Below are positions 1 through 64,000 of a stretch of 64,000 nucleotides of DNA, piece after piece. The position numbers and the translations under genes were made by a program. Position 1 is the first letter of the stretch. Each line of letters opens with the position of its first letter. This DNA is from Mesorhizobium australicum WSM2073 (GTDB lineage Bacteria; Pseudomonadota; Alphaproteobacteria; Rhizobiales; Rhizobiaceae): the NCBI RefSeq assembly GCF_000230995.2, contig NC_019973.1, positions 5,594,001 to 5,658,000 on the forward strand, in the 5' to 3' direction. The notes under the pieces were generated by a model that worked only from the letters and a program-made list of their open reading frames with translations, ran no database searches and was not told the DNA's origin.

Positions 1-1
1 A

Positions 2-331
2 ATGAAAATCGCTGGCTGGAGCGAGGCGCACTATGTGGACCTGATGCCGCACAATCCGCTTGGTCCAGTGTGCACGGCCGCGACCGTGCATCTGGCCGCC
101 GCGGTCCCCAACTTCGCGTGGCTCGAAACCAGGGCCCCCGAAGCAAGGCTCGGCTTCGACAATTCCGAATTTTTCCCGGTGCAACCACGGCTCGACGGCC
201 CCGACTACCCGGTGGGCGATCTGCCGGGGCTCGGCGTCGAGGTCAACGAAGAGGCCGTCCAGGCGCAGAGCTTCCATTTCTGGGAAGCGCCCCACCTCAA
301 GCGCCGCGATGGTTCTGTCACGAACTGGTAG
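2..331 (+). CDS. Enolase-superfamily dehydratase (mandelate racemase/galactonate dehydratase type), C-terminal part
   Basis: Only the last 109 residues lie in the window; the reading frame is open to the left edge, so the Met at position 2 is internal. The segment PHNPLGPVCTAA followed by HLAAAVPNFAWLE is the end of the C-terminal barrel of mandelate racemase/muconate lactonizing enzymes, and is closest in pattern to galactonate-type sugar-acid dehydratases. These Mg-dependent cytosolic enzymes abstract a proton alpha to a carboxylate. The next gene starts 23 bases downstream and is RraA-like (some RraA relatives are aldolases of keto acids), so a shared sugar-acid or keto-acid pathway is a reasonable inference. 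The substrate cannot be told from this end. Confidence 0.8.
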   Translation: MKIAGWSEAHYVDLMPHNPLGPVCTAATVHLAAAVPNFAWLETRAPEARLGFDNSEFFPVQPRLDGPDYPVGDLPGLGVEVNEEAVQAQSFHFWEAPHLKRRDGSVTNW

Positions 332-354
332 TTCCCTTTCAATCGGAGTCCACA

Positions 355-1095
355 ATGACACATACTTCCGACATCACGCGGCCGCCGAAGGATCTGATCG
401 ACGCGCTAAAGGAGATCGGCGCCGCGACGGTTGCCGGCACGCTTGGCCATATGGGCTTCCGCAATCCGCATATGGTCGGCCCGGTGGCGCAGAACCACGG
501 GAGATCGATCGTCGGGCCGGCGCTGACGCTGCAGTTCCTGCCGCAGCGGCCCGATCTTTTCAACGAGGGAGAATATGCCGATCCGGAAACACAGCTGCAC
601 CGGCATGTGCTGTACCACGCACAGGAAGGGGATGTGGTCGTGGTCGATGCGCGCGGCGACATGAGTTCGGGCGTCTTCGGCGATATGATGTCGACGTATT
701 TCAAGGGCAGAGGCGGCGCGGGCATCGTCATCGACGGCTGCATGCGCGACCGGCCCAATGTCGAAAAGCTCGATCTGGCCCTATGGCTGCGCGGCTGGAC
801 GCCCAACTACCATGTGCAAACCAGCATTTATCCCAATGCCGTCAACGTTCCGATTGCCTGCGGCGGTGTCACCGTGATCCCCGGCGACATCATCGTCGCC
901 GACGATGATGGGGTGGTGGTGCTACCCGTTGCGATGGCCGCGAAGGTGATCGAAGAATCCCAGAAACATCACGACTGGGAGGAGTTCTCACGCATGAAGC
1001 TCATGGAGGGCGGGTCGTTGCAACGCTATTATCCGCTGCACCCAAGTGCGACCGAAGAGTACGAGGCTTGGCGGGCAACCAACCCAAAATTTTGA
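355..1095 (+). CDS. RraA-like / HMG-aldolase family protein
   Basis: A 246-residue protein of the RraA/4-hydroxy-4-methyl-2-oxoglutarate aldolase superfamily. The family signature is visible as GAGIVIDGCMRD, with the Arg-Asp pair that binds the metal and pyruvate enolate in the aldolases, and as PGDIIVADDDGVVVLP near the C-terminus. Many relatives cleave or decarboxylate keto acids; others inhibit RNase E, which is unlikely in this metabolic context. The start at 355 is preceded by CGGAG at a good distance; the frame is open further upstream but overlaps the preceding gene. It probably forms an operon with the enolase-superfamily gene 23 bases upstream. Confidence 0.82.
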   Translation: MTHTSDITRPPKDLIDALKEIGAATVAGTLGHMGFRNPHMVGPVAQNHGRSIVGPALTLQFLPQRPDLFNEGEYADPETQLHRHVLYHAQEGDVVVVDARGDMSSGVFGDMMSTYFKGRGGAGIVIDGCMRDRPNVEKLDLALWLRGWTPNYHVQTSIYPNAVNVPIACGGVTVIPGDIIVADDDGVVVLPVAMAAKVIEESQKHHDWEEFSRMKLMEGGSLQRYYPLHPSATEEYEAWRATNPKF

Positions 1096-1157
1096 TGGAC
1101 GATCGAGATCCCGAAATGTCTCATGAAGGGCAGGCGACCGCCAGTCCCAGACGGGCG

Positions 1158-2054
1158 TTAGTCACGCGTTACGGACAGTCCCGCGATAAGCGGAGCGTAC
1201 GCGGCGAGCCTGCGGGATACGAACTCCGTGAAAAGCCGAACGCGCTTCGTCTTGCGTGTCTCCCCCTGCGTGAGAATCCAGAGTGTCCCATGCATGGGCG
1301 GGTTGGTGCCCGGCACCCTCACGAGCAGGGGGTCGGCATCTCCGACAAAGCACGGCAGTTTCGTCATCCCGATCCCTTGCTGCGCCGCGATGATCTGCGT
1401 CTCGGCATCCGGAGTCCTGAACGGAGCTCCCGTGATGTGAACTTCTCCCTCGCGCGCCCAGTCCGGAATTCCATGATTGTCTATTGCGATCCACCGGAGG
1501 GGATCAGGCGTGCCCGCACGCAACGCGGGTAGTCGATCGCGAGACGTGTAGACGCCGCTGAACACCTCCGGTCCCTTCAGGCCGTGAAGATTGAGCGGCA
1601 GGGTCTTGCGGTCGGCGACAATGCGGATCGCGACGTCGGCCTCTCGGTTAGTCAGATTCGCCACCTCGCCAGTGGTCAAGATTTCCATCTCGATGTCCGG
1701 ATGCATACGCGCGAAGTCGGCGAGATCCGGCATGAGCAGGTGTGTGGCGAGGAACGGTGGAACTGTCACCCGCAACAGCCCGCGCGCGCTCTGGTCGCGA
1801 CCGAAGACACGCGTCTCCAGCTGGTGCGACGACGCTTCCATCTGGTTCGCGAGCTCGAGGACCTCCTCGCCCGCAGCCGTCAGGCGGTAGCCCGAAGGCA
1901 GCTTTTCGAACATCTGCGCCCCGAGGCGTTCCTCAAGTTGAGCGATTCGTCGCAGCACGGTCGAGTGATACACGCCGAGGCGCTCGGCGGCAGCCCGCAC
2001 CGAGCCGCCGCGCGCGGCGGCAAGAAAGTAGCGAACGTCATCCCAGTCAATCAT
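1158..2054 (-). CDS. LysR-family transcriptional regulator
   Basis: A 298-residue protein of normal LysR length. An N-terminal winged helix-turn-helix occupies about residues 5-65 (GSVRAAAERLGVYHSTVLRRI, then a linker helix starting LEERLG), followed by a periplasmic-binding-like effector domain. It is transcribed divergently from the SDR gene at 2283 across a 228-base gap, the usual LysR arrangement, so the SDR/reductase run 2283-4452 is its most likely target. It is not NodD-like in sequence. The inducer is unknown. Confidence 0.88.
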   Translation of the reverse strand: MIDWDDVRYFLAAARGGSVRAAAERLGVYHSTVLRRIAQLEERLGAQMFEKLPSGYRLTAAGEEVLELANQMEASSHQLETRVFGRDQSARGLLRVTVPPFLATHLLMPDLADFARMHPDIEMEILTTGEVANLTNREADVAIRIVADRKTLPLNLHGLKGPEVFSGVYTSRDRLPALRAGTPDPLRWIAIDNHGIPDWAREGEVHITGAPFRTPDAETQIIAAQQGIGMTKLPCFVGDADPLLVRVPGTNPPMHGTLWILTQGETRKTKRVRLFTEFVSRRLAAYAPLIAGLSVTRD

Positions 2055-2282
2055 GGTGCATTCCCGCGCCGCCAGCTGCGCCTTCCGAAGCCCATTCTAG
2101 CACGCCGAGCTGTAATGCGCGCGACTGTTGCGGCGTTCAATCGTCAGGGTGGATCGTTTTCGCACCACCGATGTGCGCGATTCCGCACTCACCGCCCGAC
2201 TTCGGCGATCCCATGTTCAGGCTCTCGGGTTGACCCACCGTACAGCCAAAGACCCGAGATGGCGAAACGAAGGACGCACGAC

Positions 2283-3017
2283 ATGAACAGACTGAATGGA
2301 AAGACCGCCGTGATCACCGGCGGCGCTACCGGCATCGGCCGCGCCGCTGCAAAGCGCTTCATCGAGGAAGGCGCCTTCGTCTTCATCTTCGGCCGCCGGC
2401 AGCAAGCGCTCGACGCCGCTGTGGCGGACCTCGGGCCCAATGCCCGCGCGGTGAAAGGCTCGGTCTCGGATGAGGCCGACCTCGACCGGCTCTACGCTGC
2501 GGTGAAGGCCGAACGCGGAAGCCTCGACATCGTCTTCGCCAATGCCGGGGCTGGAGGCCCGCTTCCGCTCGGCCAGATCACCGCCGAGCACATTGACGAA
2601 GCCTTCGACACCAATGTGAAGGGTACGATCTTCACGGTCCAGAAGGCGCTGCCGCTGATGGGCCCAGGGGGTTCGATCATCGTGACCGGATCGAGCGCCG
2701 GCACCACGGGCGCCCCGGGGTTCACTGCCTACAGCGCGAGCAAGGCGGCAGTGCGCAACCTCGCGCGGACCTGGGCGGAGGACCTGAAGGGCACCGGTAT
2801 CCGCGTAAACGTGCTGTCGCCCGGGGCGACCGCGACCGACCTCGCAAAGGAAGCGCTGGGCGAGGAAGGACAGAAGGTCTTCGCCTCGATGACTCCGCTC
2901 CAGCGCATGGCCGATCCGGCGGAAATCGGGGCGGTGGCTGCCTTTCTCGCGTCGTCGGACAGCAGCTTCATGACCGCCAGCGAGGTCGCCGTTGATGGCG
3001 GCCTGGCGCAACTCTGA
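2283..3017 (+). CDS. Short-chain dehydrogenase/reductase (SDR)
   Basis: A 244-residue classical SDR. The cofactor motif TGGATGIG is at about residues 12-19, NAGAG follows at about 83-87, the catalytic Ser lies in VTGSSAG, and YSASK provides Tyr and Lys. The fold uses NAD(P)H to interconvert alcohols and ketones in the cytosol. The frame is open upstream to 1584, but the Met at 2283 gives the canonical SDR N-terminus (MNRLNGKTAVITGG). The next gene is a second SDR of similar length starting 48 bases downstream, so the two are probably duplicated and co-transcribed. The substrate is unknown. Confidence 0.86.
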   Translation: MNRLNGKTAVITGGATGIGRAAAKRFIEEGAFVFIFGRRQQALDAAVADLGPNARAVKGSVSDEADLDRLYAAVKAERGSLDIVFANAGAGGPLPLGQITAEHIDEAFDTNVKGTIFTVQKALPLMGPGGSIIVTGSSAGTTGAPGFTAYSASKAAVRNLARTWAEDLKGTGIRVNVLSPGATATDLAKEALGEEGQKVFASMTPLQRMADPAEIGAVAAFLASSDSSFMTASEVAVDGGLAQL

Positions 3018-3065
3018 CGCTGGCGCGTTCCCGCGCCTGGCTCACACAACGAAGGATAGAAGATC

Positions 3066-3818
3066 ATGAAAAAGTTAGAAAATAAGGTCGCCGTCATCAC
3101 CGGCGGAAGCAGCGGGATCGGCTTGGCGACAGCCAAGCGCTTCGTTGAAGAAGGCGCGCACGTCGTGATCACCGGGCGACGAGAGAAAGAGCTGAAGGAG
3201 GCCGCGGCCTTCATCGAGAGAAACGTTACGACGGTCGCAGGCGACGTGTCGCGCTTGGAGGATCTGGACCGGGTCTATGCCGTCGTGAAAGAGAAACACG
3301 GCCACATCGACATTCTCTTCGCGAACGCAGGCGCAGGGACAATCGCACCGCTCGCGGCAGCGACTGAGGCCCATTTTGACCAAACCTTCGATGTGAATGT
3401 GAAGGGGTTGTTTTTCACGGTACAGAAGGCGCTTCCACTATTCAGTAACGGCGGTTCGATCATCCTGACCTCTTCGGTCTCCAACGTGTTGGGGCTGCCA
3501 GGGTTCAGCGCCTACGCAGCGAGTAAAGCGGCGGTGCGAAACTTCGCGCGCGCTTGGACACTGGAGCTGAAAGATCGCAAAATTCGCGTGAATTCAATGA
3601 GTCCCGGACCAATCGAGACCCCGGCATTGGCGACAACGACGGGCCTTACCCCCGAGCAAGCCGAGCAAGCGGCCGCCCAGTTTGCTTCACAGATCCCAAT
3701 GGGTCGCAGGGGCAAGCCAGAGGAAATCGCGGCTGCCGTCACGTTCCTTGCATCTGACGAAAGCTCTTACATCACCGGCGTAGATTTCGCCGTTGATGGA
3801 GGCATGGCCCAGGTCTGA
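3066..3818 (+). CDS. Short-chain dehydrogenase/reductase (SDR), paralogue of the upstream gene
   Basis: A 250-residue classical SDR with TGGSSGIG at about residues 12-19, NAGAG, a catalytic Ser in LTSSVS and YAASK as the Tyr/Lys pair. The C-terminal SYITGVDFAVDGGMAQV is the usual SDR end. It is clearly related to the preceding SDR over the whole length but uses less GC-rich codons in its first 40 codons, which argues against a very recent duplication. The start follows a purine-rich AAGGATAGAAGATC stretch. The F420-type reductase gene begins 31 bases after its stop, so these redox enzymes probably act together. Confidence 0.86.
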   Translation: MKKLENKVAVITGGSSGIGLATAKRFVEEGAHVVITGRREKELKEAAAFIERNVTTVAGDVSRLEDLDRVYAVVKEKHGHIDILFANAGAGTIAPLAAATEAHFDQTFDVNVKGLFFTVQKALPLFSNGGSIILTSSVSNVLGLPGFSAYAASKAAVRNFARAWTLELKDRKIRVNSMSPGPIETPALATTTGLTPEQAEQAAAQFASQIPMGRRGKPEEIAAAVTFLASDESSYITGVDFAVDGGMAQV

Positions 3819-3849
3819 CCTCGGCATCACACAAGATCGGAGAAACATC

Positions 3850-4452
3850 ATGAGCTACACAATTATCGGCTTCGGCAATGTTGGCCGAGCCCTCGCCAAG
3901 GCATTTGCTCGCAAGGGCATCGAGGTATCCGTCGCGACCACGCGCGACCCGGAAAGCTTTGCCGCGGACGCGGCCGCGATCGGGCCTACGATCATCCCCA
4001 AAAAGCTGGCGGACGCGGTCAAGGCGGACATCATCTTTTTGGCAGTCCGTTTCGAGTCCCATCCGGATGTCGCGAAGGCGCTGTCCACCTGGAAGGGGAA
4101 GACCATCGTCGATGTGACCAATGCCTACGGCGTACCCCCTGAGAAGCTGGGAGGACAGCCTTCTTCCAAGTTCATCGCGCAGGCTTTCCCCGGTGGACGA
4201 CTGGTCAAGGGCTTCAACCATTTGGGCGCTGCCACCCTTGAGCAAGATCCAGCAGTGCATGGCGGCAGGAGAGTCGTGTTCCTGGCGAGCGACGATGACG
4301 CTGCCGCAGCGGAGATTGGTACGCTCGCGGAAAATCTCGGCTTCTCGCCGATCAAACTTGGCGGGCTTTCGGAAGGTGGGCTGCTGGTCCAGGCGCGCGG
4401 AAATAGCTGGGGTCATCTGATCTTTAAGGACCTGGTCAAGTTCGACCGATGA
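3850..4452 (+). CDS. NADPH-dependent F420 reductase-type dinucleotide-binding protein
   Basis: A 200-residue protein starting with the Rossmann motif GFGNVG (residues 6-11) and containing VKGFNHLGA, a signature of the F420-dependent NADP oxidoreductase-like family (FNO/YajR-type). Homologues in bacteria lacking F420 are thought to be NAD(P)-linked reductases. The ATG at 3850 follows CGGAGAAACATC, a good ribosome-binding site; an upstream in-frame Met at 3793 lies inside the preceding SDR and is not used. It is the third gene of an apparent redox operon. The reaction is unknown. Confidence 0.75.
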   Translation: MSYTIIGFGNVGRALAKAFARKGIEVSVATTRDPESFAADAAAIGPTIIPKKLADAVKADIIFLAVRFESHPDVAKALSTWKGKTIVDVTNAYGVPPEKLGGQPSSKFIAQAFPGGRLVKGFNHLGAATLEQDPAVHGGRRVVFLASDDDAAAAEIGTLAENLGFSPIKLGGLSEGGLLVQARGNSWGHLIFKDLVKFDR

Positions 4453-4533
4453 ACACGACGTGCCCACCGGCAGGGTCACGATGCACGGACCGGACCGAGC
4501 GTGATGCGGTCCGTGCGAAATAGGGAAATTCCC

Positions 4534-4763
4534 ATGACTATCGAGAAGACCATCCAGACCGTGAGGGACTTCTTCGCCGCGATCGGCCGGGTTTGGTCGT
4601 CGGCTCCGCGAGGGGAAAGATCAAGGCCACGAACAAGACGTTCGAGGACGACTGGATCTTCGCCATCACGGTCCGGGACGGCAGATTGACCAACATCCGG
4701 GAATACGTCGACACACAAGCACTGGCACGCGCCTCGCAGATGGACGCGTCCGGATCGGCGTAG
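4534..4763 (+). pseudogene. SnoaL/NTF2-like gene, internally deleted
   Basis: The start reads MTIEKTIQTVRDFFAAIGR, the first helix typical of SnoaL-like (NTF2-fold) proteins. About 60 bases later a different frame carries KATNKTFEDDWIFAITV followed by DGRLTNIREYVDTQALARA, the last strands of the same fold, ending at the TAG at 4761. The central third of the fold (about 60-70 residues) is missing and the two parts are out of frame. It therefore looks like a deletion relic that cannot encode a functional protein. It sits between intact genes of the same orientation. Confidence 0.7.
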
Positions 4764-4867
4764 CGCTTGCCGTCTGCGGCCATCGAATGGGGTGGACGGC
4801 GGATCAGCCGTGGATCGCCCCCTCGCACGCTGGCGCTCGTCGAATGCTCAAACGAAAGGAGATCTCG

Positions 4868-5500
4868 ATGTACGACCAATCCAAGCTATCCGAGTTGATC
4901 CGGTTCGCACGCGCGGATGCGGGCTTCACCGTCATCGACGTCTACCCGGGCGACGGCGACTGGACCCGCGTCTTCTCAGACATCGTGGGACCCCAAGGAC
5001 GTGTCTACAGCTTCGTGCCGGCCGAAGTCGCCCACTTCAAGGACGATCCGGTCGGCCGCATGCGGACGCTCGCGAAGGAGCCGGGCCGAGAGAACGTCGA
5101 AGCCGTCTCGGCGGACCTTGTGGCGATGCCGGAGGTCACGCAGCCAGCGGATGTTATATGGCTGCATCTGTTCTATCACGATCTCCACACCGCTCTGATT
5201 CAAGCCGGGGGCGCGACGGCGGCCGACTTCAATCAAGCCGTCTACGAGCGGCTGAAGCCCGGTGGTTCCTACGTTATCGTGGACCACGCCGCCGCCGTTG
5301 GGGCCGGCACGAGCGAGGCACAGTCGCTACATCGGATCGAGCCTGCATCCGTTCGCGAGGAGGTGGAGGCGGCCGGTTTCATCCTGGACGCGGAAAGCAC
5401 CATGCTGGCGAACAAGGACGATCCGCACTCGAGCAAGGTGTTCGATCCTTCGATCAAGGGCAAGACCGATCACTTCGCCTTTCGGTTCCTGAGGCCCTGA
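4868..5500 (+). CDS. Class I SAM-dependent methyltransferase
   Basis: A 210-residue protein with motif I in the form VIDVYPGDGDWT (about residues 20-31), a following acidic strand and the post-motif KPGGSYVIVDHAA. This is the Rossmann methyltransferase fold seen in small periplasm-less PrmA/UbiE-like enzymes. The ATG at 4868 has AAAGGAG seven bases upstream; the longer open frame beginning at 4787 lacks such a site. The substrate cannot be inferred. It follows the decayed SnoaL gene by about 100 bases. Confidence 0.75.
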   Translation: MYDQSKLSELIRFARADAGFTVIDVYPGDGDWTRVFSDIVGPQGRVYSFVPAEVAHFKDDPVGRMRTLAKEPGRENVEAVSADLVAMPEVTQPADVIWLHLFYHDLHTALIQAGGATAADFNQAVYERLKPGGSYVIVDHAAAVGAGTSEAQSLHRIEPASVREEVEAAGFILDAESTMLANKDDPHSSKVFDPSIKGKTDHFAFRFLRP

Positions 5501-5807
5501 CAGTGAGTCATCCGCCCCACAGTGGCTCAGCTCCCGCAAGCGTGAAAGCGTTGCCGTTTCCACACGGAGGGCCTTGGCTGTCCGTTCTCTTGAGCAAAGG
5601 TGCTGGTGTAACGCAGCCCTCTTGAAGAGGGATCGGAGAAGATTGTGAGCTATCTCACTGCCTATAATCTGGCGCGATACGCGACACGCGATGCCGAATG
5701 CGCTCACGCTCACTCTTTTGTCGCTCCAAGCCGGCTAGCGAACGTCTATCAAGGACCGCTCCTTCGCCCGCTTTGAGGTCTCGTTGCCCGCAAGGTAGAC
5801 TGCTCGC
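5501..5807 (+). other. Gap without a recognisable gene
   Basis: The 307 bases between the methyltransferase and the RNase Z-like gene hold no convincing coding frame on either strand. I see no clear terminator, repeat or mobile-element end. The promoter of the downstream pair should lie here. Confidence 0.5.
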
Positions 5808-6716
5808 ATGACCTTCAAGCTTATCTTCCTCGGGACCTCGGCCAGCGTGCCCTCGGCCGAGCGCAATCACCCGGCGCTGCTCGTTGAAGCCGGCAGTCAA
5901 CGGGTGCTGGTCGATTGCGGGGAAGGCACCCAGCGTCAGCTTCTGCGCAGCGGCGCCGGATTCAGGCGACTTGATCGCCTGCTCCTCACGCACGCGCATT
6001 TCGACCACGTGCTCGGGATTCCAGGCTTGTTCTCGACGCTTCGGCTCCGGCAGAGCAAGAACCATGTGACCATTTATGGTAGCGCAGACACTCTTGACGT
6101 CGTCGCCCGCATGCTCGCTGGCCTTTGGGGTGAGGGACGCGCGCCGATCCCGCTGCAACTCGTGCCGCTTGCCCCCGGACGCGTGTTCGAGGTGGATGAG
6201 TTCACCGTCGATTGCTTTCAAGTTCGCCATCGCGACACCGACAGCTATGGCTTCGTCTTCGAGACGCCGGCGCGTCGTCACCTCCGTTCGGACCGCTTGG
6301 CAGCTCTCGGTGTGCCAGACGGTCCGATCCGGAAAGATTTGGCCGAAGGCCGCTCAATTTCTCTTCCCGACGGCCGAACGATTGCTCCCGAAGCAGTCCT
6401 CGGACCACCCGAGGCTGGCAAGAAGCTGGTCATTGTAGGCGACGCCGAAACCACTGATGGATTGGCCGACAAGGTGAGCGGCGCCGACCTGCTTGTCATC
6501 GAAGCCACATTCCTGCAACGAGATGCAGCGATGGCGCGCGACTACGGACATCTGACAGCCGCGGAGGCAGCATCGCTGGCAGCGACCAGCGATGTAAAGC
6601 AGCTCGTTCTTACGCACATCTCCGGCCGCTATTACGACGAAGAAATTCTCGCGGAAGCCGTTCAGGCGTTTGCGAACAGCCTTATCGCAACGGATTTCAC
6701 CACCCTCACCGTTTAG
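5808..6716 (+). CDS. Ribonuclease Z-like metallo-beta-lactamase-fold hydrolase
   Basis: A 302-residue protein with the zinc-binding motif THAHFDH (about residues 61-67) followed by GIPGL, as in RNase Z/ElaC. Further metal ligands are visible in QVRHRDTDSYG, in the Asp of VGDAETT, in DYGHLTAAEAA and in LTHISGRY. RNase Z cleaves the 3' trailer of tRNA precursors; many bacterial homologues act as phosphodiesterases or 3' exoribonucleases instead. The length matches the family. The stop is ten bases before the next start, so it is probably co-transcribed with the phosphoesterase gene. Confidence 0.85.
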   Translation: MTFKLIFLGTSASVPSAERNHPALLVEAGSQRVLVDCGEGTQRQLLRSGAGFRRLDRLLLTHAHFDHVLGIPGLFSTLRLRQSKNHVTIYGSADTLDVVARMLAGLWGEGRAPIPLQLVPLAPGRVFEVDEFTVDCFQVRHRDTDSYGFVFETPARRHLRSDRLAALGVPDGPIRKDLAEGRSISLPDGRTIAPEAVLGPPEAGKKLVIVGDAETTDGLADKVSGADLLVIEATFLQRDAAMARDYGHLTAAEAASLAATSDVKQLVLTHISGRYYDEEILAEAVQAFANSLIATDFTTLTV

Positions 6717-6726
6717 TGGCAGGGCC

Positions 6727-7194
6727 ATGACATTCAGAATTGGCGTCATCTCGGACACGCACGGCTTGCTGAGGCCGGAGGCGGCGCATTGCCTGGCCGG
6801 GGTCGACCACATCATTCATGGAGGGGACATCGGTAGCCCTGAGATCATCACGGCGCTTCGCTGTATCGCGCCGGTTACCGCGATCAGAGGAAACGTAGAC
6901 ACCGGTGGCTGGGCGCTGCCATACGCGGAAACCGAGCTCGTACGTCTTGCCGGGCGAGCAATCTACGTGCTTCATGATCTCAAGACGCTGCAGATCGACC
7001 CGGTTGCTCACGGCATCGACTTGATCGTGTCCGGTCACTCGCATGTGCCGGGGATGGAGACAGTGGATGGCGTGCTTTATTTGAATCCGGGCAGCGCTGG
7101 CCCGCGACGGTTTAAGCTGCCTGTCACCCTTGCGACGGTCGACATCACTCGAGACAGCATAGAGCCTTCGATATTGAGCTTGGCAAGCGGCTGA
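6727..7194 (+). CDS. YfcE/MJ0936-family metallophosphoesterase
   Basis: A 155-residue calcineurin-like phosphoesterase. Metal-binding blocks are visible in order: ISDTHG (about residues 8-13), HGGDIG, RGNVD, the His of VLHDLK, and SGHSHVP followed by NPGSAGPRR. These small enzymes hydrolyse phosphodiesters such as cyclic nucleotides or bis-p-nitrophenyl phosphate in vitro. It sits ten bases behind the RNase Z-like gene, so both may handle phosphodiesters in RNA or nucleotides. The ATG at 6727 is the first codon compatible with the fold. Confidence 0.84.
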   Translation: MTFRIGVISDTHGLLRPEAAHCLAGVDHIIHGGDIGSPEIITALRCIAPVTAIRGNVDTGGWALPYAETELVRLAGRAIYVLHDLKTLQIDPVAHGIDLIVSGHSHVPGMETVDGVLYLNPGSAGPRRFKLPVTLATVDITRDSIEPSILSLASG

Positions 7195-7345
7195 ACCAAT
7201 TCAGCGCGCACACCACGCCCGCACCTATATCCGAGTGTCTCCTCGATTTTTCACAAGATGGCAGGCGCGCCGTAACGCGGAGACACGCATTCTTCGCGAC
7301 TTGTTTAACGGGAGTTCTCGCCGCGTGCGGTGATGGACTGATCCG

Positions 7346-8683
7346 TCATTTCTGGCGAAACGCTGAGTGGAACGACACAACCAGCGGGCCTAGAATGTAG
7401 TCGAGCGCCGTGCGTTGCTCGGTAACGATCATGACTGACGCCGGCATGCCCGGATAAAGCGCGATCTGTGGGGCGGCCGCCAATTCCACGGGATCGACCG
7501 CTACGTCCGCGAGGTAATAGGGAAAGCCGGTCTTAGTGTCGGTAATGCGATCCGCCGAAATGCGGGCGACGCGTCCATGAATTATGGGTATCGAACGCTG
7601 CTTGTATGATGTGAAACGAACTTCGGCGGCCATGTCGGGACGCAGGTTCGATATATCCTCGACGCGAACCTGTGCCTGGACGATCAGTGAATTCTCGGTC
7701 GGCACGATGTCAAGGATGGTCTGGCCCGGCGCCACGATCGCACCGATCGAGAAAACGCTGAGATCCATCACTTGGCCATCATAGGGTGCACGCACTTCGG
7801 CCCGGTCCATGGCGGCCTGGGCGGCGAACATCTTGGGTATGAGGTCGGACAGGTTCGATTGCGTATCGATCAGCATGGCCGACAATTTGGTCCGGCGCTC
7901 ATTGGTCAATTGTGCGATCTGGCTCTCGAGCTCAGCTTTGCTCTGTTGGGTGCCGCCGATGGCGCCGAGATTATCATCGATCAAGCCCTGCAAATCCGAG
8001 GCCGACCTTTCCAGTTCCAGGACGCGTGGTCGGGTCGTCAAACCGGCCTTGAGCAGCTTCGACAGGCTGGCCTTCTCGCCGATCGTCGATTTGAGCTGGG
8101 CCCGGTAGGATTCGACCCGAGACTGCTTGCCCCGTATCTGCTCCTCGAGCTCGGCAATGCGCCGCTCGAGGATCTGCCTTGCGCCGGCCATCGAGGCGCG
8201 TTGGCTTTCCAGATCGGCGATCTGGTTTGCCATTGCGTCCTTGAGGTAGTCCTGGTGCTCCTTGAGGATGTCCTTGGGAAAGGCAACCGCCTGGCTGCCG
8301 TCCAATTCGGCTCGGATCCTGGCATCGGTTGCGCGCAACAGTGCATATTGCTGGGCATAGAGATTGAACTCGGACCGAATCCTGGTGTCATCCAGCTTCA
8401 GCATTATGTCGCCCTTCCTGACGACGTCGCCATCCTTAACGCGGATCTCCTTCACCGTACCGCCGTCGAAGTGCTGGACGCTCTTGCGATTGCCTTCCAC
8501 CTTGACGATGGCATCGGCGAGCACGGCACCGTTCAGAGGGGCAAAGGCCGCCCAGCCGCCGAAAATGCCGAAAAAGGCCATTATGATCAGCAGGCCAATA
8601 TAGGCCGGCACCCGGATGGAATCCGGAGCCAGGATGCCCGACTCGCCAGGCAGGCTATGGTAAGTGAGGGCACTGTCGCTCAT
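7346..8683 (-). CDS. HlyD-family type I secretion periplasmic adaptor
   Basis: A 445-residue membrane fusion protein. One N-terminal membrane helix (about residues 28-50, IGLLIIMAFFGIFGGWAAF) is followed by a short lipoyl-like half (VKEIRVKDGDVVRKGDIMLKL), a long alpha-helical hairpin of about 200 residues, the second lipoyl half and a C-terminal beta region with the family phrase PGMPASVMI. It links the inner-membrane ABC exporter to an outer-membrane TolC-like channel. The start is 19 bases downstream of the ABC gene stop, and the secreted adhesin gene lies upstream of both. No outer-membrane component is encoded here, so a chromosomal TolC is presumably used. Confidence 0.92.
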   Translation of the reverse strand: MSDSALTYHSLPGESGILAPDSIRVPAYIGLLIIMAFFGIFGGWAAFAPLNGAVLADAIVKVEGNRKSVQHFDGGTVKEIRVKDGDVVRKGDIMLKLDDTRIRSEFNLYAQQYALLRATDARIRAELDGSQAVAFPKDILKEHQDYLKDAMANQIADLESQRASMAGARQILERRIAELEEQIRGKQSRVESYRAQLKSTIGEKASLSKLLKAGLTTRPRVLELERSASDLQGLIDDNLGAIGGTQQSKAELESQIAQLTNERRTKLSAMLIDTQSNLSDLIPKMFAAQAAMDRAEVRAPYDGQVMDLSVFSIGAIVAPGQTILDIVPTENSLIVQAQVRVEDISNLRPDMAAEVRFTSYKQRSIPIIHGRVARISADRITDTKTGFPYYLADVAVDPVELAAAPQIALYPGMPASVMIVTEQRTALDYILGPLVVSFHSAFRQK

Positions 8684-8702
8684 CGATCTCTCCGACCACA
8701 GC

Positions 8703-10397
8703 TCATTGGGTCGCCACCGCCATTGGAGCCGCGCGCTGGTTGAGCAGCGCCACGATCTCGTTTCTCATGCCGAACGCCTCGACGGCGCCATCGCGCAACA
8801 GCAGGATCTTGTCGACATTCGCCAAGGTCGAGGGCCGGTGCGAGACGATGATAACAGTGCTGCCGCGGCGCTTGAGCTCGATCGCGCAGTCGCTCAGCGC
8901 GCGATCGCCATCGGCGTCGAGATTGGAACTCGGCTCGTCGAGAATGATCAGTTTCGGCGTTCCAAACACCGCCCGGGCAAGAGCAATCCGTTGCCGATAT
9001 CCTCCCGACAGCACGGCGCCGCCCTCCCCGATCTGCGTCTCGTAGCCCTGCGGCAGTCGGATAATCATCTCGTGTACGCCGGCGAGCCGCGCGGCCTCGA
9101 TCACCTCCTGGTCGACATTGGTCTTGAAGCGTCCGATGTTGGCGGCGACGGTATCGGAGAAGAGTTCGATATCTTGCGGCAGGTAGCCGATGTGATCACC
9201 TAATGCGTCGTGCCCCCATTGCGACAGGTCGGCGCCGTCTAGCCTGACTGTGCCGCGACTGGGTTGCATGACGCCGGCAAGGTGGCGCGCCAGGGTCGAC
9301 TTGCCGGCACCGGAAGGGCCAACGATTCCGAGCGCCTCGCCTGCTTCCAACCGAAACGACACGTCGCGCAGAAGCACTTTCTGCTGGCTTTGAATTGCAA
9401 AGCTTACCTGCTCGACGGAAATCATGCCGCTGGGCTTCGGCAGGTTGAACGCTCTTTCGTTGCGCGCGCCCCCGTCGACCAGCCTCTCGACCCTTGCCAA
9501 CGCTGCCCGCGCCAGGATCAGGCTGCGCCAGAGGCCGACGATCTGCTCGACAGGCTGCAACCCCCTGCCCAGCAGGAGGCTCGCCGCGAACATGGTGCCG
9601 CCGGTAATCTGCCGTTCGATGACCAGATAGGCGCCGAGGCCGAGGATCAGCGATTGCATGGTGAGCCGCAGGAACCGGATGAGGCCCGACATCAAGGCGG
9701 CACGGTCGCTTGCCTCCGCCTGGCGCCGCAGCGCGAGGTTGCGGTCGCGCCCCCAGCGGCGGATGAGACCGTCGATCATCCCCATGGCGCGAACGACTTC
9801 GGAGTTCCTTAGGCTCATCTCGGTGAAGTTATAGTTGTTCGTCGCCAGCTCGTTGGCCTGCTTCAGCGGCGAGCGCACGAGATACTCGTTGAGCACGGCC
9901 ATGCCGATCAGGAGCAGCGAGCAGCCCAGTGCGAAGAAGCCAAGCCACGGATGCAGCAGGAAGATGATGCCGATGTAGATGGGCGACCATGGCAGATCGA
10001 ACAAAGCGTGGATGCCACTGCCGGTGATGACCTGCCTGAACGTATCGAAGTCGCGGATCGGCTGGCTCGGCGAGGAGCCGGGCGATGGGGCCTCGACGGA
10101 CGCGGCGAGGATCTTTGCCGAAAGCAGACGGTCGAGCCGGGCGCTGGCACGCGTCAGGATCCAGGCGCGAACCAGGTCGAGACCCGCCAGCGAAAGGAAG
10201 GCTGCCAGCAACACCAGGGTCAGCATCACGAGCGTGGTTTCGCTGCCGCTGGTGACAACCCGGTCGTAGATCTGCAGCATGTAGAGGGGGGAAGCGAGGT
10301 AGAGCAGGTTGATCGCGAGGCTGAATGCCGCCGCAACCAGGAAATAGCGGCGGCATGCCCGAAGCGCATCCTTCACAATTCGAGACTTGCTATCCAC
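8703..10397 (-). CDS. Type I secretion ABC transporter (PrtD type), permease-ATPase
   Basis: A 564-residue half transporter. The N-terminal half has hydrophobic segments of an ABC exporter membrane domain; the C-terminal half carries Walker A GPSGAGKST, signature LSGGYRQRIALARA and Walker B LIILDEPSSNLD. There is no N-terminal C39 peptidase domain, so it exports substrates with uncleaved C-terminal signals (protease/adhesin type). It lies 63 bases downstream of the adhesin gene and just upstream of the HlyD gene, giving an adhesin-ABC-adaptor order on one strand. Confidence 0.92.
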   Translation of the reverse strand: MDSKSRIVKDALRACRRYFLVAAAFSLAINLLYLASPLYMLQIYDRVVTSGSETTLVMLTLVLLAAFLSLAGLDLVRAWILTRASARLDRLLSAKILAASVEAPSPGSSPSQPIRDFDTFRQVITGSGIHALFDLPWSPIYIGIIFLLHPWLGFFALGCSLLLIGMAVLNEYLVRSPLKQANELATNNYNFTEMSLRNSEVVRAMGMIDGLIRRWGRDRNLALRRQAEASDRAALMSGLIRFLRLTMQSLILGLGAYLVIERQITGGTMFAASLLLGRGLQPVEQIVGLWRSLILARAALARVERLVDGGARNERAFNLPKPSGMISVEQVSFAIQSQQKVLLRDVSFRLEAGEALGIVGPSGAGKSTLARHLAGVMQPSRGTVRLDGADLSQWGHDALGDHIGYLPQDIELFSDTVAANIGRFKTNVDQEVIEAARLAGVHEMIIRLPQGYETQIGEGGAVLSGGYRQRIALARAVFGTPKLIILDEPSSNLDADGDRALSDCAIELKRRGSTVIIVSHRPSTLANVDKILLLRDGAVEAFGMRNEIVALLNQRAAPMAVATQ

Positions 10398-10460
10398 TTC
10401 CAGAACCCCACTCGATACTCGTCAGGTCAGGGAGCCGCCGTAGCCGGCGGCCCTTTTCGC

Positions 10461-13400
10461 TCACACCACGAAGTCGCTTGAAATCGCTCCATTGCCGATG
10501 CCGGTCAGCGTGAATTCCGCCGGATTGTACGAAACGACGGTATGACCCTGGCCATCATCGGCAAGCTTGAAGGCGTTCGCATCATAATTGCCGACCAGAT
10601 GCAGCGCGGCGCCGTGGGTGCCGTCCGAAACGGTCAGCGTTCCGCCGCTGCCATCCTGGTTTGCCTGATAGACGGCCGTCGTTCCCGCACCGAACAGGAT
10701 ATCGCCGAGGTCCAGCCTGTCATCATTGGTGATGCCCCCGATCCGTCCGCTGTAGTCGAAGGAATCGTCGAGTTGCAGCGTGCCGGCAGCGTCGTGTCCG
10801 AAGGTGACGTCCGTCGACGAGGCGCCGCCGAATTCCAGCTTCGACAAATTGCCGATGGTGGCATCGCCGTCGCCGGTAACCTGGCCGTGGATCACGATGT
10901 CGCCGCCATTGGCCCAGAGCATGCCTGAATTCGCCAGGCCGCCGGCGACCGTCAAGCCGCCCGAACCCGTTGCCTCGAGCGTTCCGGAGTTGGTGACGAT
11001 GCTGCCACCGGTATCGATGATCAGCGCGTGCGAGCCGGTTGCGATGATGGTGCCCTGGTTGTCGAGGCTGAGCATGCCGCCGCCCAGCTGGCCGGCGCCC
11101 GAGATCGTGTTGTCGACGTTGACCAGAGTGACGTCCGGCCCTGTGCCGGAAATCATGTTGGCGGCGCTGTCGGACAGCAGGATCTGCCCGCCCCCCTGCA
11201 AGGTCACGCCGTGCTGGATGACCTGCAGCAGCGTATCGCCGCCGGTCGAGTCGAGCGAGATGAGGCCGCTATTGTTGATAATGCCGCTGAGCGGCAGCAA
11301 CGCACCGTCGCCGATCGTCATGGTGCCTGAATTGTTGACCACCGGCGTCTGGTCGAACACGAAATTGCTGGCTGTGAGTGCGCCCGAATGCACGCCGTCC
11401 AGCGTGATCGACTGTCCGTCGCCGAGTGCGATCACCGCATTGCCGTTGGCATCGTCGGCGATATGCGTCTGGAGGTCGGCGAAGTCCGCCAATCCGTTAT
11501 AGCCGATGAGATCGATCTGGTCGGCCGCGGCATCGAAATTGTGCACCGTGTCGGCGCCGATCGGTTGCGAGAAGACGAAGAGATCGTTGCCGTGCGAGCC
11601 GGTCAGCACGTCGTCGCCGGACCAGGCAAAGATCGGCGAACCCGGTGCGTAGGCCTCGACATTATCGGCGATCGATGCGGTGCCCGTGGTGCCGTCGGCA
11701 TTGATCCAGGTCATCTCGACATCGAGCACGGCTGCCCCGGTGAAACTGGCCGGCGTGGTAACGGTCAGCCCGTGCAGGTCGTTGGTCTGGATCGTCCAGC
11801 TTCCGTCGGCGTTGTGGATCGCGCCGTCGATGGTCCAGCCCGAAGGCACATCCTTCACCGTGACGGTGATGAGCGCGCCCTCATGTGATGGGTCGGTGAG
11901 AGCAAGGTTGATAGGCTCGCCGGAGGTGCCGGCGGGGGCCGTGAACTTGGAGCTGCTCCCACCGCCAGCATTGGTCTTGAATGTCACGCTGTCCACAGCC
12001 GTACTGGAATTGTGTGCCGAGCTGTTGTCGGTGACGACCGCGCTTATTTGATGAACAGAGTTGCTGACTGGGAACGGAGGCGCGCCGTCGATAAATGTAT
12101 GGACGTAGTCTCCACTCACTGACCCAGCAGCCAGTTCCGCAGCGGTCATCGTATAGATGAGAACGGGCGCACCGCTAGCGTTGTCATACAATTGAACGCT
12201 CTGAATACCGCTGGCATCCGTCGCATGAACAGTGAAGGTCGACTCCTGTTGGCTCGACGAAAGCTGGTGGCTTATCGAGACGTTCGGCGGTGTAAGGTCG
12301 CTACCCGTAACGCTGATCGTCGCAGTAACGCTACTGGTATCCGCGCCTCCATTGGCCGTACCGTCTCCATCCACCAACGTGTAGGTCACCGTCTTGGCGA
12401 TGGTGGCGCTGGTCGCGTTGGCATAGAGGATATGATCGGCGAGGGCCTGCGCTGCCGCCTGCGTAGCAGCGGCGTTGAAGGTCACGACCAGATTCGACCC
12501 GTTCGTGCCGCCGGTGAAGGTACCAATGAGTGTGCCACCATAGCTCACACTGTTGCCGCTGACGGTGATCTGGCCAGCGCCGGGGGCTTGATTCTGGATG
12601 GTCAACTGGTCCGTGAGCGCGCCGTTTGCCGTGAACCCGACAGTGAGCGAGCCGCCGCCGAAGTTGATGGAGTCGATGTCCGTTACTGTTCCCGCAGGAG
12701 CGATGGCAGCGGCGGCAGATCCAGCTGTATAGTTCAAGGTCGTCGAGAATCCAGCTGAAGCGCCGTTCAGATCTACTACAGGTGCATCGTTGGTGCCGTG
12801 TATGGTGACGGTGATGACCTGCGAGGTGCCGTCAGCCGTCGCCACCGTGATGCTGTCGGTGTAGTCGGTGCCGCCCACGAACTCGTTATGGGCGCTGCCC
12901 ATGGCGTAGGTCCAGTGACCCGTAGCGTCGATCGAGAACGTGCCGTAGCCGTTGCTGCCGGCCACGTTGGTCTGCACGACAAAGGCGTTCGAGCTGTCGG
13001 GATCAGTGGCAACCAGGGTGCCGCCGGTCGACTGCGCCGCATTGGCCTCGGTCACTGCGCCGTTCGCCGTGCCGGTGATGACGGCCGCGTCGTTGGTGCC
13101 GTGGATGGTGATCGTCACCACCTGGGCGGTGCCGTCGGCGGTATGAGCGGTGAAGGTGTCGGTGGTCGTGTCGCCGACATTGAGCGCCTGGACCGTGGCG
13201 TTGCCGTTGTCGAGCGTATAGGTCCACTGGCCGTCGGCGCCGAGCTGATAGGTGCCGAGGCCGCCGGTGCTTGCCGTGCCGGCGGGAGCCGTCTGCCAGC
13301 TGTCGGTCGCATTGTCGACATCGGTGTCGTTGAGATCGCCGCTCGCCGTCGGCGTCCCGGGAATGGCGTTGGCCACGCCGCCGGCCTCGGTCACTGCGCC

Positions 13401-14249
13401 GTTCGCCGTGCCGGTGATGACGGCCGCGTCGTTGGTGCCGTGGATGGTGATCGTCACCACCTGGGCGGTGCCGTCGGCGGTATGAGCGGTGAAGGTGTCG
13501 GTGGTCGTGTCGCCGACATTGAGCGCCTGGACCGTGGCGTTGCCGTTGTCGAGCGTATAGGTCCAGACGCCACCCGTGGTCATCTGATACGTGCCGTAGC
13601 CATGGTCACTTGCATGTCCGGCCGCGACGGCCTGGAATGTATTGGGTGTGTTGTCGACGTCGGTGTCGGTGAGCGTGCCGCTCGCCGTCGGCGTCCCAGG
13701 AACTCCATTGCCGACGCCACCCGCCTCGATCACTGCGCCCGTAGAGACTCCGGAAATCACGGCCGCGTCGTTGGTTCCGGCGAACTGTACCGTGGCGGTT
13801 GCCCAACTGAGCGTTCCATTGCCGAGCCGAATTGAATAGATAAACGTGTCAGTCAGGTATTGCCCTGCATTCAAGTTTTGTAATTGCGTCTTGAAAGCCG
13901 CTGTTAAGGTAGCCGCGTCGTATCCAACGAGTCCGTCGGATGTGATCCAGATTTTCGCGCCGTTAGAACTTGTGTCGGAGCTGCCGATTTCGCTCCGCGC
14001 CGAGTCTTGTGTCAACAAATCAGCAGCGGAGTATCCACTCATCGCGCCTGTATTGTTGATCCCGTTGTCGACCGACCAAAGCGTCTTGGCGTTCCCGCCG
14101 AGATCGTTGGCCATCACATTCAGGAAGATGGGCTGAGAACTATCCTCATTAAGCCCGGTGGTGCTGCTGGTGAACAGGTCGTCCTTTGCCTGCGGTGTAT
14201 TGGAGAATGACGCCGTGGTGCCGCCGGCACCGGTGACCTGAGTAGCCAT
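10461..14249 (-). CDS. Large secreted VCBS-repeat/RTX adhesin, type I substrate
   Basis: A 1262-residue protein with no N-terminal signal peptide. The first half carries successive VCBS-type repeats (recurring GTNDAAVITG and TYTLDNGNATVQALNVGD). A calcium-binding RTX stretch follows (LTGSHGNDLFVF), then a beta-rich C-terminal region and the hydrophobic end DFVV, typical of type I signals. The Met at 14249 is chosen because it begins MATQVTGAGG; the open frame upstream has a different composition. Its product is probably exported by the ABC/HlyD pair encoded directly downstream and acts in surface attachment or biofilm. Two repeat units are identical at DNA level, which suggests recent copy-number change. 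Confidence 0.88.
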   Translation of the reverse strand: MATQVTGAGGTTASFSNTPQAKDDLFTSSTTGLNEDSSQPIFLNVMANDLGGNAKTLWSVDNGINNTGAMSGYSAADLLTQDSARSEIGSSDTSSNGAKIWITSDGLVGYDAATLTAAFKTQLQNLNAGQYLTDTFIYSIRLGNGTLSWATATVQFAGTNDAAVISGVSTGAVIEAGGVGNGVPGTPTASGTLTDTDVDNTPNTFQAVAAGHASDHGYGTYQMTTGGVWTYTLDNGNATVQALNVGDTTTDTFTAHTADGTAQVVTITIHGTNDAAVITGTANGAVTEAGGVANAIPGTPTASGDLNDTDVDNATDSWQTAPAGTASTGGLGTYQLGADGQWTYTLDNGNATVQALNVGDTTTDTFTAHTADGTAQVVTITIHGTNDAAVITGTANGAVTEANAAQSTGGTLVATDPDSSNAFVVQTNVAGSNGYGTFSIDATGHWTYAMGSAHNEFVGGTDYTDSITVATADGTSQVITVTIHGTNDAPVVDLNGASAGFSTTLNYTAGSAAAAIAPAGTVTDIDSINFGGGSLTVGFTANGALTDQLTIQNQAPGAGQITVSGNSVSYGGTLIGTFTGGTNGSNLVVTFNAAATQAAAQALADHILYANATSATIAKTVTYTLVDGDGTANGGADTSSVTATISVTGSDLTPPNVSISHQLSSSQQESTFTVHATDASGIQSVQLYDNASGAPVLIYTMTAAELAAGSVSGDYVHTFIDGAPPFPVSNSVHQISAVVTDNSSAHNSSTAVDSVTFKTNAGGGSSSKFTAPAGTSGEPINLALTDPSHEGALITVTVKDVPSGWTIDGAIHNADGSWTIQTNDLHGLTVTTPASFTGAAVLDVEMTWINADGTTGTASIADNVEAYAPGSPIFAWSGDDVLTGSHGNDLFVFSQPIGADTVHNFDAAADQIDLIGYNGLADFADLQTHIADDANGNAVIALGDGQSITLDGVHSGALTASNFVFDQTPVVNNSGTMTIGDGALLPLSGIINNSGLISLDSTGGDTLLQVIQHGVTLQGGGQILLSDSAANMISGTGPDVTLVNVDNTISGAGQLGGGMLSLDNQGTIIATGSHALIIDTGGSIVTNSGTLEATGSGGLTVAGGLANSGMLWANGGDIVIHGQVTGDGDATIGNLSKLEFGGASSTDVTFGHDAAGTLQLDDSFDYSGRIGGITNDDRLDLGDILFGAGTTAVYQANQDGSGGTLTVSDGTHGAALHLVGNYDANAFKLADDGQGHTVVSYNPAEFTLTGIGNGAISSDFVV
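13045..13226 (-). repeat. 182-bp direct repeat, copy 1, in adhesin gene
   Basis: This stretch appears identical, base for base, to 13384-13565 (offset 339). It encodes a VCBS unit from TYTLDNGNATVQ through GTNDAAVITGTANGAVTEA. The offset is a multiple of three, so gain or loss of one unit keeps the frame. Confidence 0.9.
13384..13565 (-). repeat. 182-bp direct repeat, copy 2, in adhesin gene
   Basis: Second copy of the unit at 13045-13226. The 157 bases between the copies have diverged freely, so the identical part was probably homogenised by recombination. Confidence 0.9.
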
Positions 14250-15612
14250 TTTCAACCCCTGTTTCTGTAGCAGACGCCCCAACGCCTGTTTGTTAATAGT
14301 CCTGTACGACCACGCTCTGTCCGAGCATCGATCCCAAAGTCGCCACACAGCTGGGTTGAAAGCGAGTGCGGCGCATCATCAGCGAGCCTGCCGGACAAGC
14401 AGTGCCGGCTGGAGCTAGCGGATGATGATCGCATGATGGCGGCTGCGACGGCGTTGTCGCAGCGCTACGTCTCCCAACCCAATTGCATCGCCTAAATCGC
14501 CGGTTTCCGATCAAGAGATTTTAGACAATGCTTATATTAGGAGATTATTAACTCTACTGGGGAGGAAGCGTCAACGTCCAACTTGGGCGAACGGTTAATA
14601 TTCAACATGAAGGAGCTGCAGCCACCCGGATCGGCTTGTGAGATCGAACGAGCGCACGCCTAATATGAGCCAGCGCGGCAGAAGATGCGGGGCAGGGTAA
14701 CGAGAGCCCGCCAGCGCACTAACGCTGGACCTTGACCGCTGCCACGGGCGAGCCGGACATCCGGAAGCCTCACGCTCCAACGCAGATCACTCCAAGGATG
14801 ACAAGGCGCGAAGCAGATCTTGCCTTTGTGCACGCCGTTTTACGCCGTAGCCCCCTTCTTAAAGGTCTTTACCTCGTAAGGGACTTGGGCAGATCGGACT
14901 TGCCAGATTGGAGATGAAGATACCAGTTCAGCGAAAGTGAGATACGACACGAGAACAATTCTCGATGGCGAAAATCGCCGCCGAATCTACGCGATTGCCG
15001 CTCCTTCACTCCCACTCGATGATCAACCGGAATTTCAACACACTGATTTTGCTACCCAATTTTTTTCCGAAATTCTATAATACCGTCCCAAATACCGTCG
15101 GATTCTTACGCTGTTGAAAACGCTACAACAATGTAGTCGCTGTCGCAGCATGCATCCTTTTGACTGCATCATTTCCGGTAGCGCCTTCGCAGCGCCAAAC
15201 AGAAAGGCGCGTGGACGCCATTTCGGCGGATCCATCGGACCCGGTATGCAAACCGAGACTGGACAACGGCTGCTTGGTTTCGCATCCGTTTGGCCCACGG
15301 AGCACCGACGAATTTCCTACAATTCGACTGTATACGAGCTTTGGACTATTCGCAGCCTGTTGGCGAATGACCGCATTGGTGCCGCAAGCGGACGAGCCGG
15401 TCCTGGGACGAACTAGCCAGAAAGGCCATTCCGCTGGCACCCCATTGGCCGCAACGACATTGGTTGCGATCCCGCAGGTTGCAGTCATTTGAATCCGGCC
15501 GGCGGGGTAATGCCCAATTCGGTCTCCTTCGGCCCAAACCAGAAAAGCTGCTATCACCGCTGCTCTAGGGTCGCAGCAAACTTTAGATAAACCGCGCCAC
15601 GCAGAGCCCCCG
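14250..15612. other. Long gap without recognisable genes
   Basis: About 1.36 kb with only short frames of poor composition. The part near 14250-14600 should hold the promoter of the adhesin gene; an AT-rich stretch lies around 14517-14555. Around 15035-15120 the base composition drops in GC and contains short A/T runs. Opposed frames between 15123 and 15557 overlap each other and look like shadows. A guaA-end-like sequence at 15006 suggests that an island boundary passes through this gap. Confidence 0.5.
15006..15020 (-). other. guaA 3'-end-like sequence, candidate att site
   Basis: Read on the minus strand, these 15 bases are ATCGAGTGGGAGTGA, which encodes Ile-Glu-Trp-Glu-stop, the almost invariant end of GMP synthase. 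The upstream codons (KFRLI) do not match guaA and an in-frame stop lies 23 codons before, so this is not a guaA gene. A copy of the guaA end is what site-specific islands using guaA leave at one boundary. No integrase lies beside it. Confidence 0.4.
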
Positions 15613-15641
15613 TTGTCTGTTTTTCAGACATGTGCTAGATT
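15613..15641 (+). promoter_or_regulatory. Promoter with dyad operator in front of the 15.7-23.3 kb gene block
   Basis: A sigma70-like promoter can be read as TTGTCT at 15613, a 17-base spacer and TAGATT at 15636. A perfect dyad TGTCTG-TTTTT-CAGACA (15614-15630) overlaps the -35 box and spacer, where a repressor would block RNA polymerase. The XRE protein encoded as the second gene is the obvious candidate to bind it. Predicted transcription begins near 15648. Confidence 0.6.
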
Positions 15642-15674
15642 CGAGTCGGATAAATGGACATGCGAGGTATCATC

Positions 15675-15950
15675 ATGTTCCCTGCTCAAGCGTTTGAAGA
15701 CGCAATCCGAAATGAAATCAGTACGGCCATCAATGACCGTCCTGCTCCACGTGCGGCATGGGAGCCTGCGGTCGACTCGCTCGTGATGGTCCGGGTTGTT
15801 TTGCGCATCGAGGAAGAGTTCGCACTCGACCTTCCGGACGACGTAATGCCAGCTGGTGGCTTCCGTAGTGTCGAACACTGCGTCGTGACCGTCATGGAGA
15901 CATGTCGTGAAGCGTGGAGAGTGAGCCAGCCCGAAACCGAGGAGGTGTAA
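15675..15950 (+). CDS. Acyl-carrier-protein-like small protein
   Basis: A 91-residue protein. The segment VDSLVMVRVVLRIEEEFALDLPDD matches the acyl carrier pattern DSL(x)(x)(v)-helix-EEEF-(x)-IPD, including the Ser that takes 4'-phosphopantetheine. The later SVEHCVVTVMETC fits the last helix. The Met at 15675 has GAGGT upstream; a Met at 15654 in the same frame would leave almost no leader after the predicted promoter. It opens the gene block and ends two bases before the XRE gene. No acyl-transfer partner is seen nearby, so its role is unclear: it may be a structural or sensing relative of ACP. Confidence 0.6.
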   Translation: MFPAQAFEDAIRNEISTAINDRPAPRAAWEPAVDSLVMVRVVLRIEEEFALDLPDDVMPAGGFRSVEHCVVTVMETCREAWRVSQPETEEV

Positions 15951-15951
15951 T

Positions 15952-16326
15952 ATGGCACGGACCCCTGTTGGATTCGCAGGTCCAAACCCGGAGGCCGTTC
16001 GGCTCGGCAAGCGCCTCAAGGACGCGCGTGAATATGTGGGCATCACACAAGAAGAAGCGGCAAACCACCTGAAAGTCCGCCGCTCGGCAATTTCGGAAAT
16101 GGAGGCGGGCAAGAGGGGGGTCGGCGCCCTCGAAATGAAAAGCCTAGCCGTTCTGTACGAGCGGCCGACATCCTGGTTTACCGGCGAATCCGAGCAGCTG
16201 CACGTGCCCGAAGACGTCGCATTTCTGGCGCGCACAGTAAGCGATCTGTCAGAGAACGACAGGGGTGAGCTGGCAAGCTTTGCGGAATTCCTGCGCTCCC
16301 GTTCGAAGGTGAACAAGAATGGCTAG
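15952..16326 (+). CDS. XRE-family helix-turn-helix regulator
   Basis: A 124-residue protein with a Cro/C1-type domain at about residues 18-72 (LGKRLKDAREYVGITQEEAA, then RSAISEMEAGKRG). The C-terminal part LSENDRGELASFAEFLRSR is the helical tail seen in XRE partners of ImmA/IrrE peptidases. Its stop overlaps the start of the ImmA gene by eight bases. In known pairs the peptidase cleaves the repressor to release transcription. Its likely operator is the dyad at 15614-15630, which makes the whole block self-regulated. Confidence 0.88.
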   Translation: MARTPVGFAGPNPEAVRLGKRLKDAREYVGITQEEAANHLKVRRSAISEMEAGKRGVGALEMKSLAVLYERPTSWFTGESEQLHVPEDVAFLARTVSDLSENDRGELASFAEFLRSRSKVNKNG

Positions 16327-17344
16327 GGCGCCCACGCGCGACGCAGTCCTGAAAGGCATGCGGGCAGCGCTTCGCCTGCAGCGCGACCTCGGCCTGGATC
16401 AAGGCGCCGCGCGAGGGCATCGCGTGGACGTATTCGGTTCGATCTACCGACAGAACGTCCCCTTGCTTTTCCGGAAGCTTGAACCGCTCTTGGGGGCTTA
16501 TCTGCGCGAGGGCGGCAATCCAGGGATCATTCTGACGACGCGCCGTCCGCTTGGCCAACAGCGCTTCACTGCTGCGCACGAGCTTGGCCACCATGTGCTG
16601 AACCACGATCCCCATGCGGATGATGATAGTATTCTGCGCCGGTCGCCGGATCATGCTCGGGACTACATCAACCTTCCACCCGCCGAGCAAGAAGCCGATG
16701 CTTTCGCGTCATACTTCCTCGTGCCTGACTGGCTGATTACGGCACTCATGCAGCGTCACCATTGGACGCCGCAGCATCTTCAGAAGGCAGACGTCGTCTA
16801 CCAATTGGCTTTGCGCGTTGGCGCAAGCTATCGCGCGACACTCTACGCGCTAGTGCGCAACAGGGTTATTGGGGCCGGAATCCGGACGCAGCTTGTCAAA
16901 GCGCAACCAGCGACGATCAAGCGTGCACTCGTGCCCGACTATCCAATTGGGTCCACGCAAAACATCGATGTGTGGCACCTGACGGAGCGAGACGAGGGTA
17001 CGGTGATCGAAGCCGGCCGAGACGACTTGTTCGTGGTCAAGCTGCGCGAAGATAGCAACGCCGGTTACGTCTGGAATTTCGACGAACTGGAAATGGCCGG
17101 CTTCGCGATACTGAAAGATGGCCGCGAACAGGTCACCGAAGGGGTGGTTGGGGCTCCCGCGATCCGGCATGTGCTCGCGCGGGCTTCAGATGCGACCGTG
17201 CACGGAGTCTATACTTTGTGGGAGCGCCGGCAGTGGGCTCCGGACGACAATCCTAAACGATGGTCGTTCGATTACAGACCTGTCTATTCGCACGATGCAG
17301 GATTGTTTCGCCCCTCGTTCAGACACGCGGGCGTTGCGCGCTGA
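16319..17344 (+). CDS. ImmA/IrrE-family metallopeptidase with C-terminal chagasin-like domain
   Basis: A 341-residue protein. The zinc motif HELGH is at residues 87-91, with a downstream acidic ligand in PAEQEADAFASYFLVP, as in ImmA/IrrE regulators. Beyond about residue 210 there is a second domain with three blocks matching the loops of chagasin-type (I42) inhibitors of papain-like proteases: SNAGYVW (compare NPTTGYxW), GVVGAPAIR (compare GxxG) and LWERRQW (compare RPW). Its stop TGA shares its A with the ATG of a papain-family protease, so the two are translationally coupled. I infer that the second domain restrains that protease. Confidence 0.82.
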   Translation: MARAPTRDAVLKGMRAALRLQRDLGLDQGAARGHRVDVFGSIYRQNVPLLFRKLEPLLGAYLREGGNPGIILTTRRPLGQQRFTAAHELGHHVLNHDPHADDDSILRRSPDHARDYINLPPAEQEADAFASYFLVPDWLITALMQRHHWTPQHLQKADVVYQLALRVGASYRATLYALVRNRVIGAGIRTQLVKAQPATIKRALVPDYPIGSTQNIDVWHLTERDEGTVIEAGRDDLFVVKLREDSNAGYVWNFDELEMAGFAILKDGREQVTEGVVGAPAIRHVLARASDATVHGVYTLWERRQWAPDDNPKRWSFDYRPVYSHDAGLFRPSFRHAGVAR

Positions 17345-18015
17345 TGTTGAATGTCGTCGCCGATCTCAGAAACCAGCTTGAGCCGGCTCGCGATCAAGGT
17401 CGCCGCCCAACCTGCCTGTCTTTCGCGGCGAGCGCGACCCACCGAGCGGCGCATAAGCACCCGACCCAGTTGTCTCCTGAATGGCTTTATTACCACGCAA
17501 CGCGACGTGATGGGTTGCAGCCGGACCAAGGCTCGACGATTGAAGCGACGTGTACAGCGATCTTGAATGACGGCCAACCAGATGAGGAGTTCTGGCCTTA
17601 TCAAGATCGCGAAGTTTGCCTCAATCCCTATCAACCGGCCGGGCAACGCCCAGTCGTCGTCCGCTGTGATACCGGTCAACGAAGCAGCGATTCTGATCGC
17701 TGGCGCTCTGAGATCGACTCGGGGTCACCTGTCGTCATCACATTGTTCATTTCGTCCGCATTTTACCAGCCAGCACGGTTCATCGGACCGGAGGCGCTGA
17801 TGGCGGAAGATCATATTCCAATCGATCCTACACTGGCGCACGCGGTCGTCCTAGCCGGATACGGCTACGTTAACGGCGCATCGCATTTTCTGGTCCGCAA
17901 CTCCTGGGGACTGAGATGGGGATGGGCGGGCTACGCCTGGTTTTCCGAAACCTACCTCACCCGCCGCTTTGCTGGCGCCTTCGTCATCCAACATGGAGCA
18001 TCCGACGATGTATAA
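17344..18015 (+). CDS. Papain-family (C1A) cysteine protease
   Basis: A 223-residue protein with all catalytic elements of C1 peptidases: the oxyanion Gln at 18 and nucleophile Cys at 24 in DQGRRPTCLSFA, His166 in LAHAVVLAGYG, and Asn186 in VRNSWG, followed by WGWAGYAWF. It has no signal peptide or long propeptide, so it would be cytosolic and need another way of being restrained. The start at 17344 overlaps the stop of the ImmA/chagasin gene; the longer frame upstream is within that gene. Cytosolic bacterial C1 proteases are uncommon and often belong to conflict or effector systems. Confidence 0.85.
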   Translation: MLNVVADLRNQLEPARDQGRRPTCLSFAASATHRAAHKHPTQLSPEWLYYHATRRDGLQPDQGSTIEATCTAILNDGQPDEEFWPYQDREVCLNPYQPAGQRPVVVRCDTGQRSSDSDRWRSEIDSGSPVVITLFISSAFYQPARFIGPEALMAEDHIPIDPTLAHAVVLAGYGYVNGASHFLVRNSWGLRWGWAGYAWFSETYLTRRFAGAFVIQHGASDDV

Positions 18016-18784
18016 TCCTATGACGCCCGCACCCACCCCCGTCTCCGCATGGGTTAGGGCAGCCCGCCGGCTCAAGGCCGACGGTGATCAACACGGGCTT
18101 ATGCTCCATATCGAAAATCCGACCGGATTTTCGCCAGGAGAGGACGAGATTGTGTGTCAGGTCGACGCGTTTCTGCGCGATCATGACAGATGCTGCGTCA
18201 GCACGGTCGCCAATACGATCTTCCCTGCCGCCCTTGATAGAGGCGACGGCATCGACGCGCTGACGAAGCGTTACATGCAGGTCTACGAGCGCCGCATGCA
18301 TCGTCAGGGCGAGTGGGGTCGCTATTTTCAGCGTATGGTCGCCTGGCCGAACGGCGGCGGAAGGGGTGCGGGAACCGTCAATCAGCTTTCCGCGAATATC
18401 GAGACGCTGCGGGCGATGAGAAGCGGAGAAGCAAAGTTCTTCGGCAACGTGACAGAGATCGCCCTCTTCGATCCGGCTCGCGATCTGCGAAAGAAAATGA
18501 ACCGGCAATGCTTGAGCTTCATCGAGCTAAAGCCCGAGCGCCAGGGAAATATCTGGCGGCTCAGCATGATGGCCGTCTATCGCAACCACTATTACGTCCA
18601 GCGTACGCTTGGTAATCTCATTGGCCTCGGCCGCCTGCTGCAGTTCATCGCCAACGAAACGGGTTTTGAGATTGGGACGCTGACAATCCAGTCCACGCAT
18701 GCGTGTCTCGATCCAGACCTGCAACGCGGCGAGATTTTCGAGTTGATAACAGCTTGCGACGGTCCAACAGGCCTGGCGGCCTAG
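18008..18784 (+). CDS. Thymidylate-synthase-like protein
   Basis: A 258-residue protein whose C-terminal half follows thymidylate synthase: a possible nucleophile in NRQCLSFIEL (Cys168), then WRLSMMAVYRNHYYVQ, where TS has the strand-Arg-Ser-x-Asp segment, and the helix LGRLLQFIANETGFEIGTL ending in STHACLD, where TS has the conserved His. The N-terminal part GEWGRYFQRM and NQL also fit. TS and its relatives methylate or hydroxymethylate dUMP or dCMP; phage relatives make modified bases. The TS motif around Cys is altered (no PCH), so activity is uncertain. The start at 18008 has GGAG ten bases upstream and overlaps the protease gene by eight bases. Confidence 0.65.
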   Translation: MYNPMTPAPTPVSAWVRAARRLKADGDQHGLMLHIENPTGFSPGEDEIVCQVDAFLRDHDRCCVSTVANTIFPAALDRGDGIDALTKRYMQVYERRMHRQGEWGRYFQRMVAWPNGGGRGAGTVNQLSANIETLRAMRSGEAKFFGNVTEIALFDPARDLRKKMNRQCLSFIELKPERQGNIWRLSMMAVYRNHYYVQRTLGNLIGLGRLLQFIANETGFEIGTLTIQSTHACLDPDLQRGEIFELITACDGPTGLAA

Positions 18785-18876
18785 TCGAGCCGTAGCAGTA
18801 TGCAACATCGGGTTGGCGCTCGATAAATCTGCGCCCGTATACGAAATTTAGGGGCTGCAATCAAAGGAATGATTTT

Positions 18877-19146
18877 ATGAACGACGCAAAGCTCCCCGCC
18901 TTTGAGGATATCGGACAGATCGAGGTGGACTTTCTCGGCCAACGCATCGTTATCGGATGCATCGAGGGAGAACAAGAAAAGGCTCTTCGGCTTGCCAAAC
19001 GCTTTGAAATTGACGCTGGCGAAGTGACTAAAGCGGTCTCCGCGGAAATCGAGCCGATCCAGGCGATGCTGATGGCCGGCATCTTGGCATATGAGCAACT
19101 TGAGCAGGCGGAGGCGGGCTATAACAATGGCGCCGATCACAGCTAA
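18877..19146 (+). CDS. Small protein with ZapA-like N-terminus
   Basis: An 89-residue protein. Residues about 15-50 (VDFLGQRIVIGCIEGEQEKA then LAKRFE) resemble the beta-beta-alpha start of ZapA, the FtsZ-associated coiled-coil protein, and the rest is predicted helical. The similarity is short and could be convergent. It starts 92 bases after the TS-like gene and overlaps the next gene by 20 bases. A role is not known; a scaffold or adaptor in the system is possible. Confidence 0.6.
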   Translation: MNDAKLPAFEDIGQIEVDFLGQRIVIGCIEGEQEKALRLAKRFEIDAGEVTKAVSAEIEPIQAMLMAGILAYEQLEQAEAGYNNGADHS

Positions 19147-19663
19147 GAATCGAAAGGCGAGCCCGGAGAAGCCCCGCATTTCGATGCGGTCGCGACAGCG
19201 AGCACAGTATGAGCACGATCTGCACAATCACTTGGACATATTGTCGCTGTCGCGCGCGGATCGCCTGAAGCATTACGGCTTACATTTCGCGAAATACGCG
19301 GGACGGTTTGCCCGGGGTGATGCCGAAGTCAAAACCAGAAGCGAAACGCTCGTCGACGCGTTTCTCGTTGTGCTGAGCGCTGCAAATGCGCTGAACCAAC
19401 GATTGCCGGATGTAGGAACCGGGGGATTGGTCGGTGGTGCGACCTCCGACCTCGCCTTTACCGACCACGCCGGACGTTTTGCCGATGCATGCGAGAAGAT
19501 CGATCATCTCGAGGAATTCCGTGCGATCGCCCTTGCTGCAAACGCCGCGCTTTCAGAGTGGATCGTTCACAGCGCAAAAGCGGCTGATTTTGATCTCGAC
19601 GCTCTCGTGGACGATCGTCGACGACAGCTTGCGCGCAGGCAGGTTTACGCTCAGGAGACTTAA
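19127..19663 (+). CDS. Helical protein of unknown function, possibly MazG-like
   Basis: A 178-residue protein predicted to be almost fully alpha-helical. Its first 30 residues are strongly basic (AKNRKASPEKPR, RSRQRAQ). The middle part (HLDILSLSRADRLKHYGLHF and DAFLVVLSAANALNQRLPD) and later DHLEEFRAIALAANAALSEW resemble the helix pattern of all-alpha NTP pyrophosphatases, but I cannot place the metal-binding ExxE and ExxD with confidence. The start at 19127 is preceded by GGAGGCGGG. Its stop overlaps the next start as TAATG. Confidence 0.6.
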   Translation: MAPITAKNRKASPEKPRISMRSRQRAQYEHDLHNHLDILSLSRADRLKHYGLHFAKYAGRFARGDAEVKTRSETLVDAFLVVLSAANALNQRLPDVGTGGLVGGATSDLAFTDHAGRFADACEKIDHLEEFRAIALAANAALSEWIVHSAKAADFDLDALVDDRRRQLARRQVYAQET

Positions 19664-20328
19664 TGTTTCTATCGGGTAAGCTCATCGCTGAACATGGCGG
19701 CGGCTGGATCGCACCATTCGCCCCGCAGCGGGTCGATTGCGCAGCCTATACACTGCGGATCGGTGACGAAGCTTTCATCAGCCCGGAAGGTCGAGACACC
19801 CGCAAGCCGGGCCTGGTTCAACGCTTAGGGCACAAGGCGGCTATCGTAATACCGCCCGGGCAGTTCGCCTATTTGACCACGCGAGAGTTCGTAACGCTCC
19901 CGAATGACCTTCTCGGCTTCATCAACATGAAGAGTACGCTAAAAAACAGCGGTCTTGTGAATGTAAGCGGATTTCACGTCGATCCGGGCTACAAAGGAAA
20001 GCTTCTGTTCGCTGTCTTCAACGCAGGACCGCAGACAGTGACGGTGCGGTGCAATCAGGACGCATTCCTGATCTGGTTTGCGCGTCTCGAAGGCGCGACG
20101 GAACAATACGCCCGGCAAAAACCGGGATTTCGGGAGATCGACACGACTTTGATGGGATTACTCCCCGCCGAGACCGCATCGCTGAACTCCATCAACAAAA
20201 GGATGGATCAAATCGAGCGACGCATTTCCTACGCATTCGGTATAATGACACTTGCTGGCGGTGTTGCGGTTGCTGCGGTTGCCGGCGTCATTGCGAGCAT
20301 GGCTTTTAAAGCCTTAGGAGGACCGTGA
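19663..20328 (+). CDS. dCTP deaminase/dUTPase-like protein with C-terminal membrane helix
   Basis: A 221-residue protein. Residues about 1-165 follow the trimeric dCTP deaminase/dUTPase fold: LPNDLLGFINMKSTLKNSGL, then VSGFHVDPGYKGKLLFAVFN, corresponding to the KSS(L)ARxG and IDPGxxG motifs. Known members convert dCTP to dUTP or hydrolyse dUTP; bacterial dCTP deaminases are also antiphage effectors that empty the dCTP pool. Unusually, a short coiled segment (NSINKRMDQIERRI) and a membrane helix (about residues 190-215) follow, which would tether the enzyme to the inner membrane. The catalytic Glu cannot be placed for certain. Confidence 0.75.
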   Translation: MFLSGKLIAEHGGGWIAPFAPQRVDCAAYTLRIGDEAFISPEGRDTRKPGLVQRLGHKAAIVIPPGQFAYLTTREFVTLPNDLLGFINMKSTLKNSGLVNVSGFHVDPGYKGKLLFAVFNAGPQTVTVRCNQDAFLIWFARLEGATEQYARQKPGFREIDTTLMGLLPAETASLNSINKRMDQIERRISYAFGIMTLAGGVAVAAVAGVIASMAFKALGGP

Positions 20329-20745
20329 ATGGCAGACGCTTTCATTCTTAATGAACATTTCAACGGTGGCGACCGTGCTACAATCGAGACGATCCTGCAA
20401 GGGGCAGGTTTCAATCCACGATACGATGTTCCGAGTGACATGTCCTCAGTCGACCCGGACACTGACATCGGCGTCGTCGGGCTCCCAGCAGTCCCAGGAG
20501 ATCTCGGCACCATAGATGCGCGAACGATGGCGTTTGCCGGTGCTGGCATTCGGGTCGTGGCGATTTGGCTGCACACGGACCAGGAGGGCACAGGCGGTGT
20601 TCCCGCTTCGATCGGGAAATACGCTACCACAGTTGACCGCGATTCTGAAGTCTTGATGCCGACTCTAAAGGGCGAGACCGATGTCTGGGAACAACCAGGC
20701 GGGGAGAAAAGACCAAAGCCTCACACCAAACGCAACAAGTGTTGA
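20329..20745 (+). CDS. Small protein, possibly TIR-like fold
   Basis: A 138-residue protein. The pattern AFILNEHF, a helix, DIGVVGLPA, AFAGAGIRVVAIWLH and GGVPASIGKYA alternates strands and helices as in TIR-like or deoxyribosyltransferase-like folds. I cannot confirm the catalytic Glu of NAD-cleaving TIR domains. The C-terminal tail is basic and ends RNKC. The ATG directly follows the stop of the Dcd-like gene, with AGGAGGA eight bases upstream. It is tightly embedded in the block, so it should take part in the same process. Confidence 0.55.
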   Translation: MADAFILNEHFNGGDRATIETILQGAGFNPRYDVPSDMSSVDPDTDIGVVGLPAVPGDLGTIDARTMAFAGAGIRVVAIWLHTDQEGTGGVPASIGKYATTVDRDSEVLMPTLKGETDVWEQPGGEKRPKPHTKRNKC

Positions 20746-20748
20746 GCC

Positions 20749-21339
20749 GTGAGCCGAATCTACTCCTACGTCGTCGAACATGACCTTGGCTTTGCACCGA
20801 ACCCGTTCTGGGGTGTATGTACGCTAGCAAACTGCAAACCGATAATCCGAAAATTCGCTAGCGCAGGCGACCTCATAATCGGAACAGGTTCGGCTGACCT
20901 GCGGGCTACCGGCTACCTCGTCTACTGGATGCGAATATCGGAAATCACCTCCTTCGATGGCTATTGGTCAGACCCGCGCTTCGCGCGCAAAAAGCCAAAC
21001 ATGAACGGCAGCATGATGCATCGCTACGGCGACAACATCTACCACACGGCGCACGACGGCACATTCCAGCAGATCGACTCTTTCCATAGTGAAGACGATG
21101 GTACTCTGAGTGTCAGAAATCGGAAACGCGATACCGGTAACACGGAAAAAGTCATGCTTGCGACCGACTTCGCATACTTCGGAAAATCGGCTCCGGTTAT
21201 CCCTGGACACCTGCGTTTTCTGATCAAAAAAGGGCCAAGCCACAAATGCCGTTTTCCCGACGGGCAGCGGGCCGCTATTGAGGGTTGGCTGAAGACGTTG
21301 CCCGAACGCGGGTATGTCGGTGAACCTGGACATTGGTGA
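20749..21339 (+). CDS. Nmad2-domain protein (nucleotide modification associated domain 2)
   Basis: A 196-residue protein that matches Nmad2 through its length: YSYVVEHDLGFAPNPFWGVC at the start, KFASAGDLIIGTGS, LVYWMRISEITSFDGYWSDP, then GDNIYH and QQIDSFHSEDDG. Nmad domains were defined from gene neighbourhoods of phage and bacterial systems that make modified DNA bases; they are thought to bind or process modified nucleotides. Translation starts at a GTG four bases after the previous stop. The neighbours (TS-like, MazG, Dcd-like, UDG-like) are exactly the enzyme types known from such neighbourhoods. Confidence 0.85.
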   Translation: MSRIYSYVVEHDLGFAPNPFWGVCTLANCKPIIRKFASAGDLIIGTGSADLRATGYLVYWMRISEITSFDGYWSDPRFARKKPNMNGSMMHRYGDNIYHTAHDGTFQQIDSFHSEDDGTLSVRNRKRDTGNTEKVMLATDFAYFGKSAPVIPGHLRFLIKKGPSHKCRFPDGQRAAIEGWLKTLPERGYVGEPGHW

Positions 21340-21409
21340 CGCTGAAGCGTTTGGCGCCTTCAGCGCAGCTGCAGTTCTCTGATCAACCGAGCGTTTTGCC
21401 CCGAATTAC

Positions 21410-21429
21410 CTGTTGCCGACGAGCAACAG
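21410..21429 (+). promoter_or_regulatory. Hairpin in front of the MazG gene
   Basis: CTGTTGC-CGACGA-GCAACAG forms a stem of seven base pairs with a six-base loop. It lies in the only longer gap (163 bases) of the last part of the block. No T-run follows, so it is not a clear terminator; it may be an operator or an mRNA processing site. Confidence 0.45.
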
Positions 21430-21502
21430 CGGGAGGAAGTTCAGCCGCTGCGATTCCTTATATCGTGATCATCTGGCAATCTGCCCTGGTGGGGGATTCG
21501 CG

Positions 21503-22651
21503 ATGGATGGATCGACTCTATCACTAAACGAATATCAAGATTTAGCGCTCAAGACGGATCGAACAGGCCTGAAATCCAGAAATTTGAGCCTGCCAATCCT
21601 TGGATTGTTTGGTGAAACCGGCAGTTTACTTAGCGAGGTGAAAAAGAAGCAGCGGGACTCCAAAGCCTACGACTCGTACGAAAGCGGTGTGATCGAGGAA
21701 TTCGGCGATGCGCTTTGGTACCTGGCGGTCATTGCAGCCCATGCAAATATCCGGCTAGCTGATATTGCAGAGGAATTCGAGTTCGGTCCTAACGAGGCGC
21801 TTCGCTTCGTGAATCTGCAACCGCAACAAACGCTTAACCTCGCAGCTCCCACGACGGAATTCGCACGAACGCTTCTGAAACTGGCCAATTCGGTAGGCAA
21901 TCTTACCAATAGCGACGGTGAAGCTCTGTCAGACTGCGACCCAATCGCTTTTGCACAAAAGCTAAAAATGATTTTCCGCAATTTGGTGCACGCGGCCAAC
22001 GAGGCAGGCGTGACCTTGGGGGACGCGGCGGTTCACAATCTGCGGAAGGCGCAGGATCGCTGGCCAACGGACCGCATTCCCCCTCCGCTGTTTGATCTGG
22101 AATTCCCCTCTGAGGAGCAGCTGCCTCGAAAACTCGCGATTGAGATTTTCGAGCGCAATTCTGGCCCCAAACAATACGTTTATCAGCGCTGCAACGGCGT
22201 CAATATCGGGGACCGCCTCACCGACAATAGTGTCGTGGAAGACTTCTATCGCTTTCACGACGCTTTTCACTATGCCTATGCAGCCATCCTTGGTTGGTCG
22301 CCGGTAACGCGGGCCCTATTGAAGCTCAAACGGAAGAGCAAGACCAAAGTCGATGACGGCGAGGACGGTGCCCGCGCGATTATTCTCGAAGAAGGTGTTG
22401 CGGCCTACGTTTTCGCGAGAGCCAAAGAACATCAGTTCTTCGAGGGACGCGATGAGGTTGATTTCAACCTGCTGAAGACGGTCAGGAGTTTCGTCCAGGG
22501 TTTTGAAGCGGAGCAGTGCCCGCTGTGGCTTTGGGAAGAAGCGATCCTGAAAGGAAACGCCGCCTATCGCTTTTTGCGACAGCATCGACGTGGGCGCCTC
22601 ATCCTTGATCTGGACAAACGTGATATGATGGTGGAAGAGCTTGCGCCATGA
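21503..22651 (+). CDS. MazG-like NTP pyrophosphatase with MazG C-terminal domain
   Basis: A 382-residue protein. The N-terminal domain has the MazG metal-binding pattern GETGSLLSEVKK (about residues 37-48) and EEFGDALWYL (65-74). After a second helical part, the C-terminal region (about 215-375; FYRFHDAFHYAYAAILGWSP, LEEGVAAYVFARA) matches the domain that accompanies MazG in base-modification and conflict neighbourhoods. MazG enzymes turn dNTPs into monophosphates. The start at 21503 has GGGGGA seven bases upstream; the longer frame lacks one. It overlaps the next gene by four bases (ATGA). Confidence 0.85.
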   Translation: MDGSTLSLNEYQDLALKTDRTGLKSRNLSLPILGLFGETGSLLSEVKKKQRDSKAYDSYESGVIEEFGDALWYLAVIAAHANIRLADIAEEFEFGPNEALRFVNLQPQQTLNLAAPTTEFARTLLKLANSVGNLTNSDGEALSDCDPIAFAQKLKMIFRNLVHAANEAGVTLGDAAVHNLRKAQDRWPTDRIPPPLFDLEFPSEEQLPRKLAIEIFERNSGPKQYVYQRCNGVNIGDRLTDNSVVEDFYRFHDAFHYAYAAILGWSPVTRALLKLKRKSKTKVDDGEDGARAIILEEGVAAYVFARAKEHQFFEGRDEVDFNLLKTVRSFVQGFEAEQCPLWLWEEAILKGNAAYRFLRQHRRGRLILDLDKRDMMVEELAP

Positions 22652-23316
22652 AACCAGCTGACTTTGTCGAAGAACTCGCGTCCTACCAGTTTGCCAACGC
22701 GTTCAATCCCTACGCCGATGCGTGCCCAGAATTTGACGCCGAAGATGCGCCAGGAGTCCGTCGGCGGAACCTGGAAGCCGTCTTAAGTGCAGCAATCGAG
22801 AGAGGAGTTGATTCCTTCTGGATTGCTCGAGATCTTGGCTATCGGGGCGGTCGCCGAACGGGCCTGGCATTAACTGACGAGGCGCATCTTGATTGGCACT
22901 CAGAACTTCTCGGTACTGAACCACTCATGAGAGCGACTAAAGGCCCCCCCGTGGCCGAGCGCACCGCCACCGTTGTATGGCAGATGCTGCGCTCAATCGA
23001 ACAACCGATCTTTCTCTGGAACGTCTTTCCGTTTCATCCGCATGGCCCCAATGAGCCGATGACAAATCGGTGTCATACCCGTAGCGAGCGATTGGCATGC
23101 AAACCCTTTTTGGAAGCGCTGATCGACACCTTGCAGCCGAAACATCTTGTTGCCATTGGACGCGATGCCCAAGCAGCTTTGGTGGACCTCGGCCTTGAGG
23201 CAACTGCGGTTCGTCACCCTAGCTATGGAGGGCAGAGCGAGTTTATAGGCCGCCTTGAGGAATTCTACTGCGTCCGCTCTAAGCCCGCCCGGGAAACCCA
23301 GCTACATCTGCTCTAA
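22648..23316 (+). CDS. Uracil-DNA-glycosylase-superfamily protein
   Basis: A 222-residue protein with motifs of the UDG superfamily: FWIARDLGYRGGRRTG near the active-site loop, LWNVFPFHPH, and the C-terminal VRHPSYGGQ (compare HPS in UDGs). UDGs remove uracil or damaged bases from DNA. With a Dcd-like and a TS-like enzyme in the same block it could act on uracil or a modified base, either to restrict invading DNA or to protect the host. It starts inside the last codons of the MazG gene and is the last gene of the block. Confidence 0.78.
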   Translation: MKPADFVEELASYQFANAFNPYADACPEFDAEDAPGVRRRNLEAVLSAAIERGVDSFWIARDLGYRGGRRTGLALTDEAHLDWHSELLGTEPLMRATKGPPVAERTATVVWQMLRSIEQPIFLWNVFPFHPHGPNEPMTNRCHTRSERLACKPFLEALIDTLQPKHLVAIGRDAQAALVDLGLEATAVRHPSYGGQSEFIGRLEEFYCVRSKPARETQLHLL

Positions 23317-23735
23317 CCGTTTCGTTCTCTCTACCGGCGTGCCGGGGCCGAAACAAAGTGCGTCGCCATGTGGGTGTAGAACACGCCTGGCGCAGGGCTG
23401 GACTTTCAGAGTAGAGTTCACCTCGGAAGAACATTCGGAGCGTTGACCGCGGCAGTATTGACCTGATGACGTTGGTCTGCCTCGTCGATGCTGGGGAGGC
23501 GAATTCTCGACGCGTGGCTCGCGTGAGGCTGTCTAATTGAGGCCTCAGTTCCGCGTTTTTCCCCGAGCCGGCCGAAGGGAAACAGAGGACGTCTGCAGTC
23601 TGCATCGTTCCGGGAGTTCGCATCGAAGGCGGGGACAATCGTTTCGTTGCCACTTCCTACTGCACGAAGCCGACCACGTGCCGGCGCAGGAAGCCAGACC
23701 TGCCCGCCGAAAGGCTGGTACATCTACCGCGGGTA
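23317..23735. other. Gap without recognisable genes
   Basis: The 419 bases after the UDG-like gene hold only overlapping frames of poor composition on both strands. No terminator with a T-run and no inverted repeat of a mobile element was seen. It probably marks the right edge of the block. Confidence 0.45.
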
Positions 23736-23942
23736 TTACCAGCGGATCACGACGACTTTTTCAGTCCCGTTGGCGAGTTCGACAGCCTCGGTGCCATCTT
23801 GCTTGCGGCTCTGGATTTTGGCGCTCTCAACGGCTTCAACATTGGCGGCATTGGCCGCAAAAGCCTCATCGATCTCGGCGACACAGACCAAAGTCTCAGG
23901 CGGTAGGTCCTTTATTTGGTCCAGCAACTCGCGAACATTCAT
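23736..23942 (-). CDS. Conserved small rhizobial-type protein of unknown function
   Basis: A 68-residue acidic protein that starts MNVRELLDQIKDLPPETLVC and ends EKVVVIRW. The ATG at 23942 is preceded by AAGGAG at eleven bases, whereas the longer open frame has no such site. I recall similar short proteins from rhizobia but no function. No domain, signal peptide or membrane segment is visible. Confidence 0.6.
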   Translation of the reverse strand: MNVRELLDQIKDLPPETLVCVAEIDEAFAANAANVEAVESAKIQSRKQDGTEAVELANGTEKVVVIRW

Positions 23943-24505
23943 GGCGAATCTCCTTGGCACATGCGGGGAGCAGATACGTGCTTCGCAGATGCGAAACCAT
24001 GGTTCTTGAGAAAAGTTCCGTTCACCTGGGCACCGATCAAATTTGCGGCGCGAGAGCATCGGCGTCAGGGAAGTTTGCTCCTTAACGCGCCGCCATCCCG
24101 CTGGGCGCTTTGTGCTCGGACCGGGGGAGCCTTTCCCCTCACCCGGCCCGTTCGCGCGCAGTCACGTCCTTGCCTGAACCGACGGAGCGCTCCTAGGCCG
24201 CATCGAAGGATTCTCCGCCCCAAGCGCACGGGGTCCGCTTGTTTTGCAGTTGCAGCGGCACGGGATCTTGCGCAGTGGTTTTCCAGGAATCAGCCTTGTG
24301 GAATCCGATTCAAACCCGGACCATTGAGGTCATTCAGCTCGCCGCCGGCCGATGATCCGCGCCGAAATACCGCTCATTCGTCTCACCACAACCTCACCGA
24401 ACAGGCGTTCGCTGACGCGGCGGTACTGATGATTTGGGCGGTGATGCCACCTTTGCCGAGCGGTCGTCGCAACAAGTCCACGAGCTCCAGAGCTGCTGGT
24501 TGCTT
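23943..24505. other. Gap without recognisable genes
   Basis: About 560 bases between the small minus-strand gene and the 3' end of the hydroxylase gene. Frames here are short and of uneven composition. A partly self-complementary stretch (GGGGGAGCCTTTCCCC, near 24122) is present, but it is not followed by a T-run. Confidence 0.4.
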
Positions 24506-25693
24506 TCAGCGTTTGAGCATGGCCGAAATGCCGTGCCGGATAAGAGGAAAATGTTGGGCGAACCTAAGAGCCGCATGGCGTGCAAGCCGTGCCGTCAGTC
24601 GCTCGCTTGAGTAGAGTCGGACGAGCATATTCGTACCATGGTAGAGCGGCGCCGCGGACAGGCGAAGCCGCCTTTCGTATCCGTGCAGCATGTCGGGATC
24701 GGCAATGTCACGGCCGTCCCGACTTGCAGTCAGGATTGCATCGGCGAGTTGCTTTTGGCTGCTGAGGCCGATGTTGAAGCCATGCGCCGTCACGGGGTGC
24801 ATTCCGATAGCAGCGTCACCGATGAGTGCGGCGCTCGGAGCCCTGAATTCGTGCGCCCAAGTGGTGACCAGTGGATAGGTGTGGCGGTTGCTTGCCAATG
24901 TCATTTCACCGAGACGGCCTCGACACCGCTTCGTCAATTCCCTGACGAACAATTCGTCGCTGAAGGCAAGCAGTCTGTCGACGTCGCTTGAGGGCAGAGT
25001 GAGCAGCAGCGAGGACACCCCCTCCCCCAGAGGCAACATCGCTATCGTTTGATGATGATCGAACCATTCGGTTGCCACATGGTGATGGTCGCGCTCGTGC
25101 CGCACCCGACAGATCAGCATCGAGTGGCCAAGCCGGTTGATGTCGGCGCCGATGCCGAGCAGATCACGCGTGGGGGACAGGCGCGAGTCCGCGGCAACAA
25201 CAAGCCTGGCGCTCAACTGCATGCCGTCGGAAAGCCTTACCACGGCTCCTTTGTGGCTGGTCGTTGCATCGATGACCGAGTGGCCGCACAGGAGCTCTGG
25301 CTGATCACGCATCCGAACGATTTTGAACAGCGCATCGCGAATGCGGCAGTTCGGGACCAAAATTCCGAGTGGTTCTCCACACGCCCTTGGAGCATCAACA
25401 CGCAGTGCGAAACCGCTCGAACCGTTAAGCACGCGCGCGCCTCGAAGTGGTGATTTGTCCGAAGCGGGAATGATATCCCAGGCGCCGAGCTCCCGAAGGA
25501 TTCTGATCGAGGCATGAGTCAGCGCGATCTCGCGACCGTCGAAAGCCGGATTGGCCAGTCTTTCCAGGGCCTGCGCTTCAACAAGCGCCACCTTGAGTTT
25601 GCTCTGGGCAAGCGACGCGGCGAAGGAAAGTCCGACCGGCCCCGCTCCAACGACAATGATGTCGAAGCTGTAATCGGACTCGGCCATCAACAT
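24506..25693 (-). CDS. ubiM: UbiH/UbiF/COQ6-family FAD monooxygenase, UbiM-like
   Basis: A 395-residue flavoprotein with the FAD-binding motif VVGAGPVGLSFA near the N-terminus, a middle segment of the UbiH family and the late motif ALIGDAAIGMHPVTAHGFNIGL, which fixes the ubiquinone-hydroxylase family. These enzymes hydroxylate the ubiquinone ring. The name UbiM is a family-level guess from the pattern of proteobacterial single hydroxylases; UbiF or UbiH remain possible. It lies downstream of the cbb3 cluster, so a role in making quinone for that respiratory chain is likely. An in-frame Met at 25687 is an alternative start. Confidence 0.7.
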   Translation of the reverse strand: MLMAESDYSFDIIVVGAGPVGLSFAASLAQSKLKVALVEAQALERLANPAFDGREIALTHASIRILRELGAWDIIPASDKSPLRGARVLNGSSGFALRVDAPRACGEPLGILVPNCRIRDALFKIVRMRDQPELLCGHSVIDATTSHKGAVVRLSDGMQLSARLVVAADSRLSPTRDLLGIGADINRLGHSMLICRVRHERDHHHVATEWFDHHQTIAMLPLGEGVSSLLLTLPSSDVDRLLAFSDELFVRELTKRCRGRLGEMTLASNRHTYPLVTTWAHEFRAPSAALIGDAAIGMHPVTAHGFNIGLSSQKQLADAILTASRDGRDIADPDMLHGYERRLRLSAAPLYHGTNMLVRLYSSERLTARLARHAALRFAQHFPLIRHGISAMLKR

Positions 25694-25740
25694 GGCGCCA
25701 TCGCGTAGGCTCTCCAGTGCCCAAGCACGAACTGCGAAAT

Positions 25741-25756
25741 CAAAGACGCCTTTGAT
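25741..25756 (-). promoter_or_regulatory. Dyad in front of the ubiquinone hydroxylase gene
   Basis: TCAAAG-ACGC-CTTTGA is a perfect six-base dyad 48-63 bases before the start at 25693. It is not an FNR box (TTGAT-N4-ATCAA). It could be an operator for an unknown regulator. Confidence 0.35.
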
Positions 25757-25816
25757 GCTAGTTTAAGCACGACGCGCGCGAGCTATGGCCGCCTAAATAG
25801 GTGGCAAGCCGCCTCA

Positions 25817-26104
25817 TCAGCGGCAGATGCTCACAAAGCCGTTGCTTGACGGCTGAAGCTGGCAAATAAGCATACGATCGCGCCGTTGCAGCGGCGCGAT
25901 CTCGCGATCCTGGGCACGGAAGTGCTGCTGCTGCTGAAATTGCTGCCGCCTCAGCCTGTTCTCCAGCATCAGTGATTCGTTCTGCTCGACCAGCGCATTG
26001 CGATTGGCGGGGTTAAGGACTGGTGCCGAGGCGACTGGACCCGGCAACGCCGCCGTTCCCAGCATTCCCGACATAAAGATTGTCAATAGGCGAAATCGCG
26101 ACAT
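25817..26104 (-). CDS. Small secreted protein of unknown function
   Basis: A 95-residue protein with an N-terminal signal peptide (about residues 1-26, hydrophobic core LLTIFMSGMLGTAALPG, cleavage after VASA). The mature part is rich in Gln and Arg, is predicted helical (RRQQFQQQQHF) and has a Cys pair near the end (ICQLQPSSNGFVSICR) that could form a disulfide. CAGGAG precedes the ATG at 26104. It may belong to a transcript that begins at the FNR-type box at 26351. Confidence 0.6.
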   Translation of the reverse strand: MSRFRLLTIFMSGMLGTAALPGPVASAPVLNPANRNALVEQNESLMLENRLRRQQFQQQQHFRAQDREIAPLQRRDRMLICQLQPSSNGFVSICR

Positions 26105-26148
26105 CCATTCACTCCTGCAAACAAAACGTTGGCATACGCATGCCATGT

Positions 26149-26298
26149 TCAGCATCCACCTCGACTTCGCCACGCTCGCTCAGCCGAAAGAGACGCCCTG
26201 CCATACCCGTGGAACAATCGGGCAAAAGGCTCGATGTGTGGGTGTTGATCCAGACCGATCGCGAGGCGCTCGGCGGCGCGATTAGTCGACCTAGGCAT
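26149..26298 (-). CDS. Very small protein, possibly frameshifted
   Basis: A 49-residue frame starting MPRSTNRAAERLAIGLDQHP with AAGGAG in front of the ATG. An overlapping frame continues from about the same point (GMAGRLFRLSERGEVEVDAE) up to 26109, so one base may have been gained or lost. It follows an FNR-type box by about 55 bases. No function is known. Confidence 0.3.
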   Translation of the reverse strand: MPRSTNRAAERLAIGLDQHPHIEPFARLFHGYGRASLSAERAWRSRGGC

Positions 26299-26350
26299 GG
26301 TTTCTCCTTGAAAGACTGACCCATGAAACCACACCGATGAGTAGATAACC

Positions 26351-26364
26351 CTGATCTGGGTCAA
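26351..26364 (-). promoter_or_regulatory. FNR/FixK-type box
   Basis: On the minus strand it reads TTGAC-CCAG-ATCAG, two mismatches from TTGAT-N4-ATCAA. It lies 53-66 bases before the minus-strand small gene at 26298, a suitable distance for activation by FnrN or FixK. Confidence 0.5.
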
Positions 26365-26537
26365 TGGGCGTGAGAAATCCGGCGACCGCGGTTAGACGAT
26401 CAACGCCTGCATATTGGGCGGAAGGGGCGACGTAATCCTGCCGCGACACAGGCTTTTCACAGATCAGCGTCAACCGGCGGCAGTGAAGCTGCCCTATGCA
26501 ACCTCATTCCGCGCGGTCGTCTGCGGAGCGGCTTGAA

Positions 26538-26693
26538 TCAGCCTTCTGGCTTGTCGTTATGGTCGAGAAGGATACGCTCTGCTGCCCCGTCGAGATCCTC
26601 GTATTGACCGCTTTTCAACGCCCATAGGAAGCCCGACAGCCCAAGCGCGCCGAGGAGCAGGGTCCCAGGTATCAAATAGGCAAGCGTCGTCAT
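26538..26693 (-). CDS. fixS: cbb3 oxidase assembly protein CcoS/FixS
   Basis: A 51-residue protein starting MTTLAYLIPGTLLLGALGLS with one membrane helix, then FLWALKSGQYEDLDGAAERI, the defining CcoS motif (W-x-x-x-x-GQ-(x)-DDL). CcoS is needed for placing haem and copper in cbb3 oxidase subunit I. The start overlaps the stop of fixI as TAATG. It ends the fixGHIS run. Confidence 0.92.
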   Translation of the reverse strand: MTTLAYLIPGTLLLGALGLSGFLWALKSGQYEDLDGAAERILLDHNDKPEG

Positions 26694-28978
26694 TACAGCT
26701 GTGCCCATCCGCCATTGTTGGAGTGTCTATCATCGGCAACAGTTTCCGCTGGTGTGTGCCGAACAAAGCCTTCCAGGCGCAATGCATTCCCGATGACTAG
26801 CAGCGACGAGGCGGACATCGCGATTGCGGCGATCAACGGTGTGACGTGCCCCGAGATAGCGATCGGGACTGCCACCGCATTGTAGACGATTGCGATTGCG
26901 ATGTTCTGCCGGATCAGATTTCCTGCTTTGCGCGAGATGTCCAGTGCGAGCGGCACCGCCAGGAGGCTTTCGCGCAGGAAGACGAAATCCGCCGCGTTGC
27001 GGCCAACATCGGCGGCGGTGGCCGGTGCGATCGAGACATGCGCTGCGCTCAGCGCCGGCGTATCGTTGAGGCCGTCGCCAACCATCAGAACCTTGTGCCC
27101 AACTTTCGCGAGGGTCTCGATGCGTTCGAGCTTGCCGGATGGCAGCAGGCACGGAACGAAGTCGTCGACTCCGAGTGACTTCGCAACCTCGGCACAGGCT
27201 GCCGCGGTATCGCCCGACAGCATCTCCACGGGAACCCCGGCGTCGCTCAATTGATCGATGGCCGCTCTGGCGTCGGCGCGCAATGCATCCTCGAAAACGA
27301 AGCATGCGGCGATCATCCCGTTTCTCGTCAGCACCGTTCCGCCGTAGCCGTGTTTGCCTTCACCGCCGGTTCGAGTCTTCCAGCCAGCCCATCCGCGTCG
27401 GCCCAGTCGCCAGGTGCTTCCCGCGTCAGTGGCTTCGATTCCAAATCCCGGATGCTCGGTGACGGCATCGAATTTGAGCTGCCCGCCAGGAATGGCAAAG
27501 CCGGCTATGGCCTTTGAAAACGGATGGCGGGAATGCGCGGCCATGCCTCCCGCGACTGCCAGCATGCCCGGATCAATCGAGCCCGCATTGACCAGCCGGG
27601 GCTGGCCAAGCGTCAGCGTTCCGGTCTTGTCGAACACTGCAATGTCCACACTTGCCAGGCGTTCCATGGCGGAGCCGTCCTTGACCATGATGCCGTTCTC
27701 GAACAGGCGCCTTGCGGCGACCACCTGCACGATCGGCACAGCGAGGCCGAGCGCGCACGGGCAGGTGATGATCAGAACGGCAATGGCGATGGTTGTCGCC
27801 CGGTGCCAGTCGCCGGTTGCCACTATCCAGCCCAGGAATGTCACGAAGGCGGTGAGATGAACCATGGGCGCGTAGAGCGCCGAAACGCGATCAGCGATGC
27901 GGCGATAGTGCGCGCGGCCGCCCTCGGCGGCCTCCATGAGCCGAACCATTTCTGCCAGGAACGAATCCTTTACGGCAGCCATCGCCTCGATGGTCAACGG
28001 GCCGGTAAGATTGAGCACACCGGCCTGCACGACTTCGCCCGGCGCCACGTTTTTCGGCGTGCTTTCGCCTGAGGCCAGCGAGCAGTCTAGATCCGACGCC
28101 CCTTGAATGATCTTGCCGTCGACGGGGATCCTCTCACCGGCTGCAATCAACAACCGCATGCCGGGTTCGATCTCGCCGACCGGGAGGTAGTGGCGCGCGC
28201 CGTCGCCGCGCAGCACCATGGCGCCACGCGCGGCGAGCTGCGACAGGCCTTTCACCGCGGTGCGGGCACGTTCGCGCATCACGTGATCCAGCGTGCGGCC
28301 GATCAAAAGGAAGAACAGCAGTGATACCGACGCGTCGAAATAGGCGTGATCGCCATGGTTGATCGTCTCGTAGAGGCTCATCGCGTAAGCGAGCGACACC
28401 CCAACCGCGATTGGCACGTCCATGTTCATGCGGCCATGGCGCAGTGCATTCCAGGCCGAACGGAAGAAGATGCCGCCGGCGAAGGCGAGCGCCGGGATGG
28501 CAATCAGCGCCGAGACCCAGTGAAACAGGTCGCGGGTAGCCCCTTCGGCGCCGGACCAGACCGAGACCGAAAGCAGCATGATGTTGCCTGCGGCAAAGCC
28601 CGCGACAGCAACGGCGCGGATCAGCTCGGCAAGCGTCTTGTCATTTTTATCGATCTCGGCGGCGAACAGATGCGCCTCGTAGCCCAGCCGTCCCAGTGAA
28701 GCGACGAAAGGCGGCACCTTGTCTCCACGCCACCGGACCGCGACCCGCTTCGTCGACAGGTTGACACGCGCGCCTTCGACATTATCGAGTTTCGCCAGCG
28801 CCGTCTCGATCGTCCGGATGCAGGCTGCGCAATGAACCATCGGCACTGAAAGATCGGTCTGACGAAGATCGTCGCCAAGCGAGCGGCTCGCGAGCCTGAT
28901 TTCCTGGCTGGATGGCAGCACCGATGCCGCGCTGCCCAGGTCCAGCGCCATTTCGGCGCCCGGTGCACAACAGCTCAT
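26693..28978 (-). CDS. fixI: Copper-transporting P-type ATPase FixI/CcoI
   Basis: A 761-residue P1B-type ATPase. A heavy-metal domain with CAACIRTIETAL lies in the first 70 residues, followed by eight membrane helices, the metal channel motif CPCALGLAVP, phosphorylation site DKTGTLTLG and the hinge MVGDGLNDTPAL. It supplies copper to the cbb3 oxidase in the inner membrane. Its ATG overlaps the fixH stop by four bases and its stop overlaps fixS. An unusually Cys-rich start (MSCCAPG) may add metal binding. Confidence 0.95.
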   Translation of the reverse strand: MSCCAPGAEMALDLGSAASVLPSSQEIRLASRSLGDDLRQTDLSVPMVHCAACIRTIETALAKLDNVEGARVNLSTKRVAVRWRGDKVPPFVASLGRLGYEAHLFAAEIDKNDKTLAELIRAVAVAGFAAGNIMLLSVSVWSGAEGATRDLFHWVSALIAIPALAFAGGIFFRSAWNALRHGRMNMDVPIAVGVSLAYAMSLYETINHGDHAYFDASVSLLFFLLIGRTLDHVMRERARTAVKGLSQLAARGAMVLRGDGARHYLPVGEIEPGMRLLIAAGERIPVDGKIIQGASDLDCSLASGESTPKNVAPGEVVQAGVLNLTGPLTIEAMAAVKDSFLAEMVRLMEAAEGGRAHYRRIADRVSALYAPMVHLTAFVTFLGWIVATGDWHRATTIAIAVLIITCPCALGLAVPIVQVVAARRLFENGIMVKDGSAMERLASVDIAVFDKTGTLTLGQPRLVNAGSIDPGMLAVAGGMAAHSRHPFSKAIAGFAIPGGQLKFDAVTEHPGFGIEATDAGSTWRLGRRGWAGWKTRTGGEGKHGYGGTVLTRNGMIAACFVFEDALRADARAAIDQLSDAGVPVEMLSGDTAAACAEVAKSLGVDDFVPCLLPSGKLERIETLAKVGHKVLMVGDGLNDTPALSAAHVSIAPATAADVGRNAADFVFLRESLLAVPLALDISRKAGNLIRQNIAIAIVYNAVAVPIAISGHVTPLIAAIAMSASSLLVIGNALRLEGFVRHTPAETVADDRHSNNGGWAQL

Positions 28979-29472
28979 TGTAGCGCTCCATGGGAGATCA
29001 TGATCCGGCGGATGTCGCGATACGGTTTATCCAGGCCGGCGTCGGCGTCGATCTCGACGATCCAGACGCCGTCCTTGGGCATATGCTGCGCGGCGAATTC
29101 CTGGCCGGAGCCGAGCTCGAGCATGACAGACTCGTCCTCTTTCTCGTAAGCCGGATGACGAAACAGCATTTTGACGCCGTGCAGGGGAACTGGCTTGCCA
29201 GCGGCATCGGTGAGGCTGTAGCGGACTTCACCCCATGCGATGGTCAGCTTGCCGGTCCAGCCAAGGGCTGCCTGTGCCCGTCCTTCCGTGGCCTTCTTGT
29301 TGAATTGCTGGCTCGCCACATAGGTGTTTTCGACGACAAGGCCAGTCCAGCTTGTGCTGGCGAGCGTCGCCATGGTCAGATTGACCGCGATGACCACGCC
29401 GAAAAAGGCGAGAATGATGGCCAGCATGTGCCTGCCGGTAAATTCACGAGGCTTTTGTACATTGGCAGTCAT
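28975..29472 (-). CDS. fixH: FixH-family cbb3 oxidase assembly protein
   Basis: A 165-residue protein with an N-terminal membrane helix (about residues 16-38, MLAIILAFFGVVIAVNL) and a periplasmic part containing the FixH phrases NTYVASQQFN and DGVWIVEIDAD. FixH is part of the fixGHIS set for copper delivery and oxidase assembly. It overlaps both neighbours by four bases, which indicates translational coupling. Confidence 0.93.
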   Translation of the reverse strand: MTANVQKPREFTGRHMLAIILAFFGVVIAVNLTMATLASTSWTGLVVENTYVASQQFNKKATEGRAQAALGWTGKLTIAWGEVRYSLTDAAGKPVPLHGVKMLFRHPAYEKEDESVMLELGSGQEFAAQHMPKDGVWIVEIDADAGLDKPYRDIRRIMISHGALQ

Positions 29473-31028
29473 CTGGGGGCCTCCGGCGCGTTGAAGGTGG
29501 CGGTGTACTCGTTCGACTCGAAGCTGGCTCTGTCCTCGACGCGGAACTTGAAAGTCTGCGCCGGCGCGCGGATCTGGTCCGCCGGCTGGCGCACAAAGAC
29601 CTTCAGCATTTTCAGGCGGTCGGGTTCCACCGGAATGGCGAAAGAGCGGCGTGCCGGGATGTCGTCGCCGACGACGACCATGTCGGCGCCTTCAAGGCCC
29701 TGCATGGTGACGACGAGCGTCCGCGGCTCGGGGATCATGTTGAGCAGCTTGACGGTATAGCCGTTGCGGATGGAGCCATCGGATAGCGTGACGAATTGTG
29801 GATTGCGGTCATGCAGCACGTTCAGTTCGAGCAGATCGCGCGTCAGCAGCGAATAGAGCAGGCCCAGCCCGATCAGCGACCACAGGCCCATGTAGACGTA
29901 GGTGCGCGGCCGGAAGATCTTGCGAATGTGAAAATGCGCCACCTGATCGGAGAAGGTGCCGCCAGCGGTCCTGACGAGCGATGGACTGACTGGGCTGGAG
30001 CCGCCTGCGGTCGCCAGCATCATGTTGGCGTTGTAGTCGGACAGCGTCGCATAGGCGATCAGCCCGCGCTCCTTGCCGAGCTTGTCCATGACACCGTCGC
30101 AGGCGTCGATACACAGCGCGCAGGTAATGCATTCGAGCTGCTGGCCGTCGCGAATGTCGATCCCCATCGGGCAGACCGCGACACAGGCATTGCAGTCGAC
30201 GCAGTCGCCGACGGAATGCCCCGAGGCTTGCACCTTCTTCGCATGACGCGAGCGCGGTTCGCCGCGCCAGTCATTGTAGGTGACGGTGAGCGAATTCTCG
30301 TCGAGCATGGCCGCCTGGATGCGCGGCCATGGGCACATATAGGTGCAGACCTGCTCGCGCATCAGCCCGCCGAACGTGTAGGTGGTCGCCGTCAACACGG
30401 CGATGGTGATGTAGGCGACAGGCGCGGCGGTACCGGTGAAAAGCTCGCCCACAAGTGTCGGTGCATCGGCGAAATAGAAAATCCAGGCGCCGCCGGTCGC
30501 CGCACCGATGACCAACCAGACGGCGTGCTTCGATACGCGCAGCATCAGCTTGCGGGCGGTCCAGGGACTTACATCGAGCTTCATGCGGGCGTTGCGGTCA
30601 CCCTCTATCGCGCGTTCGACGACGAGGAACAGATCGACCCACACCGTCTGTGGGCATGTATAGCCGCACCAGGCACGGCCGACAGTCGACGTGATCAGGA
30701 AAAGGCAAACGCCGGCCATGACCAGGAGACCGGCCACGTAGAAGAATTCCTGGGGCCATATCTCGATGAAGAAGAAGTAGAAACGCCGATTGGCAACGTC
30801 GAGCAGCACGGCCTGGTCCGGGGCAAATGGACCGCGATCCCAACGCAGCCACGGCGTCAGGTAGTAGATGCCAAGCGTGATCGCCATCACCAGCCATTTG
30901 AAGCGGCGAAAGTTGCCCGAGGCGCGCTTTGGGAAGATTTTCTTGCGTCCGGCATAATGCGGCTGGCGGGTATTCGAGGAATTTGGGGCCGAGCCTTCGA
31001 GCCGTTCTGTTCGCGTATCATTGCGCAC
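29469..31028 (-). CDS. fixG: cbb3 oxidase accessory protein FixG/CcoG
   Basis: A 519-residue membrane iron-sulfur protein. Membrane helices occupy the first 260 residues. Two 4Fe-4S motifs follow: CVDCNACVAVCPMGID and CITCALCIDAC; a C-terminal Ig-like periplasmic domain ends the protein. CcoG reduces Cu(II) to Cu(I) for cbb3 assembly. It starts 138 bases after fixP, with a strong hairpin in the gap, so its expression may be set separately from fixNOQP. Confidence 0.95.
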   Translation of the reverse strand: MRNDTRTERLEGSAPNSSNTRQPHYAGRKKIFPKRASGNFRRFKWLVMAITLGIYYLTPWLRWDRGPFAPDQAVLLDVANRRFYFFFIEIWPQEFFYVAGLLVMAGVCLFLITSTVGRAWCGYTCPQTVWVDLFLVVERAIEGDRNARMKLDVSPWTARKLMLRVSKHAVWLVIGAATGGAWIFYFADAPTLVGELFTGTAAPVAYITIAVLTATTYTFGGLMREQVCTYMCPWPRIQAAMLDENSLTVTYNDWRGEPRSRHAKKVQASGHSVGDCVDCNACVAVCPMGIDIRDGQQLECITCALCIDACDGVMDKLGKERGLIAYATLSDYNANMMLATAGGSSPVSPSLVRTAGGTFSDQVAHFHIRKIFRPRTYVYMGLWSLIGLGLLYSLLTRDLLELNVLHDRNPQFVTLSDGSIRNGYTVKLLNMIPEPRTLVVTMQGLEGADMVVVGDDIPARRSFAIPVEPDRLKMLKVFVRQPADQIRAPAQTFKFRVEDRASFESNEYTATFNAPEAPR

Positions 31029-31102
31029 GTGCGTGCCACTCCCATCCGATGTCAGAAGGGGTATTCGTGCCGCATCGATAAGCGACGCAGCCGAAATGGT
31101 GT

Positions 31103-31128
31103 CGAGGCCCGGCTCGCGCCGGGCCTCG
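31103..31128 (-). terminator. Strong intercistronic hairpin between fixP and fixG
   Basis: CGAGGCCCGG-CTCGCG-CCGGGCCTCG is a perfect ten-pair stem with a six-base loop. There is no T-run behind it on the minus strand, so it more likely sets partial termination or protects the fixNOQP mRNA 3' end than stops transcription fully. Confidence 0.65.
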
Positions 31129-31166
31129 TCGCTTGGCAGGGGGAGGCCGAGAATAGGGCTTCCTTC

Positions 31167-32036
31167 CTATTCTCCGCCGCCAAGCGAATGGACATAAACC
31201 GCAAGCTCCTTGACTTTGATCTCGCCGAGACGGCCGAGCCAGGCCGGCATGACACCTTCCTTTGGCCCGCGGACCTGGGCTGCGACCGCTGCCTCGCCGG
31301 CCCCATACAGCCAAATGGCGTCGGTGAGATTGGGGGCCCCAAATTCCCTGTTCCCCTCCGCGTTCTCACCATGACAGGCGACGCAATTGTCGGAAAAGAC
31401 CTTGGCACCGGGTTGGATCAGACTTGCATCGGCGACCTTGCCGGAGAGGCTGACGACATATGCGCTAACCTGCTGGATCTCGTCGGCGGTGATGATGTCG
31501 CCGAAGTCGGGCATTTCTGAGAGTCGGGTGTCTGGATCGGCCGCGAAGCGTATCCCATGCGTGATTGTCTGCTGGATCTGCTCGGCCTTGCCGCCCCACA
31601 GCCAGTCGTCGTCGTTCAGGTTGGGAAAGCCCTTGGATCCTTCGGCGCCGGAGCCGTGGCACTGCATGCAGTTGACTTTGAATGCGGCGCCGCCGGCGGC
31701 GATGGCGAATTCGCGCAAGGCATCATCCGATTCGATTTCCGAGACACTTTTCGACTTCACCGCCGCGAGGTATTTGCTCTTCGCTGCTTCCGCAGCCGCC
31801 AGTTCGTTCTTGACGTCATTGCGGCTCGAATAGCCGAGAACACCCGTCGTCGCCGAATGCAGCAGTGGCCATGCCGGATAGGCGATTGTGTAACCGATCG
31901 CCCACACGATGGTGACGTAGAAGATGGTGATCCACCAACGCGGAAGCGGGTTGTTCAGCTCGCGGATGCCATCCCATTCGTGGCTGGTGGTCGAGACCCC
32001 AGAGACTTCATCGATGTGCTCCTCGCTCATGATCAC
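31167..32036 (-). CDS. fixP: cbb3 cytochrome oxidase dihaem subunit FixP/CcoP
   Basis: A 289-residue protein: cytosolic start with HEWDGIRELNNPLPRWW, one membrane helix, then two c-type haem sites CMQCH and CVACH with distal Met residues in periplasmic domains. It passes electrons from cytochrome bc1 or soluble cytochrome c to FixO/FixN. The first codon overlaps the fixQ stop (ATGA); a second Met two codons later is possible. The alphaproteobacterial CcoP length fits. Confidence 0.96.
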   Translation of the reverse strand: MIMSEEHIDEVSGVSTTSHEWDGIRELNNPLPRWWITIFYVTIVWAIGYTIAYPAWPLLHSATTGVLGYSSRNDVKNELAAAEAAKSKYLAAVKSKSVSEIESDDALREFAIAAGGAAFKVNCMQCHGSGAEGSKGFPNLNDDDWLWGGKAEQIQQTITHGIRFAADPDTRLSEMPDFGDIITADEIQQVSAYVVSLSGKVADASLIQPGAKVFSDNCVACHGENAEGNREFGAPNLTDAIWLYGAGEAAVAAQVRGPKEGVMPAWLGRLGEIKVKELAVYVHSLGGGE

Positions 32037-32182
32037 TCGTCCTGAAGCGGAATTCGGGCAGCTTCGTCCGCCAACTTACGGCTGCCGGGACGCAGGACGA
32101 AGACACTTGCCCCCGCAAAGAAAAGCGCCATGGCAACCAGACCCCAGCTGTCGGCAAACTCCCGCATAAGATTGTAATTCAT
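32033..32182 (-). CDS. fixQ: cbb3 oxidase small subunit FixQ/CcoQ
   Basis: A 49-residue protein MNYNLMREFADSWGL with a single membrane helix (GLVAMALFFAGASVFVL) and a short charged tail. CcoQ stabilises the oxidase complex. GAGGAG lies before the start. It is too short for routine gene finding in this frame but sits between fixO and fixP as expected. Confidence 0.93.
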   Translation of the reverse strand: MNYNLMREFADSWGLVAMALFFAGASVFVLRPGSRKLADEAARIPLQDE

Positions 32183-32192
32183 GGAAAACTCC

Positions 32193-32924
32193 TCAGCGGT
32201 AACCGGCGCCTTCGTCGTAGTTCTTAAAATCGACCAGCGTGCCGAGCATCTGCAGATACGCAACGAGCGCATCCATTTCGGTGACCTGTTGCGGGTTGCC
32301 GTCGAAGTCGCCGGTCTTGGCCTTGGGATAACGGGCCTCAAGACCTGATGTGTCGGCGTTGGGATCAGCCTGCGCCATCAGATCGGCGTTGGCGTTGGCG
32401 ACCATGTCATCGCTGTAGGGGACACCGACGCGCCTGTTGGCAACCAGATGCGTCGAGAAGTCCTTCACCTCGATCGGCGTGTCTTTCAGGAACGCGTAGC
32501 TCGGCATGATCGATTCCGGGACAACGGAACGCGGATCGGAGAGATGCGCGACATGCCAGGCGTTCGAGTAGCGGTCACCGACCCGGGCCAGATCCGGCCC
32601 CGTCCGCTTCGATCCCCATTGGAAGGGGTGATCGTACATCGACTCGGCGGCCAGGCTGTAGTGGCCGTAGCGCTCGACCTCGTCGCGGAACGGCCTGATC
32701 ATCTGGCTGTGGCAGAGGTAGCAGCCCTCGCGCACATAGATGTTGCGCCCGACGAGCTCGAGCGGCGAGTACGGACGCATGCCTTCCACCTTCTCGATCG
32801 TGTTGTCGAGATAGAAGAGCGGCGCGATTTCGACGATACCGCCGACAGTCACGACAAGAAGGGAGCCTACGAGAAGAAGCGTGGCGTTCTTCTCGATAAT
32901 GGCATGTTTGTCGATCAAGCCCAT
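32193..32924 (-). CDS. fixO: cbb3 oxidase monohaem subunit FixO/CcoO
   Basis: A 243-residue membrane-anchored cytochrome c. An N-terminal helix ([20 protein letters not shown]) is followed by haem site [12 protein letters not shown] and the typical [16 protein letters not shown]. The start at 32924 overlaps the fixN stop by ten bases and is preceded by AGGGAG. The longer frame upstream lies inside fixN in another frame. Confidence 0.96.
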
Positions 32925-34543
32925 TGGTTTGGCTCCCTGGCAGGCTGAAGGACAGGCGGGGCACCCGACATCGGCCTCTCCTCGCGTTGATGGCCGAGGA
33001 TTGTCATCGCGATGTTCCAGGCCATGATCAGGGCGCCCGAGAGATACATGGCGCCGCCTATGGCGCGCATGACGTAGTAGGGGCGCATGGCAGCGACGGT
33101 CTCGGCGAAGGAGTAGACCAGGAAGCCCTGCCCGTCGTATTCGCGCCACATCAGGCCCTGCGTGATGCCGGACACCCACATGGCGGCGGCGTAGACGACG
33201 ATGCCGAGCGTCGCCAGCCAGAAGTGCCAGGTAACCAGCCGCAGCGAATAGAGCCGGTTACGGTTCCAGAGCTTCGGTACCATGTAGTAGATCGCGCCGA
33301 ACGAGATCATGCCGACCCAGCCGAGTGCACCGGAGTGCACGTGACCAATTGTCCAGTCGGTATAATGGGACAGCGAGTTGACCGCCTTGATAGCCATCAC
33401 CGGGCCTTCGAAGGTCGACATGCCATAGAAGGCGACGGCCATCACCATCATGCGGATGATCGGGTCGGTGCGCAACTTGTCCCAGGCTCCGGACAGCGTC
33501 ATCAAGCCGTTGATCATGCCGCCCCAGGACGGCATCCACAGCATGATCGAGAACACCATGCCGAGCGTCTGTGCCCAGTCGGGCAGAGCGGTGAAATGCA
33601 GGTGGTGCGGCCCGGCCCAGATGTACAGGAAGATCAGTGCCCAGAAATGGATGATCGAGAGCCGGTAGGAATAGACTGGCCGGTTCGCCTGCTTGGGCAC
33701 GAAATAATACATCATGCCGAGGAAGCCGGCGGTGAGGAAGAAGCCGACGGCGTTGTGGCCGTACCACCACTGCGTCAGCGCGTCCTGGACGCCGGAAAAG
33801 GCGGAGTAACTCTTGGAACCGAGCAAAGAGACCGGCATCGAAAGGTTGTTGACCACATGCAGCATCGCGATGGTCACGATGAAGGAGAGGTAAAACCAGT
33901 TGGCGACATAGATGTGCGGCTCCTTGCGCTTCAGGATCGTGCCAAGGAACAGGATGAGGTAGGCGACCCAGACGATGGTCAGCCAGATGTCCACGTACCA
34001 TTCGGGTTCGGCGTATTCGCGGCTTTCGGTGATGCCGAGCAGGTAGCCAGTCGCCGCCATGACGATGAAAAGCTGGTAGCCCCAGAAGACGAACCAGGCG
34101 AGATCGCCGCCGAACAGGCGAGCGCGGCAAGTGCGTTGCACGACGTACAATGACGTGCACAGCAGCGCGTTGCCGCCGAAGGCGAAGACGACCCCGGACG
34201 TGTGCAGCGGCCGCAAGCGGCCGAAATTGAACCAAGGCTGAACGTTGAGATCGGGGTAGGCCAGCTGCAGCGCGATAACGACGCCGACCAGCATGCCGAC
34301 GACGCCCCAGAACATGGTGGCGATGGCGCCGTAGCGGATCGGACCGTCCATATAGGCGGACGGGCCGATCGGAGCGGCCGGCTTGAACTCCGAGTTGCGC
34401 AACAAGATCCCGATAAAGGCAATAAGGGCAAAAGACAGCACCCCCATATGCTGGCGGAAAGGTCCATCAATGCCGAAGCCAGCAGCCACCAGGGCTGCAA
34501 AGGCAAAAAAGCCCACCACGACGATCGCTGTGCCGAATTTCAT
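32915..34543 (-). CDS. fixN: cbb3 oxidase catalytic subunit FixN/CcoN
   Basis: A 542-residue protein with about 12-14 membrane helices. Haem and copper ligands are visible in [16 protein letters not shown] (low-spin haem His), [14 protein letters not shown] (CuB His and active-site Tyr region), and [16 protein letters not shown]. It reduces oxygen to water with high affinity, which supports respiration in root nodules. An FNR-type box lies about 80 bases upstream at 34617. Confidence 0.97.
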
Positions 34544-34986
34544 CGCAAATCCTGATCCCGAATCGGGCGGACGCCAATCCGCTCGGCATCAATTGCGCAG
34601 CTGCCCTCTGCCCGCCCTGATCCATGTCAGGTGCCAGGTTTGTGCGGTAGAATCGAGTTCGCGAAGAGCGGACGTTGGGGCGGGCGGATGTGTCGAAGCG
34701 CGGCCTCCGCGACGTTGGAAGTAGCGCTGCTAAGGTCGCCTGGAATGGCTCGGGAAAGACGCAGTGACATCGCCGCCAGCCTTGCGGGCACGAGGACCTC
34801 AAGGATCAATGCTTCACCGGCGATCTTTCCGGAACTCTTGCCGGCTGCCTCGCTATCCGACAAGGGTCGCGGATGCTCTTGGGTCTACGCTACCGCGACG
34901 CTCGAGGCTACAGCAATACATTGTGTTCGAACGCAGCATGTCCTGCCGCGGATCGGAGTTGGCGGCGCAGCGCCCGCCGCCTGGGC
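34544..34986. other. Gap between fnrN and fixN holding the fixN promoter
   Basis: About 440 bases with no convincing gene. One minus-strand frame of 78 codons would need a TTG start and has no family. The FNR-type box at 34617-34630 is the only clear element. Confidence 0.5.
34617..34630 (-). promoter_or_regulatory. fixN: FNR/FixK-type box in front of fixN
   Basis: CTGAT-CCAT-GTCAG is a near-perfect dyad with the spacing of TTGAT-N4-ATCAA. Its centre is about 80 bases before the fixN start, in accord with a site near -41 and a leader of about 40 bases. Confidence 0.65.
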
Positions 34987-35736
34987 TTATCCAAACTGCC
35001 GCGGCCTTCGGCCGCCGCAACGCTGCTCCAGCCGGCCGACGCTCTCCACCCTCACATGGCGCTTGTTCTCGATCCGGATCACGCCTTCAGCTCGCAGTCG
35101 AGTCAGCTGGCGGCTCACCGTCTCATTCGTCAGGCCAAGGAAATCAGAGATGTCGGCACGAGTCAGTGGCAGATCGAAGGACGCCGATATGGCGGCCGAA
35201 TCAACACTGGTATCGATGTTCAGGGCGAGCATGACGAGAAAACTCGCCACCTTTTCCGATGCGGTCTTGCGCCCGAGCGTCACCATCCATTCGCGTGCTG
35301 CGTCAAGTTCGTCCAGCGCCTGCTTGAGCAGGCGATGCTCGAGTTCCGGTGATTCCTTCACCATCCGTTCGAGGGCTGCCTTGGGGAACGAACACAGCGT
35401 GACAACGGTTGCCGCTTCCGCACTGATCTCGCTTTCGACCTTGAAGGGTCGCCCCAGAAAATCCGGTGCAAACTGGAGCCCTACGATCTGCTGGCGCCCG
35501 TCCGAAAGGCTCTTCGTCAGCTTGACCACGCCTGAAAGCACATTCGAATAGCTGTTGACGGCCTCGCAGTCTCCGACCAGTTCGACTCCTGGCTCGATCT
35601 TGTGCCGCGATGAACTCCTGGCAAGCGCAGCCAAACGGTCTGGATCGAGCGCGCCGCAAATACCGCGACGCCTTCCCTCGCAAGAGCGGCAAAGAACGGG
35701 AATGCCGGAACTGTGAATGTCCTGCCGTAATGTCAT
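34987..35736 (-). CDS. fnrN: FnrN-type oxygen-sensing regulator (Crp/Fnr family)
   Basis: A 249-residue protein. Four Cys ligands for an oxygen-labile 4Fe-4S cluster are at 16, 19, 27 (CRSCEGRRRGIC) and 115 (VVTLCSFP), matching FNR C20/C23/C29/C122 in order. The C-terminal helix-turn-helix has DISDFLGLTNETVSRQLTRL, whose E--SR recognises TTGAT boxes. Cys residues separate it from FixK, which lacks the cluster. The start is at 35736; the longer frame upstream is the hemN intergenic region. It likely activates fixN, hemN and itself under low oxygen. Confidence 0.92.
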   Translation of the reverse strand: MTLRQDIHSSGIPVLCRSCEGRRRGICGALDPDRLAALARSSSRHKIEPGVELVGDCEAVNSYSNVLSGVVKLTKSLSDGRQQIVGLQFAPDFLGRPFKVESEISAEAATVVTLCSFPKAALERMVKESPELEHRLLKQALDELDAAREWMVTLGRKTASEKVASFLVMLALNIDTSVDSAAISASFDLPLTRADISDFLGLTNETVSRQLTRLRAEGVIRIENKRHVRVESVGRLEQRCGGRRPRQFG

Positions 35737-35820
35737 GCGTTCGCTGTACCCTCTTCCAAGCACCGACAGGGTAGCAATCCAGGGTAGAAAAATCCTTGCG
35801 GCAGTTTGTCCGAGCTGCAC

Positions 35821-35834
35821 TTGATCGAAATCAG
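35821..35834 (+). promoter_or_regulatory. FNR/FixK-type box between fnrN and hemN
   Basis: TTGAT-CGAA-ATCAG differs from the consensus at one base. It lies 58-71 bases before hemN and 85-98 bases before fnrN, so it can serve hemN activation and fnrN autoregulation. Confidence 0.8.
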
Positions 35835-35891
35835 GGCATTGGCCGGCCAACCAGTCAAGAGTTCCAGCGGTGCAAACATGGTGACTACGAG

Positions 35892-37238
35892 ATGCAGTCG
35901 AAAGTAGCTGCTCGGATTGTCGAAAACGTCCCTCGCTATACCAGCTATCCGACCGCACCGCATTTCCACGTGGGCGTCGATGCTGCGGATTATCGTGGCT
36001 GGCTGGAGGCGCTCAGCGAGGACGATGAGATATCGCTCTACGTGCACATCCCTTTCTGCGACAGGCTTTGCTGGTTCTGTGCCTGCCACACCAAGCAGAC
36101 ACGCCACTATGAACCGGTGACCAGATATCTGGGATCATTGCATGCGGAGATCGCCACCGTTTCAGGTCTCGCCGGAGGCAAGGGCCGGGTGCGTGCCGTC
36201 CATTTGGGCGGCGGTTCGCCGACAATGCTCAGGCCCGACGACATGGTGGCGCTCGGGACCGCATTGCGCCACAGCTTCTCATTTCTTCCCGGCACCAGGA
36301 TCAGCGTCGAAATCGAACCCAACGACATGGACGAAGCCCGCCTCGACGCACTTGCCGAAATCGGCATGACGAGGGCCAGCCTCGGGGTCCAGGATCTCGA
36401 TCAGAAGGTACAGAGGGCGATCAATCGCGAGCAGACCTTCTTGCAGACCAAAACGGTTGTCGACGGCGTTCGATCGCGCGGCGTCGAATCGGTCAACCTC
36501 GACCTGCTCTACGGCTTGCCGCACCAGACGAGGGAGATCGTCTTGTCCACTGTCAGGCAGGCGCTGACGCTTGAGCCCGACCGGATCGCCCTTTTTGGAT
36601 ATGCCCATGTGCCATGGTTCAAGAAACATCAGACCATGATCGACCAGGCGTGGTTGCCAGGCCCGGAGGAGCGGCTTGCCCAATCGCAACTGGCAGCACG
36701 CGCCATACTCGACCAAGGATACGAACCAATCGGCCTCGACCATTTCGCCAAACCGGACGATGCGCTGGCGCTTGCCGCGCGAGCGGGGACTTTACGTCGC
36801 AACTTTCAGGGCTATACCGAGGATCGCTGCGAAACCTTGATCGGTCTCGGGCCGTCATCCATCAGCCAATTCCGGCAAGGCTATGTACAGAACATGCCTT
36901 CGACCGCCGAGTATGGCCGCATGGTGGATGACGGTGGGCTGGCTTCGGTCCGCGGGATTGCCTTCTCGAACGACGACCGCGCCCGCGGCTGGGTCATCGA
37001 GCGCCTGATGTGCGATTTCGGCTTCTCGGCAGTCGATTTGGTGGAACGCTTCGGCAAAGCCGGCCAGAAGCTCCTTCTTCGGTCGAGTACCGTGGCCCTC
37101 GACAAGTCGGTCCGACTTGAACTCGACGGCGATCGTTTCGTCGTACCGCTGGAAAGTCGTCCCTTTGTCAGATGCGTCGCTGCGAAGTTCGACAAATATC
37201 TCAAAACGGGAAAGGCCAGGCACTCCGTGGGAGTTTGA
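35892..37238 (+). CDS. hemN: Oxygen-independent coproporphyrinogen III oxidase HemN
   Basis: A 448-residue radical SAM enzyme. The cluster-binding Cys residues are 56, 60 and 63 in CDRLCWFCAC; the start NVPRYTSYPTAPHF and GGGSPTML are HemN signatures. It decarboxylates coproporphyrinogen III to protoporphyrinogen IX without oxygen, giving haem for the cbb3 oxidase at low oxygen. Start at 35892 is chosen from the family N-terminus; an upstream Met at 35796 would overlap the FNR-type box. It is divergent from fnrN. Confidence 0.94.
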   Translation: MQSKVAARIVENVPRYTSYPTAPHFHVGVDAADYRGWLEALSEDDEISLYVHIPFCDRLCWFCACHTKQTRHYEPVTRYLGSLHAEIATVSGLAGGKGRVRAVHLGGGSPTMLRPDDMVALGTALRHSFSFLPGTRISVEIEPNDMDEARLDALAEIGMTRASLGVQDLDQKVQRAINREQTFLQTKTVVDGVRSRGVESVNLDLLYGLPHQTREIVLSTVRQALTLEPDRIALFGYAHVPWFKKHQTMIDQAWLPGPEERLAQSQLAARAILDQGYEPIGLDHFAKPDDALALAARAGTLRRNFQGYTEDRCETLIGLGPSSISQFRQGYVQNMPSTAEYGRMVDDGGLASVRGIAFSNDDRARGWVIERLMCDFGFSAVDLVERFGKAGQKLLLRSSTVALDKSVRLELDGDRFVVPLESRPFVRCVAAKFDKYLKTGKARHSVGV

Positions 37239-37370
37239 GCCAGCGAGTGCGTCGCGGTCCGCGCAGGGTCCATCATCGGTGACCTATTTGCCAGACGATG
37301 TTGCCCGCGCACACCCTTGTCTGACACGCACGGTGCGCCACAATTGCACTTGACTGACTCTCTGCTTCGG

Positions 37371-37643
37371 TCATTCGGAATCTGAGGCTTTCAAAGACCG
37401 CGATTCGTCTGAGATGCTGGCCGTCGCCAGACCTTCTTTTCTGGCCTTGGCAAACGCTCGGTCGCCGTCCAGAAATCCCGCCAGCATGAACGGGATGAGT
37501 TCCGCGACTGTTTCAGACTCGCCGTAGGTCTGACGATAGAGCGCAGCATAGGCCTTGAGTTCTTGGCTCAACTCCGCGCTGACGGTGATGGTAATCTTCA
37601 AAGGCGTTCGGTCTGGAAGCTTGCCAAGTTTCAAGTTGGCCAT
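37371..37643 (-). CDS. DUF2274 protein at the end of the trb cluster
   Basis: A 90-residue protein: MANLKLGKLPDRTPLKITIT then a helical part (LSQELKAYAALYRQTYGE) that resembles a ribbon-helix-helix pattern. DUF2274 genes regularly follow trbI in alphaproteobacterial conjugative islands; the role is not known. GGGAG lies five bases before the ATG at 37643, three bases beyond the trbI stop. A GTG at 37649 is an alternative start. Confidence 0.85.
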   Translation of the reverse strand: MANLKLGKLPDRTPLKITITVSAELSQELKAYAALYRQTYGESETVAELIPFMLAGFLDGDRAFAKARKEGLATASISDESRSLKASDSE

Positions 37644-37645
37644 AA

Positions 37646-38866
37646 TCACTCCCGTTCAATTTTGTATGGTCGCAGCAGGAGATCCTTGTGCACGATGACG
37701 CGCAGTGGCCAGCCTGGTCGGATCGTTATGGTGGGCTGAACGTTGAGATTTTTCTCAGTTATGCGCTGGCCGGCTCGACTGACGTTCTGCTGGGCGGATT
37801 CGCGGATCGCCTTGACCAGATCGCTTTCATTGTCTCCAAGGCTCAATTCGGTACCCACGCCAAGCGTGGTCGCAAGCGCAACCCCCTTGATCAGCTGCCA
37901 GGTGTGGAAATCCACCTTGTCCTCAAGCCCCGCATATCCGGCGGTGTCTGTCGCCGGCAGATTATCGATTTCGATCGAGGACCCGTCCGGCAGGATTATT
38001 CGCTGCCAGACCAGCAATGCGCGCTTTTGCCCAAACGCCACCACGCTGTCATAGGTGCCGATCAGCCGGGAACCTTGTGGAATGAGCAAGATGCTGCCAG
38101 TGACTGTGTCTTGCACATTCTCTGTGACCTGCGCGACGACAAGGCCGGGTAGGTCGGAATTGATCCCGGTAATGAGGCTTGCCGCGATTACGCTGCCAGC
38201 CATCAGTTGGTAGGGCGAAGCAGACGTCTGCAGCGCATGGGGATTGTAGATTCCGCTTGTGCTCCGCTGACTGACAAAATCCAGCTTGCGCTGTTGGTTG
38301 TTTTGATCGCCCTCGGCTGGCGCAACGGAAGCCGACCCGGCTGTCGCTCCGGATTGCGGCGCTTCAGGCCGCTGCTGTACACTCTCCCCGCCGTCAGCGA
38401 GATCTGTCGATCTGGGTCGATTATCGATCCGGAACAACACTTGAGACTCGCGCGCTTCGATTGCCTGCTGGGCAAGGCGTTGATCCTCGGCGGAGACCTC
38501 CTGTCCCGGCGCAATTCCGAGTTGGCGCTGCCGCTCGAGGATGGGGCGGCCGAGATCACCGGGTAGCGGCGGTCCGAGCACCGGTGCCTTCGGCTTGACG
38601 CCGGAATAGTCCCTGGGCAGGCTGTCGAGCCCCTCGGCGGTGGGCTTGTGGTCAGGATGGTAGAGGTCTTCCGCATGCTCTTTGAATCGCAATGCCGGTC
38701 CCTGAAGCGCAATGATCATGACGCCCAGAATGGCACCACATCCGGCGGCAGAGATCGCGACAATCACCCCCCGCCTGAAGCGCACAGCACCGCGGGGTGA
38801 GGCGCGCAGCTGCAGCTGGTCGGGATCGAGTTTAGGCGGCGCATTGGAGTGGGAGGTATCGGTCAT
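37646..38866 (-). CDS. trbI: Conjugal transfer protein TrbI (VirB10-like)
   Basis: A 406-residue protein with a membrane helix at about residues 30-52 (VIVAISAAGCGAILGVMIIA), a Pro-rich periplasmic linker (PKAPVLGPPLPGDLG) and a VirB10 C-terminal domain with LIPQGSRLIGTYDSVVAFGQ. It spans the envelope and links the inner and outer parts of the mating channel. The start at 38866 has AGGGGAAAAGG upstream; the longer frame is antisense noise inside trbG. Confidence 0.93.
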   Translation of the reverse strand: MTDTSHSNAPPKLDPDQLQLRASPRGAVRFRRGVIVAISAAGCGAILGVMIIALQGPALRFKEHAEDLYHPDHKPTAEGLDSLPRDYSGVKPKAPVLGPPLPGDLGRPILERQRQLGIAPGQEVSAEDQRLAQQAIEARESQVLFRIDNRPRSTDLADGGESVQQRPEAPQSGATAGSASVAPAEGDQNNQQRKLDFVSQRSTSGIYNPHALQTSASPYQLMAGSVIAASLITGINSDLPGLVVAQVTENVQDTVTGSILLIPQGSRLIGTYDSVVAFGQKRALLVWQRIILPDGSSIEIDNLPATDTAGYAGLEDKVDFHTWQLIKGVALATTLGVGTELSLGDNESDLVKAIRESAQQNVSRAGQRITEKNLNVQPTITIRPGWPLRVIVHKDLLLRPYKIERE

Positions 38867-38879
38867 GAGCCTTTTCCCC

Positions 38880-39908
38880 TCACCTGCCGAAACCGGCAAA
38901 GAGTGGCATCCGACGCGGCAATTGCCCGCCGTCAATCCTTGAGATGCGAACGACCTGCTGCGGCTTGGCCCCGAGGCGCAGTTCGGCCGCGGCGAACAGG
39001 CGATCGACGATGTAGTAGTTGCCACGCATGCGGTAGTTGACCAGCTGATTGCCGCCGTCGGCACCGACGATGAAGAGCGGTGGCGCCTCGCCCTGATCGA
39101 TGCGCCGGGGGAATTCGATATAGACTTTGCTGCCGTCGTCAAAGGCCCGTGTCGGCCTCCAGGGCGGAGTGTCGCCGGCGATTGAATAGCGGAAGCGGAT
39201 ATTTTCGAGCGCAACATTCGATGCGACCGGCGTTGCAGCGTCGGCCTGAACGTTTCGCCGGGAGAGCGCAAGGATCTGGTCTTCGCTGTAAGTCCAAGAG
39301 ATGGCCGCCATTGCGGTCTTGTCCGTGCTTTGGAGCTGCAAGTGATAGGTGCGTCGATCCGTGGTGATCACCAGATTTGTGGTAAGCTCGGGCGCGAACG
39401 GCTTCACCAAAACATGGGTGCGCTGACCGTCACCGGTGCCACTGACGGTGTCGCCGATGACCCAGCGGACCGTGTCCCCGGCGGACACCGCCGTCAGTTT
39501 CTCGCCCGGCTGCAGAGCGATATCGGTGACGCGCTCCGGCGCGGCAAAGAGCTGATAAAGCGCGCCATCGGTGAAGGGATAGACCTGGACCGCGTTGACA
39601 TAGCCATACCTGGTTGGCTGCCGAGTTGCGGCCCTATTGGCATCGGCAACGCGTTCTTCAGGAGAGCGCTTGTCTTCGGCGAACTTGACCGGGTCAGGCT
39701 GCAACTGGCCGGGAAGCGGTAGCGGCTTTGGCACCTCGACGATTTTAACCGGTTTCTCTGGCGGCTTCTCGATCGACGCTGCTTTGAAGTCGGCAGCGTC
39801 ATAGGCAATCTCGGGCGGCGGCACCGGCTTGGATGCGCAGGCGGATAGCACCGCTGCCGAGGCCGACAGGATCAGCGCGGCACGGAGCGATGGGGCTTTA
39901 TTTGTCAT
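38880..39908 (-). CDS. trbG: Conjugal transfer protein TrbG (VirB9-like)
   Basis: A 342-residue protein with a lipoprotein-like signal (LILSASAAVLSACAS) and a VirB9/TrbG domain (YGYVNAVQVYPFTDGALYQL, then FRYSIAGDTPPWRPTRAFDD and the VNYRMRGNYYIVDRLF end). It forms the outer-membrane ring with TrbI. It overlaps the trbF end by 11 bases; the start at 39908 is supported by the signal peptide. Confidence 0.93.
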   Translation of the reverse strand: MTNKAPSLRAALILSASAAVLSACASKPVPPPEIAYDAADFKAASIEKPPEKPVKIVEVPKPLPLPGQLQPDPVKFAEDKRSPEERVADANRAATRQPTRYGYVNAVQVYPFTDGALYQLFAAPERVTDIALQPGEKLTAVSAGDTVRWVIGDTVSGTGDGQRTHVLVKPFAPELTTNLVITTDRRTYHLQLQSTDKTAMAAISWTYSEDQILALSRRNVQADAATPVASNVALENIRFRYSIAGDTPPWRPTRAFDDGSKVYIEFPRRIDQGEAPPLFIVGADGGNQLVNYRMRGNYYIVDRLFAAAELRLGAKPQQVVRISRIDGGQLPRRMPLFAGFGR

Positions 39909-40629
39909 TGGCGGGCTCCTTGGGGGAAACGGAGGTCGGCGCGGCACTGTCGAGCTCGCGCGACCAATCGATGGCGTTGATGAAGAGGCCGAGCGGATTC
40001 TTGCGCAGTTGGTCTGTATTGTTGGGCGGGCGGATCATGATGGTGAGGATCGCCGTCCAGCGGGTCGTGCTGGCAAGGCTGCCGCGCTCAAAGACCTGCT
40101 CGGTCCATTTGACCTGGAACGAGCTGCCGGAAGCCCGCACCACGCTGGTCACCTGGACGGACACGCTTCGCGTTCCGATCTGACCGAAAGGATCGTTCGC
40201 CTTGGCATATTCGTTGAGGAAGAGCGCGGCGCGGTCACTGGCAAAGTCATAGGCGGCCAACCAGTTCTGCCGCACCAACACCGGATCGGTGGAAACGGAA
40301 CGGATATTCTGAATGAAACGGCCAAGATGCCAGGCGATCTGGGCGTCCGTCGGCTCGTAGTCCCGGATTGCCGAGGCTACGGCGCGCGCCTCGCCGAAGC
40401 GGTCGACCTCGACGACGTAGGGCACCACCCGGCTCTGCATTGACTGCCAAACGAACCCGCCGGAGAGCCCGGTCGCCAATGCCAGGCAGCCAAGAGCCAT
40501 CAGCCGCCAGTTGCGGGCCTGCACCCGCGATGAGCCGATGCGCTCATCCCAAAGCTGGCCCGCCTTCTGGTACGGTGTGATGGGCTCGGGTGTCTTGCCG
40601 TAGCGTTGAACGGATCGCTTGAACAGCAT
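39898..40629 (-). CDS. trbF: Conjugal transfer protein TrbF (VirB8-like)
   Basis: A 243-residue bitopic protein: short cytosolic start (PYQKAGQLWDERIGSSRVQA), a membrane helix (about residues 42-62) and a VirB8-like periplasmic domain ending with INAIDWSRELD. It nucleates the channel at the inner membrane. Its ATG directly follows the trbL stop. Confidence 0.93.
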   Translation of the reverse strand: MLFKRSVQRYGKTPEPITPYQKAGQLWDERIGSSRVQARNWRLMALGCLALATGLSGGFVWQSMQSRVVPYVVEVDRFGEARAVASAIRDYEPTDAQIAWHLGRFIQNIRSVSTDPVLVRQNWLAAYDFASDRAALFLNEYAKANDPFGQIGTRSVSVQVTSVVRASGSSFQVKWTEQVFERGSLASTTRWTAILTIMIRPPNNTDQLRKNPLGLFINAIDWSRELDSAAPTSVSPKEPANDK

Positions 40630-41952
40630 CTAGTCGTCCTTGTCGTTGAGAGAGGGATTGGCGCTACCGCCCGGTCTGTCACCATCGCGCACGGCCTGCA
40701 TGGTGGCGTGGCGGTGGGCTCGCGCAGACTGCTGGGAACGCAGGCGCCTGGCCCAGCTAGGGGCAGCATCGGTGGTCGGACCCGAAGGAGTTTCGGTCAT
40801 CGAGGCGATGGGAGACCCGCCGGTCGCGGTCCATGCGGCCTGGCGCCCGGCATCAGCGCTGCGCCCGACGGTTTCCGCGGCAGATCGTGCCGCTCGCACA
40901 GCGGCGCCGCTGGCAGCACCTGCCACGCCCTGCATCCCGGCAGCCACACCGGACAGGCCGGAGTCAGGCGAGGTTGCGCGTCCTAGTTGCCAGGCAGAGG
41001 AAGCTGCCGAACCGATCGTGGTGCCGGCGCGAATTGCGGCAAGCCCGCCATCAGCTGCCATGCGCACCCCAGCGATCGCAGCGCCTCCCGCAATGAGTGA
41101 CGCACCGGCGGCGGCCGCGGCCGTACCCAGTGCAGCGCCCGCACCAAGCTGCGGGGCACCCGAGACGAGACCGGACGCTATTCCAGGCCCGAAAATACCT
41201 AGCCCAAGCAGCGCCAGCGCGCCCAACACCTGTGACATGGCGGCGGCCAAATCCGGCTCCTTGCCTTGCAGCGCCGAAGCGAACTCGCCGAACAGCGTGG
41301 ACCCGACACCGACAATGACCGCAAGCACCATCACCTTGATGCCCGACGAGATCACGTTGCCGAGCACGCGCTCGGCCAGGAACGCCGACCTGCTCCAGAC
41401 TGCGAAGGGCACCAGAACGAAGCCGGCGAGAGTGGTGAGCTTGAACTCCAGAATGGTGATGAAGAGCTGGATGGAAAGAATGAAGAAGGCAATGATGACC
41501 AGGAACCAGGCCACGAGCAGCACGAAAATGGTGAGCGCGTTGCCGAAGATTTCGGGAAAGCCAAGAAGCTGGCTCGCCTGATCCAGCAGCGGCCACGCGC
41601 CCTCGAAGCCTGTGGCAGCAATACGTCCGGGCCGCAGGAGACTGTCGGACGACAGATTGGCGGCCGAAGCGCTGATGCCCAGCCCTGCGAAGGAGCGGTA
41701 TATAATGTCGGCGAGATTCTTGAAATTGTTCAGGATGAAAGCGAAGACGCCGACATAGAGCACCTTGCGGATGAAGCGGCCGAGAATGTTGGGCTCGCCG
41801 GCGAATGCCCAAGCGAGCCCGGCTAACGTGATGTCGATGCCGATCAGGGTCGTGGTGAGGAAGGCGACATCGCCCGACAGCAGACCAAACCCGCTGTCAA
41901 TATAGCGGATGAAAGTCTCCATGAAGCGATCGATGACCCCGAGGTCGTTCAT
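40630..41952 (-). CDS. trbL: Conjugal transfer protein TrbL (VirB6-like)
   Basis: A 440-residue polytopic membrane protein starting MNDLGVIDRFMETFIRYIDS, with at least five membrane helices up to about residue 300 (FLVIIAFFILSIQLFITILE and others) and a long Ala/Gly/Ser-rich C-terminal tail. TrbL forms part of the inner-membrane pore. The GC-rich tail is typical of the family and creates long antisense frames. Confidence 0.93.
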   Translation of the reverse strand: MNDLGVIDRFMETFIRYIDSGFGLLSGDVAFLTTTLIGIDITLAGLAWAFAGEPNILGRFIRKVLYVGVFAFILNNFKNLADIIYRSFAGLGISASAANLSSDSLLRPGRIAATGFEGAWPLLDQASQLLGFPEIFGNALTIFVLLVAWFLVIIAFFILSIQLFITILEFKLTTLAGFVLVPFAVWSRSAFLAERVLGNVISSGIKVMVLAVIVGVGSTLFGEFASALQGKEPDLAAAMSQVLGALALLGLGIFGPGIASGLVSGAPQLGAGAALGTAAAAAGASLIAGGAAIAGVRMAADGGLAAIRAGTTIGSAASSAWQLGRATSPDSGLSGVAAGMQGVAGAASGAAVRAARSAAETVGRSADAGRQAAWTATGGSPIASMTETPSGPTTDAAPSWARRLRSQQSARAHRHATMQAVRDGDRPGGSANPSLNDKDD

Positions 41953-41980
41953 TGCGCCTTCCTCGTGCCAGAAATGGTGA

Positions 41981-42706
41981 TCAGTTGCCGGGATAGGCCG
42001 TGCCGGTGCCGAGGAAACGCTTTGTCGTCTGGCGCGCGGCTTCTTCGGACTGCGCTTTGCGAGCCGCATCCTCGGCCTCAGCGCGAAACTGCGTCGCGAG
42101 CAGCGTCTGGATCTGCATCTGCTGCTTGGTTGAGAGCGCGATCAGTTGGTTGGTGGCCTGGCTTGCCTCAAGCGCACCGGCAGCACCCTGGCTGCGGTTG
42201 ACGAGATCAGCAAGCAGGTCGCGATCGCCGCGGACGTTGTCGAGGATTTGCGACTGGACACCCATCGTCTGCCGGAACGCCTGCATGGCGCTCTGCCAGC
42301 GCTCGCGTGCTGCGCTTGCCACATCGCTGACCTTGATCGTGGCGTCGTAGCTTTCGGGATATTGATTGCGCCACTGGTCCTGCAGCTTGCCCAGATCAAA
42401 ACTCAGACCACTCGCCTGGTCCATGAGCCCGTCGATCCGCTGCAGCGAACCGGTGAGCTGGCCCACCGAAGAAAAATCCAGCCTCTGAAGGTTGCGCGCC
42501 ATGTTTTGTAGCATGGTCGCCTGGTTCTGGAGCGACTGTATCTGGTTATTGATCTGCTCCAGTGAGCGTGCCGCCGTCAGCACATTCTGGGTGTAGTTCG
42601 AGGGATCGAAGACAATGAGCGCGTAGGCTGGCTGGACATAGTCGGCCATCGGTTTGGCCATCAGGGAAAGGGTGATCAGGCCGGAAAGGAAACGGCGCCG
42701 CATCAT
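41981..42706 (-). CDS. trbJ: Conjugal transfer protein TrbJ (VirB5-like)
   Basis: A 241-residue secreted protein with a signal peptide (RRRFLSGLITLSLMAKPM) and the TrbJ start IVFDPSNYTQNVLTAARSLE, followed by long helices. It is a minor pilus component or adhesin at the pilus tip. Tandem Met codons at 42706 and 42703 start it; the stop of trbE is five bases upstream. Confidence 0.92.
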   Translation of the reverse strand: MMRRRFLSGLITLSLMAKPMADYVQPAYALIVFDPSNYTQNVLTAARSLEQINNQIQSLQNQATMLQNMARNLQRLDFSSVGQLTGSLQRIDGLMDQASGLSFDLGKLQDQWRNQYPESYDATIKVSDVASAARERWQSAMQAFRQTMGVQSQILDNVRGDRDLLADLVNRSQGAAGALEASQATNQLIALSTKQQMQIQTLLATQFRAEAEDAARKAQSEEAARQTTKRFLGTGTAYPGN

Positions 42707-42711
42707 GACGA

Positions 42712-45153
42712 TTACTCCATGTCTGGTTGAGGGAATTGGCGGAGAAGCTCGGCGGCCCAATAGAGCCCGCGGGCATTCACGAAATGAAAGGCAAAGCCGT
42801 CCTGTCCGTGTTCCGACAGGATCCTGTCGATCTGGGTCTGGCTGGCCGGATCGGAGGCGCCGCATAGCGCAAGCGCGATTGGGCCCAAGCCCAGCTGAAA
42901 CAGCCGGTTGCCGCGGCGCGATTGCAGATAATATTGCCGCTTCGGCGTGGCGCGCGCGACAAGCTCGATCTGCCGCTCGTTCAGGCCGAAACGCTCGTAG
43001 GCTTCCCGTGCCTGTGGTTCCACGGCACGGTCATTGGGAAGAAAGATGCGCTGTGGGCAGCTCTCGATGATGGCCGGTGCGATTGCAGAGCCAGCGACGT
43101 CGGCCAGTGACTGCGTGGCGAAAATGACCGAGACGTTCTTCTTGCGCAGCACCTTCAGCCATTCGCGTATACGCCCCGCAAAGAGCGGATTGTCGAGATA
43201 GAGCCAGGCCTCGTCGAGCATGAGCAATGTCGGTCGTCCATCGAACCGCGCCTCGAGGCGATGGAAAAGATAGGTGAGCACCGGCAGCACAGCGCCTTGG
43301 CTGTGCATCAGCTCTTCGGTCTCGAAGCACTGCACATCCGACAAGGCCAGCCGATCGTCATCCGCGTCCAGCAACCGGCCGAAGGGCCCGTCGAGCGTGT
43401 AGGGCATCAAAGCGGACTTCAGCGCGTTGGACTGAAGCAAGACCGACAGGCCGGTGAGTGTGCGTTCCTGCGCCGGCGCCGTTGCAAGACTGGTGAGTGC
43501 CGACCAGATTGCCTCTTTCGCCTCCGGGGTGACGGTGACGTTCTCATGGGCGATCAGCCCGGCGATCCATTCGGCTGCCCAGCTGCGGATCGCCGGATCG
43601 TCAATCTTGCGCAGCGGCTGGAAGGCAAGCGCACCGTGCGCGCGCAGCGCGTGATGCTCGCCACCCATGGCAAGAATTGCGGCCCGGGCTGAATTGCCTT
43701 TGTCGAAGACATAGACCTGCGCGCCGGCATAGCGTCGGAACTGCAGAGCGAAGAGGGCAACGAGAACCGATTTGCCGGCGCCGGTCGGTCCGACGATCAG
43801 CATGTGGCCGACATCGTCGACGTGGGTGGAAAGCCGGAACGGTGTCGACCCGCTGGTTGAGGCGAACAGAAGCGGCGGGGCCTCTGCCTGTGTAACTTTG
43901 GCGAGATGCTCGTTCGCCGCCGGGCCGGCCCACACCGAGGAAAGCGGCATCAAGTGGGCGAGGTTCAATGTGTGAACGAGCGGCTGACGGACATTGGCAT
44001 AGACATGGCCGGGCAACGAGCCGAGCCAGGCCTCGACCGCATTCACGCCTTCACGGATCGTGGCGAAGCCGAGGCCATTGACGACGCGCTCGACCGCGCG
44101 GAGTTTCCCCGCAGCGGCTTGATGGTCCTCGTCCCAAACCGTCACCGTCGTCGTCAGATAGCCGAACCCGACATGATCGCCGCCTAACGCCTGGAGTGCG
44201 GCGTCGGCATCGAGCGCCTTGTTTTCGGCATCGGTGTCGACGAGCGGGACGGGTTCGCTGGTCACCACCTCGCGCAGGATGGCCACGATCGATTTGCGCT
44301 TGGCAAACCACTGCCGCCGCAACCGCGTCAGCGTCCTGGTGGCCTCGGTCTTGTCCAGCGGAATGAAGCGCGTCATCCAGCGGTAGGGGAAATCCTGATG
44401 GTTGAGCGCGTCGAGAATTCCGGGCCGTGTGACATTCGGAAAACCGAGGATTGTGAGCGTGCGCAGATGGTGGTTGCCAAGCATCGGCTCCAAGCCGCCG
44501 GTAAGCGGCGCATCGACCAGGATGCCGTCGAGATAGATCGGCGTTTCCGGCGCGGCGACTGGATGGCGGCGGGTGGAGATCGTGCCGTGGAGGTAAGTCA
44601 GCGTCTCGGCATCATCGAGTGCGCGTATTTCGGGCATGAAGCCTGACAGGAGATCCAGCACGCGACCGGTCTCGTCCCGGAACCGCGTGAGTTCCTGGCG
44701 CCACTCTCTCTCGCCTCCGGAATGATGCGAGTCGACCAGAGCGCTTTGCGCCCGCGCCTGGCTGTCCGGCGGCGGCATGAATGTCAGCGTCAGGTGATAG
44801 CGGCTCTCGTAGTGCGCGACCTTGCCTTGAAAGGCCGCGCGCCGTTCTTCATCGACCAACCATGACGCAGCGTCGGGGAAACGCGAGCTTGGGTAGCCCA
44901 GCGCCTCGATGCGCTCGGCTTCGAAGAACAATGCCCAGCCGGAGCCGAGCCGTCTGAGCGCATTGTTGGCCCGCGCGCAGATGCCGATGAGTTCGGCTTC
45001 TGTTGCACTCTCGAGATCAGGCCCGCGAAATCCAAATGAGCGCTGGAAACTTCCGTCCTTGTTGAGCACGATGCCCGGTGCCACCAGTGCGGCCCAAGGC
45101 AGATGATCGGCAAGTCGGTCGGCCTTGCCCCGATATTCGGAGAGATTCAGCAT
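42712..45153 (-). CDS. trbE: Conjugal transfer ATPase TrbE (VirB4-like)
   Basis: An 813-residue ATPase of normal TrbE length, starting MLNLSEYRGKADRLADHLPW. Walker A is GPTGAGKSVL (about residue 450) and Walker B PTLLMLDEAWLYL; the late motif IFATQSLADV is the family's sensor. It powers pilus assembly and substrate transfer at the inner membrane. The start at 45153 overlaps the trbD end by seven bases; the longer frame upstream is not in the family alignment. Confidence 0.95.
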   Translation of the reverse strand: MLNLSEYRGKADRLADHLPWAALVAPGIVLNKDGSFQRSFGFRGPDLESATEAELIGICARANNALRRLGSGWALFFEAERIEALGYPSSRFPDAASWLVDEERRAAFQGKVAHYESRYHLTLTFMPPPDSQARAQSALVDSHHSGGEREWRQELTRFRDETGRVLDLLSGFMPEIRALDDAETLTYLHGTISTRRHPVAAPETPIYLDGILVDAPLTGGLEPMLGNHHLRTLTILGFPNVTRPGILDALNHQDFPYRWMTRFIPLDKTEATRTLTRLRRQWFAKRKSIVAILREVVTSEPVPLVDTDAENKALDADAALQALGGDHVGFGYLTTTVTVWDEDHQAAAGKLRAVERVVNGLGFATIREGVNAVEAWLGSLPGHVYANVRQPLVHTLNLAHLMPLSSVWAGPAANEHLAKVTQAEAPPLLFASTSGSTPFRLSTHVDDVGHMLIVGPTGAGKSVLVALFALQFRRYAGAQVYVFDKGNSARAAILAMGGEHHALRAHGALAFQPLRKIDDPAIRSWAAEWIAGLIAHENVTVTPEAKEAIWSALTSLATAPAQERTLTGLSVLLQSNALKSALMPYTLDGPFGRLLDADDDRLALSDVQCFETEELMHSQGAVLPVLTYLFHRLEARFDGRPTLLMLDEAWLYLDNPLFAGRIREWLKVLRKKNVSVIFATQSLADVAGSAIAPAIIESCPQRIFLPNDRAVEPQAREAYERFGLNERQIELVARATPKRQYYLQSRRGNRLFQLGLGPIALALCGASDPASQTQIDRILSEHGQDGFAFHFVNARGLYWAAELLRQFPQPDME

Positions 45154-45419
45154 GCGAGCCACCCCTTCAGGCGAAGATGGCGGACGAGCACGCTGGCGAA
45201 ATCGGGGTCGCGGCGGGCCGCGAAGACAGCCACGGTGTGCGCGCAGGTCCACAGCACCAATCCGGCAATCCACTGCTGCAACCCCAGCCCGACGGCCGCG
45301 GCGACGGTGCCACTGAGGATGGCCACCGCTCGCGGCGCGCCGCCGAGCAAGATTGGTTCGGTCAGTGCCCGGTGAACCGGAACCTCAAAGCCCTCGATAT
45401 GGTGCTCTCTGGCGAACAT
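45147..45419 (-). CDS. trbD: Conjugal transfer protein TrbD (VirB3-like)
   Basis: A 90-residue membrane protein with HIEGFEVPVHRALTEPILLG, the TrbD/VirB3 signature, and one or two membrane helices (AVAILSGTVAAAVGLGLQ). It associates with the VirB4-type ATPase. Start and stop overlap neighbours (TGATG with trbC and seven bases with trbE). Confidence 0.92.
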   Translation of the reverse strand: MFAREHHIEGFEVPVHRALTEPILLGGAPRAVAILSGTVAAAVGLGLQQWIAGLVLWTCAHTVAVFAARRDPDFASVLVRHLRLKGWLAC

Positions 45420-45727
45420 CAGACGAGTGCCCCGCCGCCAAAGGAGAAGAAGGAGAGGAAGAAGCTCGATGCGGCAAAGGCGATCGACAGGCCGAAGACA
45501 ATCTGGATGAGCCGACGGAACCCACCTGCCGTGTCCCCGAAGGCGAGTGTCAGGCCGGTGCTGATGATGATGATGACCGCGATGATCTTGGCGACCGGCC
45601 CCTGCACTGATTCCAAGATCTGCTGCAGCGGCTGCTCCCAGGGCATTCCGGAGCCGGCGGCGTATGCCGGAAACGTGAGAAGAAACGCGAGCGTGGTGGC
45701 CCAGAGAAAGCGAGGCTTCTTGCGCAT
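45419..45727 (-). CDS. trbC: Conjugal transfer pilin TrbC (VirB2-like)
   Basis: A 102-residue pilin precursor: a long signal (PRFLWATTLAFLLTFPAYAA), then MPWEQPLQQILESVQGPVAK and two hydrophobic helices. TrbC is processed, and in IncP systems cyclised by TraF, to form the pilus; a TraF-type peptidase is encoded at 54862. Its stop overlaps trbD. Confidence 0.93.
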   Translation of the reverse strand: MRKKPRFLWATTLAFLLTFPAYAAGSGMPWEQPLQQILESVQGPVAKIIAVIIIISTGLTLAFGDTAGGFRRLIQIVFGLSIAFAASSFFLSFFSFGGGALV

Positions 45728-45738
45728 GAAGTGACCTT

Positions 45739-46707
45739 TCAGAGTTGCTGGAGTTGCGGAAGCGTGAGCTGGGTGACGGCGTAGTCGCCACTGCCGTCGA
45801 GGCCAGTGACCTCGGCGATCGTCTCGATGCGGCGCGAGGATCCGCGGCCGGCGATGAAGACGATCAGGTCTATCGCCTCGGCGATGAGCCGGCGGGGAAC
45901 GGTGACCACGGCTTCCTGTGCGAGCTGCTCGATGCGGTAGAGGGCGGACCGCGCCGAGTTCGCGTGAACGGTGGCGATGCCGCCTGGGTGACCAGTGTTC
46001 CATGCCTTCAGCATGTCGAGCGCTTCCGCGCCTCTGATCTCGCCGACGATGATGCGATCGGGTCTGAGGCGCAGTGTCGAACGCACGAGATCGGCGAGCG
46101 TGACAGAACCACGCCTGGTCCTCAGCGCAACGCAGTCTTTTGCTGCACATTGAAGTTCGCGCGTATCCTCGATCAGGATCACCCGCTCGTGGCAGTCGGC
46201 GACCACGGCTAGCAGCGCATTGGCAAGGGTTGTCTTGCCCGATGAGGTGCCGCCCGCGACCAGGATGTTGCGCTGCTCGCGGACGGCTTTCTTCAACGCG
46301 TCAGCCTGCAGCGGCAGCATGACCCCGTCGGCGACATAATCGGCCAGGCTGTAGAGCTTTGCGGCGGGCTTGCGAATAGCAAAGCATGGCGCCAACACCA
46401 CAGGTGGCAGCAGGCCTTCGAACCGCTCGCCCGAGGGCAGTTCGGCGCTGACGATCGGATTATCCGCATGCGCTTCGGCGCGCACGTGGGAAGCGACGAG
46501 GCGGACAATGCGCTCCGCCTCGGTAGGATGGATGTGTACGCCTGTGTCGACCAGGCCCTCTCCGAGCCGATCGATCCGCAGTGCTCCGTCGGGATTGACC
46601 ATCACCTCGATGATCGATGGGTCTGAAAGCGCTTTGGTGATCGCCGGACCCATGGCGGTGCGCAGCATCGCACGGCGGCGATGGTCGGCTTCCGGATGAG
46701 AGTTCAC
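45739..46707 (-). CDS. trbB: Conjugal transfer ATPase TrbB (VirB11-like)
   Basis: A 322-residue hexameric traffic ATPase with Walker A GGTSSGKTTL, Asp box ILIEDTRELQ, LRLRPDRIIVGEIRGAEALD and the His box GHPGGIATVHANSA. It drives pilus assembly and transfer from the cytosolic face. The start overlaps the CopG-like gene by four bases (ATGA). Confidence 0.95.
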   Translation of the reverse strand: MNSHPEADHRRRAMLRTAMGPAITKALSDPSIIEVMVNPDGALRIDRLGEGLVDTGVHIHPTEAERIVRLVASHVRAEAHADNPIVSAELPSGERFEGLLPPVVLAPCFAIRKPAAKLYSLADYVADGVMLPLQADALKKAVREQRNILVAGGTSSGKTTLANALLAVVADCHERVILIEDTRELQCAAKDCVALRTRRGSVTLADLVRSTLRLRPDRIIVGEIRGAEALDMLKAWNTGHPGGIATVHANSARSALYRIEQLAQEAVVTVPRRLIAEAIDLIVFIAGRGSSRRIETIAEVTGLDGSGDYAVTQLTLPQLQQL

Positions 46708-47117
46708 CCTTCCCCTCCCCCGCCATTGCCTTTGTCAAGCGACCGCTTCCCGGAAGCGATCTGCCGGCCGACCTGCTCGACAAATTTGTCGAAGCGCTCC
46801 TGGCCGATGGCCTGCGTTACCCTGTCCGGGGCCGGCGTGTGGGCGTGAAGCGTGATCGAGAAGCGGATGAAGAGCGCCAGGCTCTCCATCGTCATCTCGG
46901 CGTCGCGCCTGACATGAGCGAGGTCGCGAGAAAGACGGTCGAGCCTTACCCCGTATCGTTGGTCGAGCTCGTTCTCGCCACGCCGCTCGATGAAGGCTTC
47001 TACTGCCTTGGCGACGATCGCCGATTTGGTGGTCGAAGGATCACGACTGAGTTTGTCCAGCTTCTCGCTTAACTCGAACTCAAGCAGAAATTGGTGACGA
47101 ATGCGGCGGGGCTTCAT
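46704..47117 (-). CDS. CopG-family (ribbon-helix-helix) protein of the transfer region
   Basis: A 137-residue protein whose first 50 residues (RIRHQFLLEFELSEKLDKLS, then TTKSAIVAKAVEAFIERRG) form a ribbon-helix-helix DNA-binding pattern. The rest is helical (HVRRDAEMTMESLALFIRFS). Genes of this type regularly sit between traG and trbB and probably regulate the trb operon. The start at 47117 is set by homology; the frame is open far upstream. Confidence 0.85.
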   Translation of the reverse strand: MKPRRIRHQFLLEFELSEKLDKLSRDPSTTKSAIVAKAVEAFIERRGENELDQRYGVRLDRLSRDLAHVRRDAEMTMESLALFIRFSITLHAHTPAPDRVTQAIGQERFDKFVEQVGRQIASGKRSLDKGNGGGGEG

Positions 47118-47232
47118 GTGGCTTGTTCCAACTGCCAGCGCTGCCCGCCGGCACGGGAACAAGCATCCGCCAGATGCCCAAAAACGCTTATCGCCCTTAT
47201 CTACGCTGAGGTACGCCGTCAGGAAGCAGCGT

Positions 47233-49263
47233 TCAGAAGCCGGGCACGATGTCCTTGTCGTCGCCCCTTCCCTCATTGATGCCGTAGGCGCGGGCCGCCG
47301 TCGAAATCCGATCCATGACACGTTTGTCGGCGACCGGCTCGCTATCATCGTCAACAGACTTGAAGAGATCGTCCTGCTCAGCTTCTGGAGAAAGCACGAC
47401 TTGATCTTCCGCTAGAGCTGGATGGCGCTGCTGCTGGACGCCGCCCTCGTCCCCGATCGCCGCGTCGGCAATTTCGTCGCCCGCAGCCAGACGACCGTCA
47501 ACGCCGCGCACCCGTCCAGTCCAGTCATCCGTGCGCGAAGCCGGACGGTCCGCGTAAGGGCTGTCCCGCAGCACCGGGGAAGGTAGCACGCGTTCGGTAA
47601 AATTCCAGTCCTCATAATAGCGCAGCTTCTGGGCGCGCAACGGCGGCAGCCCTGAAATCAGCACCAGCTCGTCGGTTTGGGGCAGCTGCATCACCTCGCC
47701 AGGAGTGAGCAGCGGTCGGGCCGTTTCCTGCCGGCTGACCATGACGTGCGACAGCCAGGGCGCCAGCCGGTGGCCGGCATAGTTGCGCATCGATCTAAGC
47801 TCCGTTGCGGTGCCGAGCGCATCCGAAATGCGCTTGGCGGTGCGTTCGTCATTGGAGGAAAAGGCAATACGCACGTGGCAGTTGTCGAGAATGGCACTGT
47901 TCTCGCCATAGGCCTTGGATATCTGGTTCAATGATTGCGCGATCAGGTATGCGCGAATGCCATAGCCGGCCATGAAGGCGAGCGCGGTCTCGAAGAAATC
48001 TAACCGCCCGAGCGCCGGGAATTCGTCGAGCATCATGAGGAGTCGATGTTTGCGACTCCTGCTTGGATCGCCCTCAAGGCGCTCGGTCAGGCGTCTGCCG
48101 ATCTGGTTCAGGATCAGGCGCACCAAGGGCTTGGTGCGCGAGATGTCCGACGGCGGCACGACCAGGTAGAGCGATATCGGTCGCTCGGCATCCATGAGAT
48201 CGACAATGCGCCAGTCGCAGGTCGATGTTGCCGCCGCGACCGTCGGGTCGCGATAGAGCCCGAGAAATGACATGGCGGTCGACAAAACACCCGAACGCTC
48301 GTTTTCCGATTTGTTCAGCAGCTCACGTGCCGCCGAGGCCACGACCGGATGGACCTCAGGCTTGTCGGGCGTGCCCAGGTGGTTGGTGGTCATCATCCGC
48401 TGCAGCGTCGCGGAAAAGGAACGTTGCGGGTCCGACAGGAAAGTGGCCACGCGGGCAAGCGTCTTTTCCTCTTCGGCATAGAGCACGTGCAAAACGGCGC
48501 CGACGAGGAGGGAATGACTTGTCTTTTCCCAGTGATTCCGGCGGTCCAGCGCGCCTTCCGGATCTACCAGGATGTCGGCGATGTTCTGAACATCGCGGAC
48601 CTCTTGTGGACCCTTTCGTACCTCAAGCAGCGGGTTATAGCGCGCCGACCTAGGATCCGTCGGATTGAATAGAAGGCAATAGGAGAATTTCGACCGCCAG
48701 CCGGAGGTCAACTGCCAATTCTCGCCTTTGATATCATGAATGACCGCCGAACCGGTCCAGGACAGAAGAGTTGGAACAACCAGTCCGACGCCCTTGCCTG
48801 AACGTGTTGGGGCAAAGGCCATGACGTGCTCGGGCCCGTCATGTCGCAGATAGCGATCCTTCAGCTTGCCTAGGAAAACCCCGGCCGGCCGAAACAGCCC
48901 TGCCGTCACGATCTCCTGAGTCGTTGCCCACCTTGACGAGCCATAGGTCGTCACCGATCCGAGCTGTCGCGCGCGCCACAGCGAACCGCCGATGGCGGCG
49001 GCACAGCCCACGAACCCACTCGCGCCGGCGAGCGCACCGGCCTTATCGAAGACCTCGGGCGCATAGGCGTCAAAATGGTACCACCATTCAAACAGTTTCC
49101 ACGGCTTGTAGATCGGCCAGCCAGCCGCAACAAACCACGGCGCGCCGAGTGGCGGCTGATGGCCCAGCATGTGCGCGCACCACTGCGTGGCCGTCCACAC
49201 GCCGAGCATGACGATTGCGAATACGACGACGATCTGCCCAATCAGCAACTTCGTGGGCGTCAT
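47233..49263 (-). CDS. traG: Conjugal coupling protein TraG (VirD4-like)
   Basis: A 676-residue coupling ATPase. Two N-terminal membrane segments (IGQIVVVFAIVMLGVWTAT and AGALAGASGFVGCAAAIGG) precede Walker A APTRSGKGVGLVVPTLL, VIHDIKGENW and Walker B LLMMLDEFPALGRLDFFE. It brings the relaxase-DNA complex to the channel. Usually the relaxase gene is directly upstream; here a 2.8-kb segment with a glmS-type gene comes between. Confidence 0.95.
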   Translation of the reverse strand: MTPTKLLIGQIVVVFAIVMLGVWTATQWCAHMLGHQPPLGAPWFVAAGWPIYKPWKLFEWWYHFDAYAPEVFDKAGALAGASGFVGCAAAIGGSLWRARQLGSVTTYGSSRWATTQEIVTAGLFRPAGVFLGKLKDRYLRHDGPEHVMAFAPTRSGKGVGLVVPTLLSWTGSAVIHDIKGENWQLTSGWRSKFSYCLLFNPTDPRSARYNPLLEVRKGPQEVRDVQNIADILVDPEGALDRRNHWEKTSHSLLVGAVLHVLYAEEEKTLARVATFLSDPQRSFSATLQRMMTTNHLGTPDKPEVHPVVASAARELLNKSENERSGVLSTAMSFLGLYRDPTVAAATSTCDWRIVDLMDAERPISLYLVVPPSDISRTKPLVRLILNQIGRRLTERLEGDPSRSRKHRLLMMLDEFPALGRLDFFETALAFMAGYGIRAYLIAQSLNQISKAYGENSAILDNCHVRIAFSSNDERTAKRISDALGTATELRSMRNYAGHRLAPWLSHVMVSRQETARPLLTPGEVMQLPQTDELVLISGLPPLRAQKLRYYEDWNFTERVLPSPVLRDSPYADRPASRTDDWTGRVRGVDGRLAAGDEIADAAIGDEGGVQQQRHPALAEDQVVLSPEAEQDDLFKSVDDDSEPVADKRVMDRISTAARAYGINEGRGDDKDIVPGF

Positions 49264-49463
49264 TGGCTTGCTCCGCTGTTTCGAACACCGGGGCAAGCAT
49301 CGCGCGCCGCGATGTGAACTGAAATGCACACTACGCACGACCAGGTGCGACGAGGAGCAGCGCCGGGCTCGTCACAAGGATTAGCCGGAGCTATTAAGGC
49401 CTCGACGATAACGTCCGACTGCTCGTTCAGCCGAAGTGCATTTCTATCGAAGGGCCGTGACCA

Positions 49464-51287
49464 TCATTCGACGGTAACCGATTTTGCGAGATTGCGCGGC
49501 TGGTCGACATCTTTGCCCATCAAGACCGCCGTGTGATACGCAAGAAGCTGTATCGGCAGCGCAAAGATCATTGGCGCGATAATTTCGTCGACTACCGGCA
49601 GCACGATCGTGTGCATCGTGTCGAGTTTCGAAGCAGCGGCCCCTTTCTCATCCGTGATGAGGATAATCCGACCGCCTCTGGCGGCCGCTTCCTGCATGTT
49701 CGAGACGGTCTTGTCGAAAAAGCGATCATGTGGCGCGATGACGATCACTGGCATGTTTTCGTCGACCAGTGCGAGCGGACCATGCTTCAATTCACCAGCC
49801 GCATATCCCTCGGCATGGATGTAGGATATCTCCTTGAGCTTCAGCGCACCTTCCATTGCCAGTGGGAAACTGGTGCCGCGGCCGATATACAGGACGTCAT
49901 GACATTTTGACAGTTCGCGCGATAGGAGCTCGACATCTGGCTTGATGCTGTTCAGGACCCGGCCCATGACGCCCGGCATTTCGGCAAGACTCGTGACGAG
50001 CGCCTTTGCCTCATCTTGCGTTGCCGTTCCACGGGCCCTGGCAGCGCCAATGGCGAGTGTGGCTAGAGCCACAAGCTGGCAGGTGAACGCCTTGGTGGAG
50101 GCAACGCCGATCTCCGGGCCGGCGAAGATCGGGAAGACGGCGTCGGCCTCCCGCGCAATGCTCGATTCCCGGCTGTTGACGACAGCGCCGGTCTTCAGCC
50201 CACGCGCCTTGCAGTATCTCAGGGATGCGAGCGTGTCCGCGGTTTCACCGGACTGCGAAATGAAAAGAGCCGCCGACTGCGGCGGCAACGGGATCTCCCG
50301 GTAGCGGAATTCGGACGCGACGTCGATTTCGACCGGCAGGCGCGCATAGCGCTCGAACCAGTATTTTGCGATAAGTCCAGCCAGATAGGCGGTGCCGCAA
50401 GCCGAGATCGCCAGGCTCGGGATGCCGGCGAAATCCATGCAAGACGTCGTGTCGGCGCGATTCCCTTCGAAGCTGGTGTGATAACCGAGCGCACGGGCGA
50501 CAACCTCGGGCTGCTCATGAATTTCCTTCTCCATGAAATGGCGATACTTGCCCTTATCGGCCAGATATGCCCCGGCAAGGGAAGTCTGGCGCGGACGCTC
50601 GACGGGATGGCCATCGAAATTGAAGATATCGACTCCTGTCTTGCCGATAACGGCCCAGTCGCCGTCGACGAGATACGTGACCGCATTTGTGAAGGGAGCA
50701 AGCGCGATCGCGTCGGAGCCCAGGAACATCTCGCCGTCGCCATGACCGATCGCCAATGGGGGTCCATTGCGCGCCGCCATGATGGTGGACGGATCATCCT
50801 CAAAGAGAACAGCAAGCGCGTACGCACCCCTGACGCGCTTCAGCATGGCATGCATTGCCTCACCCCTCCCCATGCCCTCACGGCGGTATCGTGCCAAGAG
50901 ATGTACGACAACCTCGGTGTCGGTATCGGTCTGGAACTCGGCGCCCGCCGCCGCCAGTTCATCCTTCAATTCGGCGAAATTCTCGATGATGCCGTTGTGA
51001 ACCACGGCCACACCCTCGGCAATGTGCGGGTGGGCGTTGCGCTCGGTGGGTGCGCCATGGGTCGCCCAACGTGTATGTGCGATGCCGACGATGCCACTCA
51101 GCGGCTCTTCCTTCAATCTTTTCTCGAGATTGACAAGCTTGCCCTTCGCGCGCCGGGAGTGCAACGAGCCCTCGCAAAGGGTGGCAAGGCCGGCTGAGTC
51201 ATAGCCGCGATATTCGAGCCGCTTCAACGCGTCGACCAACCGCTCCGACACCGGCTGATGCCCAACGATGCCAACAATCCCGCACAT
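49464..51287 (-). CDS. nodM: Glutamine-fructose-6-phosphate aminotransferase (GlmS family), nodM-like
   Basis: A 607-residue enzyme of full GlmS length. The N-terminal nucleophile is Cys2 in MCGIVGIVGH; two SIS domains follow (ISQSGETADTLASLRYCKA and VIVIAPHDR) and the end KSVTVE is the usual one. It makes glucosamine-6-phosphate, the precursor of cell wall and of the chitin-like Nod factor backbone. A nod-box-like sequence about 85-130 bases upstream suggests that it is the symbiosis paralogue nodM, induced with nod genes, not the housekeeping glmS. It sits unusually between relaxase and traG. Confidence 0.85.
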   Translation of the reverse strand: MCGIVGIVGHQPVSERLVDALKRLEYRGYDSAGLATLCEGSLHSRRAKGKLVNLEKRLKEEPLSGIVGIAHTRWATHGAPTERNAHPHIAEGVAVVHNGIIENFAELKDELAAAGAEFQTDTDTEVVVHLLARYRREGMGRGEAMHAMLKRVRGAYALAVLFEDDPSTIMAARNGPPLAIGHGDGEMFLGSDAIALAPFTNAVTYLVDGDWAVIGKTGVDIFNFDGHPVERPRQTSLAGAYLADKGKYRHFMEKEIHEQPEVVARALGYHTSFEGNRADTTSCMDFAGIPSLAISACGTAYLAGLIAKYWFERYARLPVEIDVASEFRYREIPLPPQSAALFISQSGETADTLASLRYCKARGLKTGAVVNSRESSIAREADAVFPIFAGPEIGVASTKAFTCQLVALATLAIGAARARGTATQDEAKALVTSLAEMPGVMGRVLNSIKPDVELLSRELSKCHDVLYIGRGTSFPLAMEGALKLKEISYIHAEGYAAGELKHGPLALVDENMPVIVIAPHDRFFDKTVSNMQEAAARGGRIILITDEKGAAASKLDTMHTIVLPVVDEIIAPMIFALPIQLLAYHTAVLMGKDVDQPRNLAKSVTVE

Positions 51288-51370
51288 GATCGTCTCCGAA
51301 TTCTTCCCGATAGCCTCAGTCGGCCCAAGGGCACGGCCAAGCGCTCAGCCTCCCTAGTAGAATTCGGCAA

Positions 51371-51417
51371 AACAGGTAAATCGATTTTTGGGATAGCTGC
51401 CATCCAGCCAGCGGATA
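51371..51417 (-). promoter_or_regulatory. Nod-box-like sequence in front of the glmS-type gene
   Basis: Read on the minus strand: ATCC, then GGATG, then ATCCCAAAAATCGATTT and ACC in the order and near-spacing of the nod box (ATCCA-N-GATG-N-ATCNAAACAATCRATTTTACCAAT). The central ATC...AATCGATTT is well kept; the first arm and the last bases are poorer, with one base missing before ACC. LysR-type NodD with flavonoids would act here. Confidence 0.6.
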
Positions 51418-51548
51418 GGCGAGTTCGTGTTTGACATCGGCGAGACGGACCGTTGATTTCGGCTATCCAGGTCTCCTGACCTTCACCCGTCTCAGAGAAT
51501 GAGAAAGCCGTCAAATTCGCTACCAATTGCCGCGATTTGCGGCTTTGT

Positions 51549-51806
51549 TCAGTGCTTTTTCAACTTGCGCGGCCGCGCAGATTGTCCCTGCAAGCTGTCC
51601 CTCTTGGGCACCGCCGCGTGTCGCGGAGAGGATCGTCCGGTGGCCGACTTAGTGGCGGAGTGTTCGGCGGTGCGGAGTTTCGGCCGCTGAAATTCAGCCG
51701 TGGCAACGTCGCCGAGTTGCCGACGCTGCCGCCGCAACCGGGCTGTGTCGATCTTAGACAAGGCCGAATGCCAGGCTCTGTCGATGGCCCTAAGGATCAT
51801 TTGCAT
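51549..51806 (-). CDS. Hypothetical basic protein
   Basis: An 85-residue frame with AGAGGAAGG seven bases before the ATG at 51806. It is rich in Arg/Lys and Ala (IDTARLRRQRRQLGDVATAE) and has no recognisable domain. It lies between the relaxase gene and the nod box. The good ribosome-binding site supports it, but composition alone would not. Confidence 0.35.
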   Translation of the reverse strand: MQMILRAIDRAWHSALSKIDTARLRRQRRQLGDVATAEFQRPKLRTAEHSATKSATGRSSPRHAAVPKRDSLQGQSARPRKLKKH

Positions 51807-52038
51807 TGCTACCTTCCTCTGCTGCCCAGCGCATTCGCTTCGTCTGCGTCAGTCGATTTGGGATCGTGCATCAAAGTTCGATGCCGATGCGAATCGGGTG
51901 GCTATCAGCCCCATTTTTGGCTGCCTATGCAAGCAGGCGGACGCGTTATGTCATCTTATGCCTCATGGCTCGGATCACCTTGTCGAACTCTTGCGGGGGT
52001 CGAAGGCACCCCGCACCTGCGCATGGCTACCATGAAAG

Positions 52039-54009
52039 TCACGAAACGCTGGGCCCACTCCTTTGCCGACCGATGCTCCAAGAGATGCCCTCGCGCTGCA
52101 CCAGGCCGGAAACCTCTTTGCCGACATGCCGCTCGAGCACCGGCCGCCATGGTACGAGCGTGAACTCTCGCGATTTCTCGATAACGGCGTATTTGCCGCT
52201 GGCGAGTTCAACTGACCGGCGGAGCGTGCCCACTACGCGATGACCGGCCCGCGTTTCGGCATAGGACAGGCCAAGCTCTTCCGACAGTTGACCGGCAACA
52301 CGGTTCAACTCCCGCTGGCGGAGGATCGAAATCATGTTGGCGCGATAGACGATCCGATCCTGCTCCTGATCGGCAAGGCCCTGCGCGATCAGCCACTGCT
52401 GTCGGCGGCTCCGCGCCTCCTGCATCTCACGGCCGAAGCCCGAGTTACGTAACCTCTCTGATGCCTCGGAGACAAGCTGGCTGTCGATCCAGGTCGCGCC
52501 GTCAAAGCCAACCTGCCGCTCCAGCGGCATCGAAGAGAGCTTGTCGACCGTGACAGGCTGGGTCCTCGCCTGCTGGCGCTCGTAGGCGGCTACACGATCG
52601 AGATGATCCGGCGCGATGATCCAGGTGCCATCGGGCTCGCGCTCGACGCCCCCGGTAGCGCGCCGGATTGCCTCCAGCCGGCGCACATGCGTTTCGGCGA
52701 AGCGGTCGGTGGAGGTCGGATCGTGCTTCAGATGAATGTCGATGTTGTAGCGGCCGTGATGGGCAGCCGCGATTTCGGCCACCGTGCGGTCAACCAGCCT
52801 GGGCTCTGTGTTCCTCGGCGCGACACGCACGATGCAGCCGTCGGGCGTCGGCTCTGTCGCCTCGCCTTTGCCGATGTTGATGTATCGGGTTTTGCCATCC
52901 ACACCGTCGACGATGAGGTAATGCCGGTCGCTGAGCTCGTCGGCCAGCCCGCGCGCGACAACGCGGCCGACGACAGGGGCGGCCTGCTCGCCCGATCCAT
53001 CTTGGATCACGCAGTCGGCGGCACTGCGGGAGATCCCCCTGCCCGTCAGTTCGCGATGCAAGGTCTTGATGATGTCGCCGCGTTCGCCGATGCGGCGCAG
53101 CGTCGCTTCAAGCCCGTCATCGAGCCGCCAGCGGCCCGGGGCGATCTCTTCGGCCAGATGCATCCGCTCGAGCTTGCGCAGGCGCCCCTGATGCAAGGTC
53201 TGTCGAAACGCATCGCGGCTATCCGGTGACACGAGCCCACTCTCGTCACGCAGCTGCAGCAGGCGGCGGTCGATGCTGGTGAAGCGTTCCTGCTGCATTT
53301 CCTGACGCAGGCGGTGCTCGATCTCGTGGTCGGTGCGCGGACCGAGATCGAGGCTGACCAGCTCGGCAGCGCGCTCGCGGATGCCGCTCGAGATGTATTC
53401 GCGCGCTATGACGAGATTCTCACCGCGATCGTCCTTGCCACGCACGATGATGTGGGTGTGCGGATGGCCGGTATTGAAATGGTCCACGGCAACCCAGTCG
53501 AGCTTCGTGCCGAGATCCTCCTCCATCTGTGCCATGAGCCGCCGCGTCAGTGGCTTGAGGTCGTCGAATTCGATGCCGTCCTCGGGTGCGACGATGAAGC
53601 GGAATTGATGGCGATCGCCATCGGCACGATCGAGGAAGTCCTTGCCGGCGACGCGATCGCTGTCGGCGCCATAGAGCCGGCCAGGCGCGCCCTCCCGGGT
53701 GACGCCGTCGCGCTGGATGTAGCGCAGATGCGCACGCGCCCCGTCCGCGCTCTTGCCGGCCAGCTTGACGACACGCGCCTTGACGACGACCCGGCGCTGG
53801 CGGAAGGCTGCATGGCGATCGCGTGATTTCAGCAGCGCGGCCGTCGCCCCACCCCGGCCTATCCGGCTGCCCGCGAAGCGGCCACCACGCTGGGGCCGGC
53901 CACCAGCTCGGTTGATCGCTGCCCGGACCTGGCCGACAAAGCGTTTGCCGGCCTTCGAACCCCGGGAGCCAATCTTCCCGAGCTTCGGTCTGAACTCGTC
54001 ATCCTGCAT
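52039..54009 (-). CDS. rlxS: Conjugative relaxase RlxS-type (VirD2-like, DUF3363)
   Basis: A 656-residue protein. After an Arg/Gly-rich start (about residues 1-80) a relaxase domain carries HPHTHIIVRG, the HUH metal site, and nearby DHFNTG; a candidate catalytic Tyr is in REYISSGIRERA. The rest is the DUF3363-type C-terminus. It nicks oriT and leads the strand into the recipient. The start at 54009 is from the family; the long frame to 54312 is of different composition. In the Mesorhizobium loti island R7A the same order rdfS-traF-transglycosylase-rlxS is known. Confidence 0.9.
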   Translation of the reverse strand: MQDDEFRPKLGKIGSRGSKAGKRFVGQVRAAINRAGGRPQRGGRFAGSRIGRGGATAALLKSRDRHAAFRQRRVVVKARVVKLAGKSADGARAHLRYIQRDGVTREGAPGRLYGADSDRVAGKDFLDRADGDRHQFRFIVAPEDGIEFDDLKPLTRRLMAQMEEDLGTKLDWVAVDHFNTGHPHTHIIVRGKDDRGENLVIAREYISSGIRERAAELVSLDLGPRTDHEIEHRLRQEMQQERFTSIDRRLLQLRDESGLVSPDSRDAFRQTLHQGRLRKLERMHLAEEIAPGRWRLDDGLEATLRRIGERGDIIKTLHRELTGRGISRSAADCVIQDGSGEQAAPVVGRVVARGLADELSDRHYLIVDGVDGKTRYINIGKGEATEPTPDGCIVRVAPRNTEPRLVDRTVAEIAAAHHGRYNIDIHLKHDPTSTDRFAETHVRRLEAIRRATGGVEREPDGTWIIAPDHLDRVAAYERQQARTQPVTVDKLSSMPLERQVGFDGATWIDSQLVSEASERLRNSGFGREMQEARSRRQQWLIAQGLADQEQDRIVYRANMISILRQRELNRVAGQLSEELGLSYAETRAGHRVVGTLRRSVELASGKYAVIEKSREFTLVPWRPVLERHVGKEVSGLVQREGISWSIGRQRSGPSVS

Positions 54010-54190
54010 GCTTGGCCTGCGCCTGGAACAGAGTCGAATCAGCCATTTGCGCTCCGAAGTTCTCCTGACGCTGGAGGGTGCCTCCGGCAAAAATGATGTG
54101 CAGACAAACACTTCGCCGCCTCTTGGAGGGGGTGTCTTTATCTTGCCTTCCGCGCCCCACCCCTTCGGACGCGTCCGGCCCCCCCCTTTG

Positions 54191-54874
54191 CTAGCGTTCC
54201 GGCTCCTTGACCTGTGCGACGTCGCTTCCCAGCGGCACGAAGAGATCGCCGTTTCGCGCGCCGGCGCGATCACCATTTTGCGGGAAAAACAGCGAGCGCC
54301 CCGAGGGTGCATCTTGCCTGCTTGGAGCGACAGATTTGCCCTTGAACTGCTCGATGTCGGTTCCCGAAACTCCGGCCGCCCGGAGCTGCTTGAGGTAATC
54401 GACGGTCTCTTTCGGCAGCGGCGTGCCGCGCTTCAGATGCGCCTGGTAGCGCTCGGGTCCGGCGTTGTAAGCGGCAAACAGACCGGGGAACCCGAAGCGG
54501 TCATACATGGCCCGAAGATAGGCAGTGCCGGCCAGAATGTTGTCGCGCGGATCGTGGGGATCGGCGCCCAGTCCGTATTGCGCACGCATGTCCTGATAGG
54601 TTTCCGGCATCACCTGCATGAGGCCCATGGCACCGGCGCGCGAGGTGATCGGCCGGCCGTGGAGCATCGTCTTGCCGCTGCTTTCGGCATCGATCACCGC
54701 GTAAATCCAGGCCTCGGGAACACGGAAACGCTTGCTTGCTTCGCCTGTGAACTCATGCCACCTTCGAAGTTGCGGACTTTGGGAGATGGCGACCGGCTCA
54801 GCGCCGGTCGAGGCGGAACAGGCGCATGGCGCGACAGCGATCATGCCAAGCATCAGGAGGGCTACTCGGTCCAT
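54191..54874 (-). CDS. Lytic transglycosylase (VirB1-like)
   Basis: A 227-residue secreted enzyme with a lipoprotein-like signal (LLMLGMIAVAPCACSAS), catalytic Glu in VIDAESSG, GAMGLMQVMPET and LAGTAYLRAMYDRFG followed by AAYNAGP, the full SLT pattern. It opens the peptidoglycan for the transfer channel. It overlaps the traF end by 13 bases. Confidence 0.92.
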   Translation of the reverse strand: MDRVALLMLGMIAVAPCACSASTGAEPVAISQSPQLRRWHEFTGEASKRFRVPEAWIYAVIDAESSGKTMLHGRPITSRAGAMGLMQVMPETYQDMRAQYGLGADPHDPRDNILAGTAYLRAMYDRFGFPGLFAAYNAGPERYQAHLKRGTPLPKETVDYLKQLRAAGVSGTDIEQFKGKSVAPSRQDAPSGRSLFFPQNGDRAGARNGDLFVPLGSDVAQVKEPER

Positions 54875-55410
54875 AGCGGCGCGAGCCTCCCGATGATGTT
54901 GGCGGCTCGGACCGGCCCGAAATAGCGGCTGTCGAAAGAGCGCGGTGCCTCGCCGTTCAGCACGAAGAATTCGTCGTCAGCGAGCGCGCGGCAGCCGCTC
55001 CACCATGGCAGCGGACGGCCTTGGGTGTCGGTTGCGAGCCGACGTGCGACGATCTTGCCGCCGATGATGATCGCCTCGTTGAAGGCGCAGACACGTTCGT
55101 GCGGCAGCGCGGCAATGTGCTTTACAAGGGGAACGCCGTTCGGGAGATAGCCGCGTTCGGCAGCAAGGCCGGCAATGGCATCCGGTGCGCCGGCGAGCAC
55201 CAGGTCGCCGCGTGCTGGCGCTCCCGCCATGACGCGATAGAGGCCGACCGGCGCGCTCGCCGAGGCGTTCCAGATCAGCCAGGGCGACGGGTTTGCAAGC
55301 GGGCCGAAGGCAATCAGGCCAAGGGCAATCGCGGTCGCGGCGATCGCCCTTGTCGCCCGGACACGGCGCAGGCGGCTGCCGGTCAGACGGATGACAGGAG
55401 GCCGGCTCAT
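54862..55410 (-). CDS. traF: TraF-type S26 signal peptidase of the conjugation system
   Basis: A 182-residue membrane-bound peptidase. One N-terminal helix is followed by NASASAPVGLYRV with the catalytic Ser, VKHIAALPHERVC with the general-base Lys and LNGEAPRSFDSRYFGPV. TraF processes the TrbC pilin. The start at 55410 overlaps the stop of the excisionase-like gene (ATGA), with GGAGG upstream. Confidence 0.92.
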   Translation of the reverse strand: MSRPPVIRLTGSRLRRVRATRAIAATAIALGLIAFGPLANPSPWLIWNASASAPVGLYRVMAGAPARGDLVLAGAPDAIAGLAAERGYLPNGVPLVKHIAALPHERVCAFNEAIIIGGKIVARRLATDTQGRPLPWWSGCRALADDEFFVLNGEAPRSFDSRYFGPVRAANIIGRLAPLWTE

Positions 55411-55646
55411 GAGCGGCCTCCATCGTTGGAATGGGTGTGGTTCTGGCGGCCTTTCGACCAGTCGTCGAGCTCATCGATGTGGTAGCGGACGTAGCGGCCA
55501 TGCTTGCGGAATTTCGGGCCGCCGCCGTTGAGCCGCATTTTTTCCAGCGTGCGCTGGGAGAGCCCTATGTAGAAGGCGGCTTGGGCTGTGTTGAGAAATG
55601 GACTGCCCTTTTTGGCGCGGGCGGCGCGTTCGTTTTCGTTGTCCAT
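55407..55646 (-). CDS. rdfS: Excisionase/RdfS-like helix-turn-helix protein
   Basis: A 79-residue protein with a MerR/AlpA-type winged helix (FLNTAQAAFYIGLSQRTLEK, then GPKFRKHGRYVRYHIDELDD). In the M. loti symbiosis island the gene at this place encodes RdfS, the recombination directionality factor that drives excision and also affects transfer genes. The position right before traF, transglycosylase and relaxase fits. The name is by synteny; the sequence shows only a small DNA-binding protein. Confidence 0.8.
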   Translation of the reverse strand: MDNENERAARAKKGSPFLNTAQAAFYIGLSQRTLEKMRLNGGGPKFRKHGRYVRYHIDELDDWSKGRQNHTHSNDGGRS

Positions 55647-55790
55647 GATGATCCTCGTTTGGCTTGCGAGCCAGGCGAGGATGGGCGGGCGAGGTCGTCT
55701 TGGGGACGGGCGAAGAGTTGGGGGCGAGTTTTCGCCGCTCCTCGGCAAGAGCCCCGCGCCGGCTGCGGCGCGGGGCTCGGGTCGGCCGGA

Positions 55791-56114
55791 TCAGTCGGCC
55801 GGGTTCCAGATGATGGCGTAGGTGTCGTCATCGTCCTGGCCGGCGGCGCGGCCCAGATTGGCGTAGAGCTTGCGCGGTCCGAACTCCGGCGCTGCAATCG
55901 ACAGGCTCACATAATCCTTGCCTGACGTCTCACCGGTGCGGATCCAGCCGGCGCCAACTTCGACCCCTTGCGTCAGCACCCGGTAGTCGGGATGGTTGTC
56001 GGCGCTCTTGGCCTGGTTGGGGATGATGTCGATGTCGGCGCGGACGCTGAGGGTCTTGAGCTGGCCCTTGTAGGCGCCGTTTTCCTGCTTGTTGACGTAA
56101 CCGATCGCGGTCAT
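55791..56114 (-). CDS. DUF736 protein
   Basis: A 107-residue protein starting MTAIGYVNKQENGAYKGQLK, with NHPDYRVLTQGVEVGAGW and GKDYVSLSIAAPEFG: the DUF736 pattern. DUF736 genes are regular neighbours of relaxase and RdfS genes in alphaproteobacterial islands; the fold resembles a small beta barrel, perhaps binding nucleic acid. Start at 56114 is set by the family. Confidence 0.9.
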   Translation of the reverse strand: MTAIGYVNKQENGAYKGQLKTLSVRADIDIIPNQAKSADNHPDYRVLTQGVEVGAGWIRTGETSGKDYVSLSIAAPEFGPRKLYANLGRAAGQDDDDTYAIIWNPAD

Positions 56115-56645
56115 TTCGAAGTCTCCTTTTGCTGTCGCCGGGGACCATCCCCTGCGATGGCTGACCGTGATGGACGCGTCCGGAGCGCCTGAACCCGACA
56201 GGGCCGCAGCGCCAGCGGAGGACCCGAGCCGGCGGCTTTTTTGAAGCGGAGCGGCGCGAGGAAGCCGCCGCAGGCGGCGGGGAAAAAAGCTGCTGGCGAG
56301 GGTTTCGGGCGGCCGGACCCGTCCATAGGTCGATAAGCCAGCCGCAGGGGATGGTCCTGGAGGGAGCATGGAGTTCGTGGCAAGCGCGGTCGCTGCAGCC
56401 AAGCCAGGAGAGGCGGGAATTGGAGGACTGCGGCTGATGCCGTGCCGTGCCGATTGAGATCGTGCCCAGGGGTCGGGCGCCGGAGCAGGCTCCGACGGGC
56501 TGATCGAGCCGCGGGATTAAGGTGATTTGCCCGGCTGGATTCTGCCGCGGGAAGGCGGCGGCAAAGGTCACGAAAATGCGGCCATTGCGACCGGGGTACG
56601 ATGCCGAGCGGCGGCCACTTTGGAGGCCGCCGCCCAGCCTGACGT
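56115..56645. other. GC-rich gap without recognisable genes
   Basis: About 530 bases between the ParB-like and DUF736 genes. It contains a small perfect stem (GCCGCC-GCA-GGCGGC, near 56262) flanked by A-runs on one side and T-runs on the other, and other short inverted repeats. Open frames here are GC-skewed shadows. A promoter or origin-type function is possible. Confidence 0.45.
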
Positions 56646-58373
56646 CTATTGGCAGCCGAACAGGGACCGGACCCGGGCCCATTGATCGGCGGTGCGCAAG
56701 CCGCCTCGATCCGTGTAGCTTTCGACCGGGAATTTCATCCAGCGCGGCAGCCAGGCCTCGACCTTTTGCCTGCCGTTGTCGCCGCACAGAAAGTCGCGGA
56801 TGATTGTCTTTTGCGTCTTCACCTTTTCGGCGACATTGCCGTCCGCGACATGCTTGCCGCCGATTTCGGCAAGCATGGAATTGGCAATTTCCTTGTCGCG
56901 CAACAGATCGAAGAAGGCGTCGTCCGGTTGCCAGCAAGCGGCGGTGTCGACAGTGAGATGATTGCCGAGCGCCTCGATGACGGCGCTGCCGGCTTCGAGC
57001 GTCTCGGCCATGACGATGCCGAGAACGCGCATCACATCGTCGTCGGACAGCGTCAGGAGATGCGAAAACAGGCGTGCCGTGCCGAAGTCGCTGCCATTGC
57101 GGCCAGCGACCGCGCCACCCTCGTCCGGTTCCCCAAGCAGCGCCAGGACCTCACGCCGCTTATCCGTGAAGGTGGCCTCGGCCTTGCAGGCTGACAGGCT
57201 TGCCGCCACGATCTCGTTGGCGGCGCGCTGCGGCTCGGTGCGCACCTGCCACAGGCTGGAGCCGGCGATCGCATGCGCCACCATCAGGCGAAGGGCTGCG
57301 GCCGGACGGTCAAGGAGCGCCAAGCGCACGATGGCATGGCGGTGCAGATCGACATAGTTCTGCATCGGTCCGGTGAGTTCGCGCCGCGAGGGTTTATCCG
57401 GAGTCTCGGCCTCTGCGGTCTCGCTTTGATCGCGGGCGCGGCGGGCTTCCTTGCGCGACAGCCAGCCCTCGTGACACCCGACCTCGCCGCGATGCGAGAC
57501 TGATATAAAGACCTTGCCGCCCTTCTTCTTCGGCGTCTTTTCGTGGTCCCATGCGTGGAAATGTTGACCCGGTTCGAGCACGATCACTTCGCTCCACCCG
57601 GCCCCAAGATAGGCATCGCGCCTGGCGGCTATCGCCTCATTCTGCTTGAGCCAGAACAGGTCGGCGTCGGCAAAATAGCTTTCCTCGCCGAACAGATCGG
57701 AGACGATCAGGCCGGGATAGTCCTCGATGGCAAACAGCGCCACCTTGGTCGAGATCGACTGGCCGCCGAACAACCACTGCTTCAATTGCCAGCCGCGCGG
57801 CGCGCGGTTGTCGGGATCGGCAAAGAGCGCCAGCCAGTCCTTCTGCTGCGCCTTGGAGGCCATGGTGAGGTGGCGGACCGTCTCGGCGTCGATTTCCTCG
57901 CGGCGATAGGCTTCGCGAATCCTGGGCAGAAGCTCGCCAAGCGCCAGAATGCGCTTCACCTGATGCTCGGTAAGGCCGAAAGTGGCCGCGATATCGGCAA
58001 TGGTGCGACCTTCCTTGATGAGGCGGGAGAAGGTTTCCCATTGCGAGACCTCGTCGGGATCGAGGCGGGCGATGTTTTCGATGAGGGAGGCTTCGAGCGC
58101 GTCGGCGTCGTCGCCATCCTCCATGATGGCGCATGGCAGCGGCTCGGCCTCGCCGCGCTCGTCGGCAAGGGTCTTGGCTGCGAAATAGCGTCGCCGTCCG
58201 GCGACGATCTCGAAGGTGTCGGGCGAGCCGTTGGGCCGCACCAGAAGCGGAACAAGGACGCCGCGCGCGCGCACCGAGGGCAGGATGTCGGAAATGTCGG
58301 GCGCGCGTTTGGAATGCCGCATGTTGGCGGCAGCGACGCTCAATCGGTCGATGGAAACGTGGGCAAGCTGCAT
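56646..58373 (-). CDS. ParB/RepB-like partition-type protein of the island
   Basis: A 575-residue protein with a ParB N-terminal nuclease-like domain (LLVRPNGSPDTFEIVAGRRR, then ASLIENIARLDPDEVSQWE) and a helix-turn-helix TIADIAATFGLTEHQVKRIL at about residues 125-145. The long C-terminus is found in island versions of ParB. It may bind DNA near the origin and help maintain or replicate the excised element. No parA is next to it. The start at 58373 is by family N-terminus. Confidence 0.88.
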   Translation of the reverse strand: MQLAHVSIDRLSVAAANMRHSKRAPDISDILPSVRARGVLVPLLVRPNGSPDTFEIVAGRRRYFAAKTLADERGEAEPLPCAIMEDGDDADALEASLIENIARLDPDEVSQWETFSRLIKEGRTIADIAATFGLTEHQVKRILALGELLPRIREAYRREEIDAETVRHLTMASKAQQKDWLALFADPDNRAPRGWQLKQWLFGGQSISTKVALFAIEDYPGLIVSDLFGEESYFADADLFWLKQNEAIAARRDAYLGAGWSEVIVLEPGQHFHAWDHEKTPKKKGGKVFISVSHRGEVGCHEGWLSRKEARRARDQSETAEAETPDKPSRRELTGPMQNYVDLHRHAIVRLALLDRPAAALRLMVAHAIAGSSLWQVRTEPQRAANEIVAASLSACKAEATFTDKRREVLALLGEPDEGGAVAGRNGSDFGTARLFSHLLTLSDDDVMRVLGIVMAETLEAGSAVIEALGNHLTVDTAACWQPDDAFFDLLRDKEIANSMLAEIGGKHVADGNVAEKVKTQKTIIRDFLCGDNGRQKVEAWLPRWMKFPVESYTDRGGLRTADQWARVRSLFGCQ

Positions 58374-58456
58374 GGTCTTTCTCCTTTGCAATGGCCGAAA
58401 TTGCCTGACCGCGAGGCCGCAGGCCGAGCGGCGCGGCGGTTTTGCGCCGGATGGCG

Positions 58457-58867
58457 CTATTGTTCCGCCGGGTCGGGCGGAAGCTCGGGAAGGGAAAACG
58501 AGAGGGCGGCGGCGGCCTGCCGCAAGAGCCGTTCGGCCTGGGTGATGTGACCGCATAGGCGAGCGGCTTCGGCATAGACCGAGAGCGGAAACCGCGCCTT
58601 GAAATAAAGGTCGCGCTCGATGCCGAGGCCAAGTGGCCCCTTGACGGCCTGGAGCTCGGCAAGGCTGACGCTGCCGAGTTCGGGCAAGCCCAATGCGAGA
58701 TCACAGAGGCCGAAGAGTGCATCGCCATTGGCGTCGAGCTCGCTCAGGAGCCAGGTGGCGGCGCCCAGCGGATTGAACAGTTTCACGACCGGAGAATGGT
58801 CGGCTTCGGTGTCGGCAGCGCCATTGGCGAGCAGAAGAAGGCGCAGTTCGTCAGGGATCAGGATCAT
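58457..58867 (-). CDS. DUF2958 protein
   Basis: A 136-residue protein: MILIPDELRLLLLANGAADT, then VVKLFNPLGAATWLLSELD, LFGLCDLALGLPELGSVSL and GPLGLGIERDLYFKARFPL. This is DUF2958, a steady neighbour of ArdC and ParB in conjugative islands. Function unknown. Confidence 0.9.
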   Translation of the reverse strand: MILIPDELRLLLLANGAADTEADHSPVVKLFNPLGAATWLLSELDANGDALFGLCDLALGLPELGSVSLAELQAVKGPLGLGIERDLYFKARFPLSVYAEAARLCGHITQAERLLRQAAAALSFSLPELPPDPAEQ

Positions 58868-59002
58868 TGCGGAGTTCCTTCAAAACGGTTCGTGATTGAC
58901 GGCGGGTTGACCAACAGGCCGGTATCGAGGGTTTCCGCGCCGCGCGGTCGCACCGCGCGCCGTCAGAAGCGCAAGGCTCTCGCGTAGGGAGACGAAGCGC
59001 GC

Positions 59003-59965
59003 TCATGCGGCGATCTCGGCATGCGCCTCGCCTTCGACCTCGGCATTGAAGCCGAGCAGGAGATCGGCGGCTTTCGAGGCATGGCTGGCGGCGCGGAAGA
59101 TGGCGCGATTGTCCTCGCGCAGCACGCTCAGCCACGAGCCGATATAATCGGCATGGCGCACGGTCGGCTCGATGCCCATAGTGCTGCAGACGAAGGCTGC
59201 GCAGATTTCAGCGACCAGTTCCTCGCGCGCGTATGCCTTGGTGCCGAACGAGCCGGAGAGGTCGCGCGCAAGGCGCGTCGGGTGGCCGGTCCAGTGGCCA
59301 AGCTCGTGAAAGCAGGTCCGGTAATAGTTGATCTGCTGAAAGAAGGCCGGTTGCGGTGGCACCTGAATGAAGTCGCTGCCCGGCATGTAGAAAGCGCGAT
59401 CGCCGCCGATGCGGACATCCGCGCCGGTTGCACGAATGAGCGCCTCGGCCTGCGGGATGATCTGGCGCTGCGGCAGCGGATCGGCGGCGGCATGGAGATG
59501 TTCGGGCAGGTTCTCGCACTGCGCGACGTTAAAGACGGTGAACCGCTTCAGGTAAGGCACCGCCTGTGGTTCGTCGCCATCGGCCTTGGCGCGTTCCTTT
59601 TCGTTTTGCGGAACAAAGCGGTCGGCGTGAACGATGGTCGTTCCGCGCTCGCCTTTCCTGACATTGCCGCCAAGGGCCAGCGCCTGCCGGAAGGTCAGCC
59701 AGTTCTGGCTGGCATAGCTGCGCTCGATGACCGCGCCCCACAGGATCAGGATATTGATGCCGGAATAGCGGCGCTCGGTTGCCGCATTCCTGGGCAGGCC
59801 GAGGCCTGCCTTTGCGCTTCCCCAGGGCTTGACCCATGGCACGGTGCCGCGCTCGAGCTCGGCAATGATGCGGTCCGTGATCTCTTGATAAAGGCTGGCG
59901 CCTGCGCGCCCGCCCCTGCTTGCGCCAGCCTTTCGGCAGCCGGAACGTTTGTTGGTTGAACGCAT
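59003..59965 (-). CDS. ardC: ArdC-type antirestriction protein (ssDNA-binding plus zincin)
   Basis: A 320-residue protein. The N-terminal ArdC domain has YQEITDRIIAELERGTVPWV and the phrase RRYSGINILILWGA; the C-terminal zincin has CFHELGHWTGHP and a later Glu in REELVAEICAAF. ArdC protects incoming single-stranded DNA from restriction. The start at 59965 begins MRSTNKRSG; the longer frame contains low-complexity DNA. Confidence 0.92.
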   Translation of the reverse strand: MRSTNKRSGCRKAGASRGGRAGASLYQEITDRIIAELERGTVPWVKPWGSAKAGLGLPRNAATERRYSGINILILWGAVIERSYASQNWLTFRQALALGGNVRKGERGTTIVHADRFVPQNEKERAKADGDEPQAVPYLKRFTVFNVAQCENLPEHLHAAADPLPQRQIIPQAEALIRATGADVRIGGDRAFYMPGSDFIQVPPQPAFFQQINYYRTCFHELGHWTGHPTRLARDLSGSFGTKAYAREELVAEICAAFVCSTMGIEPTVRHADYIGSWLSVLREDNRAIFRAASHASKAADLLLGFNAEVEGEAHAEIAA

Positions 59966-60184
59966 GCCCTGGTCCTCCGCTCGCCAAATCGCGCCCTCCC
60001 CCGGAAGCGGGGTGGGCGGCGAAAACGACCGCAAAGGCCCGCCGTGAGAGGCGGACCGCATCCGAAGGACCGGAACGCAGAGGAGGACCCGAAGCGCAGC
60101 GAAGGGTTGCGGGATGCCGCGGCGGGCCTAGAAGGGAGAGCCGCCCACCGCGCGCACCCGGGGACGGCCTAAAGACAGACCACG

Positions 60185-60200
60185 CCGGCCGATCGGCCGG
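60185..60200. repeat. Perfect 16-base palindrome
   Basis: CCGGCCGATCGGCCGG reads the same on both strands and can form a cruciform or bind a dimeric protein. Confidence 0.8.
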
Positions 60201-60306
60201 CGGCCGTGCGCAGCCGAAAGGCTGCCCAAGCCAGGGGGCGAAGCCGGATGGCCGAGACCGCCTGAGCCTTGCGAAAAAAAAGCGGGCTCGGTGCACGAGC
60301 ACCCGG

Positions 60307-60326
60307 CGCGCGCCTTCAGGCGCGCG
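60307..60326 (+). repeat. Eight-pair hairpin
   Basis: CGCGCGCC-TTCA-GGCGCGCG, a perfect stem with a four-base loop, in the same non-coding region. Confidence 0.8.
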
Positions 60327-60669
60327 GGATTCAGGACTGGTGGTCGGCACCGCAGCTGATGTGATACCATCGATCCTTGCGCCTGGACGCGTGGATATGG
60401 TCGACGCCGCAGAGCCGTGAATTTCCACCTCTCGGCGCCCCTTGCCGCGTAACGGAGAGAGCGTCCAGGAGCGAGATCGCGGCCCTAGCCGCACGCCGGG
60501 AGACGGCGCCATGTTCGGCGTCGCGCTCGCGCCCCGCGTTACGGTCTGGTCAAGAAGCCAACCGCGAATAAGGCGCTCAGGAGCACATCAAAACCCCAGC
60601 TCCCAAAGACGATCCCGAGACCCTCAGTCAGAATGGCACTTTTGCAGCTGTCGAAGATCGTACCTTCGC

Positions 60670-61344
60670 CTAGGCGCGGGCATCAGCAATGGAGCGTTGC
60701 AGTCGGGCCATCCCCACTTCCCCTGGGATTACTTCGTCGCCGACCACCAACGCCGGTGTGCCCTCGATATACAGATCTTTGGCGAGTGCGAAATTGCGTG
60801 TGATGGCATTTGCGATGGCTGGGTCTTGCATGTCCCGCTTCAGCTGCTCGAGATCGAGGCCCACCCGCTCTGCAACGGCTAAGGTGGTGCGCTGGTTGAG
60901 GAAGCCGGGGAAAGCCATGAGGGCGAGATGGAACGCCTGATACTTCCCCTGTTTGTGCGACGCGAGCGCTGCGCGCGCTGCAAATTTGGATTCTGGCCCC
61001 AGGACTGGGAGTTCCTTGAACACAAGCTTCACATTGGGATCATTGCTGAGGGCCTCCTGTAGATCGAGAGCTGCCGCCCGGCAAACGCCGCAGTTGTAGT
61101 CGAAGAATGAGACCACAGCGATATCGCCATCCGGATTGCCCGCAATTGGCGAGGCTGGGTCGTTGAGGAGGGCGTCGCGCCGCTGTGGAATGCGTATGCG
61201 CAAGTCAGCCGCTATCAGGCGTTGGTCCTCCACACATTGCAGGTCCTCGGCCGTATCCAGATGTTGTTTCAGCGCTCCCAGCGCGAACAAAGCGAGGGCC
61301 AACAAAACGATTACTGTGACAAGGGCGGCATTCAGCCTGGACAT
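60670..61344 (-). CDS. DsbA-like thiol-disulfide oxidoreductase, membrane-anchored
   Basis: A 224-residue protein with an N-terminal membrane helix or signal (LVTVIVLLALALFALGAL) and a DsbA-type thioredoxin domain: FFDYNCGVCRAA with the CxxC pair and the cis-Pro loop IEGTPALVVGDEV. It would act in the periplasm on disulfides, perhaps of transfer or pilus proteins. The ATG at 61344 has TTGGAG upstream; a Met at 61365 is possible. Confidence 0.87.
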   Translation of the reverse strand: MSRLNAALVTVIVLLALALFALGALKQHLDTAEDLQCVEDQRLIAADLRIRIPQRRDALLNDPASPIAGNPDGDIAVVSFFDYNCGVCRAAALDLQEALSNDPNVKLVFKELPVLGPESKFAARAALASHKQGKYQAFHLALMAFPGFLNQRTTLAVAERVGLDLEQLKRDMQDPAIANAITRNFALAKDLYIEGTPALVVGDEVIPGEVGMARLQRSIADARA

Positions 61345-61866
61345 GGGTGGGCTCCAATCAAACATGAACGGCAGGACGCCCGCGGCGCCGGCACCCCCGG
61401 CACGTTGCGGCGCTTCTCCCGTCGCGGCTCTCCGGTCAAGCGCCGCACCCCCCGTGTCGCAATTCCCGTGCCATCGCCGCCCGCAGCAGGAGCTCACGCA
61501 GCGCTGCGCTGCGGAAAGCGTGGGCCGTCGTGCATTGAACATCACTGTGGCTCACAACTGTGGCTCACAGCTGACTTCGTAGGCTGGGTGGCCTCGCTCG
61601 ACGGGCGCACCATAAGATGGCGCAACCGGCGGCGGTTTCGCGACATAAGGTCGGGAACCGTTCAAACAATTGGCGGGGGATTTGTCGGCGCTTCCTGTGC
61701 ACTTTGCAGAAAATAGGTCTGGGAAATTTCACAGAGCGCGGCCACAAAACTCGAACGGCAGCCGAGTCCTCCACTGTGGCTCGCTTTGCAAGCGCTAGTT
61801 CATCTCCGGCCCGGGGAGCCACTTATTCCAGAAATGCCTTGAAACCCAAGGACTCCAAGGGTTTCC
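61345..61866. other. Gap without recognisable genes
   Basis: About 520 bases between the DsbA-like gene and the integrase relic, with only short frames of poor composition. No terminator or intact mobile-element end was seen. Confidence 0.4.
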
Positions 61867-62157
61867 ATTCCCCAGAGATACACCGCGAGATACACTGCGG
61901 GGTAGAGGCTGCGCCCAAGGACAAGGCTGAGCCGGACAAAGACAAGCGCCGATCTTTCACATTGGATGAGGCTGCCGCCATCTTGGCCCGCCTTGTGTCA
62001 CACGCCAAGACCGACCTCCAGCACATTTGGCGCATCTTAAAGGGACTGGATGTCGCCTCGCCGAGGTCTCAGGTTTGCGGGTTGCAGACGTGCATCTCGA
62101 ACATGCCATCCCGCACAGCCCGTGGAGCTGGCAAAGCGCTCAAAGCAACCGAGGCCG
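61867..62157 (+). pseudogene. Tyrosine recombinase (integrase) relic, frameshifted
   Basis: One frame reads KRRSFTLDEAAAILARL, typical of the linker before the catalytic domain of phage-type integrases. About 20 codons later another frame reads GTGCRLAEVSGLRVADVHLE, the region with the first catalytic Arg (TGxRxxE.xxLxWxDVD). The frames are out of register and the rest of the catalytic domain (HxxR, Tyr) is missing, so it is a relic. It borders the 3' end of the nuclease gene. Confidence 0.6.
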
Positions 62158-62176
62158 TCTCAGGGTTCAGGACGCC

Positions 62177-62986
62177 TTATCCACACCAAGGGCGAGGCGT
62201 CGGTGGACAGCTCGTCGAGCCGCAGACGAACGACACAGCCAAACCCTCTGACACCAACACGTCGCCAACATCGCGACCATCGGCAAAGAGCAAGCCACAG
62301 CGTCGGCCGTAGTTGCACTTGTCGGTGCCCTCAGTGCCTGCTGGGCAGGAACATGGGACCATCTTCAGCTCCAGCTTCGCCTCAGCAACCAACTCTTTGA
62401 GGCGCGCCTTCGCTCGACGCCCAAGGTCTCTCTCAGAGTCGCACCTTGGCTCGATGCTTTCGGGCGCGTTAAAGCCGACAAGCCGGGTTCCCTTCGCGGC
62501 ACCATTGAGCCGAATAGTATCGCCATCCGTTATCGTGAACTGGGTTCTGGCAAGCGGCACCCACTCCGATCCGCCGGACCTCGCGAAGGATGGCATGCTG
62601 GGCCAGGTAACGTGACCACCCCTAATGATGAAGGAGTAGATTAAGGAGCCAACGATCAGAGCCAAAGCGATCCCAAAGGTTCTAGCAAACCTGGCTGCCA
62701 AATAACGAGCTTCGCGGGCGAGTGGGCTTCGCCAGCGGCGCGTTTGCCATCGCGGGGACGATGGGGGCCTATCCGAGCGAGATTGTGGCGATGCGTTGGC
62801 GTTTGGCGGCGCGGGGCCTATGATCTCGTAAAGCTTTGCCCATTGCTTCGCGCTCAGCCGCGTGCGCGGGCCGTACTTCACCAATCGGTCACGCATGTCG
62901 AGCAGGAATTGGCGCTGCCATTGGGTGAAGTGGCCGCGAACCAATGCAGCCTCGATACGGGACTTCAGATCGTCCTCAGGCTGCAT
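62177..62986 (-). CDS. Membrane-linked thermonuclease-family (SNase) protein
   Basis: A 269-residue protein. The first 90 residues are cytosolic and helical (GHFTQWQRQFLLDMRDRLVK), then a membrane helix (FGIALALIVGSLIYSFIIRG, about residues 103-122) and an SNase-like domain: ITDGDTIRLNGAAKGTRLVG, FNAPES, CDSERDLGRRAK and the end VCGSTSCPPTPRPWC. The nuclease Arg/Glu pair is present in part. Rhizobial islands carry similar proteins; the role is unknown. Ribosome-binding site is weak. Confidence 0.75.
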   Translation of the reverse strand: MQPEDDLKSRIEAALVRGHFTQWQRQFLLDMRDRLVKYGPRTRLSAKQWAKLYEIIGPAPPNANASPQSRSDRPPSSPRWQTRRWRSPLAREARYLAARFARTFGIALALIVGSLIYSFIIRGGHVTWPSMPSFARSGGSEWVPLARTQFTITDGDTIRLNGAAKGTRLVGFNAPESIEPRCDSERDLGRRAKARLKELVAEAKLELKMVPCSCPAGTEGTDKCNYGRRCGLLFADGRDVGDVLVSEGLAVSFVCGSTSCPPTPRPWCG

Positions 62987-63286
62987 TTCCGCTGCCCCAT
63001 TCCCCCAATCACATTACTAGGCAGCCGGCTTGGTGTGAATAGGCACTCAACCACTCGGCGGGAAGCAACGCAACGTGTCCCAGTGCGCCCTCAACCTCCA
63101 GCAGGGAGAACTCGCGGGGCTGCCTGAGGGATAAACGTGACGGACATGGGACCCCCCAGAGCAGCGAGGAACTTACTCGGAACGATCGTGTGTGATGCGA
63201 GTTAACCATCCGAAGCGGTCGATCCTCGGATGTAGCCGCTCAAAGAGCCCGCTGCCTGTTCCCTCCGGTGGCGGGTCTTTCCTTTC
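62987..63286. other. Gap without recognisable genes
   Basis: 300 bases between the nuclease and DUF982 genes. No convincing frame, terminator or repeat was seen. Confidence 0.4.
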
Positions 63287-63529
63287 CTACAAAGACCGAA
63301 GCATCCCCTGCTCCTTAGCAGCCTCCTCGAAGGCCTTCTGGACATCTTGGGGTGACGCTCGGTCCTCGAAGCAGTCGATGCAGAGCTGCACCGCCTTGTT
63401 CCACTTCGGTCCCCTCTCGGGCCACTTCATGAGTTCCTCAGCAGCAGTCTCGACGTTGCTGACGCCCAGCGTGATGCCGACCTTCTCGGTTCTGACGGGG
63501 ACCACAGGGCTGAACCAATGGAGTTCCAT
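63287..63529 (-). CDS. DUF982 protein
   Basis: An 80-residue protein with the DUF982 pattern: WFSPVVP start, VSNVETAAEELMKWPERGPK, a central Cys (LCIDCFEDRA) and the end KAFEEAAKEQGML. DUF982 proteins are frequent in rhizobia and of unknown function. Its ATG overlaps the stop of the preceding gene (TGATG). Confidence 0.85.
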   Translation of the reverse strand: MELHWFSPVVPVRTEKVGITLGVSNVETAAEELMKWPERGPKWNKAVQLCIDCFEDRASPQDVQKAFEEAAKEQGMLRSL

Positions 63530-63723
63530 CAGATGAACCTACGGTGGGAGAGCCTGCACTTGAGGTCTTCGGCATTCAGTAGGTCGACCAGATCGTCGGC
63601 ATATTCCCTATTGAGGCCTATCGCTGGCCAACCATCAGGCGAAACCGGCTGCCCGGTGAACACGTCGAACACCGTCCAGGTCCCGTCTTGGTCTCTCCTC
63701 AGGTCGTACCTCAACTGCCTCAT
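63529..63723 (-). CDS. Small rhizobial-type protein of unknown function
   Basis: A 64-residue protein: MRQLRYDLRRDQDGTWTVFD, then a helix NREYADDLVDLLNAEDLKCR. It belongs to a recurring small family in rhizobia without known role. It overlaps the NepR-like gene by 89 bases in another frame and is coupled to DUF982. Confidence 0.65.
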   Translation of the reverse strand: MRQLRYDLRRDQDGTWTVFDVFTGQPVSPDGWPAIGLNREYADDLVDLLNAEDLKCRLSHRRFI

Positions 63724-63913
63724 CAGGGTAATTTAGGGTTTCCTGATGAGCCACTTCAATGGCGTCGAGCAATGAGGCTAGAGTTGGCGGCAGCTCAGGT
63801 TCAACTTCCAACCTGAAGGCTTTCCGAACCTGACGGCGGTTGTCCTCGTTTCGTATGAGTTCCTGAAGAGAGTCGGCAACAGTCTTGTGGCCGGCTTTGT
63901 CGCGCTTCGCCAT
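63635..63913 (-). CDS. NepR-like anti-sigma-factor candidate
   Basis: A 92-residue protein. Residues about 26-55 (RRQVRKAFRLEVEPELPPTL then LLDAIE) resemble the NepR core of two helices around a Pro-rich turn (LRxxYd-(x)-PxPxxFxxLL). NepR sequesters the general-stress sigma factor EcfG. The C-terminal tail lies in DNA shared with the next gene in another frame, so the end may be longer than the real protein or the result of a frameshift. No EcfG or PhyR is seen nearby. Confidence 0.45.
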   Translation of the reverse strand: MAKRDKAGHKTVADSLQELIRNEDNRRQVRKAFRLEVEPELPPTLASLLDAIEVAHQETLNYPDEAVEVRPEERPRRDLDGVRRVHRAAGFA

Positions 63914-64000
63914 AGGGAGTCCCCATGAGTTTGGCGCCTATAACTTATGGTCCGATTGGCTCCCCTTTGGGGGCACGTTTCAGTTCGTACCTTGGCTCCA

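Follow-up and report, generated by a model that had tools for sequence, protein, structure and literature searches.

Does a tightly packed cluster in Mesorhizobium australicum WSM2073, in which protease genes and nucleotide-metabolism genes lie together, form one system, and could that system be defensive? The cluster was analysed within a window of 64,000 nucleotides, the host genome being one contig of 6,200,534 bases. All 12 open reading frames predicted in a preliminary description of this DNA were confirmed between 15654 and 23316, closely packed on the plus strand (Table 1), and the families it had assigned at motif level hold in profile searches, with several scores below the family cut-offs. 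It had also placed all twelve genes behind one promoter. The shared strand stands, but a single promoter finds no support: a sigma-70 scan gave 0 sites (3.2 expected in shuffles), there are gaps of 92 bp before the ZapA-like gene and 163 bp before the MazG ATG (73 bp if an upstream TTG is the start), and most relatives have MazG_C and UDG in a convergent unit of their own. No Rfam family matched in 14300-24700 at the gathering threshold. Window positions 14980-28781 are 99.9% identical to Mesorhizobium ciceri bv. biserrulae WSM1271 (L013), the identity ending near 14980. To the left of the block, the minus strand of 8703-14348 carries genes for an ABC exporter-like protein and a 1295-residue cadherin-repeat protein.

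Table 1. Predicted features of the cluster, in window coordinates
Feature	Position	Strand	Basis or remark
Variable insert holding the system (approximate extent)	15393..23395		Flank comparison with relative L137
Gene 1, acyl-carrier-protein-like	15654..15950	+	Attachment-site Asp-Ser invariant in family
Gene 2, XRE-type repressor, CapH-like	15952..16326	+	HTH_31, PADLOC
Gene 3, ImmA/IrrE (M78) metalloprotease with C-terminal chagasin domain	16319..17344	+	Peptidase_M78, Inhibitor_I42
Gene 4, papain-family (C1) cysteine protease	17344..18015	+	Peptidase_C1
Gene 5, divergent thymidylate-synthase-fold enzyme	18008..18784	+	TIGR03283 match
ZapA-like accessory gene	18877..19146	+	ZapA profile
Helical-protein accessory gene	19127..19663	+	
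DCD/dUTPase-fold accessory gene, hydrophobic C-terminus	19663..20328	+	DCD fold match
TIR-like (ThsB-like, weak) accessory gene	20329..20745	+	
Nmad2 accessory gene	20749..21339	+	Nmad2 profile
Core gene 6, MazG + MazG_C	21503..22651	+	ATG start; TTG at 21413 possible
Core gene 7, UDG-like glycosylase	22648..23316	+	UDG profile

Judged by gene content across relatives, the twelve genes are a conserved seven-gene system with a five-gene insert, the predicted core being an acyl carrier protein (ACP), an XRE repressor, an ImmA-type metalloprotease, a C1 protease, a thymidylate synthase (TS)-like enzyme, a MazG/MazG_C protein and a UDG-like glycosylase. A genome collection (84,980 species by its description) was scanned with the TS alignment, and the best 80 of 181 relatives were kept. 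Together with the window and five plasmid loci these make 86 loci, selected solely by the TS-like gene. Profiles built from the window genes found TS in 86 of them, XRE in 86 (XRE counts take in unrelated XRE genes in a few loci), ACP, ImmA and C1 in 85 each, MazG_C in 83 and UDG in 80. With each core gene in 80-86 of 86 loci, gene content strongly supports the earlier proposal that the protease and nucleotide parts belong to one system, and it contradicts the opposite case, in which the two parts always stand separate. The recurring unit has seven genes, not the twelve first described; a twelve-gene unit is rejected, as five of the genes occur in just 3-14 of the 86 loci. Their rarity would suit a chance neighbourhood of unrelated genes. 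However, the same core stands in loci of many genera, and the 86-locus count rejects this explanation, to which we give next to no credence.

The core is found on plasmids and chromosomes, mostly as two convergent units. When the TS-like protein was compared by tblastn with 72,556 plasmid records, 22 records were matched. In 10 of these plasmid neighbourhoods, from Sulfitobacter, Acuticoccus, Tardibacter, Sphingomonas, Rhizobium (two), Burkholderia, Sinorhizobium and Bradyrhizobium (two), the order is ACP, XRE, ImmA, C1 peptidase and TS-like, with UDG and MazG_C on the opposite strand (L012 is without MazG_C). The host range of core loci includes alpha- and betaproteobacteria, and relatives occur in many other bacteria and an archaeon. 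The full five-gene insert is present only in the window, L013 and L014 among the 86 loci, and there the MazG_C-UDG pair lies on the plus strand. Among 32 non-redundant loci, pairwise divergences, uncorrected for host history, correlate at 0.76-0.92 among ACP, XRE, ImmA, C1 and TS, at 0.75 between MazG_C and UDG, and at 0.58-0.73 between the halves. Single loci show oddities: the UDG gene of L011 is annotated as hypothetical, the TS gene of L149 is in two pieces, and L056, from a Phycisphaerae bin, has the core without UDG and with a 5-hydroxymethyl-dU DNA kinase.

Two further genes were seen beside the core. A small gene of about 65-69 residues lies directly upstream of MazG_C in its unit (L009:10840-11049, L010:17629-17826), its profile matching in 44 of 114 loci. 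A protein of about 720 residues, in which an N-terminal metallophosphoesterase is joined to a second TS-like domain at the C-terminus, adjoins the core in 14 of 114 loci (L146:12912-15086, L147:12801-14984, L014, L017, L018, L019, L054, L067, L081, L083, L085, L086, L089 and L149).

The ZapA-like, helical, Dcd-like, TIR-like and Nmad2 genes are, by their distribution, accessory; in the 86 loci the DCD-fold gene was found 14 times, the helical gene 4 times and the other three 3 times each. The ZapA match (6.3e-5) lies 0.2 bits under the cut-off, the TIR-like protein matches ThsB at 7.5e-5, and the Nmad2 gene (2.8e-66) is the sole copy in the genome. No Pfam family was found for the helical protein, the gene of which is often beside a DCD-fold gene (e.g. 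L012, L103, L135). The DCD-fold protein had been described as Dcd-like with a membrane helix, and both the fold (7.9e-18) and a hydrophobic C-terminus are there. The Glu that is the catalytic residue of dCTP deaminases is, however, Ala in the window, and all 21 system rows compared have Ala, Ser or Gly at this place, whereas the genome's own DCDs have Glu. On this ground dCTP deamination was rejected, and the protein is probably not a deaminase. The reading of the enzyme set as a nucleotide module is thereby narrowed: its families hold, but the Dcd-like protein is probably inactive as a deaminase and all five insert genes are accessory.

Gene 1 gave an ACP-like match to PF00550 below the cut-off (2.3e-3), and its family profile matched ACPs in the PDB at 2.8e-5. 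Gene 2 matches HTH_31 (3.6e-9) and is CapH-like by PADLOC (1.3e-10). In gene 3, a Peptidase_M78 domain (3.2e-13, residues about 11-214) is followed by a C-terminal domain (residues about 213-322) that agrees with chagasin (I42) in fold and family profile, and scores 1.2e-3 against Inhibitor_I42 (19.6 bits vs a cut-off of 27.2). This sub-cut-off score, together with the reading RQW in the RPW loop, is a point against the conflict-system explanation proposed below. Gene 4 matches Peptidase_C1 (1.7e-13), with the catalytic Gln, Cys, His and Asn invariant in 31 relatives. Chagasin is an inhibitor fold for C1 proteases, and the two co-occur: among 106 ImmA proteins, 97 loci have both, 7 intact ImmA proteins have neither, and two rows are odd. 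One of these (L030) was scored as C1-less with chagasin, yet has a C1 gene that was probably missed, its stop-to-stop ORF starting far upstream; the other (L037) is a fragment of a broken ImmA gene. Comparison thus shows the predicted C1 protease gene going with the chagasin domain fused to the ImmA metalloprotease, and this domain is a putative built-in inhibitor of the gene 4 protease. The known inhibitors chagasin and amoebiasin, by comparison, are separate proteins.

So tight a pairing, in many loci that are plasmid-borne, could also reflect a plasmid-addiction toxin-antitoxin pair with the C1 protease as toxin, the chagasin domain as antitoxin and the nucleotide genes secondary. We regard this as improbable, as the nucleotide part stands without C1 and chagasin in the 7 loci mentioned, which keep ACP or XRE, ImmA and TS.

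The XRE repressor adjoins an M78 metalloprotease of CapP fold, the structural arrangement of a CapH/CapP-type switch. On this basis the regulatory half resembles CapH/CapP, the DNA-damage switch of immune operons. According to two reports (PMC10904395, PMC13373217), single-stranded DNA activates PprI and CapP, and CapH with CapP controls immune operons. The present locus differs from the CapH/CapP switch of CBASS and other immune operons, and from PprI/DdrO, in that the metalloprotease carries a C-terminal chagasin domain and the next gene encodes a C1 protease. It is not CBASS itself, since no CD-NTase or Cap effector was found among the twelve genes.

For the nucleotide half, gene 5 matches the thymidylate synthase model TIGR03283 at 1.3e-8, below the cut-off, and the TS profile found nothing at 1e-3 among PDB sequences. 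Foldseek placed ThyA first by E-value, ahead of MilA and AfhB, and the alignment to ThyA is weak, with the invariant Cys167 two residues off the catalytic Cys; both observations count against the conflict-system explanation proposed below. The CMP hydroxymethylase MilA and the dCMP hydroxylase AfhB have about 15% identity with gene 5. Core gene 6 matches MazG_C at 1.4e-82 and MazG at 1.1e-3. Core gene 7 matches UDG at 3.6e-9, its DLGYRGGRRTG and HPSYGGQ motifs being invariant in 33 relatives; its profile found nothing among PDB sequences at 1e-3. A UDG-like glycosylase is present in 88 of 107 TS loci and a 5-hydroxymethyl-dU (5-hmdU) DNA kinase in 14, the kinase type being under-sampled because loci were found via the TS-like gene and the best 80 of 181 relatives kept (L099 entered the set through a kinase search alone). 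No locus has both; five have neither (L080, L087 and the short loci L129, L130 and L135). The kinase is accordingly absent from the window and from the 88 UDG loci, and present in the 14 sister loci. By this comparison, glycosylase and kinase are shown as interchangeable partners of the TS-like enzyme, and their mutual replacement points to a modified pyrimidine in DNA.

Two other arrangements of these genes were seen. In a Phycisphaerales bin, L057:1-2300 holds TS-like, DCD-fold, thymidylate-kinase-like and 5-hmdU kinase genes with no ACP, ImmA or C1, the contig starting just before TS. On plasmids of a cyanobacterium, a rhizobium, a Parabacteroides and a haloarchaeon (L100, L104, L105, L107), a TIR-domain gene recurs close to one for a 5-hmdU DNA kinase; the two may make up a further conflict cassette of smaller size.

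A TS-like enzyme and a 5-hmdU kinase belong to the phage thymine hypermodification set, and an element might in the same way modify its own DNA and escape host restriction, the glycosylase or kinase processing the mark. Of the 22 plasmid records, 14 are predicted to be conjugative, and such carriage would agree with self-marking. Nevertheless, we consider it unlikely: a base-removing glycosylase fits it badly, yet is the commoner type (88 vs 14 of 107), and a mark needs neither a damage-type switch nor a locked protease.

UDG, MazG and dUTPase are also house-cleaning families, a point against the conflict-system explanation, and PprI/IrrE is reported to control a DNA-damage response. The cluster could therefore be a damage-induced repair or nucleotide-sanitation operon under IrrE-type control and no conflict system. 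This seems somewhat less probable than self-marking, given that the 5-hmdU kinase replaces UDG in 14 of 107 loci and that the distribution is patchy and mobile. We also know of no repair role for a papain protease with its inhibitor.

As to this distribution, 8 of 99 genomes of the genus, counting the host genome, have TS-like genes at 1e-20 or better. In relative L137, flanks matching window 15006-15392 (87%) and 23396-26140 (86%) enclose a different 9.6 kb. It is one of five flank-bearing relatives without the block; L141 has 97 bp of the left flank with about 2.9 kb, and three have the right flank only. Beside the variable site, L137:4336-4764 resembles by eye the N-terminal part of a phage-type integrase, a hint of past integration there. 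Among 50,697 phage records no match was found. Viral contigs gave none with one query sequence; with an alignment, the 24 pattern matches included one relative, a C1-less kinase-type version with tmk, MazG_C, ACP, XRE, ImmA, TS and kinase (L155:4363-9951). Named neighbours of the loci include Shedu, caspase-family, CHAT, ABC-three-component and SIR2 proteins and a restriction endonuclease. A scan of 120 of 209 picked flanking proteins, run with no control set, gave among the matches listed (25 of 128 PADLOC and 25 of 70 Pfam families) GajA (9.5e-272), PtuA (2e-227), DruM, MTase_II, AriA and SoFic, as well as conjugation, resolvase and transposase families and many ordinary metabolic genes.

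No named system was matched by PADLOC or NCBIfam (10 of the 12 proteins each), and no description of the seven-gene system was found in the literature searched; older work outside it may already mention the gene order. Among published systems that have been tested, the closest are E. coli defence systems of DefensePredictor whose domains include thymidylate synthase, dNMP kinase, 5-hmdU kinase and NMAD; MazG_C, dUTPase, NMAD and UDG are among its predicted systems, as far as the accessible parts of the paper go (PMC13092281). With these systems and with phage thymine hypermodification the present loci share a TS-like enzyme and, in sister loci, a 5-hmdU kinase. None of ACP, chagasin and C1 protease is mentioned in the same parts, the terms 'acyl carrier protein' and 'ImmA' occur 0 times in the paper's text, and the legend does not make the grouping of domains into systems visible. 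The dCTP-deaminase defences and AvcID are alike in using pyrimidine nucleotide enzymes as effectors; here, the DCD-fold protein is accessory and without the deaminase Glu. Given these nearest relatives and the literature result, we class the system as a variant among the nucleotide-modification conflict systems, one whose protease-inhibitor module we have not seen described.

Taken together, the mobility, neighbours and control of the cluster lead us to infer a possible defensive role, and it may protect against phages or plasmids in a way not yet described. The reading that we prefer, with a probability of about one half, is a mobile, conserved conflict system in which infection or damage would trigger protease release and an altered base would be inserted into DNA and processed. 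Weighing against it, besides the points named above, are the ordinary character of many flanking genes in a scan run with no control set, the 0 sites of the promoter scan, and divergence correlations uncorrected for host history. The XRE protein would hold the genes silent until infection or damage exposes single-stranded DNA, upon which the CapP- or PprI-like ImmA part would cleave the repressor. In the same event the chagasin domain would let go of the C1 protease, through self-cleavage or a change in conformation. The TS-like enzyme might convert dUMP (or dCMP) to a nucleotide substituted at position 5, for example hydroxymethyl-dUMP, while MazG/MazG_C, and in the window also the dUTPase-like protein, would set the nucleotide pool. 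The altered base would then enter replicating DNA and be excised by the glycosylase, leaving abasic sites, or in sister systems be phosphorylated instead of removed. In the least certain step, a phosphopantetheinylated ACP may carry a small group onto the modified base. The system could be aimed at the replication of phages or plasmids, or at the infected cell.

A wider version, which we hold only tentatively and as the less probable of the two, sees an immune switch across bacteria and archaea. In it, a damage-sensing metalloprotease with a built-in papain-protease inhibitor would let one signal both derepress the operon and free the protease. A TS-fold enzyme, using a group borne by the ACP, would meanwhile make an altered pyrimidine for insertion into replicating DNA, where it would be excised (glycosylase type) or phosphorylated (kinase type). 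To our knowledge, no chagasin-locked papain protease has been known before from a prokaryotic conflict operon. If true, this would be the first, with a logic resembling that of caged proteases in eukaryotic immunity. That glycosylase and 5-hmdU kinase so strictly take each other's place would give a concrete handle on the roles of orphan families (MazG_C, Nmad, HMUDK and divergent TS), and each proposed step would be testable with single purified proteins.
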